From: Spirochaetae bacterium HGW-Spirochaetae-3
GTDB taxonomy: Bacteria > Spirochaetota > Spirochaetia > Treponematales > UBA12059
DNA: 64,000 nt
NCBI GenBank assembly: GCA_002839315.1
Contig: PGXV01000011.1
Span: forward strand, 124,001 to 188,000
Direction of reading: 5' to 3'
Made by a program: the position numbers and the translations under genes. The notes under the pieces were generated by a model. That model saw only the letters and a list, made by a program, of their open reading frames with translations. It did not search any database and had not been told where the DNA came from. Within the stretch, counting starts at the first letter, position 1, and each line of letters starts with the position of its first letter. Shown here piece by piece: positions 1 to 64,000 of this stretch.

Positions 1-864
1 TTCTGCAAGTACGTCTGCCCGCTCGGCGCGGTCAACGCCATACTCGGGCGCGTCCCGATCTTCAGGATAAAGAGGACGGCTTCCACCTGTATCTCGTGCT
101 CGGCCTGCGACAAGGCATGTCCGATGAACGTCGACGTATCCCGGCCCGACGCCGTCGGATCTCCCGAATGCGTCTCCTGCATGGAATGCGTAACGGCCTG
201 CCCGACCAAGAAGGACACCCTGAACGCCACGATAGTGGGCAAGCGGGTAAAGCTATGGACGGTCGTGGCCATCGGATTCGGCATATTCGTCGGCGCCGCC
301 GCTATAGGGCAGGCGACGGGGATGCTGAGGTTCTCAGCCCAATCGCTCAAGGAACGCGCCGAGCTCGGCGCTCTCGCCGTCGAGGACATCAAGGGATCCT
401 CCACGTACGCCATGGTAGCCGACTCGTTCGGCATAGAGCTCGAGCGACTCTACCGTACGGTAGGCGTCGACCCCAGACTCGTTCCGGCCGACGCGATGAT
501 AAAGGACACGGGCAGACTCGCCGGGATAGACGGCTTCGAGGCCGACGCGGTGCGGGTAGCGGTAGCCAAGATACTCGGCTTACCGTACGCGGGAGAAGGC
601 GGGGAATCGGCCGCTTCCGCCGGCGCGCCGGTCGCGCAGCCGGCCGCCGACGCAGGGTCCGCGCAGCCGGCGGCGACGGCCGGATTCGAGCTCGAGGGCA
701 CGATGAGCGTATCCGACGTCGCGACGGCGCTCGGCGCCGCGACCGACGAGGTCATCCGCAAGCTCGGACTGCCTACCGGTATCCCCGTGGACAAGCCGCT
801 ACGCGAGCTCAAGGATACCTACGGCTTCTCGATGCCGGATCTTAAGGCCAGGATCAAGGAGTAG
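1..864 (+). CDS. Polyferredoxin-type 4Fe-4S membrane protein (5' truncated by window edge)
   Basis: The reading frame is open from base 1, so the N-terminal part lies outside the window. The visible start has the end of a NapH/CcoG-type motif (FCKYVCPLGAV) followed by two CxxCxxC-type 4Fe-4S motifs (CISCSACDKACP and CVSCMECVTACP). One transmembrane helix follows, then two divergent ~60-residue repeats separated by an Ala/Pro-rich linker; each repeat resembles the small helical domains found at the C-terminus of membrane FeS proteins. Families of this shape pass electrons between the quinone pool or ferredoxin and partner enzymes at the membrane. The exact partner is not visible because the upstream gene is missing. 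The class is confident, the specific role is not. Confidence 0.75.
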   Translation, partial: FCKYVCPLGAVNAILGRVPIFRIKRTASTCISCSACDKACPMNVDVSRPDAVGSPECVSCMECVTACPTKKDTLNATIVGKRVKLWTVVAIGFGIFVGAAAIGQATGMLRFSAQSLKERAELGALAVEDIKGSSTYAMVADSFGIELERLYRTVGVDPRLVPADAMIKDTGRLAGIDGFEADAVRVAVAKILGLPYAGEGGESAASAGAPVAQPAADAGSAQPAATAGFELEGTMSVSDVATALGAATDEVIRKLGLPTGIPVDKPLRELKDTYGFSMPDLKARIKE

Positions 865-869
865 CGTGC

Positions 870-899
870 TCCGCCGCCGGGACGTACCCCGGCGGCGGA
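870..899. terminator. GC-rich hairpin between convergent genes
   Basis: A perfect 12-bp stem (bases 870-881 with 888-899) and a 6-base loop lie 6 bases after the FeS gene stop and 22 bases from the end of the convergent MFS gene. There is no T-run on either side, so it may stop transcription poorly without Rho, but position and symmetry suit a two-way terminator. Confidence 0.5.
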
Positions 900-920
900 C
901 GGACGGCGTCCAGGCGAGGC

Positions 921-2237
921 TCAGGCCCTATCAGCCAGGCCTACGCCCTTGGTCTCCGCCGGCAGTAACCACGCGGCTATGCCCGCGACGGCGTACGCTA
1001 TCGCGAAGATGGCCAGCGGAAGCGCCAATGAAGAACCGGCTACCATCGCGCCTATGGACGGCGCGATGGCGCCGGCTATCCTCGTCATCCCGCTGGCCGC
1101 GCCTATGCCGGTGGTGCGTATGGTCGTCGGGTACGCCTCGGGCGTATAGGCGTACAGCGCGCCCCAGGCGCCCAGCGCGAAGAACGACAGGAGGACGGCC
1201 GTCGCCATGACGGCGGCGGGCGTCGTTGCCAAGGCGAACAGCCAGGCGAACGCGCCGCTGGCCAGGAGGTAGGCGCCGAGCGTCTTCGTCCGGCCCCAGC
1301 GCTCGACGAGCCAGGCGGCTGAGAAGTAGCCTGGTAGCTGGGCGAGCGCCATGATGAAGGTATTGGGATAGACAGAAGGCAGGGAGAATCCCTTGGAGCG
1401 GAACCAGCTGGGCAGCCAGGTGAAGGCGCCGTAGTAGCCTATCGATATCATGAACCAGACGAGCCAAAGCAGGACCGTCGTCTTCCGGTAACGCGGCGCG
1501 AATAGGTCGGCCGTCCGCCCTGGCTTGGCCGACGGCGGTATCGCCAGTTCCCCGTCGGGCAGGCTCGTGCCGTTTACTTCCGCTACATGCTTGAGCACGG
1601 CCCGCGCCTCGGCTACCCGGCCGCGGGCGAACAGGAAGCGCGGCGATTCCGGCACGCCCTTCCTGACCAGGAACAGGATCAGGCCCGGCAACGCCGAGAA
1701 CGCGAACAGCCATCGCCAGCCGAGGCGAGGCACGACGAGCCAGGCGAGGCCCGCGGCGACCAGGGTGCCGACGGCCCAGAACGCCTCGAGAAGCACGAGG
1801 CGCCGGCCGCGATTCTCGGCCGGCAGGTACTCGGAGAACATACCGTAATCGACGGGTAACGTCCCGCCTACGCCGAATCCGGTCAGGGCCCGCAAGGCCA
1901 GGAACCAGCCGAAGCTAGGGGCGAACGCGGATGCGAGGCCGAACGCCGAGTCTATCGCGATGGTCAGTACGAAGCCGGCCCGCCGGCCTATCCGATCGGA
2001 GAGCCGGCCCCAGAAAACGGCGCCGACGAGCATGCCGAGGAAGATGGACGTGGCGAGTAGCCCTTTCTGGGCCGCCGAGAGCGACCATTCCGCCGACATC
2101 GCGGGAAGGGCGAAGGAAACGAGCAGGACCTCCATCGCGTCCGCGGCCCAACCGAGGCCGCAGATGACGAGGAGCCTGCGCTGGAACCGGCCGTAACCGA
2201 CCTTTTCCAGCGCCTCATCGAACGAGACGCTACGCAT
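921..2237 (-). CDS. MFS transporter, SV2/sugar-porter-like
   Basis: A 438-residue, 12-helix major facilitator protein. The signature loop between helices 2 and 3 is present (GRLSDRIGRRAGF) and the central loop PESPRFLFARGR is typical of the sugar-porter/SV2 branch, which takes up sugars, aromatic acids or other organic acids by proton symport. The start at 2237 is preferred over in-frame codons up to 2354 because an AGGGG ribosome site sits just upstream and the protein then begins MRSVSFDEALEKVGYGRFQ, a normal N-terminus for this family. It is divergent from the DUF5692-type gene at 2636. Substrate cannot be told from sequence. Confidence 0.85.
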   Translation of the reverse strand: MRSVSFDEALEKVGYGRFQRRLLVICGLGWAADAMEVLLVSFALPAMSAEWSLSAAQKGLLATSIFLGMLVGAVFWGRLSDRIGRRAGFVLTIAIDSAFGLASAFAPSFGWFLALRALTGFGVGGTLPVDYGMFSEYLPAENRGRRLVLLEAFWAVGTLVAAGLAWLVVPRLGWRWLFAFSALPGLILFLVRKGVPESPRFLFARGRVAEARAVLKHVAEVNGTSLPDGELAIPPSAKPGRTADLFAPRYRKTTVLLWLVWFMISIGYYGAFTWLPSWFRSKGFSLPSVYPNTFIMALAQLPGYFSAAWLVERWGRTKTLGAYLLASGAFAWLFALATTPAAVMATAVLLSFFALGAWGALYAYTPEAYPTTIRTTGIGAASGMTRIAGAIAPSIGAMVAGSSLALPLAIFAIAYAVAGIAAWLLPAETKGVGLADRA

Positions 2238-2440
2238 GATAATACCCCTACGGTAGAACGTATTGCCCCGTGCAATCGCCTCGAGATACCGTAGCCTCTC
2301 GGCGGTCGCGCCGGGCGGGGCGAGCGCGGCGTCGCGTGGACAGGATAGCTCCACGATGAAGACTTGGCAAGCTCGTCGCCGCGAGTATCCTCTTGAGCCT
2401 CAGGAATGTTTGCAGACAGAACAGTCTACTTAGACCTTTA

Positions 2441-2480
2441 TGTCGATAAACTTGACACTATTTAAAAACAAGTGAATACT
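2441..2480 (+). promoter_or_regulatory. Sigma-70-type promoter with overlapping inverted repeat
   Basis: TTGACA (2452-2457), 17 bases, then AATACT (2475-2480). An imperfect inverted repeat TGTCGA-N5-TTGACA (2441-2457) overlaps the -35 box and could be an operator. It would drive the gene at 2636, leaving a leader of about 150 bases. The rest of the 2238-2635 gap shows no gene that I can support. Confidence 0.5.
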
Positions 2481-2635
2481 ATCGCGGTCCCGGCGTCGCC
2501 GCGGAAGAAACGCAAGTGCATCACCCATAGCCCGAATGTCCTTCGCACGCATGGAATCGAGCAAGAGAGGTCGCCTCGCGGTTTCGCTATCGCACGGCGC
2601 GCGCGCTTCGGCCCGCGCGCACAAGGTCCGTCATC

Positions 2636-3553
2636 ATGTTCCTCTATCAATCCATTCCGTGGTACTCGCTCCTGATGTGGTTAGCGGTGTTCGCCGGCCT
2701 CATACTCCTCAACGAACTAGGCCGATCGAGCAAGTGGGCCGGACTAGTCCTCTTCCTCGCGCTACCGGCCTTTCTCACCCTCGCCGTATGGCCAAGGACG
2801 GCCGGCCCAGGCACGAGCATGAACGACTGGTTCCATTGGGCCAAGGTATACTCTTCACTGGCCGGTTGCCTGGGCTTCATGGCGATCAGGTTCATCAAGG
2901 GCCTCGACAAGAACAAGTACGCGCTCGCCTTTCCCGCCTTTATCCTCGCGATAAACATACTCGAGGCGATCGTCCGCGATTTCCAATGCTATTCGCTCAA
3001 CGGCGTCGTAGGAGGCATGCTGACCGTAGGCGGGCCATGGAATATCATGAACGGCATAGCCGGCATACTCAACATCGTGACTATTACCGGTTGGATGGGT
3101 ATCTTCGTCGGCAAGGGCAAGCGGAAAGACATGCTGTGGCCCGACATGCTGTGGTTCTGGATCGTCGCGTACGACTTGTGGAACTTCGCATATACCTACA
3201 ATTGCATAGGAGACCACTCGTTCTACGCCGGCCTCGCCCTGTTGCTGTCATGCACCGTCGCCGCTTTCTTCATAAAGAAGGGCGCATGGCTCCAGCATAG
3301 GGCGCAGACCCTGGCTATCTGGTGCATGTTCGCTATGACCGTGCCGTCGTTCATCGACGAGTCGATGTTCGCCGTCAAGGCCTCGGGAAACCGAAAGGCC
3401 CTGTTTATCGTAAGCGCGATAGCGCTGGCGTCGAACGTCGCGGTCTTCGTCTACTGGATCCATAAGCTCGTCAAGGGCAAGAAGAATCCGCTCAAGCAGG
3501 AAGTATTCTCCGATCTCGCCGGCTACGAGGAAGTCGCCGCGGAACGAATATAG
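2636..3553 (+). CDS. DUF5692-type polytopic membrane protein, copy 1
   Basis: A 305-residue integral membrane protein with about eight or nine helices and many Trp and Tyr residues near helix ends. It begins MFLYQSIPWYS and is clearly homologous along its whole length to the product of 14156-15079, which begins MLLFETIHWYS; shared blocks include WPRT.G.GT, WPDMLWFWI.AYDLWNFAY.YNC and KKGAW.QHR. The family has no established biochemical role that I know of; I believe it corresponds to DUF5692. The second copy sits directly behind a flavin/FeS oxidoreductase, which suggests the family works with such enzymes in the membrane, for example as an electron or substrate conduit. That is inference. 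Confidence 0.75.
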   Translation: MFLYQSIPWYSLLMWLAVFAGLILLNELGRSSKWAGLVLFLALPAFLTLAVWPRTAGPGTSMNDWFHWAKVYSSLAGCLGFMAIRFIKGLDKNKYALAFPAFILAINILEAIVRDFQCYSLNGVVGGMLTVGGPWNIMNGIAGILNIVTITGWMGIFVGKGKRKDMLWPDMLWFWIVAYDLWNFAYTYNCIGDHSFYAGLALLLSCTVAAFFIKKGAWLQHRAQTLAIWCMFAMTVPSFIDESMFAVKASGNRKALFIVSAIALASNVAVFVYWIHKLVKGKKNPLKQEVFSDLAGYEEVAAERI

Positions 3554-3559
3554 GCTCCT

Positions 3560-3589
3560 GTCGACGATAAACCGGCCGGAATCGTCGAC
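3560..3589. terminator. Hairpin between convergent genes
   Basis: Perfect 9-bp inverted repeat GTCGACGAT / ATCGTCGAC with a 12-base GC-rich loop, directly after the stop of the gene at 2636 and before the end of the convergent YkvA-type gene. No T-run. Confidence 0.4.
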
Positions 3590-3620
3590 GGTACCGGCCG
3601 GAGTCGTCAGCGGCGTCGGA

Positions 3621-4007
3621 TCAGAAGAAGAGCGAGACTATCCAGACGACCATGGCGATCCATACCATGGCGAATAGAACCGCCGCCACCGTTCCCGCGG
3701 GCGTCTCGACCCTCTCTCCGGCGCGGAGGCGCTCCCAGGCTTCGCGCCTGCAGCGGGCGTTCACCTCCGGAGGGATCAAACGGATGGCGAGCGCTATCAA
3801 GAGCGGCAGGATAACGATATCGTCGAGTTGTCCCAACACAGGGATGAAGTCGGGTATCAGGTCGATGGGGCTGACGGCGTAGCCGACGGCGCAGATGATG
3901 AGGACACGAGCCGGCAGAGGCGTGGCCGGGTCCTTCAGCGCGAGGAACAGAGCCCAGACCTGACGCTTGAGGCGTTTGGCTCGCCGAACCATTTTCTTAT
4001 AATACAT
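3621..4007 (-). CDS. YkvA family (DUF1232) membrane protein
   Basis: 128 residues. The central block GYAVSPIDLIPDFIPVLGQLDDIVI is the hallmark of DUF1232/YkvA proteins, flanked by a basic N-terminus and a C-terminal transmembrane helix. The family is widespread, membrane-associated and of unknown function. It stands alone, convergent with the DUF5692-type gene. Confidence 0.85.
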   Translation of the reverse strand: MYYKKMVRRAKRLKRQVWALFLALKDPATPLPARVLIICAVGYAVSPIDLIPDFIPVLGQLDDIVILPLLIALAIRLIPPEVNARCRREAWERLRAGERVETPAGTVAAVLFAMVWIAMVVWIVSLFF

Positions 4008-4073
4008 GCGCTATCCCCGGACGCCACACTAGCATAAAACGGGAGCGAGATCCAATCGACCGAAAGACGCTCG

Positions 4074-4412
4074 TCAGTGATGGGAGCCGGAACCGGAGTC
4101 CTCGTCCGTGAGAATCTCCGCTATAGCCTTCTTGATATTAGCTTCCAGACGTTCCCTGACCTCGTATACCGTCTGGATCTGGTTGATGGCCGTCGAGTTC
4201 TCCGTGAACAGCTCTGACGGATGGACTCGAAGGGCTTCGGCGATATGATTAAGATTGTCCGGGGACGGAAATCGCTTAAGGGTTTCGATATTACCTATCA
4301 TGGTAGTGGAGCAACCGACTTTTTCCGCGAGGGCCATCTGCGACAGGTGCAATATTCCCCTGCAACGCTTCATGTTCCGTGCCAGAAGCACGCGCACGTC
4401 TGTGTAAGGCAC
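4074..4412 (-). CDS. XRE-family helix-turn-helix regulator
   Basis: 112 residues. An HTH_3 domain fills residues 5-70 (NMKRCRGILHLSQMALAEKV, then STTMIGNIET as recognition helix), followed by a charged C-terminal helix that probably dimerises. A single-gene unit upstream of the divergent-looking 4.4 kb gap; its target is unknown. Confidence 0.8.
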   Translation of the reverse strand: MPYTDVRVLLARNMKRCRGILHLSQMALAEKVGCSTTMIGNIETLKRFPSPDNLNHIAEALRVHPSELFTENSTAINQIQTVYEVRERLEANIKKAIAEILTDEDSGSGSHH

Positions 4413-4517
4413 GGTAACTCCTTTCCGTGCCTACGAGTGTCATCCCTTCGCGAACATCTCACAATCATCTCATAGCAGGTAGCGATACGGGCTATAAGGC
4501 TACTTCCCGAGTCAAGC

Positions 4518-5837
4518 TCAAGTGAGCCACGCAGTCAGCAACGACACGTATACCGTCGCGATAGCCGCGAATACGGTCAAGGGCAAGGCGAATCGCCGGA
4601 TAGTCGAGGCCAGCCCGACGCCGAAGTGCTCGGCGCTGACCACCATGCAGACGTGCAATGGCGACAGCATCATGCCGACGTAACCGAAGGCGCCGGCGAG
4701 CACGATAGCGGCCTCACGCGGGAACGGCCCGCCCGCAGGCGCGAGGCCGAGAATGATGGGGAAGGCCAGTCCGACGTAGCCGAAGCCTACCCCGGTGACG
4801 AGTCCGGCTACAAAGGGCAGCGCTGCGATAGCGACGACCGTAGGGATACCGGCCGAGGCCAATTCTCCAGCCGCCGCTGACGCGACTCCCGCGACCCCGA
4901 GCAAAGAGGAAAACACCCGGATGCCAATAATTACGGCTATCAGCTTGAAGGTAGAACCGCCGACGCTACCCTTGAAAGCGCCGACGCCGGACGAGCCCGC
5001 GACGACGTACAGGCTTCCTGCCGACAGTCCGAGGAAGATGGGCAGGTAGCGCGCGAACAGCGCGGCGGCGGCGGGCGGTAGCCCGAATGACGGGGCTATC
5101 GCCTTCCATGCTATGTCGAGCGCGATATAGGTTCCCAGTACCAACGCGAGCGGCGCCACGCCGGCGGCGAATACGGTTAAACGCCTTCCGAAAGGCTCTC
5201 GGGCTACCGGTATTTCACGCGAGGGTAACGTACCGGAACGTCGCGGCATACGCAGGATGAACAGGAGGCCCAACGTGAAGACGACGGGCGGCGCGTAGAA
5301 GTTCAGGATCGCGAGCCTACCCGCGCTAAGCCCCGTCAGGGAAGCCGTCAGTATGAAGGCCGGATACAGCGGCCAGGCCAGCTCGAGGCAGTGGCGGAAC
5401 CAGTAATTCGCGGCCGACAGCACGTCGGGATCCCGCTCCCGCCGGGGATCCATCGCGTCGACCAAGGGCGCCGACAGGATGGCCCCGCCGGGCATCGGCA
5501 GCGTTCCGATGAGAAGCGGAGCTATGGCCATGGCGAATCGGGGCGAAGGCGCTATAGCGACGAGCGACCTCGAGAAGGCGTCCATGGCGCCGGAGCGCTT
5601 CATCGCCGCGGAGAAGGCCATGATCCAGGCCATCAGTGCGACAAGTAGCAGCGTATCCGGCTTTATAGCCTCCACTACCGCCGCGCGGGCGACGGCAAGC
5701 GGACCCATGCCGCGCCATAGCGCAAGGAGCATGCCGCCGACGGCCGCAGCTAGACCGAGATGGACCTTGCGCGCGGTCGCCACGATGAGCGCCGCGAAGA
5801 TGATGAGCACCTGGAAGAGCGCCGGTATCGAATGCAT
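4518..5837 (-). CDS. DUF401-like integral membrane permease
   Basis: 439 residues, about 11-12 transmembrane helices. Features of the ion-transporter/DUF401 group include an early PxxGGAILSAPLVDA motif (LPMPGGAILSAPLVD) and a late block with FPIILGLAP and FGYVGMMLSPLHVCMVVSAEHF. Families of this kind export or import organic anions. I chose the start at 5837 (MHSIPALFQVLIIF) because AAGGAA lies at the right distance upstream and the residues before it look non-coding. A second permease of related design is at 7188-8597. Confidence 0.7.
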   Translation of the reverse strand: MHSIPALFQVLIIFAALIVATARKVHLGLAAAVGGMLLALWRGMGPLAVARAAVVEAIKPDTLLLVALMAWIMAFSAAMKRSGAMDAFSRSLVAIAPSPRFAMAIAPLLIGTLPMPGGAILSAPLVDAMDPRRERDPDVLSAANYWFRHCLELAWPLYPAFILTASLTGLSAGRLAILNFYAPPVVFTLGLLFILRMPRRSGTLPSREIPVAREPFGRRLTVFAAGVAPLALVLGTYIALDIAWKAIAPSFGLPPAAAALFARYLPIFLGLSAGSLYVVAGSSGVGAFKGSVGGSTFKLIAVIIGIRVFSSLLGVAGVASAAAGELASAGIPTVVAIAALPFVAGLVTGVGFGYVGLAFPIILGLAPAGGPFPREAAIVLAGAFGYVGMMLSPLHVCMVVSAEHFGVGLASTIRRFALPLTVFAAIATVYVSLLTAWLT

Positions 5838-5935
5838 CGTTTCGTTCCTTAAAAAAACCGCGATGTCGAGAGTATCCACATTTTCATTGCCGATGTGAAT
5901 CAGTATATTCGGCGCGCTATACATAGGAGTACGCG

Positions 5936-7106
5936 ATGAGACGCGATCCGGATTTAAAGGATTTTTTCAGGCGCACCGCCAGCATGACGGGGATGCTCGC
6001 CCTCGTCATCCTCGTCGGCCTCGGCGAGAAGATGGCGGAGCGATTCCTCCCGCTGTACCTGCTCGCAATCGGCGGAAGCACCTGGGCCGTCGGCGCCCTT
6101 AACTCGATGGACAACCTGCTGTCGGCCCTGTACTCGTTCCCCGGCGGATACCTCGCGGATCGGATAGGCTACAAGAAATCTCTACAGCTATTCACGGCCG
6201 TCGCGATGTTCGGCTACCTCATCGTCATCCTCATTCCGGCCTGGCAGGCGGTGCTGATAGGCTCGGCATTCTTCATCTCTTGGACCGCCGTCTCGCTCCC
6301 TGCTATCATGAGCCTCGTGTCAAAGGCCGTGCCCAAGGAGAAGCGAAGCTTCGGCGTATCGCTGCACTCGTTCTTCCGGCGTATACCGATGGCGCTAGGG
6401 CCGGTCTTCGGCGGCATACTCCTTGGCGCCTAGGGCCGCGAGCTCGGCGTAAGGGCAGCCTTCGCCGCGGCCTTCGCGATGGGCGGCGTCGCCCTCGCAC
6501 TCGTCGGCCGTTTCATGACCGACGACAAGCCGGATCGGCCGAGCGGTTCGGGATCGAGGCGAGGGAGCTGTTCAGCCCGGCGCTACGCAGCCTCCTCGCC
6601 AGCGACATCCTCGTACGCTTCGCGGAGCAGATCCCCTACGCTTTCGTAGTGATCTGGGTAGTCGACAACGACGGGATTTCGCCCCTTCGGTTCGGCCTCT
6701 TGACGACCATCGAGATGGTCACCGCCATGCTCGTCTACATTCCCGTCGCCAGGATGGCGGACGCGTACGGGAAAAAACGATTCGTCCTCGTCACCTTCGG
6801 ATTCTTTACGATCTTCCCCCTCGTGCTACTGTACTCGCGTTCATCATCCGCGGCCTCAAGGAATTCGGCGAGCCTACCCGCAAGGCACTGATCATGGACC
6901 TGGCGCCCGAAGAGTATAAGGCGCGCACATTCGGGGCGTACTAACTGATACGCGATATCGTCGTCTCGGCGGCGGCGCTGTCGAGCGCCCTGCTTTGGAA
7001 TATCTCGCCAGCGACCAACTTCATCGTCGCTACCTGTTTCGGCGTCGCCGGAACGGCGTCGTTCGCGATATACGGCAAGGATATTCCGGTCCCGGCAAAG
7101 GAATAA
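5936..7106 (+). pseudogene. MFS transporter, broken by stops and frameshifts
   Basis: The first 165 residues read as a normal MFS N-terminal half (GGYLADRIGYKKS loop between helices 2 and 3). A TAG at 6431-6433 then interrupts the frame; homologous sequence continues past it (GRELGVRAAF), shifts frame near 6540, continues as EARELFSPALRSLLASDILVRF, shifts again near 6838 and ends after another in-frame stop (TAA, 6944-6946) with the C-terminal helix and a natural stop at 7104-7106. At least four lesions make this a dead gene. It is divergent from the DUF401-like permease. Confidence 0.85.
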
Positions 7107-7187
7107 GCGGCGGGCCTTCTGGAACGAAACGACGAGCCGTGCTATCCTCGGCGGTCGGGGTCGATCCTTGGCTATCGAGGTGCTCAA

Positions 7188-8597
7188 CTGAAAACGCTAT
7201 TCCGTATCGGGCTGCTCATCCTGGTCGCATTACAGCTGGCCGGTCCGTTCCTGCCCTTCGAGGCAGACGCGGCGATGGCCCTCCCAGCGCTGCTGGTACT
7301 CGCCGCGGGTTTCCCGCTGATGGGCTCCGCGTTCAGGAATGCCTCCGTCGTATTCCTGCTATTCGGCGCGGGCCTACTGGCGAAGAGCGGCCAGCCTCCA
7401 TCCGTATGGCTTCGGGCCAGCTCGTCGATGTCCAGTATCGTCGCGATAATAGGGGTCATGCAGACCTTCGGTATTCCGATACGGCTAGGCGAATACGACG
7501 CGGCGATACGGTCATGGATGGACCGGCGCTTCAAGGGCAGCGGGTCCCTCTTCGTCTTCACTACCGTCGTTACCAACATTCTGACGAGCTTCCTCAACCT
7601 GGGCTCCATCTCCGTGCTCGTATCGCTGTTCGAGGACGCGCTACGGCGGCGCATATCCAGATACGAGCGCTTCTTCTGCTCGGCGATGTCCCGCGGCTAC
7701 GTCCTGTCCGCGCTCTGGGCGCCGGGCGCGGTCAACCTCTACCTCGTGGCGCAGGTGACCGGCGTGCCGTGGTCGTCGATATTCCTGCCGGGATTCGTAC
7801 TGTCGTTGCTGGGAATCGGCCTTTCCATCCTTATGGAACTCGGAGGGAACGGATTGCTAGCCAGGAAGTCCCTGGACTCGGACGCAGCTACCATAGCGAA
7901 AGGCATTGCCGCTACAGGCGAAGACGACGCCGCGAAGACCGACGAGCCTACGGTATCCCGAGCCTCGCACATCCTGATCGTAACGATAGCCTTCGTAGTC
8001 GCCGTCGTCTCGCTCGAGCGGCTTGGAATAGGCACCACGACGAACAGGATCGTCCTCGCCGGCGCCTGCATCGCGCTCTCGTGGACGTTGTCCCTTTCTC
8101 GGCGCACGGGGCTTCCCGGCCTGCTCAAGGCCTATTGGGACGAAGGCATCATGAAGGCCGGCGACGTCGGGCCGTTCTTCGTCGCGATGGGCGTATTCTC
8201 GGCGGGACTCGAGAACTCCGGGCTGCTGGAAGCCGCCGCCCCCGCGATCCAGGCCGGTAGCGGCGTTCTGGGAGCGGGCTCGATAGTCGTCATCGGCGCC
8301 ATGATCATCGCCCTGTCCATCATAGGGTTCCATCCCTTCATAACGATCGTACTGTTCGGGAAAATGCTCTCGAACGTTGACCTTCCCATCACGCAGCTGA
8401 CCCTGGCGCTGAGCCTCTCCGCCGGCGCCTCCGCCGCGTACATGATCTCGCCGTTCGCCGGGGTCATCATGACGATATCGAAACTGGTAGGCGCCAGGAC
8501 GTCCGACGTGGCGGTTCGCTGGAACTGGAAGTACAGCGTTTCGTTCTTCGCGATGGGAATGCTGTTCGCCTTCGGCTGGGGGGCGTGCTTCGGCTAG
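7188..8597 (+). CDS. Integral membrane permease (DUF401/IT-superfamily-like)
   Basis: About 469 residues if translation begins at CTG 7188, or 440 from the first in-frame ATG at 7275. The stretch between them encodes a well formed first transmembrane helix (LFRIGLLILVALQLAGPFLP), and GAGGTG sits a few bases upstream of 7188, so the upstream start is likely even though CTG is rare. Recognisable parts are two helical bundles, VVTNILTSFLNLGS and GFHPFITIVLFGKML, which resemble the re-entrant motifs of ion-transporter-superfamily carriers. Substrate unknown. Confidence 0.65.
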   Translation: MKTLFRIGLLILVALQLAGPFLPFEADAAMALPALLVLAAGFPLMGSAFRNASVVFLLFGAGLLAKSGQPPSVWLRASSSMSSIVAIIGVMQTFGIPIRLGEYDAAIRSWMDRRFKGSGSLFVFTTVVTNILTSFLNLGSISVLVSLFEDALRRRISRYERFFCSAMSRGYVLSALWAPGAVNLYLVAQVTGVPWSSIFLPGFVLSLLGIGLSILMELGGNGLLARKSLDSDAATIAKGIAATGEDDAAKTDEPTVSRASHILIVTIAFVVAVVSLERLGIGTTTNRIVLAGACIALSWTLSLSRRTGLPGLLKAYWDEGIMKAGDVGPFFVAMGVFSAGLENSGLLEAAAPAIQAGSGVLGAGSIVVIGAMIIALSIIGFHPFITIVLFGKMLSNVDLPITQLTLALSLSAGASAAYMISPFAGVIMTISKLVGARTSDVAVRWNWKYSVSFFAMGMLFAFGWGACFG

Positions 8598-8617
8598 TCC
8601 GCGCCGCCCGCCTTGCC

Positions 8618-9028
8618 CTACAAGTATATCCTCGTCTCGAATTCGGTATGGCAGCGGGGACAATCGATAACGCGCGAGCCTTTCCTGATGGGCATTTCTA
8701 TCGTCGCCTTGCATCCGGGGCATACGCGGTAACGGAACGTCCGTACGCCCCTGAGCCTACGCGCGCTAAGTGACAGCCAGCGCCGCGCGGGCTTCGATAG
8801 CCTCAGATAGCGTTCGTTCTCGAGGCGCCTCTTATCGAGATCGCGCGAGAGCGACCGATAGATCGCATAGACGGCGATAGCCATTAGCAGGCCGTTCAAC
8901 AGCGAATACTTTACGAAGCCATTTACGACCAACAGGACGAAATACGCGAACATCAACGCCTTATTCAAATGGTCCGTGCCGTATCGCCCGCTCATGAAAC
9001 GCGCGAGTCTCTCGTTGAGTCTTCCCAT
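8618..9028 (-). CDS. Small membrane protein with C-terminal zinc ribbon
   Basis: 136 residues: two transmembrane helices (about residues 24-55), a basic linker, and a rubredoxin-like zinc ribbon made by CPGC and CPRC near the C-terminus. It is the last gene of a minus-strand run after DnaK, DUF5685 and the J-domain protein, 12 bases downstream of the latter, so it is probably co-transcribed. Zinc ribbons of this type often bind partner proteins; a role with the chaperone genes is inferred from position only. Confidence 0.7.
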   Translation of the reverse strand: MGRLNERLARFMSGRYGTDHLNKALMFAYFVLLVVNGFVKYSLLNGLLMAIAVYAIYRSLSRDLDKRRLENERYLRLSKPARRWLSLSARRLRGVRTFRYRVCPGCKATIEMPIRKGSRVIDCPRCHTEFETRIYL

Positions 9029-9040
9029 TCCGTTCGCTCC

Positions 9041-9721
9041 TTAGAAGGGCCGTCCGCAGAACATGCAGAACAAGTTTGTCAGGATGACGCCCAGGCAAAG
9101 TCTACTGACATCGACACGGGGCATGCCGTACGCCCGGCTCTGGCGTTGGTACGCGCTGCCGCCGTTCTCGATCTGATCCAGCGCCCGCGCGTATTCAGGA
9201 TTGCCAGGCTCCATCTGCACGGCGGCCCTCGCATGCTGTAACGCGGTGATCGCGTTACCCGCGTACGAATTCGCGATAGCGCTGTAGTAATACCATTCGG
9301 CGCTCTTGTCCGAAATCGCGCTCAGCGCCTTAAGAGCCTCGCCGGGATACCCGGCGTTGATGAACATCCGAACCTGATCGAACCCCAGGGGCCGCTGGGT
9401 TCGCTGCTGTCCTCCGGCGAACGACGAGAACAGGTCGAAGGGATCGAAGCCGAACCCGAACGGGTCGCTGGAGCCTGCCGTACCGGCCGCGCGGCCGCCC
9501 GGCCCTTGGCCCGCGTACGCGCCTCCGCCGCCCTGCGGAACGTCGCCCCTTTTTATCTGTTCATAGGCGGCGTTGATATCGCTCATCTTCTTCGCGGCTT
9601 CGGGATTCCCGTGATTCACGTCCGGATGGTTTACCTTGGCTAGTCTACGATACGCCTTGGCCAGCTCATCCTCCGTCGCGTCGGATGAGACGCCAAGCAC
9701 TCTATAGGGATCCGATATCAT
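9041..9721 (-). CDS. J-domain (DnaJ-like) protein
   Basis: 226 residues. The J domain covers residues 1-60 (DPYRVLGVSSDATEDELAKA) with the essential HPD tripeptide present (VNHPDVNHGNP). A Gly-rich linker follows, then a helical TPR-like region (residues 120-190) and a hydrophobic tail. There is no DnaJ zinc finger, so this is a class III co-chaperone. It would stimulate the ATPase of the DnaK encoded upstream in the same run; its start overlaps the end of the DUF5685 gene by 4 bases. Confidence 0.88.
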   Translation of the reverse strand: MISDPYRVLGVSSDATEDELAKAYRRLAKVNHPDVNHGNPEAAKKMSDINAAYEQIKRGDVPQGGGGAYAGQGPGGRAAGTAGSSDPFGFGFDPFDLFSSFAGGQQRTQRPLGFDQVRMFINAGYPGEALKALSAISDKSAEWYYYSAIANSYAGNAITALQHARAAVQMEPGNPEYARALDQIENGGSAYQRQSRAYGMPRVDVSRLCLGVILTNLFCMFCGRPF

Positions 9722-10539
9722 CGTTTACCGCTCCTGTCGCCTTTCCTGTTTTTCGCCTCGAACCTCGTCCAGACGCCTGAATATAGTATGTTCTCGATCA
9801 GGCCGCTATCCGTATCGAGCCGCAACCGCTTGTATTTCTCCACGCAATCGGCCATCAACAGGTTCAGGATCGATTCGAATCCGCCCGAATCGGTCGCAAG
9901 CATGGGATTATACAGCTCGTGCCTGATATCCTGCTTCAGATCCATGCACGCGTCCATGATATAGATGAACTTGCCGAGGGAATGGCCGAACGCTCGCAGG
10001 TCCGTCGCCCTATCGTCATCCCTGAACGCGAATAATCCGCCCATCAGGCTGCCGAAGCAATTCGCGGGGACGTCGGGGTTCGGCTCTCCCGCTGCCTCGA
10101 TGGCGGAAAGCTCGTCGATGCGAGCGCCGATAGCCGCGCACCGAGCCGGATAACGCGCGAAGACCCGATCGTACTCTTTCCTGAATAGCCTCGCCTCTGC
10201 CAGCGCCAGTACGTTGCCGTCGTCATTCCAGTTATCCAGGAAATCATAATACGCCAGTACGACGTTCATGTCTGCGGCATAGTCGGTAATAGCGTTTCGC
10301 CAGTAGGAGTGCGGCTTCACGGGATGCGCGACGCATCGCTCGAAGCCGTTCTCGACGTCCTCGCCGTACGCCGAGGTAAGCGCCAGAACGAGGAAGGTCA
10401 TATCGTAGGTGACGGTCAGGCGGCTCATCGCGCCATGCCGCTCGCCCAGCGCCTTGCATAGACCGCAGTAACAGGCGCGGTAGCGGACGTTCTCTTCGGG
10501 CGTAAGCCGATCCGGATTGGCGACTACGAAGCCGAACAT
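9718..10539 (-). CDS. DUF5685 family protein
   Basis: 273 residues. The opening MFGFVVANPDRLTPEEN and the YCGLCKALGERHG block with its Cys residues match the DUF5685 family as I know it; the rest is helical with many acidic residues (YYDFLDNWNDDGN; KFIYIMDACMDLKQDI). The DxxxD-rich helices resemble those of polyprenyl-synthase-like folds, but no function is established. It lies between dnaK and the J-domain gene, 9 bases after the former, so it is likely a client-handling or accessory factor of this chaperone set. That is inference. Confidence 0.75.
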   Translation of the reverse strand: MFGFVVANPDRLTPEENVRYRACYCGLCKALGERHGAMSRLTVTYDMTFLVLALTSAYGEDVENGFERCVAHPVKPHSYWRNAITDYAADMNVVLAYYDFLDNWNDDGNVLALAEARLFRKEYDRVFARYPARCAAIGARIDELSAIEAAGEPNPDVPANCFGSLMGGLFAFRDDDRATDLRAFGHSLGKFIYIMDACMDLKQDIRHELYNPMLATDSGGFESILNLLMADCVEKYKRLRLDTDSGLIENILYSGVWTRFEAKNRKGDRSGKR

Positions 10540-10548
10540 GGGTCCGCC

Positions 10549-12276
10549 TCAGTCATCTTTTCCGCCGGAGGCCTTCGTCTCCATCTCCTCGAGCAGGGTC
10601 GACAGCTCTCGCGACGCCGAAACGAGCGCGTGGTCGTCCTTGCCCTTCATGGCCTTCTTGACGAGCCTTACCGATTCATCGACCCGGGCCCGGTCCGGCT
10701 TGTCGAGTTTCTTCGCGACGGACGCGGCCCGGTACGTGAGCCGCTCGGCGTCGTCGCGCGCGGTGGCTTCTTCTTTGCGCTTGGCGTCTTCGACCTCGTA
10801 GCGCTTCGCGTCGCGAATCGCCTCCTCGATCTCGTCACGGCTTAAATTCGACGAGGCGGTAATGGTGATGTTCTGTTCCTTACCGGTTCCCAGGTCCTTC
10901 GCAGATACCTTCACTATGCCGTTGGCGTCTATGTCGAACGCCACCTCTATCTGCGGCACGCCCCGCGGCGCCCGCCGTATGCCGCTCAGCTTGAATTTGC
11001 CCAGGGTCTTGTTGTTCGCGGCGCTTTCGCGCTCGCCCTGCAGGACGTGGATGTCGACGGAGGACTGGAAATTGGCGGCGGTGGTGAATACCTGGCTCTT
11101 CCTGATGGGTAGCGTCGTGTTTCGGCCTATGATCCTCGAGAATACCCCGCCCACGGTCTCGATCCCCAGGGAGAGCGGCGTGACGTCGAGGAGCAGCAGA
11201 TCCTTTACCTGGCCGGAAAGGACGCCGGCCTGAAGGGCCGCCCCGATCGCTACGCATTCGTCGGGGTTGACGCCCTTGAACGGTTCCTTGCCGATGAACT
11301 GCCTGACGGCGTTCTGCACGGCCGGGATCCGCGACGCCCCTCCCACGAGCAGGACCTTGGAGATATCGTCCTTCCCTAGCCCGGAATCGCTCATGGCCTG
11401 GCTGACGGGGCCCATGGTCGCGTCGACGAGATGCGACGTGAGCTCCTCGAATTTGGATCTGGTCAGCGTGATGCCCATATGGAGGGGACCCGAGCCGTTC
11501 GAGGCTATGAACGGCAGGTTGATCGTGGCGGACGTCATGCCGCTCAGCTCTATCTTGGCCTTCTCGGCGGCCTCCTTGAGGCGCTGCGACGCCGCCGGGT
11601 CCTTCGTCAGGTCGACGCGCGTCTCCTTCTTGAATTCCCCTACCATGAAGTCGATGACGCAACGGTCGAAGTCGTCGCCTCCCAGGCGATTATTGCCCGC
11701 CGTCGCCAATACCTCGATAAGCCCGTCGCCTATGCTCAGGATAGACACGTCGAAGGTACCTCCGCCCAGGTCGTACACCATGATCTTCTGCGACGTCTCC
11801 TTGTCCACGCCGTATGCGACCGCCGCGGCCGTAGGCTCGTTTATTATCCGCTGCACGTTCAAGCCGGCTATCTTGCCCGCGTCCTTGGTCGCTTGCCGCT
11901 GCGAATCGGTGAAATAGGCGGGCACGGTGATCACCGCGTCGCGCACCGGCTCTCCGAGGAAGCTCTCGGCGTCGGCCTTAAGCTTGGACAGGATCATCGC
12001 GGACAGCTCCTGCGGCGAGAATTCCTTGCCGTCGATGCGAACTCGGTAATCGCTCCCCATCTCGCGCTTAATAGAGCAGATCGTACGCTCATGGTTGGTG
12101 ATCGCCTGCCTGAGCGCTACCTGGCCGACCAGGCGCTCTCCCGCGGGAGTGAAGGCTACGACCGATGGAGTCGTACGGCCGCCTTCGGCGTTCGCAATGA
12201 CTACGGCCTCGTCGCCTTCCATTACCGCGACGCAGGAATTAGTCGTTCCAAGATCTATACCGATTACCCTAGACAC
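10549..12276 (-). CDS. dnaK: Chaperone DnaK (Hsp70), short form
   Basis: 575 residues from a GTG start at 12276, chosen because AAGGAG lies 6 bases upstream and the product then starts [20 protein letters not shown]. Phosphate-binding motifs [10 protein letters not shown] and [12 protein letters not shown], the hinge [15 protein letters not shown] and the peptide-binding domain are all present. It is shorter than the usual 600-640 residues because the C-terminal lid tail is trimmed. This may be a second, specialised Hsp70 rather than the housekeeping one, as no grpE is adjacent and its neighbours are DUF5685, a J-domain protein and a zinc-ribbon protein. Confidence 0.92.
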
Positions 12277-12415
12277 TGTATTCTCCTTCATGCACGCGCT
12301 CGACCGCACGTTTCCCAGCGGATCAGGACAAATATACGTAGCGAATATGAACCGTATGTAAACTACGGCCGGAATCGTCCAAGATTCCGCGGGTAAACCG
12401 CCAGGAGGCTTTACA

Positions 12416-13090
12416 ATGCTCTGCATCATGGTCGTGGAGGACGACGCCGACGCGCGCAAGCTGATGGACGCGGTACTACGCGCGAACGGGTACGACGTAC
12501 TCCTCGCGGGAGACGGGAAAGGCGCGCTCGACGCGATGGGCGAACGCCATGTCGACTTGATCCTTCTCGACGTGATGATGCCGCGCATGGACGGCTACGC
12601 CTTCGCCGAAACGCTACGTAAATACAGGAACAACGTGCCGATATTGATGGTTACCGCGAGGGATACGCCTTCCGACAAGAAGCGAGGCTTCCTCGTCGGG
12701 ACAGACGACTACATGGTCAAGCCGGTCGACGAAGAGGAGATGCTCCTCCGTATCAAGGCGCTCCTGCGACGCTCCCAGATAGCTAACGAACGGCGCCTCA
12801 CGGTAGGGAAAACGATCCTCGACTACGACGCGTTCACGGTTTCCGCCGACGGGAACGTACAGGCCCTTCCCAATAAGGAGTTCCTGCTGCTCTACAAGCT
12901 ACTGTCGTACCAAGGCAAGATATTCACCAGGCGATGCCTCATGGACGAGCTGTGGGACATGAACTCGGAGACGGACGTGAGGACGGTAGACGTCCATATC
13001 AACCGTTTGCGCGACAGGTTCAATGGGAACGAGGACTTCGAGATCGTCACGATCCGAGGTCTCGGGTACAAGGCGTCGGTACGGGCGTGA
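12416..13090 (+). CDS. OmpR/PhoB-type response regulator
   Basis: 224 residues. The receiver domain (residues 1-115) has the acidic pair (VEDDADARK), the phospho-acceptor in [14 protein letters not shown], the switch Thr (MVTARD) and the conserved Lys (YMVKPVD). The C-terminal winged-helix DNA-binding domain ends [12 protein letters not shown]...IRGLGYKA. A strong AGGAGG site precedes the start. Its stop overlaps the GTG start of the sensor kinase gene (GTGA), so the two are translated together. It is divergent from dnaK. Confidence 0.93.
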
Positions 13091-14118
13091 ACAGATCCCG
13101 ATCGCTCAATCTCGTCATCGCGCTCTACGTCTTCTTCGTCATGGGAGCGGCGGGACTACTGACCTCGAGCTTCTTCGTGCTCCTCTACGCTATCGGCGTA
13201 CTGCCCCGCTTGCCTCAGCCGCCCATCCTGTCGCCCATCATAGCGTTGCTCGTCAGCAGCGTACTCGGCACTTCGATCTCCGCGCTGGCGAGCGAACGGC
13301 TCCTGAAGCCGTTGAACCGCCTGATACGGGCGATGGAGATCGTATCTACGGGCGACTTCAGCGTGCGCGTCGAAGCGCTGGACGACGACTCCGAGATAGC
13401 CCACCTATTGAGCGGCTTCAACCATATGGTAGCCGAGCTGGGCGGAATAGAGCTATTCCGCGACGACTTCATTAATAACTTCTCGCATGAATTCAAGACG
13501 CCCATAGTCTCTATCCGGGGATTCGCGAAACAACTTCAGAACGAGGATCTTTCGGCGGAGAAGCGCAAGGAGTATACGGATATCATAATCAACGAGGCGG
13601 AACGCCTGTCGAATATGTCGGCCAATATACTATTGCTCACCAGGCTGGAGAATCAGCAGATCGTGAAGAACCTGAACGAGTACGAGCTGGACGAGCAGAT
13701 CAGGAATTGCGTCATCCTCTTGGAGAAGCAATGGAGCGGAAAGAACATAACGATGGAACTCGACCTGGATTCCGTGAAGGTACGCCGCGACGACGAGATG
13801 CTATCCCATCTCTGGATCAACCTCCTGGAGAACGCCATAAAATATAGCCGCGCCGGCGGCTCCATAGCGATCGAGTGCGTAGCGGCGGCGGATAGCTTCG
13901 AAGTCAGGATACGCGATGACGGCGACGGCATGGACGCCGCCACGATGAAGCGCATATTCGACAAGTTCTACCAGGGAGACGCGTCGCGCGCGACCCGCGG
14001 CAACGGGCTGGGACTCTCCATCGTAAAGCGCATCGTAGACCTCAACGGCGGCACGATAGCGGTGGAAAGCGAACCGGACCGGGGCACGACCTTTACCGTA
14101 CGACTTCCTAGATCGTGA
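13087..14118 (+). CDS. HAMP-domain sensor histidine kinase
   Basis: 343 residues from GTG 13087. Two N-terminal helices with almost no periplasmic loop, a HAMP domain (residues ~75-125), the H box HEFKTPIVSIRGF with phospho-accepting His, the N box WINLLENAIKYS, and G boxes IRDDGDGMD and GNGLGLSIVKRI. The tiny external loop suggests it senses a signal in the membrane or through a partner. It phosphorylates the response regulator encoded just upstream. Confidence 0.93.
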   Translation: MNRSRSLNLVIALYVFFVMGAAGLLTSSFFVLLYAIGVLPRLPQPPILSPIIALLVSSVLGTSISALASERLLKPLNRLIRAMEIVSTGDFSVRVEALDDDSEIAHLLSGFNHMVAELGGIELFRDDFINNFSHEFKTPIVSIRGFAKQLQNEDLSAEKRKEYTDIIINEAERLSNMSANILLLTRLENQQIVKNLNEYELDEQIRNCVILLEKQWSGKNITMELDLDSVKVRRDDEMLSHLWINLLENAIKYSRAGGSIAIECVAAADSFEVRIRDDGDGMDAATMKRIFDKFYQGDASRATRGNGLGLSIVKRIVDLNGGTIAVESEPDRGTTFTVRLPRS

Positions 14119-14155
14119 CGGTCATGCCCTCGGCCCGCTCCCGAAGCCAGGCTTA

Positions 14156-15079
14156 TTAGGCGTTCGCGTTCTTGACGTCCTGGTACGCCTTGCGGTCCGC
14201 GTACAGGTCGTCCTTGAGGGGATTCTTCCTGGTCCTGACGATAGTCCGGACCTGGTACGCGCCGACGCCGAGATTGAAGGCCAGGGCGATGACGCTGACC
14301 GCGTAATAGGCGGCGGGACTATGCGTCGAGGCGACAGCGTAGCGGCTCCCCACGAAGAAGTCCGGGATCGTCATCATGAGCATCATGTACAGCGCCAGCG
14401 TATGGACCCGGTGCTGCGCCCAGGCGCCCTTCTTGAAAAGGAACGCGGGGATCGTGCACGAGATGAGCAGGGCCGCGCTGTAGAACGCCCGATCCGTCAG
14501 GCAGTTGTATACGTAGGCGAAGTTCCAGAGGTCGTAGGCGATTATCCAGAACCACATCATGTCCGGCCAGACGAGATCATGGTGCCTGTCCTTGCTGATG
14601 ACGATGCCGAACCATCCGCACAGCGTCAGGCTGGTGATGATTCCCGCGATCACGTTCATCGCGTTCCAGGGGCCGCCCATATAGAACATGCCGTCGACCA
14701 CGCCGGCCTTCATGCCCATCACCTCGAGCTCGCGGGCGAGCGCCTCGATTATGTTGAGGACCAGGATAGCCGGCGCCAATACGTAGCACCACTTCCTCGC
14801 CTGCATCTTCTTCGAGAAGCGCAATCCCAAGCCTATATAGCAGCCTATCAACGCGGAGTTGGTCTTGACCCACGCGAACCAATTGGCCGTCTGGGAGCCC
14901 GTCCCCATTCCGGAGGTCCTCGGCCAGACGAAGAGCCCGAGGGCCAACGGGAGCACGATGAAGAACGCTATCCCCGTAAGCTTGTTGTACCGAGTCACCT
15001 CGTTGAAGAATAGCAGGCCGGCCAGGATGACTGCCCATGCCATCCACGAGTACCAATGGATCGTTTCGAATAAAAGCAT
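14156..15079 (-). CDS. DUF5692-type polytopic membrane protein, copy 2
   Basis: 307 residues, homologous over its whole length to the product of 2636-3553. The start at 15079 (MLLFETIHWYS) is set by an AAGGA site nine bases upstream and by matching the N-terminus of the other copy. It lies 68 bases downstream of the 890-residue oxidoreductase gene on the same strand, so they are probably one operon controlled by the divergent LysR gene at 18022. The pairing argues that this membrane protein works with the flavoenzyme. Confidence 0.75.
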   Translation of the reverse strand: MLLFETIHWYSWMAWAVILAGLLFFNEVTRYNKLTGIAFFIVLPLALGLFVWPRTSGMGTGSQTANWFAWVKTNSALIGCYIGLGLRFSKKMQARKWCYVLAPAILVLNIIEALARELEVMGMKAGVVDGMFYMGGPWNAMNVIAGIITSLTLCGWFGIVISKDRHHDLVWPDMMWFWIIAYDLWNFAYVYNCLTDRAFYSAALLISCTIPAFLFKKGAWAQHRVHTLALYMMLMMTIPDFFVGSRYAVASTHSPAAYYAVSVIALAFNLGVGAYQVRTIVRTRKNPLKDDLYADRKAYQDVKNANA

Positions 15080-15147
15080 GATCGACATTCCTTTTCTTAA
15101 AAAAAATATGGCAGCGGACGACGCTAGTCGCACGAAGCCAGGATTCG

Positions 15148-17820
15148 CTATGCCTTTCCGGAGAAGACTTCCATGAACGATCTCGCCGCGATTTTCGCGA
15201 CGCGTTTCATGGCGTACGGAGCGAGCTTGAGCGGAAGCCGTTCGAAGGTCGTTCCGACGACGTCGGATACTCTCTCCAGCGTAATTGCCTCTAGCTTGCA
15301 TTTGGTCGTGCATTGACCGCAACCGAGGCACATCTCGGCGTCGACGACGGCGGTACCGCAGCCCAGGCAACGCTCGGTCTCCTTCTTGAGTTGCTCCTCC
15401 GTAAAGGTCGCGCGCTTATCGGCGTATGTTGTTTTTCCTACGGATAGAGCCGTGGGTCTCTGCCGAGGCGTTTCGTCGTAGCCTTCCATGACGACGTTGG
15501 CCTTGTCCAGGGCGCGGTACGCGGAGCGGACGCGGCCGTAGACGAGGCTCTGGCCCTCCCACACGAAACGATGGATGGAGATCGAGGCCTGCTTCCCGGC
15601 CGCGATCGCGTTGATGGCGAATTTCGGCCCGGTAAACGCGTCTCCGCCGACGAAGACGTCGGGTTCCGCGGTCTGATACGTAAAATCATCCGCCTTCGCC
15701 GTAGCGTTCCGGTTCAGCTCGACCCTGCTTCCGTCGAGTAGCCTATCCCATAGGATAGCCTGGCCGACGGCTATGAGCACGTGGTCTGCGGGTACGATCT
15801 TCGTCACGGTCTCGTCGTACCGGGGGTCGAAGCGCCCCTGCCCGTCGAATACCGACGCGCATTTCCTGAATTCGACGCCGGTAACCCTGCCGTCCTCGGT
15901 GACGATACGCTTAGGTCCCCATCCGTTGTCGATCTCTATCTTTTCCTCGAGGGCTTCCTCTATCTCCTCCGCCAGGGCCGGCATCTCCGCCCTAGACTCG
16001 AGGCTGAACATAGAGGTCTTCCCGGCGCCCTCGCGGATCGCCGTGCGGGCGACGTCGATCGCGACGTTGCCGCCGCCGATAACGATTACGTTCCCCGAGA
16101 GCCCCGTCTTGCGGCCGAGGTTGACTTCGCGCAGGAAGTCGACGCCGGCGAGCGCGCCGTCCGCGTCCTCGCCCTCGATGCCGAGACTCCTGCCGCCCTG
16201 CGCGCCGATAGCCAGGTAGAAGGCCTCGAACCCCTGGCCCCGAAGCTCGTCCAGGCTGACCGAGCCGCCGACCTCTGTCCCCGTCCTGAACTCGACGCCG
16301 AGCTCCCTCAGTATATCGATCTCGGCGTCGAGCACGTCCTTCTCGAGCCTGAACGACGGTATGCCGAGGGCGAGCATGCCGCCGAGCCGCTCTCGCTTCT
16401 CGAACACGGTGACCCTGTAGCCGTCCACGGCCAGGAAGTACGCGCAGGAGAGGCCGGCCGGGCCGGAGCCGATCACGGCGATCTTCTTGTCGTATTCGTG
16501 CCGCTTTGCGGGAATGAAGCGGTTCTCCGCGTCGAGCTCCCTGTCGGCTATGAATTTCTTTATCTCGTCGATGGCCACGGGAGAGTCGATGCCCCCGCGG
16601 GTGCATTCCGACTCGCAGTCGTGCGGGCAGATGCGACCGCATACCGCGGGGAAGGGATTCTCCTTCTTGATGAGCTCCAGGGCGTCGGTGTACCGTCCCC
16701 GGGAAGCCAGCTTGATGTATCCCTGGACGGCTATATGGGCCGGGCACGTCGTCTTGCAGGGGGACGTACCGCTAGCCGCGACGTTCTCCCGGTTAATCCT
16801 GTAATCCTCGTTCCAGTGCTTCTTCGTCCAGACATGGTCGCGGGGAGAGAGCGTCTTCTCCTCGGCTACGGGATCCAAGGAGCATAGCTTCTGGCCGAGC
16901 TTCACGGCGTTGATCGGGCAGTTCTCGACGCACTGGCCGCAGGCTACGCACTTGCTCGCGTCCACGACCGCGACGTAGTTGGAACGGGTCATATCGGGGG
17001 CGTTGAACATCGCTGAGTTACGCGTCGCGTAGCAGCCGCAACCGCAGCAGTTGCATATCGCGTGGGTCTCGCCGTTATCGATATTAGGGATGTTATGCAT
17101 GAGCCCGTTTTCTTCGGCCTTCTTGATGATGGCGTCGGCTTCCTCGCGGGTTATCTCCCGGGCCTTGCCGGTACGGATATAGTATTCCGCCCCCTTGCCG
17201 AGCTGGATGCATATATCCTTCTCGAGGTGACCGCAGCCCTCGCCCAGGAGTCGTCTCGAGCGTCGGCACGAGCAGTCCGCCACCGCGAAGAGCGTATTCT
17301 TGTCGAGGATGGAAGATATCTCCTCGTAGCCGGCGCTATGCGTGTCGCCTTCTATGGCCGACTGGATGGGGATGACGCGCATGGGACCGTAGCCCATCGG
17401 CATCTTGGCCGAGAGCATCCCTCCGCGTAGGCGGGCGTACTCCTCGAAGGCCTTGGGTATCTGCGGATATTTCTCGCAGAGCTCCTTGTTGCTCACGACC
17501 TTCTCCATGACGCCCGGTACGAAGACCGTCAGCTCGTACAGGTCGACGCCGTTCTCCGAGCTGAAGACGCAGGCGCCTACCTCGGCCAGCTTGATCGCGA
17601 GCTCGCGCGTCTCGTCGACGGGCTTTCCGCACCTCCCGGCGATCTGTTCGACGGTCTGCGGCTCGCGCAGCTCCATCGCGAGCCCTACCTCGGCCATGGC
17701 GTCGGTGACGACGCAGTCGAGGACATAGTATTCAGGCGCGTCCTCGTCTATCTTGACCATCATGGCCGTGGCGCCGCAGATCTTCTTCGCCAGCCTCACG
17801 ATACATTTCCTCGCCGCCAT
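15148..17820 (-). CDS. FAD/NAD(P)-binding 4Fe-4S oxidoreductase, GltD/NfnB-like fusion, copy 1
   Basis: 890 residues in four parts. Residues 1-270 form a cysteine-rich domain (CSCRRSRRLLGEGCGH; CNCCGCGCYA) seen in some anaerobe proteins. Then comes a ferredoxin motif (CVACGQCVENCP). The centre is a glutamate-synthase-small-subunit-like module with its own FeS cysteines (CPAHIAVQGYI; CGRICPHDCESECTRG), a FAD Rossmann fold (IAVIGSGPAGLSCAYFL) and an NAD(P) fold (VIVIGGGNVAIDVA). The C-terminus has further Cys motifs (CLGCG, CLGCGQCTTKC). Such proteins move electrons between NAD(P)H and ferredoxin-like clusters. GGAGG precedes the start. A paralogue is at 27741-30443. Confidence 0.85.
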   Translation of the reverse strand: MAARKCIVRLAKKICGATAMMVKIDEDAPEYYVLDCVVTDAMAEVGLAMELREPQTVEQIAGRCGKPVDETRELAIKLAEVGACVFSSENGVDLYELTVFVPGVMEKVVSNKELCEKYPQIPKAFEEYARLRGGMLSAKMPMGYGPMRVIPIQSAIEGDTHSAGYEEISSILDKNTLFAVADCSCRRSRRLLGEGCGHLEKDICIQLGKGAEYYIRTGKAREITREEADAIIKKAEENGLMHNIPNIDNGETHAICNCCGCGCYATRNSAMFNAPDMTRSNYVAVVDASKCVACGQCVENCPINAVKLGQKLCSLDPVAEEKTLSPRDHVWTKKHWNEDYRINRENVAASGTSPCKTTCPAHIAVQGYIKLASRGRYTDALELIKKENPFPAVCGRICPHDCESECTRGGIDSPVAIDEIKKFIADRELDAENRFIPAKRHEYDKKIAVIGSGPAGLSCAYFLAVDGYRVTVFEKRERLGGMLALGIPSFRLEKDVLDAEIDILRELGVEFRTGTEVGGSVSLDELRGQGFEAFYLAIGAQGGRSLGIEGEDADGALAGVDFLREVNLGRKTGLSGNVIVIGGGNVAIDVARTAIREGAGKTSMFSLESRAEMPALAEEIEEALEEKIEIDNGWGPKRIVTEDGRVTGVEFRKCASVFDGQGRFDPRYDETVTKIVPADHVLIAVGQAILWDRLLDGSRVELNRNATAKADDFTYQTAEPDVFVGGDAFTGPKFAINAIAAGKQASISIHRFVWEGQSLVYGRVRSAYRALDKANVVMEGYDETPRQRPTALSVGKTTYADKRATFTEEQLKKETERCLGCGTAVVDAEMCLGCGQCTTKCKLEAITLERVSDVVGTTFERLPLKLAPYAMKRVAKIAARSFMEVFSGKA

Positions 17821-17968
17821 CGCCGCTAACCTCCGTATGCTTCCTGCCCGTACTACCGTCGCTCAGAGGGCGCTAACGGCCGCTCGCGGGTAAATATCGG
17901 TAAAATATTATTCCTTTCCATTCTATCGCGCTTGCAACGCTTGGTAAAACAACGTAATATTCTTTTCC

Positions 17969-17998
17969 ACAACATACTGTTGTAGTAAAGTTCTTTAC
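17969..17998. promoter_or_regulatory. Two adjacent palindromes in LysR/oxidoreductase divergent promoter region
   Basis: ACAACA-TAC-TGTTGT (17969-17983) and GTAAAG-TT-CTTTAC (17985-17998) are both perfect inverted repeats, placed side by side just upstream of the LysR gene. Paired sites of this kind are where LysR-type proteins bind to control themselves and the divergent gene. Confidence 0.5.
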
Positions 17999-18021
17999 GC
18001 TTCGTCGCGTTGGAGAAGGCC

Positions 18022-18936
18022 ATGCAGATACAGTTCATCGAGTCGTTCCTGCAACTCTACAAGGACAGGAACATAACGAAGGCGAGCGCGAAGCTGTTCA
18101 TAACGCAACAGGGGCTGAGCAGGCAGATAAGGTCGTTGGAACGGGAACTGAACGTCTCGTTGTTCGATCGCTCCCGGTCCGGCGTCTCGCCGACCGACAT
18201 ATGCGAGGAAGTATTTCCACACCTACGAAAGGTACACGAAGAGTACCTGGCAGCCGCGAGGACCATAGAGGCGTCCCTACAGGCCGCGGGCAAGAACTCG
18301 GTACGGATAGCATTCGCCATCGGTATCTCGAACTGCGTCAACACTGATTTCCTCTTCGATTATCAGAAGGCGCACAAGGACGTGCGCATAGAGATCGAGG
18401 AATGGGCGCAGCCCGTTTGCGTCGAGAAGCTCTTGAACGGCGAGCTCGAACTAGCCTTCCTCGTCAATCCTATCGACCAGAAGCTACTCCGTTGCGTTCC
18501 ACTGGCTGAAGACTACATGTTCGCAGCCATCCACAGGGACCACCCCCTGGCAGCGGCGGATACTCCTCTGGAGTTCTCGCAGCTGGACCGGGAAAATATA
18601 ATAACGGGCTCGCCTGATAACGCGTTGCGCCGATTGTTCGACCGTTATTGCGAGCTGACCGGAATCAAGCCGAGGATTATCGTCTCGTCCAGCTACAGCC
18701 TCAATTTCGTGAACGCGATGACGGAGAATGCGGGCATCGCGACGGTGACCTCCGCGATGGCCGCGCGGATAACCAATCCCGCTATCGTCATACGGCGCCT
18801 CCTTACTCCCGAGCCGGGAGTGATGTATTGTTGCGTTCCGCTTCGGGTGGAACGGGACAAGGAGCGCCTCTCCGTCTTCCGCTACATCAAGGACTATTTC
18901 GAGACTACGCCCATGGACAGGTTCAAGGAGACGTAA
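18022..18936 (+). CDS. LysR-family transcriptional regulator
   Basis: 304 residues. The N-terminal winged helix (FIESFLQLYKDRNITKASAK then LFITQQGLSRQIRSLE) is canonical, followed by the two-lobed effector-binding domain (VRIAFAIGISNCVNTDFLF...). The start at 18022 has GGAG at the right distance; a TTG 12 bases upstream is less likely. It is divergent from the oxidoreductase/DUF5692 operon, the usual arrangement for a LysR protein and its target. Confidence 0.92.
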   Translation: MQIQFIESFLQLYKDRNITKASAKLFITQQGLSRQIRSLERELNVSLFDRSRSGVSPTDICEEVFPHLRKVHEEYLAAARTIEASLQAAGKNSVRIAFAIGISNCVNTDFLFDYQKAHKDVRIEIEEWAQPVCVEKLLNGELELAFLVNPIDQKLLRCVPLAEDYMFAAIHRDHPLAAADTPLEFSQLDRENIITGSPDNALRRLFDRYCELTGIKPRIIVSSSYSLNFVNAMTENAGIATVTSAMAARITNPAIVIRRLLTPEPGVMYCCVPLRVERDKERLSVFRYIKDYFETTPMDRFKET

Positions 18937-18957
18937 CGGATCCTCGACGCTCGGTCC

Positions 18958-20860
<1,903 letters not shown>

Positions 20861-20875
<15 letters not shown>

Positions 20876-21271
20876 TACGGATCGGTCGGCCCTATCGCGC
20901 CGGATCACCTTAAGGGCTTTAGAAATTTCCTCGAGACTATTCGTATTCGCATTTATACGGAACTCGAGAGAATTAAGCACCCAGAATACGAAATGATTAA
21001 ATTTCTGGTTCGCGTGAATCATCCATACGATTTTCATGGAAACCAGGAATACCCCGATCTCTATGGAAACCGTGGTCGGGAAGGGATGCAAGGTCAATTC
21101 CACGATGAACAAACCTACCACCAGCGTGATGAAGGCGATGTTGACCAGCGTATCGATGTGGGAGTAGCGAACCCCTCCGATACGCCCTATAAGCTCACGG
21201 ATTCGAGCCCGTTCCCGGTTGAACTCTTCTATTTCCTCGTTCACGCTTTTCCGTAGTTCTGCCTGATCCAT
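20861..21271 (-). CDS. Small two-helix membrane protein, unknown function
   Basis: 136 residues: an N-terminal helix rich in charged residues, two transmembrane helices ([20 protein letters not shown] and [20 protein letters not shown]), then a basic C-terminal helix. I do not recognise the family. Its 3' end overlaps the decayed lacZ start, which supports deletion of the lacZ 5' part at this junction. The 224 bases upstream carry an 8-bp perfect hairpin (GTGGACCC / GGGTCCAC, 21422-21443) but no gene I can support. Confidence 0.6.
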
Positions 21272-21495
21272 GGTCGCCTCCGCGAGACGTCACCGGGCAT
21301 CTTATAATAATGCTCCACGACTATGCCTCGAATCGGATCGTGCCATAGTATTCCGGATGCGTCAAATAGAAATCGCCCCCTGGAATATGCATCGGCCTGA
21401 TGCCTTTGAGCCTCCTGATCAGGTGGACCCTGAACCGGGTCCACGATAGAAGACTCGATCAGCCTACTATCGCCTCGCCGACAAGGATCTTTTTT

Positions 21496-22044
21496 TTAAT
21501 CCGCGTAATTTTTCTTTAGCAAGGCCGGAGCGTCGAGCCCGTAGGGGCATTTCGCCGTGCACTGTCCGGACCCGATACACGCCTCGGTATCCTCCATCCT
21601 CTCCTGCGATATCGGAGTCAGCCTGTTCGCCGAGGGAGAGCGCCGTATTAGCAATGACATCCGCGGGGTCAATGCGGGCGGATTGTCTATGTGACCAAGC
21701 CATCCGTCAAGCTCGCTCTCTCGCTGTACGCCCCAGATCGGTATCACGTCGTCGTACTGCGCGACGAACGCGTACGCCGCCGCGGAATCGGCGATGAGGC
21801 CACCGGACAGGTACTTCGTGGCGATGATGACCTCGTCGCGAATCCCTTCAAAGGCTCGCCCCAGCTTGGCCTCGCTGTCCGAGTAGGCGCGGGACGAGTC
21901 GAAGAACCGCAGGCCGCCCTCGACGTCGACGTCCTTGCGCGGCATCCTTACCGCGGTTTCCATGTCTACGCGCTGGATGGGAAGCGCGCCGAAGCCGCTC
22001 CGTTCTACGTGTATCCCGGTGCCGCCCAATGTCATCTTAACCAT
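21496..22044 (-). pseudogene. Aldo/keto reductase with C-terminal 4Fe-4S region, internally deleted
   Basis: 182 residues where the family has ~310-390. The start ([20 protein letters not shown]), the strand with [16 protein letters not shown] and the next strand (IIATKY) are normal, and the end carries a ferredoxin-like motif ([16 protein letters not shown]). The middle of the TIM barrel between them is missing without loss of frame, so a folded barrel cannot form. GGAGG precedes the start, so the reading frame could still be translated. Confidence 0.75.
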
Positions 22045-22215
22045 ACGCGCCCTCCTGAACTTGGCATGGGCTTATAGGCCCGTCGAAGTAAAACCCTGCA
22101 GGCTTCATGTACTTAAAGAATCACGTCGAAGGTAGCGTTGGTCTACGCTTACGGCCACGCCGGACGCGTCATGGGTACAGGCTCGGATAGCGCTTTATCG
22201 CCGCCAGCTTTATAT

Positions 22216-22229
22216 CGACAATACTGTCG
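22216..22229. promoter_or_regulatory. CGACA-N4-TGTCG operator-like palindrome
   Basis: A perfect inverted repeat CGACA-ATAC-TGTCG lies 117 bases upstream of the CooC-like gene, next to a TTGACG hexamer (22237). A very similar GACA-N4-TGTC palindrome lies upstream of the oxidoreductase at 27741-30443, so one regulator may control both. The rest of 22045-22345 holds no gene I can support. Confidence 0.45.
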
Positions 22230-22345
22230 TTTTTAGCTTGACGATTTCCCGGGGTGCCCTTAGAGTGATTTCGTCCTATTTTGAATTATTCCGAACTATA
22301 CCGAGGACGTATGAATCCCCGGGACTCCTGGACGATGGAAAATCC

Positions 22346-23137
22346 ATGAAAGATGATTCTGAAGACGCCGCGGAGAATACGAAGATCATAGCCGTAGCGG
22401 GTAAGGGCGGCGTAGGCAAGACGTCCCTGGCCGCCGTAATCGTCAAGCTGCTGGCGCAGTCTTTCCCCGACAAGAGAATCATCGCGATCGACGCCGACCC
22501 GGCGGTGGGCCTATCTACCGCCCTCGGCATAGAGGTTGTCACCACCCTGGACGACATCCGCAAGGAAGTCGTCGCGTCCGTGGAGAACGGCGAAACCAAA
22601 GAGGCCGTCGATCTGTTGGGCGAGGCTCAATACCGTATATACGACGCCATAGCGGAATCGAGCGGATTCTCTTTCATGGCCATCGGCAGACCCGAGGCCT
22701 CCGGATGCTATTGTTCGATCAACTCCTACCTGAAGGAAGTCATACGTATCCTTTCCAAGAACTTCGACTACGTCGTCATCGACGGCGAAGCCGGCATAGA
22801 GCAGGTAAACCGTCGCGTGATGGAAAAGGTAACGCACCTGCTTCTAGTGACTGACGCCAGCAAGAAGGGCGTGCAGGTAATCCATTCCATACGCAAGGTA
22901 GCCGACGAGCTCGTCATGTACGATAGGATCGGCGCCGTGGCGAACCGGCTTCCGGACCTCTCTGTCAAGGATTATATGGAGATGGGCGACATCACGGTGT
23001 TGGCGTATATAGCCGACGACCGGAATCTTGCAGCCTGCGACCTCGCCGGTGAGAATGTCCTCTATCTGCCGGACGACTCGGAAATTGTGCGGGGCGCGCG
23101 CGAGGCCCTTAAGAATATCGAAATACTGAAGGATTAG
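22346..23137 (+). CDS. CooC-like MinD/ParA-family ATPase
   Basis: 264 residues from ATG 22346 (an upstream TTG frame start adds an unlikely tail). The deviant Walker A GKGGVGKTS, switch region IAIDADPAVGLSTALG, and a CxC pair (GCYCS) near residue 120 match the CooC type of ATPase, which inserts metal into carbon-monoxide dehydrogenase and related enzymes as a dimer bridged by metal at the CxC site. First gene of a six-gene + strand operon with the dehydratase subunits and an ACS-like protein, suggesting it loads or reactivates a metal cluster there. Confidence 0.8.
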   Translation: MKDDSEDAAENTKIIAVAGKGGVGKTSLAAVIVKLLAQSFPDKRIIAIDADPAVGLSTALGIEVVTTLDDIRKEVVASVENGETKEAVDLLGEAQYRIYDAIAESSGFSFMAIGRPEASGCYCSINSYLKEVIRILSKNFDYVVIDGEAGIEQVNRRVMEKVTHLLLVTDASKKGVQVIHSIRKVADELVMYDRIGAVANRLPDLSVKDYMEMGDITVLAYIADDRNLAACDLAGENVLYLPDDSEIVRGAREALKNIEILKD

Positions 23138-23150
23138 GAAAGGGCCGGCG

Positions 23151-24344
23151 ATGAAGGATCTAAAGCACCTGTATTATCTCGAAAATTTGCTGCAAGACGC
23201 AAATAATAATCTCGTCCGCGAGGCTCAAGCGGGCGGACGCCTCGCCGTAGGCAGCGTCTGCAGCCTTATCCCCGAAGTCCTCTTGTCGCTGCCGGGATGC
23301 TTCCCCGTGCGCCTGCGCGCGCCTAACACCGGCTCCATAGACCTGGGCACGTACTATATGACGAGCATGTCGTGCGAATGCTGCCGTGCTCTCCTCGAGC
23401 GCGCGGTAGAGGGCGGTTATAAATTCCTAGATTGCATCATAGCGCCCGACGCCTGCGCACAGATGAACCGCTGCGTCGAGAACATAGACCTCCTCAAGCT
23501 ATGCGACAAGGAGAAGTTCTTCATCTCCTACTCGGACGTCCCGATGAAATCGGACGAGACGGCGCTCCGGCACTACGTCAAGCAGATGCGCATCCGCGTG
23601 CTCGAACAGCTCTCCGGCGTCTACGGGGTAGACGTTTCAGACGCGGCCCTGCGCGCGGCTGTCCTGGGTCACAACGAGGCATGCCGCCTCATTACCGCCA
23701 TTGGCGAATACCGCAAGGAAGATAATCCCCGCATTACAGGCTACGAGTTCGCCGTGCTGTGTACCGCTACCTACTGTTGCCCTAAAGACCTGCTCGTAGA
23801 CAAGCTACGCGAGACGCTCGATGAACTAGGCTCCCGCCAACCCGACTCGGGGAAGAATTTCCGCGCTCGCGTCGTCGTAGCCGGATCGGAGATCGATAAT
23901 CCGGATCTCATAAGGCTCATCGAGGGTTCGGGCGCCCTCGTGGTGGCCGACCGCTTCTGCTTCGGCTCACTGCCAGGCCGGCAGGAGATCGTATTGAACG
24001 ACGGCGAGGACGTGCTGCTGCAAATATGCCGGCAGTACCTGGCATGGGGGAAATGCGCGCGCTTCATGGATACCGCGAAGATCGAGGAGCGGCAGAGCTA
24101 TATCGACGAGCTGGCGAAGAGCTACCATGCGGACGGCATCATCTTCGAGCAGCAGAAATTCTGCGACTACTGGGGCTATGAGCGCGCCCTTGGCAGCCGC
24201 GTGATGAGGGACGACTACGGCTATCCCGTCCTGTCGGTGGACCTGCCCTACGCGGTGGGAACGAACGCCCAGCTACGCACGCGCGTCCAGGCCTTCGTCG
24301 AGAGCATCGAGATAAAGAACATCCAGGGGAAGGTAACGCGATGA
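23151..24344 (+). CDS. 2-hydroxyacyl-CoA dehydratase / benzoyl-CoA reductase family, subunit A
   Basis: 397 residues of the HgdB/BcrC-type fold. Cysteines in MSCECCRALLE and CTATYCCPKD and a late FEQQKFCDYWGYER match positions that bind the 4Fe-4S or double-cubane cluster in this superfamily. Its members use an electron pumped in at very low potential by an ATP-driven activator to reduce or dehydrate difficult substrates; some are double-cubane proteins acting on small molecules. The next gene overlaps by 4 bases (ATGA), as expected for partner subunits. Substrate unknown. Confidence 0.85.
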   Translation: MKDLKHLYYLENLLQDANNNLVREAQAGGRLAVGSVCSLIPEVLLSLPGCFPVRLRAPNTGSIDLGTYYMTSMSCECCRALLERAVEGGYKFLDCIIAPDACAQMNRCVENIDLLKLCDKEKFFISYSDVPMKSDETALRHYVKQMRIRVLEQLSGVYGVDVSDAALRAAVLGHNEACRLITAIGEYRKEDNPRITGYEFAVLCTATYCCPKDLLVDKLRETLDELGSRQPDSGKNFRARVVVAGSEIDNPDLIRLIEGSGALVVADRFCFGSLPGRQEIVLNDGEDVLLQICRQYLAWGKCARFMDTAKIEERQSYIDELAKSYHADGIIFEQQKFCDYWGYERALGSRVMRDDYGYPVLSVDLPYAVGTNAQLRTRVQAFVESIEIKNIQGKVTR

Positions 24345-25879
24345 GCACGGCGATGGGCAGCGAAAGGCTCGGAAATTTTTATACGGGCGGGAAGACCCGA
24401 ACGCGCCGCGAGTGGCGCGGCCTCAAGGATACCTGGTACGATTACACCCGCTGGCTATTTATATGGAAGACGATGATCAAATTCGCGACGAACCCGAACA
24501 ACGTGAGGGGCATGTTCCGCTATCGCTGGATGGCCAACTACCTCGTCGCGCCCGACTTCGTCGATCGTCACACCGAGGGCCTTCGCGGCCCGCAACTTCG
24601 GATAGCGCACCAGGAGTTCGACCTCATCGTCGAGCACATGTGCGATACCATATCCACCCTGTTCAAGGCGGATCCGCTCATCGGGAACGACGAGAGGCTT
24701 TCCAAGAGCATAGTCGTATTCGACGAGAACATGATGAGCCACATCATGAACGGCTTCCCGAATCTGCGCATGATATGTATCGAGATACCGCCGATATACA
24801 CGAGTTCCACCATGTGCCAGGACGGCGTCCTGCATTATATCGACGTGTCGCAGTCTTACGGTATTCCCGGAGACGTCTGTCCCATGCCTTCGGCCGAGCT
24901 CGGCGTCGCCATAGAGGACGACTATCCTCACATCGGCGCGTGCATGGTCCAATGCAATACCACCTGCGACGGCAGCCTCATGGCTAACGGCCTCGAAGCC
25001 CGCCGCTTCAAGATCCCGACCTTCCAGCTGGCCGTGCCCATCCGCCATACCCAGGACTCGGTCCAGGAGTACGCCGCCGACGAGGTGAAGAACGCCGTAC
25101 GCTTCATCGAGGAACAAACCGGAGAGCGATTCGACTGGGATAACTACTTCAAGTGCATGGATATCTTCAATCAGGAGACCAAGCAGATGCTCGAGTGGCT
25201 CGACCTGAGCCGCTCCCCGTATCCTCAGGTCATCGGCAACAACGTGGCGCTCTATCGCGACGCCACCTATCAGGTGGCCGGCGGCCGCGACGCCCGCTTC
25301 CTCGAGGCCGACGAGGAGATCACGAGGCTAGCCGTCGAAGGGTACAAGGCGAAAGCCCTCTGCGCGCCAGAGGTCCGCCACCGCGCCATCCTGTGGGGAG
25401 TCCAGGCCCAGTACTATACGGCCTTCCCGCTCTGGCTTCAGAACTGCTGGGGCATACTGCCTCTCATCGATATGCTGAGCCTCACGTCGACGCGCATCTT
25501 CAGTATTGACGATAGAGACCAGGCGATGCTCGACATGGCCCATCTTTACCAGAACATGACCATGCGCAACCGCTCTAACGGCGGGTACGAGGTAGGCGTA
25601 AACGACCTATGGCGATTCTGCGAGAGCTTCAAGGCCGACATGGTCATCATGTACGAGCATATCGGATGTAAGGCCATGGCGGGCTATCACGGTATCTTCG
25701 AGGAGCAGGCCCGTGAGCGTGGCATAAAGATGGTGTGGGTTACCCACGGGCTCATGGACCCGCGCGCCGCCTCGCGGAAGGACATGCGCAACGACGTGAG
25801 CCGCTACATGCACACGGTGCTAGGCGAGGAGGCACTCGACGCGAGCCTGGAAGACTTCGACGACTCGAACGCATGGTAA
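24341..25879 (+). CDS. 2-hydroxyacyl-CoA dehydratase / benzoyl-CoA reductase family, subunit B
   Basis: 512 residues, longer than the usual 370-450. Family features include NGFPNLRMICIEIPPIY, the Cys-containing VQCNTTCDGSLMANG, the NYFKCMDIFNQETKQ helix and the C-terminal EHIGCKAMAGYHG followed by a Rossmann-like half. It starts in overlap with subunit A and is followed by the activator. An N-terminal ~60-residue extension rich in Arg and aromatic residues is unusual for the family. Confidence 0.8.
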   Translation: MSTAMGSERLGNFYTGGKTRTRREWRGLKDTWYDYTRWLFIWKTMIKFATNPNNVRGMFRYRWMANYLVAPDFVDRHTEGLRGPQLRIAHQEFDLIVEHMCDTISTLFKADPLIGNDERLSKSIVVFDENMMSHIMNGFPNLRMICIEIPPIYTSSTMCQDGVLHYIDVSQSYGIPGDVCPMPSAELGVAIEDDYPHIGACMVQCNTTCDGSLMANGLEARRFKIPTFQLAVPIRHTQDSVQEYAADEVKNAVRFIEEQTGERFDWDNYFKCMDIFNQETKQMLEWLDLSRSPYPQVIGNNVALYRDATYQVAGGRDARFLEADEEITRLAVEGYKAKALCAPEVRHRAILWGVQAQYYTAFPLWLQNCWGILPLIDMLSLTSTRIFSIDDRDQAMLDMAHLYQNMTMRNRSNGGYEVGVNDLWRFCESFKADMVIMYEHIGCKAMAGYHGIFEEQARERGIKMVWVTHGLMDPRAASRKDMRNDVSRYMHTVLGEEALDASLEDFDDSNAW

Positions 25880-25935
25880 CGCCTCGCAAGGCAACCTGAC
25901 GGTAATTCTTGAAAGCAACCAAGGAGATGAATACG

Positions 25936-26739
25936 ATGAAATACTATGGCGGCTGCGATGCCGGAAGTACGTATACTAAATGCGCGATTGTGGATGAGAC
26001 CGGGAAGCTCGTGGCCTCCGTGACGAGCCGTAGCCGGATCAACCCGGTCCTGAGCGCGCAGGCCGCGCTGGACGAGGCCGTCGCCACGCTGGACGACCTC
26101 AAGGGAGCCAAGGACCTGGCCTACCTCATCGGTACGGGCTACGGGCGCAACAAGGTGCCGTTCGCCGATGAGAATATTTCCGAGATAAGCTGCCACGCCA
26201 TGGGCGTGCACGTCGTGGACCCTTCGGTGAAATCCATACTCGATATCGGCGGCCAGGACGTAAAGGGCATAGCGATAGACGCAGACGGAACGGTGCTCAA
26301 TTTCGCGATGAACGATAAGTGCTCCGCCGGTACCGGCCGCTTCTTCGAGGCGATGGCTCACGCCTTCGAGATGCCGCTCGACGAGTTCTCAAAGCTATCG
26401 CTCAAGGCCAAGAACGTCATCCCTATAACGGCACAATGCACGGTATTCGCCGAGAGCGAGGTCATATCGCTCGTTGGCGAGGGTAAGCCGATGGACGAGA
26501 TAGCCGCGGGCATCCAGCTTTCCGTGGCCAAGCGATGCTTCGTAATGGCGAAGAAAGCCGCGGCGACCGATAGCATCGCGCTGACCGGCGGCTGCGCCAA
26601 GAACCATGGACTAAAGCAGGCCATCGAACGGGTCCTCAAGATCAAGGTCGTCGACTTGCCCGTCGACCCGCAGCTCATGGGCGCCCTGGGCGCCGCCGAA
26701 TACGCCCGCCAGAAGGGCCTCGCGTCCGCCAAGGCGTAG
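25936..26739 (+). CDS. Acyl-CoA dehydratase activator ATPase (BadF/BadG/BcrA/BcrD/HgdC family)
   Basis: 267 residues of the actin-like ASKHA ATPase fold. It shows the phosphate loop GGCDAGSTYTKCAI, the second motif LDIGGQDVKGI, and the two cysteines that bind a 4Fe-4S cluster shared across the homodimer (MNDKCSAGTGRF and TAQCTVFAESEV). This protein uses ATP to push single electrons into the dehydratase-type enzyme encoded by the two preceding genes. Start at 25936 is set by AAGGAG nine bases upstream. Confidence 0.92.
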   Translation: MKYYGGCDAGSTYTKCAIVDETGKLVASVTSRSRINPVLSAQAALDEAVATLDDLKGAKDLAYLIGTGYGRNKVPFADENISEISCHAMGVHVVDPSVKSILDIGGQDVKGIAIDADGTVLNFAMNDKCSAGTGRFFEAMAHAFEMPLDEFSKLSLKAKNVIPITAQCTVFAESEVISLVGEGKPMDEIAAGIQLSVAKRCFVMAKKAAATDSIALTGGCAKNHGLKQAIERVLKIKVVDLPVDPQLMGALGAAEYARQKGLASAKA

Positions 26740-26755
26740 TAAAAAGGAAGCAACA

Positions 26756-26911
26756 ATGAAAGTCCTGCTGATAATCGCGTACGTGGCGCTAGGCCTGTTC
26801 CTCCTTTCCCTCGCGGTCTACTTTAGCAACCTGGACATGAAGGCCGCGGCCGGGATGCAGGCGTTCCTCAGGAATCACTACGACAGGATAAAGCGCGACC
26901 GGCGCCTCTAA
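26756..26911 (+). CDS. 51-residue single-helix membrane peptide
   Basis: MKVLLIIAYVALGLFLLSLA begins a strong transmembrane helix, followed by a basic amphipathic tail (NHYDRIKRDRRL). AAGGAA lies 7 bases upstream and the gene fits tightly between activator (16 bases) and the ACS-like gene (34 bases), so it is very likely translated. It may anchor the complex to the membrane. No family recognised. Confidence 0.6.
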   Translation: MKVLLIIAYVALGLFLLSLAVYFSNLDMKAAAGMQAFLRNHYDRIKRDRRL

Positions 26912-26945
26912 CAGGCGACCTTGGAACGAGTGGTAGTAATCGGCG

Positions 26946-27668
26946 ATGCTATTATATGATAGGCTGATCGAAGACTGCCTCGGCCTCCTAAAAGGGAGGC
27001 CGGGGCGCCGCCTGGCTGAAGGCGTTACCGGCGCGGACTGGCCGGACGCCGGAGACTGCAACCTCATCCTGAAGGGCGAGATGGCGTACGAGCTGGGAGG
27101 CGGCAGCCTCCCTGCCGTCAGCGGGATCGGGTTCACGTCGTCGGACCGGCACGTATGCGGCGACGAGATATGGCTCTACGGCCGGGACCTGCCCGAGCTT
27201 AGGGAAGACGCGCCCTACGCGCGGCTGGTTTTCCTGCGGGTAGCCGAGAATGGACTAGGCGATGAAGCCGCGGCTTACGCCGCTATTCGGAAGATAGAAT
27301 ATACGCGATACCATGTAGCGCCTCAGGGTTATATGATGCGCATATCCGCGGCTATGGAACGCGAGTCCGTTCGCGTCGGCCGCGAGGCCTTGCGGGCCGG
27401 GTTGGATTTCTCCAAGGTCGGCGGGCTTTTCCTCGATGGCTACCGCCGCCACCCCGAAGTCCTGGCAGCCAAGCTGATATTCATAACGCTCCCGGATTTC
27501 CCGTATGAAGAGCTGGGCCGACAGGTCCGCCAAGCCGAGAAGATTACCGGGGCGCTCGACCATATCTTCAAGAACCTGCGCATGGATTGCTCGTCGTGCG
27601 AACTGAAGGAGGTGTGCGACGAGGTCGAAGGGATGAGGGCGCTACACTCCTCCAACGCGGGGAAGTAA
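26946..27668 (+). CDS. Acetyl-CoA synthase/CODH beta-subunit-like protein
   Basis: 240 residues. The middle (YMMRISAAMERESVRVGREA then LDFSKVGGLFLDGYRRHPEV) resembles the second domain of acetyl-CoA synthase (AcsB/CdhC), and the C-terminus carries a compact cysteine motif (MDCSSCELKEVCDEVEGM). The catalytic A-cluster domain is absent. Last gene of the operon; a strong terminator follows at 27691. With the CooC-like ATPase it points to a role in metal-cluster assembly or protein interaction. The family assignment rests on remembered motifs only. Confidence 0.5.
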   Translation: MLLYDRLIEDCLGLLKGRPGRRLAEGVTGADWPDAGDCNLILKGEMAYELGGGSLPAVSGIGFTSSDRHVCGDEIWLYGRDLPELREDAPYARLVFLRVAENGLGDEAAAYAAIRKIEYTRYHVAPQGYMMRISAAMERESVRVGREALRAGLDFSKVGGLFLDGYRRHPEVLAAKLIFITLPDFPYEELGRQVRQAEKITGALDHIFKNLRMDCSSCELKEVCDEVEGMRALHSSNAGK

Positions 27669-27690
27669 GAGAGCCCGGAGCGAGGACAAA

Positions 27691-27722
27691 GAAAAGCCAA
27701 GCATCGCGCTTGGCTTTTCTAT
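27691..27722 (+). terminator. Intrinsic terminator after the dehydratase-type operon
   Basis: AAAAGCCAAGC - ATCGC - GCTTGGCTTTT stem-loop with U-rich end, 22 bases after the last stop. The A-run on the other arm lets it serve the convergent oxidoreductase gene as well. Confidence 0.85.
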
Positions 27723-27740
27723 TTGTCGTATCGCGCGGCG

Positions 27741-30443
27741 TTACTTGCCTTTTACGGTAAATTGGCCGGTTATTCCCTTCGCGGCTATCCTGCCGCCGCG
27801 CTTCAGCATATTCGGGGCTACCACTCCGATAACCGCCTTCTCGAATACCCCGCCGACCGCGTCGCTCTTTCTTACGAGCTGGATAGCGTCGAACTGGCAT
27901 TTCGTGGTGCAGATGCCGCAGCCGACGCACATATACTCGTCGACGATAGAGGCGCCGCAACCCAGGCAACGCTCGGTCTCCTTCTTGACCTGCTCCTCCG
28001 ACAGAGTACCCCGGAGGTCGCGGAAAGTACCCTTCGCCGTGGCTGCGGTCTCTCCGACGGGCCTCTGCCTGGGCATCGAGTCATAGCTCTCCAGGTCCGC
28101 GTTCTTCTTATCCAGCTCCTTGTACTGCTTGCGGTCGCGACCTATGACGAGACTCTGGCCGGGCTGCACGAAGCGGTGGATGGAAATGGCGGCTTCCTTG
28201 CCCGCGGCGATCGCGTCTATGGCGAACTTAGGACCCGTAAACGCGTCGCCGCCCGCGAAGATATCCGAGTGAGCGGTCTGGTACGTGAAGGCGTCGGCCT
28301 TGACGGTATCGTTGCGGTTCAGCTCCACCTTGGTGCCTTCAAGAAGCGCGCCCCATTGGATGGACTGGCCGACGGTCAGGAGGACCTTGTCGCAGTCGAC
28401 GGTCTTGGTTTCTTTTTCGTCATACGCGGGATTGAACCTGCGATCGGCGTCGAAGACCTTGACGCACTTCTTGAAGACGACGCTCTTTACTTTACCGCCC
28501 CCCTGGATGATTTCCCTCGGCCCCCAAGCGTTGTGGATGACGATGCCTTCCGCCTCGGCCTCTTCTATCTCATCCACGGACGCGGGCATGATATCTCGGG
28601 TTTCAAGGCAGAACATCGAAACGGTTTTCGCGCCTGCCCGCACGGCGGTCCTCGCCACGTCTATGGCTACGTTGCCGCCGCCGATGACGACGACGTCGCC
28701 GTCGAGCATGGCTTCCTTACCGAGGTTGATATCGCGAAGGAAGTCTACGCCGGCTACGGCGCCCTCGGCGTCCTCTCCCGGTATGCCTATCCTGCGTCCG
28801 CCCTGAGCGCCGATAGCCATATAGAAGGCCTTGTAGCCCTCGGCCCGGAGCTGGTCGAGAGTGACGTCCTTGCCGACCTCGACGCCGGTCTTGAATGCGA
28901 CGCCCATCTCCCTGAGCACGTCGATCTCGGCCTCGACGACGTCCTTCTCCAGGCGGAAGGATGGGATTCCGAGCATCAGCATACCGCCGAGCTTCTTCTC
29001 CTTCTCGTACACGGTGACGGGGTAGCCCTTCTGCGCGAGGTAGAACGCACAGGAGAGGCCCGCCGGGCCGGCGCCGACGACGGCGACCTTCTGGGGATAT
29101 GGCTTACCGATAGTGTTGAGCATCGGCGGAACGTAGCGGGTCCTCGCGTCGAGGTCCCGCTGGGCTATGAACTTCTTGATCTCGTCGATGGCTACGGGCT
29201 CGTCTATATCGCCGCGGGTACAGGCATCCTCGCAGCGTCGGTTGCATATGCGCCCGCATACCGCGGGGAAGGGGTTCTCCTTCTTGATGAGCTCCAAGGC
29301 CTCGCGGTATTTCCCCTGCGCGGCCAGCTTGACATAGCCCTGGATGCCGATGTGGGCCGGGCAGTTGGTCTTGCACGGCGAGGTGCCCGATTCCACGACG
29401 TCGACGCGCGTAGTCCGGTAGTCGGGATTCCACTTGTCCGGGCCCCACATGGTATCCCTCGGATGCTCGTGCTTGAATTCGGTAACGACGGGCGTCTTCG
29501 AGCATAGCTTCTGTCCCAGCTTCACGGCGTTGACCTGGCAGTTCTCGACGCACTGGCCGCACGCGACGCATTTCTCGGGGTCGACCTTGGCGCCGTAATT
29601 AGAGCGGCTGAAGTCGAACGCGTTATAGTACTCGCTGACGCGTAGCGCGAAGCAGGAGCAGCCGCAGCAGTTGCATATGGCGAGGGTCTTGCCGGGACCG
29701 TCCAGGTTCGGCGTCTGATGGACGAGGCCGTTGTCCTCCGCGCGCCTCAGGATCTCGTAGGCTTCTTCCTTGTCGATCTGCCTGGCCTTGCCGGTGCGCA
29801 CGAAAAATTCAGCGCCGTCGTCCAGCTGGATGCACATGTCCGTTTCCAGGTGACCGCATCCTTCGCCCATGAGGCGGCGGGAACGGCGGCAGGTGCAGTC
29901 TGATACGGCCAGCATGTACGCGTTCTCGACGTAGTTGGAGACCTCCTCGAAGCTACGGGTTACGGTTTCTCCGGATATGGCCTTCTCGACGGGAATGACG
30001 CGCATGAGGCCGTTGCCGACGGGCAAGTTTGGCGCCAGCATCTGCGTTCGCCTGCGGGTATAGTCTTCGAAGCACTCGCCAAGGACGGGATACCGTTCGG
30101 CGTTAGCCGTATTGGCGACCATGCATTCCATGATGCCGGGCACCCAGATCGGCAGGAAACATTTGTCCTCTCCGTCATGCTTGGCGATCTTGCAGACGCC
30201 CGCGTCCGCCAACTTCAGGAGTTGCTCGGCGCAGTGCTCTTCGGGCTTGCCTACGTTCCTTGCGACGTCGGCGACGGTCAGCCATTTCCTTACTTTAAGC
30301 CCGAGCCCGACCTCGGCCATGTCGTCCGTAACGACCGGATCGAGAATCCTGTATTCCGGATCTTCTACCGTGATACCCGTATAGGTCAAGGATTCGATGC
30401 TGATCTTGCACGCCAACTTCATGATGAGGGGGCGTTTTGCCAT
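27741..30443 (-). CDS. FAD/NAD(P)-binding 4Fe-4S oxidoreductase, GltD/NfnB-like fusion, copy 2
   Basis: 900 residues with the same domain order as the product of 15148-17820: cysteine-rich N-terminal domain (CTCRRSRRLMGEGCGH; CNCCGCSCFA), ferredoxin motif CVACGQCVENCQ (one Pro changed), GltD-like FeS domain (CGRICNRRCEDACTRG), FAD fold (VAVVGAGPAGLSCAFYL), NAD(P) fold (VVVIGGGNVAIDVA) and C-terminal CVGCGICTTKC. The start at 30443 is fixed by AGGAG eight bases upstream. Unlike copy 1 it has no DUF5692 gene behind it; instead it is convergent with the dehydratase-type operon, to which it could feed electrons. Confidence 0.85.
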   Translation of the reverse strand: MAKRPLIMKLACKISIESLTYTGITVEDPEYRILDPVVTDDMAEVGLGLKVRKWLTVADVARNVGKPEEHCAEQLLKLADAGVCKIAKHDGEDKCFLPIWVPGIMECMVANTANAERYPVLGECFEDYTRRRTQMLAPNLPVGNGLMRVIPVEKAISGETVTRSFEEVSNYVENAYMLAVSDCTCRRSRRLMGEGCGHLETDMCIQLDDGAEFFVRTGKARQIDKEEAYEILRRAEDNGLVHQTPNLDGPGKTLAICNCCGCSCFALRVSEYYNAFDFSRSNYGAKVDPEKCVACGQCVENCQVNAVKLGQKLCSKTPVVTEFKHEHPRDTMWGPDKWNPDYRTTRVDVVESGTSPCKTNCPAHIGIQGYVKLAAQGKYREALELIKKENPFPAVCGRICNRRCEDACTRGDIDEPVAIDEIKKFIAQRDLDARTRYVPPMLNTIGKPYPQKVAVVGAGPAGLSCAFYLAQKGYPVTVYEKEKKLGGMLMLGIPSFRLEKDVVEAEIDVLREMGVAFKTGVEVGKDVTLDQLRAEGYKAFYMAIGAQGGRRIGIPGEDAEGAVAGVDFLRDINLGKEAMLDGDVVVIGGGNVAIDVARTAVRAGAKTVSMFCLETRDIMPASVDEIEEAEAEGIVIHNAWGPREIIQGGGKVKSVVFKKCVKVFDADRRFNPAYDEKETKTVDCDKVLLTVGQSIQWGALLEGTKVELNRNDTVKADAFTYQTAHSDIFAGGDAFTGPKFAIDAIAAGKEAAISIHRFVQPGQSLVIGRDRKQYKELDKKNADLESYDSMPRQRPVGETAATAKGTFRDLRGTLSEEQVKKETERCLGCGASIVDEYMCVGCGICTTKCQFDAIQLVRKSDAVGGVFEKAVIGVVAPNMLKRGGRIAAKGITGQFTVKGK

Positions 30444-30466
30444 TGCTAGTCTCCTGTATCGATAAA

Positions 30467-30496
30467 TTATTATACCCGACAGTAGTGTCATAATAT
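30467..30496. promoter_or_regulatory. TTATTAT...GACA-N4-TGTC...ATAATAT inverted repeat
   Basis: Upstream of the oxidoreductase start, GACA-GTAG-TGTC (30478-30489) is nested in an outer A/T inverted repeat. The core matches the palindrome at 22216-22229, suggesting a common regulator. The remaining 30497-30733 sequence has no gene; an AT-rich stretch at 30675-30715 may hold the promoter for the next gene. Confidence 0.45.
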
Positions 30497-30733
30497 ATCG
30501 ATATTTCTAATCTCACAAGAAATAAAACAGCGACGGTGATTCGATCCCTGCTTCATCGCGAGAATAGACTTCAGTGCGATGATTGCTCGCTTGGCTGCCA
30601 GCACGCAACCGAACCACCGGCTCCCGGTGCCGTTTAAGTATATGGGATGTAAGGAAGAGATCTTTATTAGCTAAAAAGTTTTATACTGTTTATATTAAAT
30701 AATACATAGACAAGCTAAGTGAAAGGAAACGAC

Positions 30734-31552
30734 ATGGAGCAAGAAAAGAAGCGAATCAGGCTGTCTGCCGTGATCGCGGCCGTCATGTTCCTGGTGATGG
30801 TCGCATTGAACGGCATGGCCAACGCCCTGCCCTTGAACGGTGTCAATACCGGACAGCTTTCCGATGAAATTCCCAATCTTTTCGTTCCCGCCGGGCTCAC
30901 CTTCTCCATCTGGGGCCTTATATACGCGTTGCTCCTGGGCTATGCCGTAGCAACGCTCGTCGGCGCGTTCCGTAAAGCAGATACGCCTGGCTGGGCGGCA
31001 GTCGATGGCTGGATCTACTCCCTGAACGCGCTTATGAACGCAGGCTGGATCCTGGCCTGGCACTGGAGGAAAATCCCGCTCTCCGTACTCCTCATGCTCG
31101 GTATCTTAGGCACCCTTACCCTGCTCATGGAGCGCAGCCACAAGGCCTTTAGCGTCTTGCCGGCCGCCACGGGCAGAGCCGAGAAGATACGTCGATTCTT
31201 CATCCGCGTCCCCATCCTGGTGTACCTTGGCTGGATCTCCGTGGCTACCATAGCAAATATTACTGCCCTCCTCGTTACGGCCGGTTGGGACGGATTCGGG
31301 CTTGACCCCGTGACATGGACCTTCATCGTCATAGCGGTCGGCGCCCTGGTCGGATCCCTATTGGCGATCAGGCGCGGAGCAGTGTCCTCTGCCCTTGTGG
31401 TGGTCTGGGCATATGCGGGCATAATACTCAAACGTAGCTCCATCGCCGAGGACTCCAGCGCACCCGTCATCGTCGCAGCCGCGCTCGGCGCGGCTGTCGT
31501 ACTGGTAGCGAGTGGAATCCGGCTGGCCATGAGAGCCCGTCGAGCTAGCTGA
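30734..31552 (+). CDS. TspO/MBR-like tryptophan-rich sensory protein
   Basis: 272 residues with about eight helices, where classical TspO has five and ~160 residues. The pattern LFVPAGLTFSIWGLIYALL and NAGWILAWHW are the tryptophan-rich motifs of the larger TspO-like group seen in Firmicutes and spirochaetes. Ligands in the family are porphyrins and related molecules; the role here is unknown. Start at 30734 has AAAGGAA upstream; a GTG five codons earlier is in frame. Confidence 0.8.
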   Translation: MEQEKKRIRLSAVIAAVMFLVMVALNGMANALPLNGVNTGQLSDEIPNLFVPAGLTFSIWGLIYALLLGYAVATLVGAFRKADTPGWAAVDGWIYSLNALMNAGWILAWHWRKIPLSVLLMLGILGTLTLLMERSHKAFSVLPAATGRAEKIRRFFIRVPILVYLGWISVATIANITALLVTAGWDGFGLDPVTWTFIVIAVGALVGSLLAIRRGAVSSALVVVWAYAGIILKRSSIAEDSSAPVIVAAALGAAVVLVASGIRLAMRARRAS

Positions 31553-32227
31553 ACCGGAGAGCCGTATCCAAGCCCCGCTCTCTTTCGCTAAACGCGGACT
31601 TCTCCTGGATATCATTGCCATGCCCTCGCAGGCTCGTAGTTGGATTCGCTTCTATGAGTATGGCGTCAACGGATCGGGTATCCAGGACGAAGAGCTTCAT
31701 GAGCCTCAGGCAAAAGTCTTCGAGCATGGGGGCCTTCATGTCGGAAGGTGCTAGCGCTAACTACGAAAGGTTGATGGATATACGCGGCATTACGGTAGCC
31801 GTCTTCTTGCTCAATTCTATGCCCGCGAGTTAATTGACCAAGGAATTAGCTTGAGCGTTCCCAGACCTCGGCGCAGTAGTCGGCGTACAGCACCGCTTTC
31901 TTTCGCGCCTGAACGCAGCCACGTTTTCAGAGCTCTTCTCCGAAAAGAAGAGCCCCGTTCGAGGCGTGGGGGAAAAGCGGCCCGGTCGAGATCGAGCTCC
32001 CGTAGAATTTTCTCCATAGACCGGGAGGTAAGGAAGCTCGGTTGAAATTTCAAGGGAATACCGTGACTGCCCTTTTCGAGTCATGAGGCGTTTAAAACAG
32101 AAACCGGCTTCCGAGCACACAACCTCATGGCACGTTAGGGTCACAAACGAGCAACGAAGATTGGAAGCGCTTCGGAATCCGGCTTTACGGTCTCTCTCTA
32201 AATCACTATATAGAAAAGATATACTAG
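31553..32227. other. Gap at the border of core and island, no supported gene
   Basis: Short open frames exist on both strands, for example a 64-residue minus-strand frame (31545-31739) and a 177-residue minus-strand frame (31830-32363), but they lack ribosome sites, have odd composition and run through the palindromic element. I see nothing here I can call. Confidence 0.4.
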
Positions 32228-32369
32228 TGGAAAATAGGGGATTCGCCCTTCGCTCGTTGCCTTCCTGACAACGTCGCTTCGGGCCGCCTACGCGTCTCTC
32301 ACCGCATCCCTGCGGCGAGCCCTCGCTCTGCGCTCGGGACGATGCTCCGGTTCGAATCCCCAATTCTCC
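32228..32369. repeat. 142-bp palindromic element with tRNA-3'-end-like terminal inverted repeats
   Basis: The ends are near-perfect inverted repeats of 17 bases (GGAAAATAGGGGATTCG at 32229 and CGAATCCCCAATTCTCC at 32353). Both read as the T-arm and acceptor strand of a tRNA or tmRNA. The interior is full of small GC hairpins. It could be a tRNA-derived MITE-like element or the scar of earlier integration events. Confidence 0.5.
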
Positions 32370-32374
32370 TTATC

Positions 32375-32413
32375 GAAACAAAAAAACCGTCCACGAGGAC
32401 GGTTTTTTGTTTC
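32375..32413. terminator. Bidirectional intrinsic terminator
   Basis: ACCGTCC-ACGA-GGACGGT stem flanked by A7 on the left and T6 on the right, extended by GAAAC/GTTTC. It works for transcripts from both sides. On the minus strand it sits right behind the tRNA-like 3' end at 32414, the normal place for a tRNA or tmRNA terminator. Confidence 0.9.
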
Positions 32414-32450
32414 TGGAGAATAGGGGATTCGAACCCCTGACCTATAGATT
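32414..32450 (-). other. tRNA/tmRNA 3'-end fragment (probable attachment site)
   Basis: Read on the minus strand, AGGGGTTCGAATCCCCT is a perfect T-arm followed by ATTCTCC and A, then the terminator. No 5' half with a matching GGAGAAT acceptor strand is found upstream, so this is only the 3' end of a gene. Fragments of this sort are left when an element integrates at the 3' end of a tRNA or tmRNA gene. A copy with one mismatch in 18 bases lies at 32228-32245 and an inverted copy (one mismatch in 21) at 32349-32369. Confidence 0.6.
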
Positions 32451-32660
32451 GCGAATCAAAATCAGCAAGCCGGTCGACGAGAACCTTATGCATAATATTA
32501 TTTAGTAGAAACAATTAAGTCAAGCGGAAAAATCGAGGAGAGGTTAAATATTTAGAAAATATCTGACAATTTATCTGACACAAATTAGTAAGTAATTCAA
32601 TCTATTATCATTAATTATCAATATCACCCCAATAGCACACAAGTTTATCACATTATGCGT

Positions 32661-32880
32661 TTAACAGGTATCGCGCCACTGGCGTGGTTTGTATAAAAGC
32701 GAGCGATAGAGATACTGGAGCTCTTTCTCAAGCGCTCCGAAGCGCCGGTCATCATAGCCAGGATACAGTACGCTCCGGGCAGCCCCATCCTTCCAACAAA
32801 GGAAATACTCGCCACGAAACACAAAGAGATTGAGTGCGGCAATATCGAGGACATCCACAACACAATCCAGGCACGCCAGC
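32661..32880 (-). pseudogene. C-terminal fragment of an unknown protein
   Basis: A frame reading about 70 residues (DVLDIAALNLFVFRGEYFLC to LYKPRQWRDTC) ends at a proper stop but has no start of its own; it is fused to the broken RecT fragment. Composition looks coding. I do not recognise it. Confidence 0.35.
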
Positions 32881-33186
32881 CATCAAGCTTGCCAGTACGA
32901 TCCGCCCTCTTCAGATAGCCCTCGTAGCCCGTAATGATCGATAGCTTGCGGTATTCGCCCTCGCCATATAGACGGCGACATGGACTTCCCGCTTGAACGG
33001 GTTTAGTCCGAAAGCTTGGCTAATCTCGATGAACTGGAGCTTCTCGGGTTCGGTGAGCTCGGAAGCCAAGCCAAAGGCCTTAAGGTAGTCCAGGATGGTC
33101 TGCTTCTGGACATCGGGGATGGTGGGGACGGTAAGCTGCCCCTCGCGGGGGCTAGCGGGGAAGTGGGAAACTTGGGCGGGTGACAT
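32875..33186 (-). pseudogene. RecT/Bet-family recombinase, N-terminal fragment with frameshift
   Basis: The first 65 residues (EPEKLQFIEISQAFGLNPFK) are intact. A one-base shift near 32958 moves the frame, after which GEGEYRKLSIITGYEGYLKR and TGKLDGW continue the family. The same blocks occur in the intact gene at 53137 (THNLNPFKRELYARI, YSLVTGFEVYLKRA, TGKLDGY). Sequence stops resembling RecT near 32875. AGGAGG precedes the start. Confidence 0.8.
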
Positions 33187-33262
33187 AGGAGACCTCCTGA
33201 AAAGATGAGTTCTCCAATATCAGTAGACAAGGACAGGAAAGGTGTGAAAACGATAAATCTCA

Positions 33263-34267
33263 CTAGATCGTCATAATTCCGTAGATTCTGTCGCCAAGCT
33301 TGATTGATGAAACAGTAACGCGATGCTGGGAGATAGCCTTTCCTGACGATGTCGTCCAGTCCCCTGTGTTCTCTAAACTGGTCATTGGACAGCCAGTCAA
33401 AAACGTATGATATGCACAACTGCTTCGAGGCACTCTCATGTTCGGGATAAGAAAAAGATCGCTTGCCTGAGCTAAAACATTACGGCACTGGGGCTCGATT
33501 CGAAGGTCCTTCTGGTGTTGCGGGCCATTTCGCTTTGCTTTCATTGAGGCGACAAAAGCTAATGCTGGTCGCTCCATTCTTTGAACAATTGCATTTGTTA
33601 CGGCTAGAAGACTCGCTGAAGGAGAATAAGCGTTCCTGACTGCCGATATTGCTTCAAATGTTGCCGGAGCGGTCTTCAGGTTTTCTATATACGGCGAAAA
33701 AATGCGGGGATGGAAAGCCACCTCACCTGCAATAGTATCAATCAGTTTCTCAACGACATCACGGTTGTCGGTCGTTTCTCGTCGGAATGGGAGGATCTTC
33801 TGAGGTGGCTCTGCCAATCGATGCGATAACTCATGGTATCTATTCCAGTATGCCCTATCTTCGGTTATTGTCAGATTCAAGACAGCTACCCATCTGTCTG
33901 GATCATCTGGATTCGCATTGATACGCTGGAACAGGAGGGCATCTACATTGGGTGAGTGAATTTCCTCTCTGAGTCGTGCGAACCCCAATTCTTTCTTACC
34001 AACTAGGTATTTCTGTTCAAGAGAGGTTATGTCTTCGTCTTGTCGAACTTCCTCAAAATTAACTTGATAGTGCTTCGCGGTTCTTGCTACCAGGGCTTCG
34101 CCGGTGGGTTCAAGCCCAATAAAGAGTCCAGATACTTTTTCAAGGCACGCCTGAACGATCTCCTTCTCGGAATCCTGACCGCCCCAGTGCTTTCCTACTC
34201 CGAGGTATTTTACGATCGCATCGAGCCTAAGCGCTGACTCAATCGTTATTGAATTATATGATTCCAC
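33263..34267 (-). CDS. capP: ImmA/IrrE-type zinc metallopeptidase, CapP-like
   Basis: 334 residues from GTG 34267. The zinc motif HELSH (residues 145-149) and a downstream Glu in TIAGEVAFHP (E182) match the CapP/ImmA/IrrE peptidases; the C-terminal half has a sensor-like region. The gene follows the XRE gene by 7 bases, and both are divergent from the CBASS CD-NTase gene. In known CBASS systems CapP, when triggered by single-stranded DNA, cuts the repressor CapH and so turns on the CBASS operon. Assignment rests on motif plus position. Confidence 0.8.
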   Translation of the reverse strand: MESYNSITIESALRLDAIVKYLGVGKHWGGQDSEKEIVQACLEKVSGLFIGLEPTGEALVARTAKHYQVNFEEVRQDEDITSLEQKYLVGKKELGFARLREEIHSPNVDALLFQRINANPDDPDRWVAVLNLTITEDRAYWNRYHELSHRLAEPPQKILPFRRETTDNRDVVEKLIDTIAGEVAFHPRIFSPYIENLKTAPATFEAISAVRNAYSPSASLLAVTNAIVQRMERPALAFVASMKAKRNGPQHQKDLRIEPQCRNVLAQASDLFLIPNMRVPRSSCAYHTFLTGCPMTSLENTGDWTTSSGKAISQHRVTVSSIKLGDRIYGIMTI

Positions 34268-34274
34268 GCTGGTC

Positions 34275-34706
34275 TCACTCCTCCAGGATGAATTTTACCT
34301 TTTCATAAAAAGTAATCCAATCTTGCTTTGACCATTCTTCCTGTGGTTCGGAGGATCGTCTTGCAGTCAACGATTGAGCTCCCTGAAGTATCCTGACAGT
34401 ATTCCTGAATGATAGGTGAAGTTCATCCGCCACCTCGGATAGTGCAATGGGGATCGATATATTTTCGCCATTTGCGCTAGAGGTTTGCCCTGAAGAGATT
34501 AGGTCTTGAATATCTACACAAAGGGAGTCAGCAATCCTAATCAATTTCTCTCCAGAAACATCCGAAAGGCCTCTCTCAACCTCTGATAAATAGGTGGCGC
34601 TGATCTTGCTCAATTTTGCTAATTCCTGTCCTGTTAATCTTTTATCAGTGCGTATCTTCCGGATTCTTGCACCGAGCTCGGACCTTAATGAACTGCCTGT
34701 AGGCAT
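34275..34706 (-). CDS. capH: XRE-family repressor, CapH-like
   Basis: 143 residues. The N-terminal HTH (RIRKIRTDKRLTGQELAKLS; ISATYLSEVERGLSD) is followed by a linker and a C-terminal helical segment (LSEVADELHLSFRNTVRILQ) that could be the part cut and used to dimerise. AGGAG precedes the start. Encoded with the metallopeptidase gene and divergent from CBASS, as in CapH/CapP-controlled systems. It should bind the inverted repeats at 34731-34793 and repress both directions. Confidence 0.8.
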   Translation of the reverse strand: MPTGSSLRSELGARIRKIRTDKRLTGQELAKLSKISATYLSEVERGLSDVSGEKLIRIADSLCVDIQDLISSGQTSSANGENISIPIALSEVADELHLSFRNTVRILQGAQSLTARRSSEPQEEWSKQDWITFYEKVKFILEE

Positions 34707-34720
34707 GGTTACTCCTAGGC

Positions 34721-34793
34721 TTGACTATCTACGCTATACCGTATATATTCGATATAGCGTTTTTGCAAAATATATACCGTAGAGTCTACGGTA
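34721..34793 (+). promoter_or_regulatory. CBASS promoter with two inverted-repeat operators
   Basis: TTGACT (34721-34726), 17 bases, TATATT (34744-34749) form a near-ideal promoter for the CD-NTase gene. ACGCTATA / TATAGCGT (34731-34760) spans its -10 box, and TACCGTA-GAGTC-TACGGTA (34775-34793) lies just downstream. TATACCGTA occurs in both regions. These are the expected binding sites of the divergent XRE repressor. Confidence 0.65.
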
Positions 34794-34828
34794 AGGCACC
34801 AGGTTAGTCAATCATGGAGGAGACACAT

Positions 34829-36010
34829 ATGCCTGATATAGGGAACGAAGAGATTCTAAAGGCCATAGTGGCCGCGGTTGAGTTGCCGGATTCTGCCTAT
34901 GAGAAAGCCAAAGATCGATATGAAGATCTGGGAGAATGGCTCGGACTCCCTTCGTCCGATATGTCGAAGTATTCGCCTCATACCCTACCCCAGGGATCTT
35001 TCAGGATTGGTACCGCTATCCGCCCTCTTCTGGATAAAGAAGAGTACGATCTCGATATCACGTGCCGATTCGAAACTGGTTTGATGATGGGGAATATCTC
35101 CCAGGCGGACCTACGGAGCATGGTGAAAAAAGATATCGAAGCGTATCGCAGGGAAAGGGGAATCCAAGCCCCGCTGGATGAAAAGCATCGATGCTTTAGA
35201 CTGGAGTACCAGGACCATCTCAGCTTCCATATGGACATAGTCCCCAGTATTCCAGATTCGCCGGAAAGCAGAGTACTTCTTGAGAAAGCCTTTTCCCAAC
35301 GGGCATACTCTGCTTCTCTCATTCAGAACGTCAGTTCAATGGCATCGAGAATCACTGATGATCGTTGCCCTGATTACAAAACAATCTCCAGTTCTTGGCT
35401 GAGTAGCAATCCGGAAGGTTATGCCCGTTGGTTCGAGGAGCAGATGCTTTCCCAGAGATTGCTAAAGTCATTCCAGGAAAGAGCCCAAGTCGATGCCTTG
35501 CCAAGCTACAAGAGGAAGGCGCCTCTCCAGCGGGCAATACAGATTCTAAAGCGCCATCGAGACTGGATGTTCAAGGACATGCCTGATTCTAAGCCGATTT
35601 CAATAATAATAACGACGCTAGCAACCCAGGCATACAACGGGGAGGACGATCTTGAGTCAACCCTCTTTGCAGTCATCGCGGGAATGGAGAGGCACGTAAG
35701 CCAGACGAAACCGCGCGTGCCCAATCCCGTGAATCCGGAAGAAGACTTTGCAGACAAGTGGGACGATCCAAACTATGCCCCGCTTCGTTTGGAAGAAAAC
35801 TTTAAGAAGTGGCTTCTTCAAGCAAAGGCAGACTGTAACAGGATTCTAGGATCCACAAACCCTCAGGACCTCAGGAAGTCGGCAGGCAATTTTTCGGTCA
35901 CCCTTCGCGAATCCGAAGCGGAGCGTCTCATGAAAGGTCGCTCGCCCAATCCGACCCCATCTATTGTAATCATCCCCAAGGATCCTCCCAAGCCTTGGAT
36001 GGTTTTGTGA
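34829..36010 (+). CDS. CBASS CD-NTase (cGAS/DncV-like nucleotidyltransferase)
   Basis: 393 residues. The polymerase-beta-type active site is complete: GS at residues 56-57 (PQGSFRIGT), the Asp pair in YDLDITC (D74, D76) and the third Asp in FHMDIVPS (D136). On sensing phage such enzymes make a cyclic oligonucleotide that activates the effector. The start at 34829 is preferred because GGAGGAG lies 6 bases upstream. Its stop overlaps the GTG start of the E2-like gene (GTGA). The clade, and therefore the signal molecule, cannot be decided by eye. Confidence 0.9.
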   Translation: MPDIGNEEILKAIVAAVELPDSAYEKAKDRYEDLGEWLGLPSSDMSKYSPHTLPQGSFRIGTAIRPLLDKEEYDLDITCRFETGLMMGNISQADLRSMVKKDIEAYRRERGIQAPLDEKHRCFRLEYQDHLSFHMDIVPSIPDSPESRVLLEKAFSQRAYSASLIQNVSSMASRITDDRCPDYKTISSSWLSSNPEGYARWFEEQMLSQRLLKSFQERAQVDALPSYKRKAPLQRAIQILKRHRDWMFKDMPDSKPISIIITTLATQAYNGEDDLESTLFAVIAGMERHVSQTKPRVPNPVNPEEDFADKWDDPNYAPLRLEENFKKWLLQAKADCNRILGSTNPQDLRKSAGNFSVTLRESEAERLMKGRSPNPTPSIVIIPKDPPKPWMVL

Positions 36011-36660
36011 CGATCGAAGAGGACATCGAAGCCCTGCTGGATAGACAACAGGGAATGTCGCTAATACCCTCCTGGGATAAAGGGTTTCTCCTTGCGGGAG
36101 ATTATCGTTTTCAGGCAAAGCCCGAGGGCGGGGAACTTGTCTCAGACCAGTTCGCAATTAAAATATTGGTTCCGGCTACATTCCCTTCTCAGTTGCCAAC
36201 ATTTTGGGAGGTCGGCTCAAGAATACCAAAGAAGGCTAACTGGCACATCAACATCAAGACTGATTGTTCTATCTGCCTAGGTGGAGGGCTAAGTCTTCGG
36301 CTCGTCGCTCGGAAACATCCCAGTCTGACGAGCTATTTTGAGAATACGCTTGTACCCTACCTCTATGCCGTATGCCTTCGTGAGCGCCATGGTGGATCCT
36401 TCATCTTTTCGGAGCTTTCGCATGGAGAGGAAGGACTAATTGAAGAAGTTCGAGATCTGCTCGTACTTCCAAGTGATAGGGCTGCCGTAGCGGTGATTCG
36501 CCTGCTGTCAATGAAGAAGCGGGTTGCCAACAAGATTCTATGCCCCTGTGGCTGTCGGGAACGCTTTGGCATTTGCCAATTACAGGGAAAACTATATAAT
36601 TTTCGGAGTCTAGAAACGAGGAAATTCTACAAGGGTTATCTCCAGCACATGCGGAAGTAG
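36007..36660 (+). CDS. CBASS E2-like protein with C-terminal Cys cluster (short type II)
   Basis: 217 residues from GTG 36007, overlapping the CD-NTase stop. The E2-like half contains IKILVPATFPSQLPTFWEVG and the site WHINIKTDCSICLGGG with Cys87 or Cys90 as candidate catalytic residue after a His. The C-terminus has a SEC-C-like cluster (CPCGCRERFGIC). Short type II CBASS loci carry such an E2-only protein in place of the E1-E2 Cap2 and JAB Cap3; it is thought to conjugate or prime the CD-NTase. No cap2 or cap3 gene is present. Confidence 0.8.
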   Translation: MTIEEDIEALLDRQQGMSLIPSWDKGFLLAGDYRFQAKPEGGELVSDQFAIKILVPATFPSQLPTFWEVGSRIPKKANWHINIKTDCSICLGGGLSLRLVARKHPSLTSYFENTLVPYLYAVCLRERHGGSFIFSELSHGEEGLIEEVRDLLVLPSDRAAVAVIRLLSMKKRVANKILCPCGCRERFGICQLQGKLYNFRSLETRKFYKGYLQHMRK

Positions 36661-36741
36661 CCAGGCGTTGCGAGTGATCCTATCGCGGTCGAGAGGCAAG
36701 AGGTTTGATCAGCTTGTCATCTTGATCTAGCAAATAGGATC

Positions 36742-37935
36742 TTAGTGCAATACAGTGAGATCTGTACCTATTTCTAAAACTGCCTTGTAATAATCATGGA
36801 CGAGATTGAAGTCGTAAATTAGCCAAGGACTGTCCGCTTTGGGCATCCTAATTCGACCAAGCTCGATTGCACAAGAGACGGGTATTGCGGGCAAGATATG
36901 AATGGGTGTGTCTTTGCCGTGGGCTTCTCCGATCTGTACAATGCAACTCCGAAGTATTTTTCGAAACTCAGAGAGCTGTTGCTCACTCTGGATAAGGTCG
37001 TTGTGAGGCGATGAGACGGTAATCTTCCAGACGGCAGAGGTGCCCTGGACGGATCGCCCAATTCTAGCTGGATCGATTGAGTCACTAAGGGAGAGAGCTA
37101 GTACGGGGATTCCAGAACATTCCGTAGGAGGGATGATCTTAAAACCAAGATCGCAATCATCTTCTCTCCATTTCCAGGATGGTGCCGGTTCCCGATGAAG
37201 TTGAAATGTTCTGCAGGTCAGCTTATCGGTGATCAGGGAGCCTAATACAAATAACAGAGGGATTGGTGCAAGGGCGAAAATGGAGAAATGCTTGATTGAC
37301 GGATCGGAAAGTTTGGGTCCAACCATTCTGACATAGTTCCTCTTCAGCTCCTCGAGCTGAGCTTGCCAATAGATGACGGTGTGGTCTTCTCCGTTCCATG
37401 ACATAGAGAGGTCCGTGGGTTGAGGGCTGTCCGGCAACCAATCTGGGAAGACCGCCTCCATTACATCCTGAGCAATAATCTTGGACGGCACTTTACCGGT
37501 GTTTGCACCAAAAACAAGAATATGCGTTCGCTTATTTTCGGCTATGCCAGTTGCCTGCTCCACTAGTTGCTCATGGTCGTGTTTCCATTTGCGAAGGAGC
37601 TCAGCAGAGTAGCGAATGCCTTTAATATCAGAATCGATGAGCTTGTGGCAATCGTGACAGAGGAGCATGAGATTATCTATGCTATTCAGACGTTCTTTAT
37701 CTTTGGCGAAGATGCCATGCCCGCGCGCACCATGCTCCGAGAACGAGTAGATATGAGCCTTTTCGGCAATATTTACCTGCTCCTGTGTCAAGGGAGAGCG
37801 ATAGAGGATCTTGTTACATCCATCGAACTCGCACCGGCCTGCGGCTCTTCCCCATAATTCACTTTCAATGCTCCTCTTGATGCTCCTCGTAACATCGGTC
37901 ATTTCGGCAGTAGCGCAATCTTTCGATTTCTTCAC
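36742..37935 (-). CDS. cap5: CBASS effector, HNH nuclease fused to SAVED domain (Cap5-like)
   Basis: 397 residues from GTG 37935. Residues 20-105 are an HNH nuclease with zinc ligands (GRCEFDGCNK and LLCHDCHKLI) and a catalytic His in AEKAHIYSF. Residues 150-397 match a SAVED sensor (FGANTGKVPSK; IKHFSIFALAPIPLLFVLGS; PIHILPAIPVSCAIELGRI). On binding the cyclic nucleotide, Cap5 forms tetramers and degrades DNA. It is convergent with the CD-NTase/E2 pair, not in one operon with it, and its start shares a base with the stop of an upstream reading frame (TAGTG). An ATG at 37902 is an alternative start. Confidence 0.9.
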   Translation of the reverse strand: MKKSKDCATAEMTDVTRSIKRSIESELWGRAAGRCEFDGCNKILYRSPLTQEQVNIAEKAHIYSFSEHGARGHGIFAKDKERLNSIDNLMLLCHDCHKLIDSDIKGIRYSAELLRKWKHDHEQLVEQATGIAENKRTHILVFGANTGKVPSKIIAQDVMEAVFPDWLPDSPQPTDLSMSWNGEDHTVIYWQAQLEELKRNYVRMVGPKLSDPSIKHFSIFALAPIPLLFVLGSLITDKLTCRTFQLHREPAPSWKWREDDCDLGFKIIPPTECSGIPVLALSLSDSIDPARIGRSVQGTSAVWKITVSSPHNDLIQSEQQLSEFRKILRSCIVQIGEAHGKDTPIHILPAIPVSCAIELGRIRMPKADSPWLIYDFNLVHDYYKAVLEIGTDLTVLH

Positions 37936-38219
37936 TACGTTATCCTATACTCATCGCGCATCGGCGTAAACCAATCGGCAGTGTCGTCGCGGATGGCGCA
38001 GTAGTCGATTCCGAGGGAGCAAAAGTACTTGAAGCTGAAATTTTCATTGTACCATTGGCCGAGACCGACTCCTTCATTCGTATCGACCTTGGTTCGAGGC
38101 GAGACGGGAAAAACGAAGGCAAGGATCGGGATCCCATGACGAGTATAAAGACTTTCTCGTTCTCCTTCAAAATCGTTTTGCTCATACTTACTCCCTGCGA
38201 TCGCTGGCGAGAACTAAGC
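37935..38219 (-). pseudogene. Remnant reading frame coupled to the Cap5 start
   Basis: A minus-strand frame without a usable start encodes about 90 well-composed residues (HGIPILAFVFPVSPRTK ... WYNENFSFKYFCSLGIDY) and ends exactly at the Cap5 start. A start with a good AGGGAG site at 38185 (MSKTILKENEKVFILV) is in another frame, so a frameshift between 38110 and 38140 may separate the two halves of a small gene. Family not recognised. Confidence 0.4.
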
Positions 38220-38263
38220 AGTGTAACATTCTGCCTAAGTAGGGTTGACAGGTAAAATCCTAA

Positions 38264-41041
38264 TCACCATCCTCGTTTCAGCAACTCAGCCGTCTCAATT
38301 GGATCAATGACCCTCGGGTTACTATCCCAGTCTTCATCGACTACAACGCTGTACTTTGCGTCAAAGGGGTTTGCCTTGAGGGCTGTGGCCCGATCGATGC
38401 GTCGGGAAGCGTCTTCCTGGTCACCCATAGCCATTGCGATCCAGACATCCTCCAGGGTATCAGGGATCTGCCCGAAGAGGCCGTGGATGGCGGCCAGACG
38501 CTGGGAAAGCAACTCGTGGACGCGATCTTCTACTGAATCACGATAGCGAAGGTTGGCGATCAAAACCTCAGGATAGCGCTGGCCAATACGCTGGATTCGG
38601 CCCTTACGTTGCTCAAGCCGAGTGGGATTCCAAGGCAAATCGATGTGGATAAGGCTACCGAGGCGCTGGAGGTTTAGTCCTTCTGAAGCGGCATCGGTTC
38701 CCAGCAGAATCTTGATACGCCCCTGGGCGACCATGGCCTTGATCTCGTCACGGTCGGCGCGGCGATAGCTGCCGTTCTCCCATATAAGGGAGCGCCCCGA
38801 GCCGGCATAAAGGCCTATTGTTTGTGAACTGGAGAGTGGATGCCCGGTAAGTTTCTGACCGATCCAGAAAGCTGTATCGTAGTACTGAGAGAATAGAATG
38901 CATCCCCTGTCAAGCCAGGGACCGGTTGTGGATTGGTGTTCACTGGATCCTTTGAAGAGGTATCGATAGACCTCCGCAAGCTTGGGATCCTCTTCGCCGC
39001 TTGATTCGAGCAGGGCTAGACATCTATGGAGGGATTCGACTTCTTCCCCGGAGAAGCCCTCGAAGGAAGTCACTTGGGTTTCCGAATCAAAGAGCTCTTC
39101 ATCATCCTCGGTATTATCGGTGTCAGTGATTTCAGCGCGTGCAAGAAGACGTGAAATAGTACCTTTACCGGCTTCTATTGAGCTACCAAGGCGCCTTAAG
39201 AGGAGTGTCTTGAAAAAACCAGCGGACTTTGCATGTTTTGCGAGGAGACGGCTGAAATTTTCTGCCTCCGCATAAGCATCAGAGAGGTATGGCCCAAGGC
39301 TAAGTGCGGCGGAGGTGCTTTCTCCATACAAGATGACCGCTACCTTAGGAAGAAAGGACTGCTTTGTGACTGGATTGATCGTTTCCTCAAGGTATTGTCG
39401 GGTACGGCGAACAATTCCGCGTAGAAGAGGATTATGCTTGGCTGAATAGGAAGCGAGCCATGAACCTTCGATCTTGTTTCGTCGCAAGGCTATTGGGATA
39501 CGTTCGTAGTCTTCTGGTCTGAGTGTCCAATCATCAACCTTCATCTTAAATCGATCGCGGATATCGCGAATAACGTTGTACTCGTCTTCACTTTCTGTGA
39601 TGACAGGATCTCGAAGGTAATTCCAGGCATCTCCGGGATGCTCTGGGAGCGGCTTGGAACCGGTCGCGACTTCGAGACATTCAGATGGATGCCACCATGG
39701 ACCGAAACGAAGGCGACAGTCCCCAAGGACAGATGAGTGCCCAAGGCCAAGGATGCCCAGGAGGTCCCATGCCTCGACAGGGTGCAACTGGACAGGCGTG
39801 GCCGTTGCTAGAAGCATTGATCTAGTTCTAGGGGATATCTTCTGGAGGAACTCCATCAGCTTATTGGGATCAGCCTTCTTGTTGACTTCGTCATCGCTCG
39901 CATCGACCTTCGGGATGTTGTTCCGGCGGGCACGGTGGGCTTCATCGACGATGATGCAAAGGTATTCGCGGGAAAGAAGGCTGTCCCAAACATCTTTACG
40001 CCCGCGGGTAATGAGGCCCTGAGAAACGAGGCCGACACGACGAGGGCATGAAGTAAGACCCGCGATGCCATTAGATGGATATTCAATACCGTTTTCATCG
40101 ACCCATGCATTGCCGGTCCATCGCGCGGAAGGCATATTGAGGAGGTCGACCATCTCGACCTGCCACTGCTTAAGGAGTGCCTTTGGGGCGAGAATGAGGA
40201 TTGGTCCTGGGCTCTCAAGGGCCATAAGGAGGGCAGCCATGGCGAGCTGGACGGTTTTCCCAAGACCAACCTGGTCGGCGAGTACAAGGCGTGCTGATGC
40301 CCGACGGTGCCGTTCGATAGCAAGGCGGATGAAGTATTTCTGGTGGGGCCATAGTCCTTGTTCTCTGCGATAGACGGGACTTTCAACGGCCACCGACGAT
40401 GGTTCTGGCGCGCCTCGCCAGTCGTCTACGGCGATGATCTTGCGCTTAGCCAGGCGCCCCAGATCCGCTTCCACGAAGGGGCAACAGGCAAGGTCTACGG
40501 CATGGGTATCGTGCCAGAGGCTTTCAAACTCCTCGGCGACCCAAGCTACGGCCTCAGGGCTATCGTCTTCCCAGAGAAGTTCATAATTCAGCTTCCAGGC
40601 CGTAGCACTTTCGTTAACGCTACCAAGGAACGTCATCGCCCGACCATCAGGATAGCGGATTAGGCCAGCCTTGCCGTGGATGAGGCCAAAGACTTCATCG
40701 GGAAGGACCTTTACTTGCATGCGCTTCGTTGAGAGAAAGCGGTAGAGAGCCTCGATACGAGGCTGAGCGGCCGGGGGCATGTTCTCAGGTTCACCACGGC
40801 ACCAGCTCGAACGGATAGCCGCTTGAGCAGCCTGAGCAGTAAGGACATCCCGCACGTCCAGATCTGAATTGCAGATGATCCTGATTGGCCCGGATATGGC
40901 GTCCAATTCCTCCCCCGCGATCTCGAATAGACTCGAACGGAAGTAACCGGCGATCCGATCGTAGGAGGAGGCTCCGGCTAATCTTGCTCGAAGGACCCCT
41001 GCATCAAGCGGGCTTCGCCGAGAGGAGTGGCGCGCGATCAT
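38264..41041 (-). CDS. PLD-SNF2 helicase, anti-phage-associated
   Basis: 925 residues. A phospholipase-D-type domain comes first (residues 1-185) with a single HxK...GSxN motif (H122, K124, G140-N143). A SWI2/SNF2 helicase follows: Walker A DQVGLGKTVQ (~256-265), DEAH box, SATP-like LLATATP, and motif VI QRKGRIQRIGQ. This domain pair matches the helicase of the DUF1156/DUF499 anti-phage gene set and is similar in design to DISARM helicases. It probably moves on and cuts or marks invading DNA. Its start overlaps the Fic gene stop (ATGA). It is the last full gene of the operon. Confidence 0.85.
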   Translation of the reverse strand: MIARHSSRRSPLDAGVLRARLAGASSYDRIAGYFRSSLFEIAGEELDAISGPIRIICNSDLDVRDVLTAQAAQAAIRSSWCRGEPENMPPAAQPRIEALYRFLSTKRMQVKVLPDEVFGLIHGKAGLIRYPDGRAMTFLGSVNESATAWKLNYELLWEDDSPEAVAWVAEEFESLWHDTHAVDLACCPFVEADLGRLAKRKIIAVDDWRGAPEPSSVAVESPVYRREQGLWPHQKYFIRLAIERHRRASARLVLADQVGLGKTVQLAMAALLMALESPGPILILAPKALLKQWQVEMVDLLNMPSARWTGNAWVDENGIEYPSNGIAGLTSCPRRVGLVSQGLITRGRKDVWDSLLSREYLCIIVDEAHRARRNNIPKVDASDDEVNKKADPNKLMEFLQKISPRTRSMLLATATPVQLHPVEAWDLLGILGLGHSSVLGDCRLRFGPWWHPSECLEVATGSKPLPEHPGDAWNYLRDPVITESEDEYNVIRDIRDRFKMKVDDWTLRPEDYERIPIALRRNKIEGSWLASYSAKHNPLLRGIVRRTRQYLEETINPVTKQSFLPKVAVILYGESTSAALSLGPYLSDAYAEAENFSRLLAKHAKSAGFFKTLLLRRLGSSIEAGKGTISRLLARAEITDTDNTEDDEELFDSETQVTSFEGFSGEEVESLHRCLALLESSGEEDPKLAEVYRYLFKGSSEHQSTTGPWLDRGCILFSQYYDTAFWIGQKLTGHPLSSSQTIGLYAGSGRSLIWENGSYRRADRDEIKAMVAQGRIKILLGTDAASEGLNLQRLGSLIHIDLPWNPTRLEQRKGRIQRIGQRYPEVLIANLRYRDSVEDRVHELLSQRLAAIHGLFGQIPDTLEDVWIAMAMGDQEDASRRIDRATALKANPFDAKYSVVVDEDWDSNPRVIDPIETAELLKRGW

Positions 41042-42222
41042 ATCTCGCCTTTGATCGGAAGAAATCCCTGCCGGTCGAGCTGGCGAAGAACAGTCCTGAG
41101 AAGCGGGCTTTGGGCAAGGCCAAGCTGATAGCTACGCTCAGCACCGGATGCCGGCACGAGGAGTTGGCGCTTGCGGAGTTCTCCAAGAATGCGTGAGGTC
41201 TGGACCATACTCATCGAATTAAGTGCTGGCCTGATATCCTGATTCCTGATTACATTCTTGTCAAGCGCAATCAGAAGGATGGTCCGCTCATGATTGGAGA
41301 TACCATTCTTCTGATGGAGCTCCACTATAGCGGGAACGAGGATATTCTTCTTGAGCCAGTAGTAATCGAGTAGTTTGGCAACCTTGTCGAGCTCGATTTT
41401 CAAACCAGAGAGCATGTAAGAGCACCATGCAAGAAGGTCCACATCGGTACCGGTATCGGCGCGCGATAGCATCTCATAATACTTGTCACGATCCGAGCAG
41501 AAGACTGCCGTCGGATTGAGGATGCGCGTGGTAGGCCGCGGACCGCCCACACGAAAGCCCGACTTAAGGAGCATGGCATAGGTGAAGAGTCTGGCGGTTC
41601 TTCCATTACCATTGGAGAATGGATGTATCCAGGTAAAGCTGTGGTGAGCCAACGCCAGTTTAAGCAAGTCGTACTTGGGCGGATCGGGTTTGTTGAAAAA
41701 TCCAAGAAGACTATCCATGAACGAATGAACATCGGTACCATCGGGAAGAACATAAGTAGATTTCATTATCCTCACTGGCCTTGTTCGATATGAACCTGGG
41801 CAAGAATCTCCCTCACCGCTTAATGATAAGCCGGTAGTCGTAAGGCGGTGCAATTCGTGGACAAATCCATGGTCTATGCGAAAGTTCTCGGGGTCCCTGC
41901 TCCATGCCCCCTCGACAAAAAGAAGTGCGTTTCCGATATTGCTGATCTCAAGTAATTTTTCGTCCTCGCTTGAATCGTCAAGTTGCAACTCGACTTCTTG
42001 CCTGCGATCCACCAATTCCGCGATAGTCGTGCTGTTGCCTTCAATACGTGCAGAGCCCAAGGTCTCAAGCATATGAAAGATTTGTTTGAGCTGGGAGAAC
42101 ATCACAGGAGGTGTCGTACCACCAAGGACAGAGGTCCGCTCCCGGTCCAGCTCAAGGATAAGATCGGTGAGAGGGTCCTTGAAGGAAGGCTCAACAAGCC
42201 TCAGCGAAAAGGGCTCTGTCAT
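41038..42222 (-). CDS. Fic-domain protein with class II inhibitory motif
   Basis: 394 residues. The complete Fic motif HPFSNGNGRTAR (residues 200-211) predicts nucleotide transfer, most often AMP, onto target proteins. An N-terminal SARIEG (57-62) fits the class II autoinhibitory pattern [S/T]xxxE[G/N], which blocks the ATP site until released. A winged-helix-like C-terminus follows. The start at 42222 has GGAGG at the right distance. It lies within the defence operon and overlaps the helicase gene by 4 bases, so it is likely part of the system, perhaps as a held-back toxin. That role is inferred. Confidence 0.85.
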   Translation of the reverse strand: MTEPFSLRLVEPSFKDPLTDLILELDRERTSVLGGTTPPVMFSQLKQIFHMLETLGSARIEGNSTTIAELVDRRQEVELQLDDSSEDEKLLEISNIGNALLFVEGAWSRDPENFRIDHGFVHELHRLTTTGLSLSGEGDSCPGSYRTRPVRIMKSTYVLPDGTDVHSFMDSLLGFFNKPDPPKYDLLKLALAHHSFTWIHPFSNGNGRTARLFTYAMLLKSGFRVGGPRPTTRILNPTAVFCSDRDKYYEMLSRADTGTDVDLLAWCSYMLSGLKIELDKVAKLLDYYWLKKNILVPAIVELHQKNGISNHERTILLIALDKNVIRNQDIRPALNSMSMVQTSRILGELRKRQLLVPASGAERSYQLGLAQSPLLRTVLRQLDRQGFLPIKGEI

Positions 42223-42358
42223 GTTTCTATTCCTCCCAGGTCCAATTGGTGCATCGCATCCATATCTCATTGTTATATATTTTTTAATAACATACGCTTA
42301 ACCGGCAGCGCGTCATTGGCACGGTTTGTGCGCCAGGACGTGAAGCAGCCAGCATATA

Positions 42359-42399
42359 ACCGTGACAATAGCGCTATCCGGCCGAAGCGATTGTTCGGT
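42359..42399. repeat. Bulged hairpin at the 3' edge of the AT-rich GHKL gene
   Basis: ACCG-tg-ACAAT-ag-CGCT pairs with AGCG-ATTGT-t-CGGT, leaving unpaired bases on one strand only, a shape seen in integron attC sites. The canonical RYYYAAC / GTTRRRY boxes are not present, so this is only a similarity. It lies 9 bases after the GHKL gene stop. The rest of 42223-42407 holds no gene. Confidence 0.35.
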
Positions 42400-42407
42400 G
42401 CCTTTCT

Positions 42408-44099
42408 TTATAATACAGCATCTCTACTTCTTGGCCTAAATTCCAATCCAATCTTTGACTTCAAGTAATCCTTTAAAACAAAAACTTCAATTTTGTGTGC
42501 TTTCCGAGGATGATCTAAAAAGTACTTTAGGTATTCTCCATCAATTTCTGGTTGAACTATTACGAGTTTTCTTTCTTCATCATTTATATCTTTTACAGTT
42601 TCATTATGCTTCATTTGTGTATCCCAACAAATAATACTGTGTAGATTCTCAAATGAATGGTTAAAGTTTTTATCAAGGTAATATTTGAACTCAATATAAT
42701 ATAATTTTGACATCTGTATTGGAGTTGTTTTATCACCCTTTGCAATAACATCTATGCCTTGATGCGTATCATAATCTACAATATAGAAAGGAAAAAGATT
42801 TTTATTTGTCTCTGCCAATCTTAATACAAGAGAATAGACACCAATTTCAGATCGCGGCTCGACGTATACCCTTCCATCCTTCTCTGCAATGTTAGTTTTA
42901 TTTGTTCTTTCAATTCTCCACTTATAATCACTTTTTTCTTTTTCAATTGTTTGATAAGCTTCTGATTGATCTTCAAGCCAATTTAATTCCCTCCAATCTT
43001 CACTTTCAATAATTGAAAAATATATTTTTTCAACTTCTTCTTTTATATCGATCATAATTTCAGATGGAGTATTATCTACGGATCCACGATTTGCCGTCAA
43101 TTTAAAGTGCTGGCAATTAAAAAATGCATGGAACCTTGTAAATTCTTGCCCTTTGAAGGCAAGCCATTCATTTTTCCTCTGTATTGATATATGATCCTTG
43201 CAAAGCCATAACCCATATCTATCCTGAACTGTGTATGATCCATTTGGCGCTTGATATCCCTTTCGGCGCAGCATTGGATTATACGAGTATCTAACTTTCT
43301 TTCCTTCAATTACAAAAATTGCTTGATAATGTATTTCTGGAAAATTTTTAAGAGTACCAGTTTTTATAAACCTTCTACAATAAAAATCTGGTGCTTGAAT
43401 TATATATTCATCAAAAAGTTCGCTAATGTTCTTACTATCTTTAGGAATATAGTGGCCATAGGCAATAGGTTCGAATTGATCACATCCCAAACCTTTTAAA
43501 AGTAAAGAGGGTCGATTCTCCCGTTCATAAAAATAAGGTTCTACGCTTCCGTACGCAGTAAACCATTTAATATAATCCTTTAGAATATCATGAGTAAACT
43601 TGTCTCTACGATTATTATTATATCCATATATCATTATTTCTGTTCCATTGTTTTCATCTGTTACAGATTGTTCTACAGCTACCTTGGGTATTTTACGTTG
43701 ATGTAATTCCTTAAATGGATTGTTCATTGTTGCCATATTTTGGACACCATTTTTAACTGTCCTTACAATAATCTTTTTACAATTGAAGTATACTTTTGTT
43801 CCATGCCCCTTTTCACCAATAGTTGTTTTATCATTTCTTCTACTGGAGTTACCCAAATCAAAAAATGATTGGAGCCCATCCTTATCCATACCATGACCAT
43901 CATCAATTAACTTAATAATTAGTGTAGATTCACCTTCGATTGATTCTACTGAAAATTCAATTTTTATGTTTTCTGCTTTTGCATCAAATGAGTTACTTAT
44001 AGCTTCACGAATTAACTCTAAAGGATTTGAGAAATCATTAGCAATTTCTATAAATTCTTGTGCTTCATCTACTTTTGGAATCAGTTCATAATTTTCCAT
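42408..44099 (-). CDS. GHKL (Hsp90/MORC-like) ATPase, AT-rich
   Basis: 563 residues. The Bergerat ATP fold is complete: N box LIREAISNSFDA (E32, N36), G1 DDGHGM (66-71) and G2 GEKGHGTK (95-102). The remaining 380 residues, with a C-terminal restriction-like or PD-(D/E)xK-like feel (ELVVIQPEID region), are not recognised. Its codon use is strikingly AT-rich compared with every neighbour, and it sits between genes that otherwise belong to one operon, separated by 90 bases from the methyltransferase and ~185 from Fic. It looks acquired separately. Similar ATPases occur in several anti-phage systems. Confidence 0.75.
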   Translation of the reverse strand: MENYELIPKVDEAQEFIEIANDFSNPLELIREAISNSFDAKAENIKIEFSVESIEGESTLIIKLIDDGHGMDKDGLQSFFDLGNSSRRNDKTTIGEKGHGTKVYFNCKKIIVRTVKNGVQNMATMNNPFKELHQRKIPKVAVEQSVTDENNGTEIMIYGYNNNRRDKFTHDILKDYIKWFTAYGSVEPYFYERENRPSLLLKGLGCDQFEPIAYGHYIPKDSKNISELFDEYIIQAPDFYCRRFIKTGTLKNFPEIHYQAIFVIEGKKVRYSYNPMLRRKGYQAPNGSYTVQDRYGLWLCKDHISIQRKNEWLAFKGQEFTRFHAFFNCQHFKLTANRGSVDNTPSEIMIDIKEEVEKIYFSIIESEDWRELNWLEDQSEAYQTIEKEKSDYKWRIERTNKTNIAEKDGRVYVEPRSEIGVYSLVLRLAETNKNLFPFYIVDYDTHQGIDVIAKGDKTTPIQMSKLYYIEFKYYLDKNFNHSFENLHSIICWDTQMKHNETVKDINDEERKLVIVQPEIDGEYLKYFLDHPRKAHKIEVFVLKDYLKSKIGLEFRPRSRDAVL

Positions 44100-44122
44100 T
44101 TTATTCCTCCAAATTTCTCTTG

Positions 44123-44139
44123 CGCCGAAGGCGTCCGCC
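44123..44139. repeat. GC-rich overlapping hairpins at the 5' edge of the GHKL gene
   Basis: CGCC-GAA-GGCG (44123-44133) overlaps GGCG-TC-CGCC (44130-44139) in the short gap before the GHKL gene. They contrast with the AT-rich gene they precede and mark one edge of the inserted segment. Confidence 0.35.
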
Positions 44140-44187
44140 GAACACCATTATACCTTGCCAATTCATCTCAATGAAACGTGGGAACTA

Positions 44188-47148
44188 TCAACCATGGTCT
44201 CCCCGAAGCAATCCCGCCAGGAGCCGGGCATAGTCGCCATCTTCCTTCCAATCCTCCATGCCTACTGCGCGAGCGAGAGAAGAAAGCCAATCGAGGATAG
44301 CTATGAGCCTTTGCCGATGTTGCCAATAATCAACAAGCTCGTCCTTGAGATATCGGAGCCCGACGGCAGGATTCTCATCCTGCTGGGAGGCATGCACGGC
44401 AAAGAGAAGCTGCCTAAGGACGGTGCCTCCGAAGCCTTCCGCACCGAGGGGCCCGAGATCCCGATTGCCGAACTCCGAGGCGGTCTTGATGCGCGTCTGG
44501 TTGGCTGTTGTGGATGCAAGGATGGGTTTGACCTCGCGTACGCCGAATCCGCGGGCCAGTTCTTGATAGACACCCTGGCGGCGCTCACCGCGGCCTTCTA
44601 CGTCCAATGATCGGAGATACAAACGTTCATCGGCCACCAGGCGCATCCAGACTTCTTCCAGGCCCTTCGGAACGAGGTAGTCGCAGGCTATGGATATAGC
44701 GCGGTCAATGACCTGTTCAAAGCGGGACTTTTCATACGTTGCTGAACCAGCCTTGGCGCGTCCCCGTCCCTTCTCAGGCTTCGCCCTGAAAAGCTCATAG
44801 CTTACATCCTGGCCATCTATGCTCTGATACTGCGTCAGAATGCGAAGGGCCGCCGCATAGGCGGCTAGCTGGTAGTCAGTATCGCCGAAGTTGGGATCGG
44901 AAGCGTCATCGAGGGAACGCATCGAGTCGATCTGGTGTTTGACCTCATCCTCGACAAGGGGATAGAGTTCGTCAAGGAAAGCGTTGCCCGCGTCGATACG
45001 CTTGCGAAGAACGAGGAGGACCGTGCCTTGAACGTAGTTACCTTTCTTGATGCCCCCTGCAGGAGTCTCCGTGGCAATGGTCCAAGCCGCACTGACCTTG
45101 AGCCCGGCAGCCCAGAGTATCATGCCGAGATCGGCCCAGACGGAAGGATCCTGGTGAGTGAACATGACAAGCTGGAGGCCGTTATCGGGCATGTGCTTAG
45201 TGAGATTCGCGTAGATCTCGACCATGGAGTGTTTGAAGTCATCGCCCGAGCCGCGAACGGCCAGGGCCTTGCGGCTGTCGGGAATCCATTCGGGGAAGGC
45301 TTTGGGAAGGAGTTTTTCGTACCAAGCGAGGAAGAAATCGCCTAACTCATGGTAATTTACCGCATCGGCATAGGGGGGATCGGTTATCCAAAGTTCGCAG
45401 TCATTGGTAATGCATCGTGCATCGCCCGTTTCTACAGTTGATGATTTACAGACATTTAGCGGATTAGCGATTAAACTAAAGCAATACCTGTTTTCCATTG
45501 ACCCTATAGCCATGGTCGGGAAATTATAGATAGTATTCAAGGCTTGGTTGCTGAAACAGGGAGTATTTACTCCAATTCCACCTGATTTTGATAATTGCGG
45601 TTGCCATCTCGTTAATCGGCTGTTCGCATCAGTCGAAGGACCTAGTGACAAGAGCGCGCCTCCAAATTCCTTTTCCGTATTAGCAATGGATGCAAAACTC
45701 AAACTATATAACCCATGCGTCAGTAGTTGCCTTGGTGAAAACAAATGATGCCAGTAAGTCCAGCCACGCGTTCGAATCGGTTCCTCGGTCTTTTCACCTC
45801 CTTCTGGAATCACCTTCGAAGGAATATAACCCGCGGATTGCCACTGAGCGAAACGTTCGCGCAGTAGTTCCAACACCTTGGTTTCCCGCGCTAGGTCGGC
45901 GGCGTCAGGCGCGGCGTAGCGGCGCTCACCCTGTGAATTTATCCAGCGGATGCAGTAGAGCCGTTCCTGGAACACATCGCCGGATCGCGGCACCACGTCG
46001 TCATTGCTCCAACGGCGTAAACCCTCCGGGCCGCGCAAGGCTTCTACCGACCAGGAGCGATTAGCATCGAAGGGATCAAAAATCCGGCTGTCGCCCACCG
46101 TCGCACCTTTTTTCTCATTGTAGAGTTTCAGTTCGGCACCAGTGACTGTGAGCACTGTAGGCTGCAAGCGGTCCGAGCTCGGCACTCTATTCCACGTGGT
46201 TACGATGCGATGTTTCTCCGAGATCACCCAGCTCGGTGCTAGAGGAATATAATAGTCACAGCCATCGGGTTTGACCTCAACGCAGTATAGAAACGCCTCC
46301 GCGCGTTCGCCTTGCTCGTTGTGTTCGATGCCCCACGCGGTTATTTGTTGGTCCGCAGTGGCAAAGGCGGCTTTCTGCACCCTACTTACTTCATCTTGCA
46401 CCTTCTCGCCACCGCCGAGGAGATTTATACTCGCCCAAGTGAGTAAACCTGCTACGGGATTGAGGTCAGAGCCAAATGCTTCGCAGCCTATACGGGCAGC
46501 CTCAAAGGGAATAGAGCCGCCGCCGCAAAAAGCATCGCCCACCTTTGGGCGCTTCCCAAAGCGCCCATCGCCCAGCTCAAGGACTAGTTCCTGAATTGAA
46601 CTCGCCTTCGTCCCGAGGTGGCGGTTGATCTCTGCCCAGGAAGCCTGCGAAGGTCCCTCAACGTTTTCCGGGCGTTTGCAGGACTTTATTCGCTCCGCAT
46701 AAGGCAGGGCCTCAAAGACCTCTCGGGTGAAGGGAAAACGGCGCTTCTCATCGAGGGCACGTTTCTGCTCATCGTCCAAGGATTCGAGGATCTCTGTACG
46801 CAATTCATCCCGTCGCTCATCATCGGCTTTCTTCCATTCGTCCTTGTAGTCCGGCGCGAAGGCAAGCAACTCGCGATCGGGGACCTCGGCCTTGCGGCGT
46901 TCCCAGACCCCATCGCTATCCATCGTAAGGATCTTCAGGAAGATCTCCCGGTCCTTGATCGGGTCATCACTAGCTGGCATGAGGAGGCCTAGAATACTAG
47001 CCCTCACTAATATAAGCGGCTTCCTGCCCCACCACTTCCCTAGTCCAGTGAGAGTCTGGCTGGCACCCGCCTTGCGCTCCTTGTAGCTTTCGGCCGATAG
47101 CCGCGCGATGGGAAACTGGGTCTCGATGAAGGTAGGGCCGTCGGTCAT
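44188..47148 (-). CDS. DUF1156-domain DNA methyltransferase, anti-phage-associated
   Basis: 986 residues from ATG 47148 (MTDGPTFIETQFPIARLSAE), which overlaps the preceding stop as ATGA. The DUF1156 region is at the N-terminus (KWWGRKPLILVRASILG). AdoMet motif I is DAFCGGGSIPFEAA (~205) and the catalytic motif IV is TDPPYADAVNY (~590), a beta-class amino-methyltransferase layout with a long insertion between. Such proteins modify self DNA in the DUF499/DUF3780/PLD-helicase anti-phage set. The target base (N6-A or N4-C) is not decided by DPPY alone. Confidence 0.9.
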   Translation of the reverse strand: MTDGPTFIETQFPIARLSAESYKERKAGASQTLTGLGKWWGRKPLILVRASILGLLMPASDDPIKDREIFLKILTMDSDGVWERRKAEVPDRELLAFAPDYKDEWKKADDERRDELRTEILESLDDEQKRALDEKRRFPFTREVFEALPYAERIKSCKRPENVEGPSQASWAEINRHLGTKASSIQELVLELGDGRFGKRPKVGDAFCGGGSIPFEAARIGCEAFGSDLNPVAGLLTWASINLLGGGEKVQDEVSRVQKAAFATADQQITAWGIEHNEQGERAEAFLYCVEVKPDGCDYYIPLAPSWVISEKHRIVTTWNRVPSSDRLQPTVLTVTGAELKLYNEKKGATVGDSRIFDPFDANRSWSVEALRGPEGLRRWSNDDVVPRSGDVFQERLYCIRWINSQGERRYAAPDAADLARETKVLELLRERFAQWQSAGYIPSKVIPEGGEKTEEPIRTRGWTYWHHLFSPRQLLTHGLYSLSFASIANTEKEFGGALLSLGPSTDANSRLTRWQPQLSKSGGIGVNTPCFSNQALNTIYNFPTMAIGSMENRYCFSLIANPLNVCKSSTVETGDARCITNDCELWITDPPYADAVNYHELGDFFLAWYEKLLPKAFPEWIPDSRKALAVRGSGDDFKHSMVEIYANLTKHMPDNGLQLVMFTHQDPSVWADLGMILWAAGLKVSAAWTIATETPAGGIKKGNYVQGTVLLVLRKRIDAGNAFLDELYPLVEDEVKHQIDSMRSLDDASDPNFGDTDYQLAAYAAALRILTQYQSIDGQDVSYELFRAKPEKGRGRAKAGSATYEKSRFEQVIDRAISIACDYLVPKGLEEVWMRLVADERLYLRSLDVEGRGERRQGVYQELARGFGVREVKPILASTTANQTRIKTASEFGNRDLGPLGAEGFGGTVLRQLLFAVHASQQDENPAVGLRYLKDELVDYWQHRQRLIAILDWLSSLARAVGMEDWKEDGDYARLLAGLLRGDHG

Positions 47149-47462
47149 GGGGTGAGTCCTTTGATTGTGACATAGCATTGCTTGGGACTGTTCGGCTTGA
47201 CGGGGATGGTAGGGATAAGTACGCCTTGCTCCAAAAGAAGCATAAGGATGACACCACGGGAATGCTCTCGATAACCAAGACCCAGGAAAGGCATCATTGC
47301 TTCCCTGCTACGGGCTACGATGCAGTATTCGAGGATTTGCTTTTGCCGAACAGCATGCTCGGTGACTTCACCCTCGGGAGGCAGCCCTACCCGGGTAGTG
47401 AACGTCTCGCCCTCCAAAAACTCTACCCATTGGAGCAACTGCTGTACTCTCTGGCTTTGCAT
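47145..47462 (-). CDS. Unrecognised 105-residue protein inside the defence operon
   Basis: The product (MQSQRVQQLLQWVEFLEG...) is a compact, mostly helical protein ending in a possible wing (CYVTIKGLTP); ILMLLLEQGVLIPTI is hydrophobic. A winged-helix fold is possible. GGAG precedes its start, and its stop overlaps the methyltransferase ATG, so the two are translationally coupled. It lies 15 bases after the DUF3780 gene. I know of no named family; it may be a small subunit of the methyltransferase or a specificity or control factor. Confidence 0.7.
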   Translation of the reverse strand: MQSQRVQQLLQWVEFLEGETFTTRVGLPPEGEVTEHAVRQKQILEYCIVARSREAMMPFLGLGYREHSRGVILMLLLEQGVLIPTIPVKPNSPKQCYVTIKGLTP

Positions 47463-47471
47463 GTGATCTCC

Positions 47472-47489
47472 AACCTGTTAGAACAGGTT
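47472..47489. promoter_or_regulatory. 18-bp perfect palindrome at the DUF3780 stop
   Basis: AACCTGTT-AG-AACAGGTT overlaps the DUF3780 stop codon and lies just before the ribosome site of the 105-residue gene. It could be an operator for an internal promoter or an mRNA hairpin that tunes expression between the two genes. Confidence 0.4.
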
Positions 47490-48092
47490 CAGCTGGCTCG
47501 ACCGGAGGATTTCCTTACGAGTCTTTGGCGAAAGCCCCTCGCCTTTGACGAGGGGATTCTCCGTCAGGGCAAAGCGAAGGGCCTTGCGCCAGCCTATTCC
47601 GCGTTGTTGGGCCTGGCCGGTGGCGGCCGCAGTCATGGTATAGAGCCACCAGCGTTCCTCGGGAGCAAGTCCTTCCCAATTGCGAAGGGCTTCGGGAATA
47701 AGCGCCGAGTCGGCATCCTCGATTGCCCAGAGTAGAACACAGAGTTCCTTGCCAAGGGAGGCGTGGATTGGGATTCGACCTTTCTTTGGCATGCGGGGAA
47801 CAGCGATTCCGGCGTTCCTAAGTCGGTGTCCGGCCTCCTCCCAGAAGACCGAGGCAATCTCATCCCAACGGAAGCGTTCGACTGCGGCGCGAAGGCCGGG
47901 GTCGGTGGGGCCTGCTTCCGGAATATCGATCTTGCCATCGACTAGATTCCATATGCGATGCTCGGAAAGCATAACCGCCACTGTATCGTCCTTGCCGGCA
48001 GGAAGATCAAGGAGGAAGCCATGGCGAGCCTCCTCGGGAAAGAACCCGAGGCCAAGGCAAAGACGGGCATCGGCTTTTGGTGCTTTAGCCAT
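47478..48092 (-). CDS. DUF3780 protein, anti-phage-associated
   Basis: 204 residues from ATG 48092 (MAKAPKADARLCLGLGFFPE), chosen because upstream frame is shadowed by the DUF499 gene and the family starts this way; the overlap is 8 bases. Conserved-looking blocks are HGFLLDLPAGKDDTVAVMLS, EHRIWNLVDG and GKELCVLLWAIEDAD. DUF3780 proteins are found almost only beside DUF499 and DUF1156 proteins. No catalytic motif is visible; an adaptor role is likely. Confidence 0.8.
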   Translation of the reverse strand: MAKAPKADARLCLGLGFFPEEARHGFLLDLPAGKDDTVAVMLSEHRIWNLVDGKIDIPEAGPTDPGLRAAVERFRWDEIASVFWEEAGHRLRNAGIAVPRMPKKGRIPIHASLGKELCVLLWAIEDADSALIPEALRNWEGLAPEERWWLYTMTAAATGQAQQRGIGWRKALRFALTENPLVKGEGLSPKTRKEILRSSQLNLF

Positions 48093-51000
48093 GCATACCA
48101 TCCTGTTCGACCTCTTCAGGAATGGGCTGCATCCCCGCCTCCTTGAGCCAATCAAGGAGGGCCTGGCCCGTTGGAAAGTGCGTACGGGCGCATTCGAGAC
48201 GTACGCTACCAGGACCGACAAGCTCCTGGAGGGAATCGCAGAGTTGCCGGAGGTGGGTGGAGCGATAGCCGTCGGACCTGCTTCCCAGATATTCGAGGGT
48301 CTGGTCCCCTGTGTTGTTTTCAGCCTTGATGATGATGTCGAAGGCCGTGACAATATGCTTTTCCATCGCCTCGATGAATTTCCAGGTGCTGCCCGCATCA
48401 TCTAGCTTGTGACGACGGGACCAGATGCAGGCCTTATGGGGGTCGATCTCGAATAGGCCGGTGACATCACGCTTGGGAATGGTAACCCTGAGCGGCTTTG
48501 ACTTAATGCCTTCGACCTCGGCGACCGCGAGTACGAAAGAACAAGCTTCGGGAGGAACGAACGGCGAGTCATAGCTTCCGCCATACTCGGGTGCTCTTCC
48601 ATCGGTGCTGTAGGAGATTTTGCCCTCAGGTAGACTCTGGAGGGTAAGTTTGCGGGTTCCAGGATCAAAGCCGTACTTGAGTTCCGGTTCGCCAACCCAT
48701 TCGACAGGAGCCCCTGTAGGATGCTCGCCTCGGGAATCGACGCAGATGAAGCTGTAGCGTAAACCCTTGGCCTGAAAACGCTGAAAATCACCCACCTTCG
48801 AACTGGCCTCGGTTGGTACATTCGCACCGACCTCATAGTGGACGCGATCCCCGTGAAGGGCCTCGATCTTCAGCCAGCTGGTTCCATGATCATCCCGGGA
48901 AAGAAAGAGAGGCTTAACGCTCGTCTCGGCTTTGGGGAAAGGCCCCTTGCGAACATAGGCACCCTCTTCGCGCCAGTAGTCCTTCCGGATTGCTTCCGCC
49001 TTCACGGTTTCAAGGGCGTCAGGTCTATGGAACTGCCAGAGCGTGTTGGTGGCGGATTGGCGCTTGATCTCAGCCCATTGGCTCGGGTTAGAAACGAAGA
49101 GGCGTTGCTCGCATTTCTGACGGAAGACATCCGTGGTGACATCGGACGTGAACTTCTGGGCTTCGGTGAGCGTCCTGCGGAGAACTTCTTCACCCCGCCA
49201 GGTATTACCCTTGAATTCGAGGATTATGGAGGTCTGGCGAAGTGCGTTGTTCGTGTGGGGATACACGATGGTGTCGAAAGCCTGGGTCAAGGCCGAGGTG
49301 AATTGGAAGAGGATTCGGTCTTTGAGGATATCGAGCGCCTTCCACTGGGGATCATTGGGCTGTGTGTTTTCGGCGACAAGTTCCTCTTCGATGGACTGGA
49401 GGGCGCGGTATTGGCGGGCAGCATCCTTGACGTTGTTCATCACCATCTTGGAGCCAGTCAGGAACATTACGCGATTCTTGAAGGTCTGTTGCGACCACCA
49501 GAGCTGCCATTCCCTAGCAAGGGCCAGGCCTTCGAAGGCTCCTGACGGCTCCGACAGGATGAGGCAGACACGGTCCTGCTCAAGCTGGACTTCATCAAGA
49601 GCGGGAAGGAGCTCTACTTTCTGATAGAGGTCTTTGAGGCCTGGCTCGAAGCGTTCCTTGAGGAAGCGCCTGAGTTCCTTGTCGACAGACTCTTTGTGTA
49701 GTCCTTCCGCCGTACTGCGAAGTCGGGCGGCGAGATTCTGCTGGTTCTTAAAGAACAGGCGCCCGTCCTGAGAGCGATGTAGATACCAAGCTCGGATATC
49801 AAGCTCATCGAGGACCTTGGACTTGAGCACTGAAAGATCCCTGCCTGGCCGCTGAAGGAAGTCATAGACCTCGAAATCCCTGAGCCCGTTTACAGCGCCC
49901 GCAGTGGCGGACAGAGATGCAAGGAGGAGCAGTTTGGCTGCTTCGGTGGCATCGCTCGTGCCGTTTCTTTTATCCAGGATTTCTGCCTCGGCAGTGCCTT
50001 CATGGCTGATGTCATGGGCAACCGCTTCGGACAGGCTCTGGTTGATGGATCTGATCTCTGATGCAAGCTCGTTATCGGAGAGGTCGATATCATAGGGATG
50101 GATAAGTTCCAGGTCCTCAGCCCTCTTGGTTTTCCAGAGACTGGATACCACCATCTGCATGAGACGGATGACGCCTCGTGTCTGTTGGAATCCCTCGTTT
50201 TCCTTGAAACGGCCAAGAAGTTCGCGCCATGCCGGGTGGAATGGATAGGCGTCGAGGACATTCTGGTACAGGCCATCGGAAGAACTCGATGTCAGCCCCA
50301 TTTTTACCGCTTCCGCATGGCTGATACGATACCTGTCAGCGACTGCCTTCTGGATCGATTCGTTCGGTAAGGATTCAAAGAGGCGACAGCGCAGGATGTG
50401 GAAAAGCTCATCACCTTGAGGATTGACTGGCGTAATCGGCAGGGCGATACGCTTGGCTTCGTTCTTGAGGTTGGCGAGTGACTTGTTGATCAGGTTTCCG
50501 CCATCCTGGTAACTGCCGCCGCCCAAGTCGGAGAGCACGACGATGGCGTTTGGCATGTCCGATGCGGCAACCATCAGGTTGGACAGGGCGGTGGTGGTGA
50601 CGACCGAAAGGTCCGAGTTACCGATGGACACCGATTGCGCGTTTTCCATGTAGGGCGGCAACTCATCGAGCAGGACGATAATCGGCTCGGTGCCCAAGAG
50701 TGTTCGCCAGGCTTCGGGACCCGGAGCGGACAAGGGTGAGTAATATGACTTGAATTGTTCTTTCTTGCCGAGTTGCTCCGCGATGCTTCCCCAGATGCCC
50801 AGGGGGACATCCGATTGTCGACCATTGAAGCCTACGACCTGTACCTTGCCGAGCTTGGGAGCCGGATTCCTGTCACCAAACACGGAACTCCGTAGGCCTG
50901 GGTCCCGCGCCAGGAGCCCGAGGGCCATCATACTATGGGTTTTACCTCCACCCATGGACTGGGAGAGATGGAAGATGGAATTGCCGGTGGCTCCATCGGA

Positions 51001-51183
51001 GAGATGCCGGAAGGCCCGGTCAATGAGAGTATCCATGCCATTGGTCAGGTAGTTCTCCTGAAAGAACTCCTTACCGTCGATCGTACCAATCAGGAAATTG
51101 TCCAGGTTGAGGACAGTGGCGCGACGATCCTGTTTAAACGTAGACTCACGCGGCGTGCAAGCAGATGACAATGGTTGTGACAT
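48085..51183 (-). CDS. DUF499-domain ATPase, anti-phage-associated
   Basis: 1032 residues, first gene of the operon. Walker A SQSMGGGKTHS (GGGKTH, 78-83), Walker B IIVLLDELPPY (D173, E174) and an arginine-rich AAA-type core occupy the first ~400 residues; the rest includes helical and beta-rich regions ending near the DUF3780 start. It probably provides ATP-driven sensing or remodelling for the methyltransferase and helicase. GGGGG lies 6 bases upstream of the start. A candidate promoter (TTGACA) is about 80 bases upstream. Confidence 0.88.
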   Translation of the reverse strand: MSQPLSSACTPRESTFKQDRRATVLNLDNFLIGTIDGKEFFQENYLTNGMDTLIDRAFRHLSDGATGNSIFHLSQSMGGGKTHSMMALGLLARDPGLRSSVFGDRNPAPKLGKVQVVGFNGRQSDVPLGIWGSIAEQLGKKEQFKSYYSPLSAPGPEAWRTLLGTEPIIVLLDELPPYMENAQSVSIGNSDLSVVTTTALSNLMVAASDMPNAIVVLSDLGGGSYQDGGNLINKSLANLKNEAKRIALPITPVNPQGDELFHILRCRLFESLPNESIQKAVADRYRISHAEAVKMGLTSSSSDGLYQNVLDAYPFHPAWRELLGRFKENEGFQQTRGVIRLMQMVVSSLWKTKRAEDLELIHPYDIDLSDNELASEIRSINQSLSEAVAHDISHEGTAEAEILDKRNGTSDATEAAKLLLLASLSATAGAVNGLRDFEVYDFLQRPGRDLSVLKSKVLDELDIRAWYLHRSQDGRLFFKNQQNLAARLRSTAEGLHKESVDKELRRFLKERFEPGLKDLYQKVELLPALDEVQLEQDRVCLILSEPSGAFEGLALAREWQLWWSQQTFKNRVMFLTGSKMVMNNVKDAARQYRALQSIEEELVAENTQPNDPQWKALDILKDRILFQFTSALTQAFDTIVYPHTNNALRQTSIILEFKGNTWRGEEVLRRTLTEAQKFTSDVTTDVFRQKCEQRLFVSNPSQWAEIKRQSATNTLWQFHRPDALETVKAEAIRKDYWREEGAYVRKGPFPKAETSVKPLFLSRDDHGTSWLKIEALHGDRVHYEVGANVPTEASSKVGDFQRFQAKGLRYSFICVDSRGEHPTGAPVEWVGEPELKYGFDPGTRKLTLQSLPEGKISYSTDGRAPEYGGSYDSPFVPPEACSFVLAVAEVEGIKSKPLRVTIPKRDVTGLFEIDPHKACIWSRRHKLDDAGSTWKFIEAMEKHIVTAFDIIIKAENNTGDQTLEYLGSRSDGYRSTHLRQLCDSLQELVGPGSVRLECARTHFPTGQALLDWLKEAGMQPIPEEVEQDGMHG

Positions 51184-51734
51184 TTAATCCCCCGATCCAG
51201 CAGACAACACGGTTTCATGATACTTTTCTCAACAATGCGCGTAGAATTATCATTTGTCAACCTAGAATCTTTGTTTATTAGCTATCCTATAGAGAATTGG
51301 ACGGCAATACTAATTACCGTTGAAATTGTATGTTATTGCTATATCAGAGATTGTGACTTGCCTAATGCCGGAAGCTACTGGTTGGTGTCAGCCTACTTGA
51401 GAGCCCACTGTATAATTGTCATAGTAGAATTGGATTGCCGGCTTGGCATTGGCAATTAATGGTTTTGGTGTATTCATTCACTATTCAAAAAGTTCAAGCT
51501 TAAAGTGATCTAATCATCACCAGCAGCATCGACTACCTCGAACCGCACGGTAAAGAGCGGCCTGATGGATGGCTCGATCTTGCTGTTTCTAGACACGTTT
51601 AATCATTAGCCAGTAAGTATTGTAGGTAATGTGGAAATAGAAAGCGCCCTCGCGTCTTTTTGAGTACAATGCTCTCGCAGTTCCTACAGAGAAGCACTGG
51701 TCTTGGCATAAACGGCGAAGACAAGCTAGAAGAG
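51184..51734. other. Promoter region and coding debris upstream of the defence operon
   Basis: On the minus strand TTGACA occurs near 51261 followed 17 bases later by a weak CATTGT, a possible promoter for the DUF499 operon. Around 51510-51600 a short minus-strand frame ending RPLFTVRFEVVDAAGDD looks like the tail of a lost gene. No intact gene is supported. Confidence 0.35.
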
Positions 51735-51872
51735 CTACGGGAGGGCTTTACGGACCATTGGCGTAGCCGACTTGTAAGTTGCCTTACGAGATTCTTTGAG
51801 ATCCCCGGTGGAGAGGGCGTTCAGAAGGATAAGAAGATGATGACCTTCGGCAAGGGTCTCCTCGTCGGTCAT
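51735..51872 (-). CDS. 45-residue open frame behind the parB remnant
   Basis: Begins MTDEETLAEGHHLLILLNAL and ends in ...MVRKALP. It lies where the end of a parB operon would be and shows coding-like composition, but the ribosome site is weak. It may be part of the same decayed locus. Confidence 0.3.
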   Translation of the reverse strand: MTDEETLAEGHHLLILLNALSTGDLKESRKATYKSATPMVRKALP

Positions 51873-51899
51873 GGTCGTAATCTTGGATCAGTGTGGAGG

Positions 51900-52460
51900 T
51901 TTCGCCATGATTGTTATAGGTAATCGGGAATCAATGGGCCGTTTAACCTTGGTGACTTGATGGATGATCTTCTCGCTGCGACGGACAGCAACGACTTCCG
52001 CGGGATCAGCGAGGACAGCCCGCACACGCACCACCTTGGCCCCAGAAGTCCCTATGGCTTCGGCAGTTATCTCGGCTGTCTTCTTGGGTTTTCCGCCGAT
52101 AGCCTCAAACGCGGCAATCGTGAAGCGGAAGCTTTCCTGAAGTCGGTCCAGCAGCTCGATGAGGCGGAAGAGTTCGGCATCCGAGAGTTTCAGCGATCAC
52201 GCTGTGTGTGTATCACATAGGCCAGAGCCTCAGTCTCGGAGGCGAAGGCCTTCTGGTAGACAGTGACCCGGAGAAGGCCGAGATCCTCGGCGTCCCGTAA
52301 GCGGGTGTACCCATCTATGAGAACGCGGGTGCCTTCGGGCTTACGCCAGATGTTGACCGGCTTGGAGGGATCGAAGCCATGGGCCTTCATGTCGGCGTTG
52401 ATGGCCTTAAAGACTTCAGATTTAATAACGAAAAACGAGATAAAGGACTCGGCTTGGGCT
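51900..52460 (-). pseudogene. ParB/KorB-like partition protein, frameshifted
   Basis: The N-terminal ParB nuclease-like domain is clear (WRKPEGTRVLIDGYTRLRDA; FASETEALAYVIHTQRDR). The frame then stops at 52190, but one frame over it continues KLSDAELFRLIELLDRLQ and TAEITAEAIGTSGAKVVRVR, the HTH that should follow. A single base loss near 52192 explains this. Such genes serve plasmids and ICEs. Confidence 0.75.
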
Positions 52461-52649
52461 TACTCCCTGTTTAAGTAATTTTTCACTTAAATAATATTTT
52501 ATAATAATAGCGGTACACTCTAATGAATATTAACTTTTATATTACATGTAATACCATTAGCGAACATTGGTCTCCATACATTAACACCTTGTTGTTTTAT
52601 AAATCGCATTAGCCAATCATCATAATTAGATATTATTAAAATATATACC

Positions 52650-52685
52650 AAAGCCGCGCCGTTTTTGGTGCGGCTTTTCTTTATC
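52650..52685 (+). terminator. Intrinsic terminator directly upstream of radC (possible attenuator)
   Basis: AAAGCCGCGCC - GTTTTT - GGTGCGGCTTT with a following T-run. Only about 10 bases separate it from the AAGGAGG site of radC. No gene ends just before it, so its likely job is to control read-through into the RadC-RecT gene run. Confidence 0.7.
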
Positions 52686-52703
52686 ATCTCAAGGAGGAAG
52701 ACT

Positions 52704-53150
52704 ATGCGTTACGAAATAATATCTGAACGCAATTCGAAGTACCAAGTAAAAATCGCTGCGCCAGAAGACGCCTATGCTGTCTTGAAACGATTCGCAACCA
52801 TGCGCCAGGAGCACTTCCTCCTGCTCACTCTCGATGGAGCTCATCAGGTCATTCGCTCGAAAATAGTGACCATAGGACTCACTAACAGGACGATTGTCCA
52901 TCCACGGGAGGTGTTCAAGCCAGCGATCGCCGATGCAGCCACATCGGTCGTTATAGCGCACAATCATCCGTCGGGTAATGTCGAGCCTTCCCCAGAAGAC
53001 CGGGATATTACGTATAGACTCGTCAAGGCAGGCGCAATTATTGGGATTGAGGTTCTCGATCACATCATCATCGGGAAACAAGGATATTTCAGCTTTCTTG
53101 AACATGGGCTTATGCAAATTTCAGGAGGAACTCAGAATGGAAACGATTGA
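52704..53150 (+). CDS. radC: RadC/JAB-domain protein
   Basis: 148 residues: only the JAMM/MPN domain of RadC, with the metal motif HNHPSGNVEPSPEDRDIT intact. The usual N-terminal HhH region is missing, as is common for RadC proteins of plasmids and ICEs. The start is set by AAGGAGG. It is first in a run of + strand genes and its end overlaps the RecT gene start by 14 bases. Confidence 0.88.
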   Translation: MRYEIISERNSKYQVKIAAPEDAYAVLKRFATMRQEHFLLLTLDGAHQVIRSKIVTIGLTNRTIVHPREVFKPAIADAATSVVIAHNHPSGNVEPSPEDRDITYRLVKAGAIIGIEVLDHIIIGKQGYFSFLEHGLMQISGGTQNGND

Positions 53151-54063
53151 GAATGCTTCGACGAATTCAAGCACCGTCGACCGGGCATTGATAGAAACAT
53201 GGCTACACACCAGCGAAGAAGGCAAGAAGCTAACGTCAGAAGAGTCGGAATATTTCTTGGCGGTAGCTATCACGCATAACCTCAACCCTTTCAAACGAGA
53301 GTTATATGCCCGTATCCAATACGAGAACGGTGAACGTAAGTATTCTCTGGTAACAGGTTTCGAGGTGTACCTAAAGCGAGCAGCCGAGACGGGAAAACTC
53401 GACGGTTACTCTACGAGGATCGAGGGAGATGGAGAGGATCTGAAAGCTGTTGCGGAAATCTATCGCAAAGATTGGAGTCATCCCTTCATCGGAGAAGCTT
53501 ATTTCATTGAAGTAGCGCAGAAAAATGACCAAGGAATACTCACTCCGTTTTGGAATCGGTCTAAGCGTTACATGCTTCGTAAAGTATGTCTCTCTCAGTC
53601 ATTCAGGCTCGCCTTTCCCGAGATACTTGCAGGTCTCCCATACGAGGCCTCCGAACTCCCCTACTCCGAAAAGAATTCCAGTGAAAATCAAAGTCAAGGA
53701 AAGAGTACCGATGCCAAGGCTAAAACAGCAAACGAGAATAAGGAGAGGACTAAAGAGATCAGCCTTCAAGAACTCATCTCCGAGATACGGGCACTCGTTA
53801 TCGATAATCGCTCTATTCTGAGTGACGACCATGCTTCCTGGATCATGAGCCAGCTCAACCAGCCCAAAACGCAGCCGCAACTCGCCGGATTGCTCAAGCA
53901 TGTCCGCAACGCTATTGCAGAAGCTAAGACAACGCTTCAGGGAAAACAATCTCCACAACAAAGCTCAGTGAGGCGATTCCCGGGTGTCGGGCGTTCTCCT
54001 AGCACGGATTCCACGAAAACGACCAAGCCTATGGCCGCTGGCGCGGAAGGAGTTACTTTCTAG
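53137..54063 (+). CDS. RecT/Bet-family single-strand annealing recombinase
   Basis: 308 residues. The core (residues ~30-180) has ITHNLNPFKRELYARI, YSLVTGFEVYLKRA, PFIGEAYFIEVAQ and WNRSKRYMLRKVCLSQSFRL, the Bet-type pattern. The C-terminal ~110 residues are low complexity and linker-like. AGGAGG fixes the start at 53137. It anneals homologous strands during phage or ICE recombination, helped by the neighbouring Gp157/Gam-like protein and SSB. A dead copy lies at 32875-33186. Confidence 0.87.
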   Translation: METIENASTNSSTVDRALIETWLHTSEEGKKLTSEESEYFLAVAITHNLNPFKRELYARIQYENGERKYSLVTGFEVYLKRAAETGKLDGYSTRIEGDGEDLKAVAEIYRKDWSHPFIGEAYFIEVAQKNDQGILTPFWNRSKRYMLRKVCLSQSFRLAFPEILAGLPYEASELPYSEKNSSENQSQGKSTDAKAKTANENKERTKEISLQELISEIRALVIDNRSILSDDHASWIMSQLNQPKTQPQLAGLLKHVRNAIAEAKTTLQGKQSPQQSSVRRFPGVGRSPSTDSTKTTKPMAAGAEGVTF

Positions 54064-54077
54064 AAAGGAAAGAATCC

Positions 54078-54665
54078 ATGGATACTCATATCATAGAAAT
54101 CTCGCCCGACCTGGGCGAGATTTTGTTTTCTGAGGGTCAGCCAATGGTCTCTTCTGATCCGGCGACTTTCACCATTCAAACTATCGATGTAGCTACGTGG
54201 GCTGCCCGTAAAGTACTTTCGGCTCAAGCCCGGATTCTGGACCGCAAAGTGCTCGCTACAGAGTACAAAAAAAGAATAGATGCTTGGCTGGAACGGGCGA
54301 GCAAGGAGGACGAGGACTCGGTTGGATTCCTCTCTGGGCATCTCCGTGTCTTCACAGAACAGCAGGTGTCCGTTCAGCGGAAGTCCAGATCAGTAGCGCT
54401 GCCGGGAGCCACGTTGAGTCTTCGGAAGAAACCTGATCGGATCGAGGTGCTCGATGAAGCGGAGCTGCTCGCGTACTGCGAAGCATCGTACCCCGAAGCC
54501 ATTGTCCTAACCAAGAGCCTGTCTAAAACGGCGCTCAAGGCCATGATCAAAACGGGGGAATTGCCGTCTTCGATCGAACTTGTTCCCGGAGAGGACGAGT
54601 TCTATATCCGTTCCGACGATGACAATCCTCAGGCTATAGGAGAACACAATCGTGATGCAGCATGA
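54078..54665 (+). CDS. Gp157/Gam-like recombination accessory protein
   Basis: 195 residues, long N-terminal coiled region (VLSAQARILDRKVLATEYKK) and a C-terminal block SLSKTALKAMIKTGELPSSI then ELVPGEDEFYIRSD, the same layout as siphovirus Gp157 and Gam-type nuclease inhibitors. These sit beside Bet/RecT genes and protect DNA ends. It overlaps the next gene by 11 bases. Confidence 0.65.
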   Translation: MDTHIIEISPDLGEILFSEGQPMVSSDPATFTIQTIDVATWAARKVLSAQARILDRKVLATEYKKRIDAWLERASKEDEDSVGFLSGHLRVFTEQQVSVQRKSRSVALPGATLSLRKKPDRIEVLDEAELLAYCEASYPEAIVLTKSLSKTALKAMIKTGELPSSIELVPGEDEFYIRSDDDNPQAIGEHNRDAA

Positions 54666-55059
54666 AGAACAATCGGAATCAACAAAGGCGGAAGGTACGT
54701 TCAGCGAGAGTATGTTGATTGACGTGACGGAGCTGGCGCGCTCCGAGGGGTTGCCCTGTTCTGTCCAGTTGAGCTCCTCCCTCGCGGAGAGACTTAGGCC
54801 CAACGAGTACTTGAAGGGGATAGGGTATACATACTCTTCACGCTTATCCAATCTCCTCGCGATTCTCAGGTCGGAGCATCACTCTGGCTCCCAGCAATGC
54901 GGCCCAAAAGAAACGCCTCATGCGATCCCTTTCATTATTAGTACGGGGCCATTTATCCGAGAGGAGCTGATATCCATTCTCGTTCTTCAGCGCTACGGGG
55001 AGAATGGGAATCCAGAGATCACGCTCCATGTGGCGGCCGAATCGGACGAGGTCTCATGA
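54655..55059 (+). CDS. DUF6573-like protein
   Basis: 134 residues. LIDVTELARSEGLPCSVQLS then LRPNEYLKGIG and LSNLLAILRSEH give the pattern of the DUF6573 family found on plasmids and ICEs (IDVTE.AREAG....VAVT). Function unknown. GGAG lies 9 bases before ATG 54655. Confidence 0.55.
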   Translation: MQHEEQSESTKAEGTFSESMLIDVTELARSEGLPCSVQLSSSLAERLRPNEYLKGIGYTYSSRLSNLLAILRSEHHSGSQQCGPKETPHAIPFIISTGPFIREELISILVLQRYGENGNPEITLHVAAESDEVS

Positions 55060-55355
55060 AGAGCACTACAATTTTACCAAGTATTCCCCGTTGTCCGTAT
55101 TGCCGATCACGTCATGTGTTGGAACTCTCTTCCCGGTCCATCGTTCTTGCCAGTGTCGGGGCTGCCATCGGGACCCTTGTCGTTATAATTGCTTCCTTGC
55201 CGAAGCACAAGTCCGATAAAGGCAAGATCGTGGGGCCGCTTGTGGTGGGTATGTTGACCGGTGCCTCGGCGGGACTTTCCTATGATTCCGCCGAACCTCG
55301 AAAGGCTTCATCGAAAAGGTATCTTTGCCTCACCTGTTTCCACAGATTCACCTAG
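55056..55355 (+). CDS. Small membrane protein with N- and C-terminal zinc-finger cysteines
   Basis: 99 residues: CPYC at the N-terminus, two transmembrane helices, then CLTC at the C-terminus, which would place both Cys pairs on one side to bind a zinc ion. Start overlaps the preceding stop (ATGA). Not recognised. Confidence 0.55.
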   Translation: MKSTTILPSIPRCPYCRSRHVLELSSRSIVLASVGAAIGTLVVIIASLPKHKSDKGKIVGPLVVGMLTGASAGLSYDSAEPRKASSKRYLCLTCFHRFT

Positions 55356-55397
55356 TATCGATACCATGGCCATTTGGCTGTAAGAAAGGATGTTATC

Positions 55398-55949
55398 ATG
55401 TACGAAATCAAAAAAGCCGAGTCAGGCGAGAAGGACTTTGGGAAGGCACTCTTTGTATGTAAGGCGATTTTAGCCGACTCGATCCGTCCCTTTACGCGCG
55501 TCGTGCACGTGGAACATATCAAGTCCGGAAGCCGACTGGTCTGTACGGACGGTCACCGCCTCCATGTGGCAGAGATCGCCTTGAAGATCGAAAGCGGTGA
55601 TTATGAACCCGTCGTTACGAAAGGCTCCATCATACTTCGCGGACCTGTCGATGGGGCCGCCTTCCCTAACTGGAAGCGAATTGTCCCGCAAACCGCCACT
55701 GAAAAGGGTATTGTAAGCTTGGGAGGAAGCGACTTAGGGAAAAACGAGCATACATGCGAGAAGATGTCCCTCGCCTTTTTCTCCATCATGGGCAAGACCG
55801 GAGAGCCGGTCAACTTGCGTTTTCTGGATGATCTTCCCAAGCAGGACCTGAAGGTCTTTGTCCAGGAAAAAAGGCACCGGGCTCTCCTCTTTCGGCCCGC
55901 CGGGGAAGACGAGGGAATCTATGCGGTCATCATGCCGATCGCCGCTTGA
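55398..55949 (+). CDS. Possible sliding-clamp (DnaN)-like protein
   Basis: 183 residues. LVCTDGHRLHVAEIAL resembles the DGHRL motif of bacterial DNA polymerase III beta clamps, and the end YAVIMPIAA resembles the clamp C-terminal MP(M/V)R. A clamp has three such domains (~370 residues), so this would be a single-domain or minimal form. Alternatives cannot be excluded. AAGGA precedes the start. Confidence 0.45.
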   Translation: MYEIKKAESGEKDFGKALFVCKAILADSIRPFTRVVHVEHIKSGSRLVCTDGHRLHVAEIALKIESGDYEPVVTKGSIILRGPVDGAAFPNWKRIVPQTATEKGIVSLGGSDLGKNEHTCEKMSLAFFSIMGKTGEPVNLRFLDDLPKQDLKVFVQEKRHRALLFRPAGEDEGIYAVIMPIAA

Positions 55950-55961
55950 ACGGAGATGCCG

Positions 55962-56852
55962 ATGACACCTAGAGTGAAAGCCGTCCTCGACGGAATCGTA
56001 GAACAGTTGGCTGCGGATACCATTTCCCGGTTCGTTCGGGACAACCTATTCACCGACAACGTCCCCATCCCTTCGCGTTCATGGTCGCGATTGAATCGCT
56101 TTTCCGTATATCTTTCCGGCAGTATGGACTGTCGAGGGATACGGCAGTGGAACATAGTCGGTCGCAGGGTGAACGCGGGAGCCAAGGCGATTTATATCAT
56201 AGTCCCGATTTTCAGGAAGAAAAGCCAAGAGGCTGATGAGCCGGAACAAAAAACAGAAAACGAGGAAGACAAGAAAATAAATGTGAGGCGATCAGAAATC
56301 TCCGGATTTAGAGCTATGCCGGTTTTTCGGGTAGAGGATACTTCGGGAGAGCCGTTGCCGTATGAGCTGAAAGTTGCTTCCTTCGATGTATCGAGACTCC
56401 CCCTTATCGATGTAGCAGAATCGTTCGGGGTCTCTGTCAAGGCAGGCGCAACCTTCTCCTATTCGGGAGTCTATCGACCTACGGTCAAGGAAATTATACT
56501 TGGAACCGATAATCCCCAGACCTTTCTCCATGAACTCTCACATGCTGTCGACTATGCTCTACCGGATCGCGATAGCGAGTATTGTTTCTCGGAAATCGTA
56601 GCTGAACTTTCTTCAGCGTTCTTGGGTTCACTCTTGGGCGTGAACGTCGATCTGGCAAGCACCAAGGCGTACATCGAGTTGTATTCGGGGAAGGAACATG
56701 TGGCGTTCAAAATCATGGAGGCTCTTGGGCGCGTTGAACAAATCTATCATTACATCGAACTGCATACAAAAGCAAAACGACGGGGAAAATCCTCCCAGAC
56801 GCTTTGTGATAAAAAGAAGAGTATCTACGTGGACACGCTCTTCGCTGCATGA
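55962..56852 (+). CDS. ardC: ArdC-type anti-restriction protein (ssDNA-binding plus zincin)
   Basis: 296 residues. The N-terminal ArdC domain has WSRLNRFSVYLSG, GIRQWNIVGRRVNAGAKAIY and IIVPIF. The C-terminal metallopeptidase-like domain has HELSHAVDY (H190, E191, H194) and a downstream Glu in FSEIVAELSS. ArdC binds single-stranded DNA and protects incoming element DNA from host restriction. The start at 55962 has GGAG at correct spacing. Confidence 0.8.
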   Translation: MTPRVKAVLDGIVEQLAADTISRFVRDNLFTDNVPIPSRSWSRLNRFSVYLSGSMDCRGIRQWNIVGRRVNAGAKAIYIIVPIFRKKSQEADEPEQKTENEEDKKINVRRSEISGFRAMPVFRVEDTSGEPLPYELKVASFDVSRLPLIDVAESFGVSVKAGATFSYSGVYRPTVKEIILGTDNPQTFLHELSHAVDYALPDRDSEYCFSEIVAELSSAFLGSLLGVNVDLASTKAYIELYSGKEHVAFKIMEALGRVEQIYHYIELHTKAKRRGKSSQTLCDKKKSIYVDTLFAA

Positions 56853-56867
56853 AAGGAAGGACATAGC

Positions 56868-57110
56868 ATGGCTCGGAATCTCAATCAGCAGAATGGAGAA
56901 GATACCGTTCAGTATCGATTGAAGGCCGGTATCTTCGAGTTCGAGAAGACTGTAAAACCCACTATCCTCGGGGACAGCGTTCCCCAAAGATGGGGAATAC
57001 CTATGAAGAGGGATATGGTGGAGGGCTCTATGCCTCTTCAGCTTTACAAGGGAAAGCGGTTAGTAGGACAACATACTACTTTCGACGATGGCTTCTTGCC
57101 GGCCGCGTGA
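56868..57110 (+). CDS. 80-residue hypothetical protein
   Basis: MARNLNQQNGEDTVQYRLKA starts a small soluble protein with several beta-strands. It is 15 bases after ardC with a GGAAGGA site, so it is translated in the same run. Not recognised. Confidence 0.55.
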   Translation: MARNLNQQNGEDTVQYRLKAGIFEFEKTVKPTILGDSVPQRWGIPMKRDMVEGSMPLQLYKGKRLVGQHTTFDDGFLPAA

Positions 57111-57121
57111 AAGGAAGGATC

Positions 57122-57424
57122 ATGAAGGATCTCAATTCGGTACTTATTGAAGGGGATGTGAAAACCGTCTTCACCAGGAAGGGGAAGTTGCCACACGCCT
57201 TGCATCTTTGCAGCAAAGGCTTCGATGATGGGTCAGAGACTGCCAACAGCAGTGCTCTTATCACGGTCGACCTGGAGCGGCTTCCACAATACTCGTACGC
57301 CAAGGTCACTAAGGGCTCGCACGTACGAATCGTCGGGCGGCTTTGCGCCAGAGAAAATGGAGATATGTATGTCCTGGCGGAACATCTCGAACTCCGTGCC
57401 CAAAGAGCGACAGCCGCAGCCTGA
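57122..57424 (+). CDS. ssb: Single-stranded DNA-binding protein (SSB-like)
   Basis: 100 residues with an OB-fold pattern: NSVLIEGDVKTVFTRKG, ALITVDLE, and a strand pair VTKGSHVRIVGRLCARENGD then MYVLAEHLEL. The usual acidic C-terminal tail for partner binding is missing. Spacing of 11 bases and the AAGGAAGG site tie it to the preceding genes. Confidence 0.75.
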   Translation: MKDLNSVLIEGDVKTVFTRKGKLPHALHLCSKGFDDGSETANSSALITVDLERLPQYSYAKVTKGSHVRIVGRLCARENGDMYVLAEHLELRAQRATAAA

Positions 57425-57447
57425 TTCCTGCCCGATGTTTCGGGCGG

Positions 57448-57777
57448 TTATTCTTCCGGCACATATCGGTGTTTTGCATCGGCTATAGCCTTAGAGACTA
57501 CCTTGGATACATCATCGAAGAACGAGCTGACAAGAGCCTCTTCGTGTGTTTTTACACCGACGGAAGGAAGGAGCAGCTCGAAAGCTTGGGCATCCAAGGC
57601 CGTAAGCATCTTGGCTATGGTCTCCGGGGAAGGCCACTTTTTACCGTTCTCAATATCGTTAAGGAAATTGGGCGCCATCCCAACCTGGGTCGCTAGAGCG
57701 AGCTGAGAAAATCCGCCTTTGGCCCGCAGGCGTTTGAGATTCAAACCCACCAAGGATCTTACTTCAGTTCCCGTCAT
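57448..57777 (-). CDS. XRE-family regulator
   Basis: 109 residues: HTH_3 (LNLKRLRAKGGFSQLALATQ; APNFLNDIENGKKWPS) plus a helical tail. It is convergent with the recombination gene run and divergent from the gene at 57905; CCACTCT / AGAGTGG arms (57781, 57840) in the intergenic region may be its sites. Probable regulator of element genes. Confidence 0.85.
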   Translation of the reverse strand: MTGTEVRSLVGLNLKRLRAKGGFSQLALATQVGMAPNFLNDIENGKKWPSPETIAKMLTALDAQAFELLLPSVGVKTHEEALVSSFFDDVSKVVSKAIADAKHRYVPEE

Positions 57778-57904
57778 ACACCACTCTCATAAGTGTATCC
57801 ATTGTCACCATTAGATTGACAACAAAGCAAACACCTATTAGAGTGGCTTATATATACCTATTGGCTATCTAAGCTGCGAACCTATGTAAGGATAAGGAGA
57901 AGAT

Positions 57905-58447
57905 ATGAGTGAAAACGATCCTGTGAACATGCAGCCTTCAGCCTCTAAACCAGCCTGGTCGAAAAGCAAGATGACGCTCCACATCATCCTGTCGATCGTG
58001 ATCCCCATTTACGGTTTCATAGTAGGCGGGTTCGCGCTAAAGCAGTCTGAGAGGAAGCGACAGGGCATAATCATCCTCATTTTGGCGGGCGTTTGCTTGG
58101 TATGGGGCGGGATAAGTATCGCCCTGCAATCCGGTTTTTCCGAGGAGAAAGCCATCCTTACCGTGAAAGATGGGACGCTAGCGAACTATCCGAACAGTAC
58201 CATAGGCGCGGCGTTCAAGAGTTTTGTCAAAGAGGATACCTGGACGGCTTTCAAAGGGGATGATGGTTTTTGGTATGTCACGGCCTCGGGGGATTTCTTC
58301 TACCTTGGGGACACCGCGAAGGTGGATCTCCAATTCAAGGTAGATCCTCACGATAGCGCGTTCACCATACAGACAATCCAGATCGACGATACGCCTGGTA
58401 ACGTAAATGCATTGAATAATGTTCTGTTTCTCATGTACCAAATGTAA
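57905..58447 (+). CDS. Two-helix membrane protein with C-terminal soluble domain
   Basis: 180 residues. Helices at ~22-48 and ~52-76 precede an extracytoplasmic domain (YPNSTIGAAFKSFVKEDTW) that resembles small beta domains of secreted proteins. AAGGAGAA precedes the start. Function unknown. Confidence 0.6.
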   Translation: MSENDPVNMQPSASKPAWSKSKMTLHIILSIVIPIYGFIVGGFALKQSERKRQGIIILILAGVCLVWGGISIALQSGFSEEKAILTVKDGTLANYPNSTIGAAFKSFVKEDTWTAFKGDDGFWYVTASGDFFYLGDTAKVDLQFKVDPHDSAFTIQTIQIDDTPGNVNALNNVLFLMYQM

Positions 58448-58487
58448 ATAAGCCGGCATACCCTACGATAAGTAGGATTCCTAATAT

Positions 58488-58520
58488 GGCCCATAAGGTA
58501 GTAATGCCTTATGGGCCTTT
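58488..58520 (+). terminator. Intrinsic-type hairpin
   Basis: GGCCCATAAGG - 8-base loop - CCTTATGGGCC, perfect 11-bp stem, followed by TTTCG. It follows the gene at 57905 and precedes the lipoprotein gene by 35 bases. Confidence 0.7.
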
Positions 58521-58554
58521 CGCATAGAGATTTACATGTAAGGAGCTAAAGATA

Positions 58555-59760
58555 ATGACGACAAAGCACATATTCCTGTTCGGATTCATCATGGTCTTTC
58601 TTACGTTCCTGTTCGCGTGTGGAAACGTTGGAATCTCCAGCTCCATCCATACCGAAACCGTCGGATCCGTAGCGTGCGCCCAATTCCCATCTGGCGATAG
58701 TGTTTCCTACATGCCGGTGAGACAGTACAAAGCATTTGACAACCTAGTAAAGAAATTAGGAGAGTGTTTCAACGCTCGAGTGCCTCTTGATGAAAACAGT
58801 CGGACGGAACTCTTGAAACTAGCTACAGCTTTAAGTACACCAGAAAGCGATCAAGAATATGACAAGCTTTCTCGAGATTTGAACGATGAAGAATCTATGT
58901 ATACGATGCAGACACGCTACGAGATTGATACAGCTATCACGAGCTTAGTCGAGACTATGAGTAATTGGGGTCGTGACACTTCGGCGAATGATGAATCGTT
59001 GAAAAGCCAATTTGACAATCTGGCTCCGTATATTCTAGACCTGAACAAGTATTTTCCTGACACACGGTTTGACGTCGAGGGAATCCTGTCGGAACAGCTT
59101 GGAAAAACGAGAAATCTCTATGATGCTACGATGGCGCAGTTTGATCTTCCCGGACTTTTCTGGGATCCATATTTTTTGGATGAAGCAATTATTAGCGAAC
59201 AAGCTTATTGGAAAGAGCTGAAATCCAGTCTTAAAACCTTAAATCAGTTGAAGGTGCAATTGTCCAGTAACGAGCAGGCAGAACTGTCCAAGATCTACGA
59301 CGCAACAATAGATCTCAGCCGAAGCAACTATATAATGCAATGCGCGGAGAAAGCTCTTCAAAGTATGAAAGAAGGGAAGTCAGCCCTGGAAGTGAGCTCC
59401 ATGTACAATATCGATATAGAAGAGCTTGTTCCGGAATCACTGGAAGAATATGCCCGTGTGCTAAAAGTTAGGCTAAACAGAGTAAAAGCCTACACACTCC
59501 TGAGGGGGGCGATGGATTACTATGATCCAACATGGGCATTTGATAGTGATAGGTATAAAATGAGTACAGGATATATCAATCCGTATGAGTTCATTATTGA
59601 AGAAACAGGTCTAGGAAAAGACGAAGTCGATAAATACGCGAAGCGCCACATAGAAGCTCGTACCGCGATCGAAACTGGAAAGCTAGAGCTTCCTTATGCA
59701 GTTAATGTTGAAAGGATTGTAAGCGACAAATTGATGGAGTACTATGCAAGGAAAAAATAG
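58555..59760 (+). CDS. Predicted lipoprotein, unknown function
   Basis: 401 residues. The signal peptide (MTTKHIFLFGFIMVFLTFLF) ends in a lipobox with Cys22 (FACGN), so the mature protein is lipid-anchored. The rest is almost all alpha-helical. AT-rich compared with the genes to the left. No family recognised. Confidence 0.65.
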   Translation: MTTKHIFLFGFIMVFLTFLFACGNVGISSSIHTETVGSVACAQFPSGDSVSYMPVRQYKAFDNLVKKLGECFNARVPLDENSRTELLKLATALSTPESDQEYDKLSRDLNDEESMYTMQTRYEIDTAITSLVETMSNWGRDTSANDESLKSQFDNLAPYILDLNKYFPDTRFDVEGILSEQLGKTRNLYDATMAQFDLPGLFWDPYFLDEAIISEQAYWKELKSSLKTLNQLKVQLSSNEQAELSKIYDATIDLSRSNYIMQCAEKALQSMKEGKSALEVSSMYNIDIEELVPESLEEYARVLKVRLNRVKAYTLLRGAMDYYDPTWAFDSDRYKMSTGYINPYEFIIEETGLGKDEVDKYAKRHIEARTAIETGKLELPYAVNVERIVSDKLMEYYARKK

Positions 59761-59880
59761 TTAATGTGTCAGTGTTGTCTTCATATATTTGTTCTTAGGT
59801 TTTTTATTTTGCTTGAACATTTACATATTTTTTTACAACTAGTATGAACATCTTCATGAGAACAAATAGATGGAGGTGAT

Positions 59881-60072
59881 ATGGTAAAAAAGTATTTAAG
59901 TGTTATCGAGGCTTCTCAATTCTTGCGCTTGGCGCGCAGCACGATTTACGGATACGTTTTCAACAGGCGGATTCCTTTCATTAAAGTTGAAGGGAAGGTC
60001 GTATTTGATGAGGACAGTCTCGTTGCATGGATGAAAAGCCATGAGAAAAGGGAGGTTCCCAGAAATAAATAG
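59881..60072 (+). CDS. Excisionase-type helix-turn-helix protein
   Basis: 63 residues: YLSVIEASQFLRLARSTIYG and RRIPFIKVEGKVVFDEDSL form the HTH_17/excisionase fold. These small proteins direct excision of integrated elements or regulate replication genes. GGAGGTGAT precedes the start. It is followed by a terminator and the Rep-like gene. Confidence 0.8.
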   Translation: MVKKYLSVIEASQFLRLARSTIYGYVFNRRIPFIKVEGKVVFDEDSLVAWMKSHEKREVPRNK

Positions 60073-60105
60073 AGCATCAAGGTTTATTTTCAACTTAGAC
60101 AGTTC

Positions 60106-60140
60106 GCCTGGATCATAAATATTGATCCAGGCTTTTTTTT
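60106..60140 (+). terminator. Strong intrinsic terminator directly upstream of the Rep-like gene
   Basis: GCCTGGATCA - TAAATAT - TGATCCAGGC followed by T8. The ribosome site of the next gene begins at the very next base, so transcripts must read through it, or it attenuates that gene. Confidence 0.9.
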
Positions 60141-60153
60141 AGGAGGTTATGTC

Positions 60154-61029
60154 GTGATATCTAAATATGAGGGGATTGATAAAATAAGCATTGCAATAAA
60201 TCCAATGTTCTTAAATCCTTTTCGTCCAGCAGGCTTGATTGATCCTACTAAGAAGATTACTCTCCACTTTTTCGGCTGGATTCCAACCATTGATATTCAT
60301 GCAGAAGCATTGGATTATAATGTGGATTTTCATTACCAACTATCTGAAGTAATTAGCTGGCTTATTGAAAAAAACGTACTGCTATTCCCTAAAACACCAA
60401 TCACACAAGTCTTTGTGCATGAGCATCTTGACTATTTCGTCCTTTATTTAAGAGAATTGGAATTCTACTTCGATTTCACTAAAGAACAAATACTTATAGA
60501 TAAAAATGAATATGACTCAGAATTAAGCATTGAAGAAAGGAACTTTATCAGAGTTGGAACAACATTTTATTCAAAGGATTTTAGAAAAAATAAGCATAAG
60601 TCAAAATTAATAATATACGACCGAAATGAAAAGCTTAAGCATTCGAGAAACAAGAAGTATAGAGAAATAGAAAGCAACGAGTTTTCAGAGCGGCTAGAAT
60701 TTAGATTATGCGCGAACAATTGTGCTTATATGCACATGGATAACATTAAAGGTAACTATGAAGAAGTTTTCAACAATTATTTACCGTTCCTCTCAGCACT
60801 TTATAATATATACATAAAGAACAGTGTAACATTCAGCCTTGATGACACTCATCCTAATTTTAACAAGATTATTAAAAAGAGCAAAAAATGTGGAACCAGG
60901 TCAAGGAATAATCTTAAAAAACAAAAAGGAAGGACACAAAAATTCAACGAAGAACAGGCAAAAGCAGAATGGGATCGTATAGATATAGAGCTACAGAAAG
61001 TAGCAAGTAAACCGGAAATTGCTCTCTAG
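60154..61029 (+). CDS. Rep-like (rolling-circle/ssDNA replication initiator-like) protein, tentative
   Basis: 291 residues from GTG 60154 with AGGAGG upstream. TFYSKDFRKNKHKSKLIIYD and ERLEFRLCANNCAYMH resemble the central part of phage and plasmid replication initiation proteins of the G2P/RepCR type. No clear HUH motif is visible, so this is uncertain. Its place behind an excisionase-type gene supports a mobile-element role. AT-rich. Confidence 0.4.
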   Translation: MISKYEGIDKISIAINPMFLNPFRPAGLIDPTKKITLHFFGWIPTIDIHAEALDYNVDFHYQLSEVISWLIEKNVLLFPKTPITQVFVHEHLDYFVLYLRELEFYFDFTKEQILIDKNEYDSELSIEERNFIRVGTTFYSKDFRKNKHKSKLIIYDRNEKLKHSRNKKYREIESNEFSERLEFRLCANNCAYMHMDNIKGNYEEVFNNYLPFLSALYNIYIKNSVTFSLDDTHPNFNKIIKKSKKCGTRSRNNLKKQKGRTQKFNEEQAKAEWDRIDIELQKVASKPEIAL

Positions 61030-61217
61030 CATTAATTATTAATTTTTACTTATTCGTATCATATAAATAAGATCAGAGAATAGTATAAGCTGTGTATGCA
61101 TAAGACGAGCTAAGAAAATAAATGGAGGATGTAGGCTAGGATGTAGATAAATAAGAAGGGATATATTAAGAGATGATATGAACAGAGATAGAACAAAGCA
61201 AGAAGAAGGAGCGAACT

Positions 61218-61541
61218 ATGCCGACACTAGAACAACTAAAGAACCTTGAAGTACCGGAAGGATTTCAAAAAAGAATAGAGTATTTTATTAAGCGTGGCAA
61301 TTCACTTGTAAGAAATAGTTCTGAAAAAGTCCATGCGATTAATTGTTTTAAAAAGGGTTTTAAGGTTTATGAGGAGGGGAGTATGAAATATCCCGAATTT
61401 GATTTCATTGCCCCCATTAATCCAATGGGAATTAGATTACTGCTAGACGACGCAAAAAATGAAGAGACAATAAAATTATTTTTTGCAAATGATAAGAAGG
61501 GAGAACTTGAAAGGAAAGAAGGACATAATAACTGTTATTAA
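61218..61541 (+). CDS. 107-residue hypothetical protein
   Basis: Soluble, charged protein (MPTLEQLKNLEVPEGFQKRI) with GAAGGAG upstream of the start. No family recognised. The 188 bases before it contain no gene. Confidence 0.5.
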   Translation: MPTLEQLKNLEVPEGFQKRIEYFIKRGNSLVRNSSEKVHAINCFKKGFKVYEEGSMKYPEFDFIAPINPMGIRLLLDDAKNEETIKLFFANDKKGELERKEGHNNCY

Positions 61542-61653
61542 TAGTCAAATACCACTACCGCCTGACCAGAACAATGGCGGTGGTGGCGGCAGACAGAAAA
61601 ACAAGCTTAACTATATTTTAATACGGAACCTCGAAGATACGGAGTCTTATTAA
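61507..61653 (+). CDS. 48-residue Gly-rich open frame
   Basis: An overlapping frame from TTG 61507 encodes IPLPPDQNNGGGGGRQKNK and ends TESY. Its DNA forms a near-perfect hairpin (CCACTACCGCC / GGCGGTGGTGG, 61553-61587), so the sequence may be structural instead of coding. Confidence 0.25.
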   Translation: MKGKKDIITVINSQIPLPPDQNNGGGGGRQKNKLNYILIRNLEDTESY

Positions 61654-62047
61654 TCACGAATCACTATTAACTTCAAGGAAGACGAAAAGTTTATGGACAT
61701 AAAGTGTGTAATGGCGAACATATAGATTTATTTCCATGGGGTCAAGGCTTCTCGATGAAGATGAATAGAAGCTCCCTGGAAGCAACTTCCTATAAGATGC
61801 TCAGCTACAGAGGATTGGAGAACAATATATGGTCAAAAATGAAAAAAATAACATTGACCAATTTTGTCTTTAATAGCGAGAAGAAAGTGAGTTGAAAGTA
61901 CTTTATGGAAAAGGGAGATAGTTACTCGCTTACTTTTATAGACGAGCAACCGAAGCACACTGGCTGAGTTTTCAGAAACCGCTACCGAGCGCTTCACGGA
62001 TTCACTCGGCAGCGGCGAACATCATACAGCTATGACTTCTTCTGTTA
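61654..62047. other. Gap with one imperfect hairpin, no supported gene
   Basis: A 63-residue frame at 61704 lacks a ribosome site. CCGCTACCGAG and CTCGGCAGCGG (about 61979-62016) pair with one mismatch across a 16-base loop. Nothing else is evident. Confidence 0.35.
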
Positions 62048-63187
62048 CTATATTAAACCAAGGAATAGGAGCTGATGAAATAATGTTTGGTTTTCTATCT
62101 GCTCTTTTAGATACTTCTCGCACAATTTCTGTTCCCGCATTATCTTTTGGAATATCAATGCCTCTTTCCCAAAATCAGTATCTACGAGATCACTAACCGC
62201 TGGTAAGGTGATAGGAGGAAGGCCAAGTTTTTCAAGCAACCTTCGCTCTCGTTCAATCATGGACTGAAGCCTTTTGGAATTCACGTATTGGCTTGCAAAA
62301 GAACTTGACTCACTGTGATTAACAATCGCGTCACATGCTACGATGAGAAGGTTGGTATGCTCATTCAGCTCGTACTCTTTCCCTGTCTCCCAAAAGTCAT
62401 CTTGATTTTCCACCTGGGGCTGCTGGTTTACGAGGTATTCCAAGAATGACTTTGTGATCTTTTCGAGGGACATCGCTGAATTACCGTATTCATCTGTGAT
62501 CTTTGCTTTTCGATACGGATTACGCATATCTACGGAGATAAGAAGTATCCGGAAAAAAAGAGAGTATGTCAGAGCAAGCGCGTAAGCATGGAAATAGATT
62601 GCTCGGTCAGCATGAAGATGTCCAGGTAAGCTTATTATTTTTTCTATCAGGACTTGAAGGTAGCTGGGAGGTAATCGCATGCCAGCTGAATATGCCATGC
62701 CACCTGGGGCGCACCGTTCTCCGATAAATGTTAGGGCGCGGGATACTTTGTTGTCATATCCTGGTTGATCCTCTTCGTCGGTTAGGATGGTGTACAACGA
62801 CCTCGCTTGATTGAGAAGCCTTGTAAATTCGTGAGATTGTAGTTGTATGGTTAGGCGCTTTTGATAGTCGACATCATAGGACTCAGTGCGTTCCGAGAAA
62901 AGCGACTCGCGCAGATCTATTGCATCAAAACTAAGTTCATAGTCAGCTCTGCATGCTGACGTGCATACGACCTTCAAGGGGATATTAAGCTCTTCGTCCA
63001 ATATGCGTCCGAGTTCCTTTGCCTCTTTGTCATTCAAACGGATGCTATGATCCTCTCGCCGGGAAGCTCGATTAAGCAGCTTCGATTTAGTCAAAAGTCC
63101 ATACGACAACCCTTCCAGCTTGGAGTAACTCATCCGTTTCTCTACCATCAATCTCTTCAAAAGATCTCTATCGATAAACACTGACAT
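62048..63187 (-). CDS. Hypothetical protein, helical, 379 residues
   Basis: Starts MSVFIDRDLLKRLMVEKRMS. The N-terminal 60 residues have a pattern like a degenerate XRE domain (SYSKLEGLSYGLLTKSKLLN), then all-helical sequence. GAGGAG fixes the start near 63187. Moderately AT-rich. No family recognised. Confidence 0.5.
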   Translation of the reverse strand: MSVFIDRDLLKRLMVEKRMSYSKLEGLSYGLLTKSKLLNRASRREDHSIRLNDKEAKELGRILDEELNIPLKVVCTSACRADYELSFDAIDLRESLFSERTESYDVDYQKRLTIQLQSHEFTRLLNQARSLYTILTDEEDQPGYDNKVSRALTFIGERCAPGGMAYSAGMRLPPSYLQVLIEKIISLPGHLHADRAIYFHAYALALTYSLFFRILLISVDMRNPYRKAKITDEYGNSAMSLEKITKSFLEYLVNQQPQVENQDDFWETGKEYELNEHTNLLIVACDAIVNHSESSSFASQYVNSKRLQSMIERERRLLEKLGLPPITLPAVSDLVDTDFGKEALIFQKIMREQKLCEKYLKEQIENQTLFHQLLFLGLI

Positions 63188-63346
63188 CATTAATCTCCTC
63201 TTGTTATGCCGTCTCACAGGCGCTGTATGTAACAGATTGCTCAAGGTTCCTCTCAAAGTAAGGCCAAGGGCGGTCTCGATTCAGTCTCGTTTTCAAAAAA
63301 TAGATCCATATTTTAGATTGGCGAGACCAGAATCGAGACCGGTTTC

Positions 63347-64000
63347 TTATACTATCTCCCGCCACCCAAGGCTTTCGATTACGTCTATGAGGGAGGCGCA
63401 AGGAATCCATGAAGCAACCTCGGACCCGATGGCTTCGGGACCGTAAACACGAGTATATCCCAGCCTCACCGCACGGTCGCCCAATCTGTCCATCCCCGGA
63501 AGGTGAACCAAATTCCCTTCGCCATCAACAGCCGCCATAAATGCGGTTTTCACCGGAACCTTCTTCTTGAAGTGCTTCGCAAGGATCCCGACACAGATGG
63601 CAAGGTCAGCGTATTGGCCGAGGAGTGACATCGTCGTTGCTTGAATGTTCCAACCTATGTCAATCCCAGAGATTAGTTGGCGGAGGGTAGCTGCAAGAAA
63701 TTCTGATGCCTCTTTTGCTTTTCCAGCGATAACGAGCTTCTCACTTTTACAACCCGTGGCAAGGCTAATTTCCTCAACACCCAGCACCCCAGCAAAGTAA
63801 AATGGGAATGGCACGGCGCTCGACTCCTGATTATGATGTCGAAGGATGTGTCCTGTCTCTATCTCCTCGATAGGAACGAGTCCAATAGGGGTTCTTCGGA
63901 AGATCGCTCTTCGACCTATGTCACCGGTGAGGCGATTCTTCATACCGTGAACGGAGATTATAACCTCACCATTTTTCCCCTCGGTCATGTCCAAAGCCAC
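63347..64000 (-). CDS. Protein with Lon-protease-like C-terminal fold (truncated at window edge)
   Basis: At least 217 residues; the N-terminus lies past the window. The segment VPVKTAFMAAVDGEGNLVHL then GDRAVRLGYTRVYGPEA aligns by eye with the end of the Lon S16 domain (PV....AMTGE..L.G.VLP.GG...K..AA...G). The catalytic Ser and Lys positions are not conserved here, so if related it is probably inactive. Other explanations are possible. Confidence 0.4.
   Translation of the reverse strand: MALDMTEGKNGEVIISVHGMKNRLTGDIGRRAIFRRTPIGLVPIEEIETGHILRHHNQESSAVPFPFYFAGVLGVEEISLATGCKSEKLVIAGKAKEASEFLAATLRQLISGIDIGWNIQATTMSLLGQYADLAICVGILAKHFKKKVPVKTAFMAAVDGEGNLVHLPGMDRLGDRAVRLGYTRVYGPEAIGSEVASWIPCASLIDVIESLGWREIV

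Follow-up and report, generated by a model that had tools for sequence, protein, structure and literature searches.

A conserved gene cassette for a probable ATP-dependent double-cubane-type reductase with putative CooC-like and acetyl-CoA-synthase-like helper proteins

What kind of enzyme is encoded by an operon that combines two dehydratase/reductase subunits and their activator with a CooC-like metal ATPase, a small membrane peptide and a protein resembling acetyl-CoA synthase (ACS)? Such an operon lies in a 64,000-nucleotide stretch of contig PGXV01000011.1 from Spirochaetae bacterium HGW-Spirochaetae-3 (the window), and no description of this combination was found in the open-access literature. 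Among the reactions known in cells, those of double-cubane enzymes are some of the most strongly reducing, and we know of only a few such enzymes with a known role. A preliminary description had suggested a low-potential reductase with special cluster assembly, possibly of the double-cubane type. The sequences support this suggestion through the cluster ligands, the separate clades of both subunits and the conservation of the CooC-like and ACS-like (ACSL) genes. We consider it likely that the cassette encodes an ATP-dependent double-cubane-type reductase. With somewhat less confidence, we propose that its enzyme forms a new branch within the superfamily of ATP-dependent double-cubane reductases (class I benzoyl-CoA reductases, BCR; hydroxyacyl-CoA dehydratases, HAD; and the double-cubane cluster protein, DCCP) and has a dedicated maturation module.

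The operon comprises six intact open reading frames on one strand (22346-27668), spaced by -4 to +34 bases, i.e., from a 4-base overlap to 34-base gaps. The CooC gene may start at 22346, 22331 or 22238, and the activase gene at a TTG (25909) or at an ATG slightly downstream. The relevant features are:

14156-17820, - strand: IsrA-type oxidoreductase gene (match to IsrA), followed by a DUF5692 gene
22238..22266, + strand: promoter-like site TTGACG-17-TAGAGT (weak; the consensus scan found 3 sites where 2.4 were expected)
22346..23137, + strand: CooC-like ATPase of the ParA/MinD type, with Walker A (GKGGVGKT) and CxC (SGCYCSINSYL) motifs
23151..24344, + strand: HgdA, HGD-D subunit of 397 aa, BzdN/DCCP-like (PF06050, 290 bits)
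24341..25879, + strand: HgdB, divergent HGD-D subunit of 512 aa, active-site type (PF06050, 124.8 bits)
25909..26739, + strand: activase of the acyl-CoA dehydratase activase type, the putative ATP-driven electron donor (TIGR00241, 210 bits; cut-off 125.4)
26756..26911, + strand: single-span membrane peptide of 51 aa with a conserved (Y)FFNLDMK motif and a basic C-terminus (63 homologous ORFs in the loci)
26946..27668, + strand: ACSL, 240 aa, homologue of the ACS middle (A2) domain without the A-cluster domain (profile match to ACS)
27690..27720, + strand: terminator-like stem-loop of 13 pairs, separating the operon from the convergent IsrA gene (consensus match only)
27741..30491, - strand: IsrA-type FAD/Fe-S oxidoreductase of 916 aa, outside the operon, related to cassette-linked IsrA of Faecalicatena

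Several other genes were observed in the window. A LysR regulator gene (18010-18936) is divergent from the IsrA/DUF5692 pair, and such a pairing of an IsrA homologue with DUF5692 has been reported (PMC10134865). Adjoining the cassette is an apparent pseudogene of a GH2 beta-galactosidase (18958-20874, - strand), which is split into several frames. A shortened aldo/keto reductase gene with a ferredoxin-like tail (21496-22044, - strand) is probably an internally deleted remnant. Farther to the right, a CBASS-like pair (34814-37935) encodes a DncV-like cyclase on one strand and a SAVED-HNH effector on the other, and a defence-like island (38264-51183, - strand) with strong PADLOC matches encodes a PLD-helicase, a Fic protein, an ATPase, a DUF1156 methylase and a DUF499 protein. 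A RecT-like recombinase gene (52978-54063, + strand) lies in a region of lower G+C content (40-55%, compared to about 60% on the left), which suggests a prophage or mobile island.

Both subunits exceeded the PF06050 cut-off and the activase that of TIGR00241, placing them in the BCR/HAD/DCCP superfamily and agreeing with the earlier naming of two dehydratase/reductase subunits and an activator. Besides HgdA and HgdB, the host genome encodes no PF06050 protein. The curated bzd/bcr models (102.5 of 453.8 and 16.2 of 448.6 bits for the two subunits), the Had models (91.5 of 700 bits for HgdA, 21.6 of 750 bits for HgdB) and the DCCP model NF040772 (128.7 and 39 of 350 bits) all remained below cut-off, NF040772 being the best-scoring model for both subunits. 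In the tree, HgdA formed one clade and HgdB another, each with 100/100 support and a long stem; HgdA fell on the side of BzdN, HadC and MbdN, and HgdB on that of HadB and MbdO. Because of the long branches, the exact placement among BCR, HAD and DCCP is unsure. Neither subunit grouped with HadB/HadC, the ordinary 2-hydroxyacyl-CoA dehydratases. At the gene level, HgdA and HgdB, whose divergent genes lie side by side and belong to separate clades, also differ from DCCP, which forms a homodimer from the product of one gene.

The [8Fe-9S] double cubane of BzdN is coordinated by Cys36/73/100/263/293/327, and the [4Fe-4S] cluster of BzdO by Cys95/128/380 (PMC11971306). All six BzdN ligands have counterparts in HgdA (C37/75/102/270/302/338, profile alignment), which gives the earlier double-cubane guess support at the residue level. 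These cysteines are invariant in 78 sequences, with C270 present in 77 and a single unreadable residue in the remaining one, while in HadC the first of these positions is occupied by Pro and the fourth by Ala. Such conservation is compatible with a double cubane in HgdA but does not prove that it forms. In HgdB, C180/209/443 correspond to the BzdO ligands (C209 is shifted by one residue, which was resolved via the HadB alignment) and are invariant in 81 sequences, as are C201, C205, C369, C427, H77, H347, H440 and H469. BzdO His131 has no conserved counterpart in the cassette. The AlphaFold model of HgdB (pLDDT 82.6) was nearest to HadB/BzdO. By secondary-structure prediction, three strands of its C-terminal domain begin at or just after H347, C369 and C427, and these residues possibly form a second metal site. 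On the basis of the tree, the model cut-offs and the ligand pattern, we reject an ordinary dehydratase.

The remaining proteins were also as the preliminary description had called them. The best PDB match of the CooC-like ATPase was CooC1 (3kje, E = 8.9e-14) with its CYC motif aligned; by sequence motifs, the protein has a deviant Walker A and a CxC metal site, both cysteines of which are invariant in 53 of 53 sequences. C138 and C177 of the activase are likewise invariant, and the 51-residue peptide contains one strong hydrophobic span (hydropathy 2.8 across 19 residues). ACSL alone had no Pfam match and matched ACS/CdhC at E = 0.011 only. A profile of 17 ACSL sequences matched the ACS middle domain (E = 3.9e-7), PF03598 was found in 14 of the 17 members, and the only significant Foldseek matches of the AlphaFold model (pLDDT 85) were ACS and CdhC chains. 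The A-cluster (A3) domain with its CxxC...C...C and CGC motifs is absent from ACSL, the match stopping with the middle domain of this 240-aa protein. The surroundings of the invariant R143 align with the RVSK motif near Arg429 of ACS, a region that presumably has a CoA role. At the C-terminus, ACSL carries a CxxCx5C...H motif (C215, C218, C224, H234), in which a remnant of the A-cluster loop can at most be suspected.

Among 84,980 GTDB species genomes scanned, 415 stretches were found to encode a relative of the 512-aa subunit, and the best 80 of these were retrieved, mostly from Lachnospiraceae but also from Emergencia and Treponema. The order CooC-HgdA-HgdB-activase-peptide-ACSL was kept in 38 of 65 well-flanked loci and rotated, with ACSL in front, in another 3, so that the CooC and ACS-like genes accompany the subunits in conserved order in 41 of 65; 21 loci contained HgdA-HgdB with or without the peptide. 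Since this order is conserved in dozens of divergent loci, a chance arrangement is excluded. Close relatives of the 512-aa subunit occurred in only 3 of 294 sampled genomes of the host's order and in none of seven other sampled members of the host genus, and one distant member of the order (G255) carries the cassette in the same gene order at 37% identity. This sporadic spread suggests horizontal transfer; a search for plasmid or phage carriage of the cassette gave no match.

The cassette also comes apart. Two loci (L141 and L147) hold the CooC, activase, peptide and ACSL genes together without HgdAB, which is located elsewhere in those genomes (L056 and L091), and complete cassettes (L138 and L142) occur in Pseudobutyrivibrio genomes that additionally hold orphan HgdAB copies. 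One helper set can therefore probably serve several HgdAB pairs. From these arrangements and the knowledge of the superfamily, it follows that HgdAB is the enzyme and that CooC, activase, peptide and ACSL are its helpers. In some loci (L145, L067-L079), an FMN-reductase-like, lipoprotein or kinase-like gene is inserted between HgdB and ACSL. No conserved substrate gene was detected among the neighbour families. The upstream chaperone and DUF5685 genes are shared by few loci, and we take their position beside the cassette as a coincidence.

In most hosts there is no CODH/ACS that CooC and ACSL could serve, because ACS scored above cut-off in 3 and CODH in 11 of 47 cassette genomes (absent in 44 and 36, respectively); the genome studied here has neither above cut-off. 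We therefore reject the view that these genes are leftovers of CODH/ACS. HypA and HypB are encoded near some cassettes. Among 250 Lachnospiraceae genomes, however, HypB was present in 51 of 51 IsrA-bearing genomes and in only one of five with ACSL but without IsrA. HypB thus tracks IsrA and not the cassette, and HypAB probably serves IsrA, as has been argued (PMC10134865). This weakens the nickel reading, and HypA/HypB as proof of nickel was set aside. The pointers to nickel in the cassette are CooC and ACSL, and on these we regard its presence as possible, if doubtful.

Both oxidoreductases flanking the operon in the window (890 and 916 aa) match IsrA-type proteins. In the IsrA tree (read without the mistranslated row u_own_L194), the 916-aa protein grouped with the linked IsrA of two Faecalicatena genomes (L176/L177; support 99/96), and one exclusive clade holds 20 of 27 cassette-linked IsrA. 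Across the 250 Lachnospiraceae genomes, IsrA was present in 15 of 20 with ACSL compared to 36 of 230 others (P = 5e-8, uncorrected for relatedness), and in 6 of the 15 co-occurring genomes it lies within about 6 kb of ACSL. The 916-aa IsrA is thus a probable functional partner, which may supply electrons or share a pathway with the cassette. It is not obligatory, since G255 (86% complete genome) has the cassette and no IsrA was found there.

For the electron flow, the clusters and metal involved, and the roles of ACSL and the peptide, we infer the following scheme. The activase, driven by ATP, would pass single electrons from a low-potential donor to an [8Fe-9S] double cubane of HgdA. This cluster would act as an electron store feeding the [4Fe-4S] site of HgdB, at which a hard-to-reduce substrate would be reduced. 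CooC, ACSL and the membrane peptide may form a dedicated maturation and anchoring module that accompanies the activase. Within it, CooC and ACSL could carry out cluster assembly, CooC most likely as a loader of metal, possibly Ni(II), and ACSL as its partner or carrier.

The closest competitor is an all-iron reductase like BzdNO, in which CooC and ACSL would assemble or insert the Fe-S double cubane itself without nickel. We hold this to be quite possible, if short of probable: the HgdA ligands are those of the all-iron BzdN set, and HypB is missing from four of five cassette genomes without IsrA, whereas CooC retains a CxC aligned with the metal-binding CYC of CooC1 and we know of no CooC requirement in BzdNO or DCCP. 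That the cassette encodes the first nickel-dependent member of the HGD-D/double-cubane proteins, with CooC and the ACS-derived protein inserting the nickel and the additional invariant Cys/His residues of HgdB as its possible site in HgdAB, seems unlikely to us. We are equally sceptical of a 2-hydroxyacyl-CoA dehydratase or benzoyl-CoA-reductase-like enzyme whose substrate is an ordinary CoA thioester and in which ACSL would help by binding CoA. The predicted HgdB fold, nearest to HadB and BzdO, and the ACS-like surroundings of R143 speak for it. It is countered by scores far under all HAD and BCR model cut-offs, by the subunits' own clades, by the two HgdA cysteines missing from HadC, and by the neighbourhood, where no CoA-ligase or CoA-transferase was recognised among the most frequent families.

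Two further explanations depend on genes outside the operon. The cassette could have no substrate of its own and serve IsrA-type nickel oxidoreductases as an ATP-driven activator or partner, as the co-occurrence and proximity of ACSL and IsrA and the exclusive IsrA clade would suggest; we regard this as improbable, since 5 of the 20 cassette genomes have no IsrA and most IsrA genomes have no cassette. Further, a Lachnospiraceae acetogen with CO dehydrogenase activity was reported to have no CODH/ACS (PMC7000372), and the presence of CooC and ACS-like proteins might suggest an alternative CODH/ACS forming acetyl-CoA in Lachnospiraceae that have no canonical complex. This is very hard to reconcile with the data: genuine matches to the corrinoid protein (CFeSP) are confined to the three genomes with a real ACS, the A-cluster domain is missing from ACSL, and no match to ACSL was obtained in G461, apparently the published Ca. 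G. soehngenii assembly, so that the published acetogen itself appears to be without ACSL.

A double-cubane-type reductase with its own helpers thus remains our preferred reading. This widespread branch, which brings along a metal-loading ATPase of its own and a part of ACS turned to new use, would offer a handle on how double-cubane clusters are built, and because the helpers form a module, their part in maturation can be tested directly by removing genes. The cassette also points to a hard reduction in many gut and rumen bacteria.

Parts of the cassette resemble several known systems. The operon of the putative isoprene reductase IsrA of Acetobacterium encodes a homologous FAD/Fe-S oxidoreductase with HypA/HypB, which are often found beside the cassette, but it has no HGD-D, CooC or ACSL genes (PMC10134865). 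With CooC1, the nickel ATPase of CODH maturation, the cassette CooC shares the fold family, Walker A and CxC, although 36 of 47 cassette hosts, our own included, lack a CODH above cut-off. The middle (A2) domain of AcsB/CdhC has a homologue in ACSL, which nevertheless lacks an A-cluster domain, is 240 aa long and ends in CxxCx5C...H. The (R)-2-hydroxyisocaproyl-CoA dehydratase HadBC belongs to the same superfamily and shares the fold of both subunits, while HadC lacks two of the six HgdA cysteines and the proteins form separate clades. DCCP and its reductase have the double-cubane ligand set found in HgdA, and NF040772 is the best model for both subunits; DCCP, however, is a homodimer with two double cubanes, whereas the cassette has two different genes far under the model cut-off. 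The class I BCR BzdNO/PQ likewise combines a double-cubane subunit (six Cys), a [4Fe-4S] active-site subunit (three ligands) and an ATP-dependent activator (PMC11971306). The cassette differs from it in scoring far under the bzdN/bzdO cut-offs, in not conserving BzdO His131, and in having a single activase gene together with a dedicated CooC, ACSL and membrane peptide.
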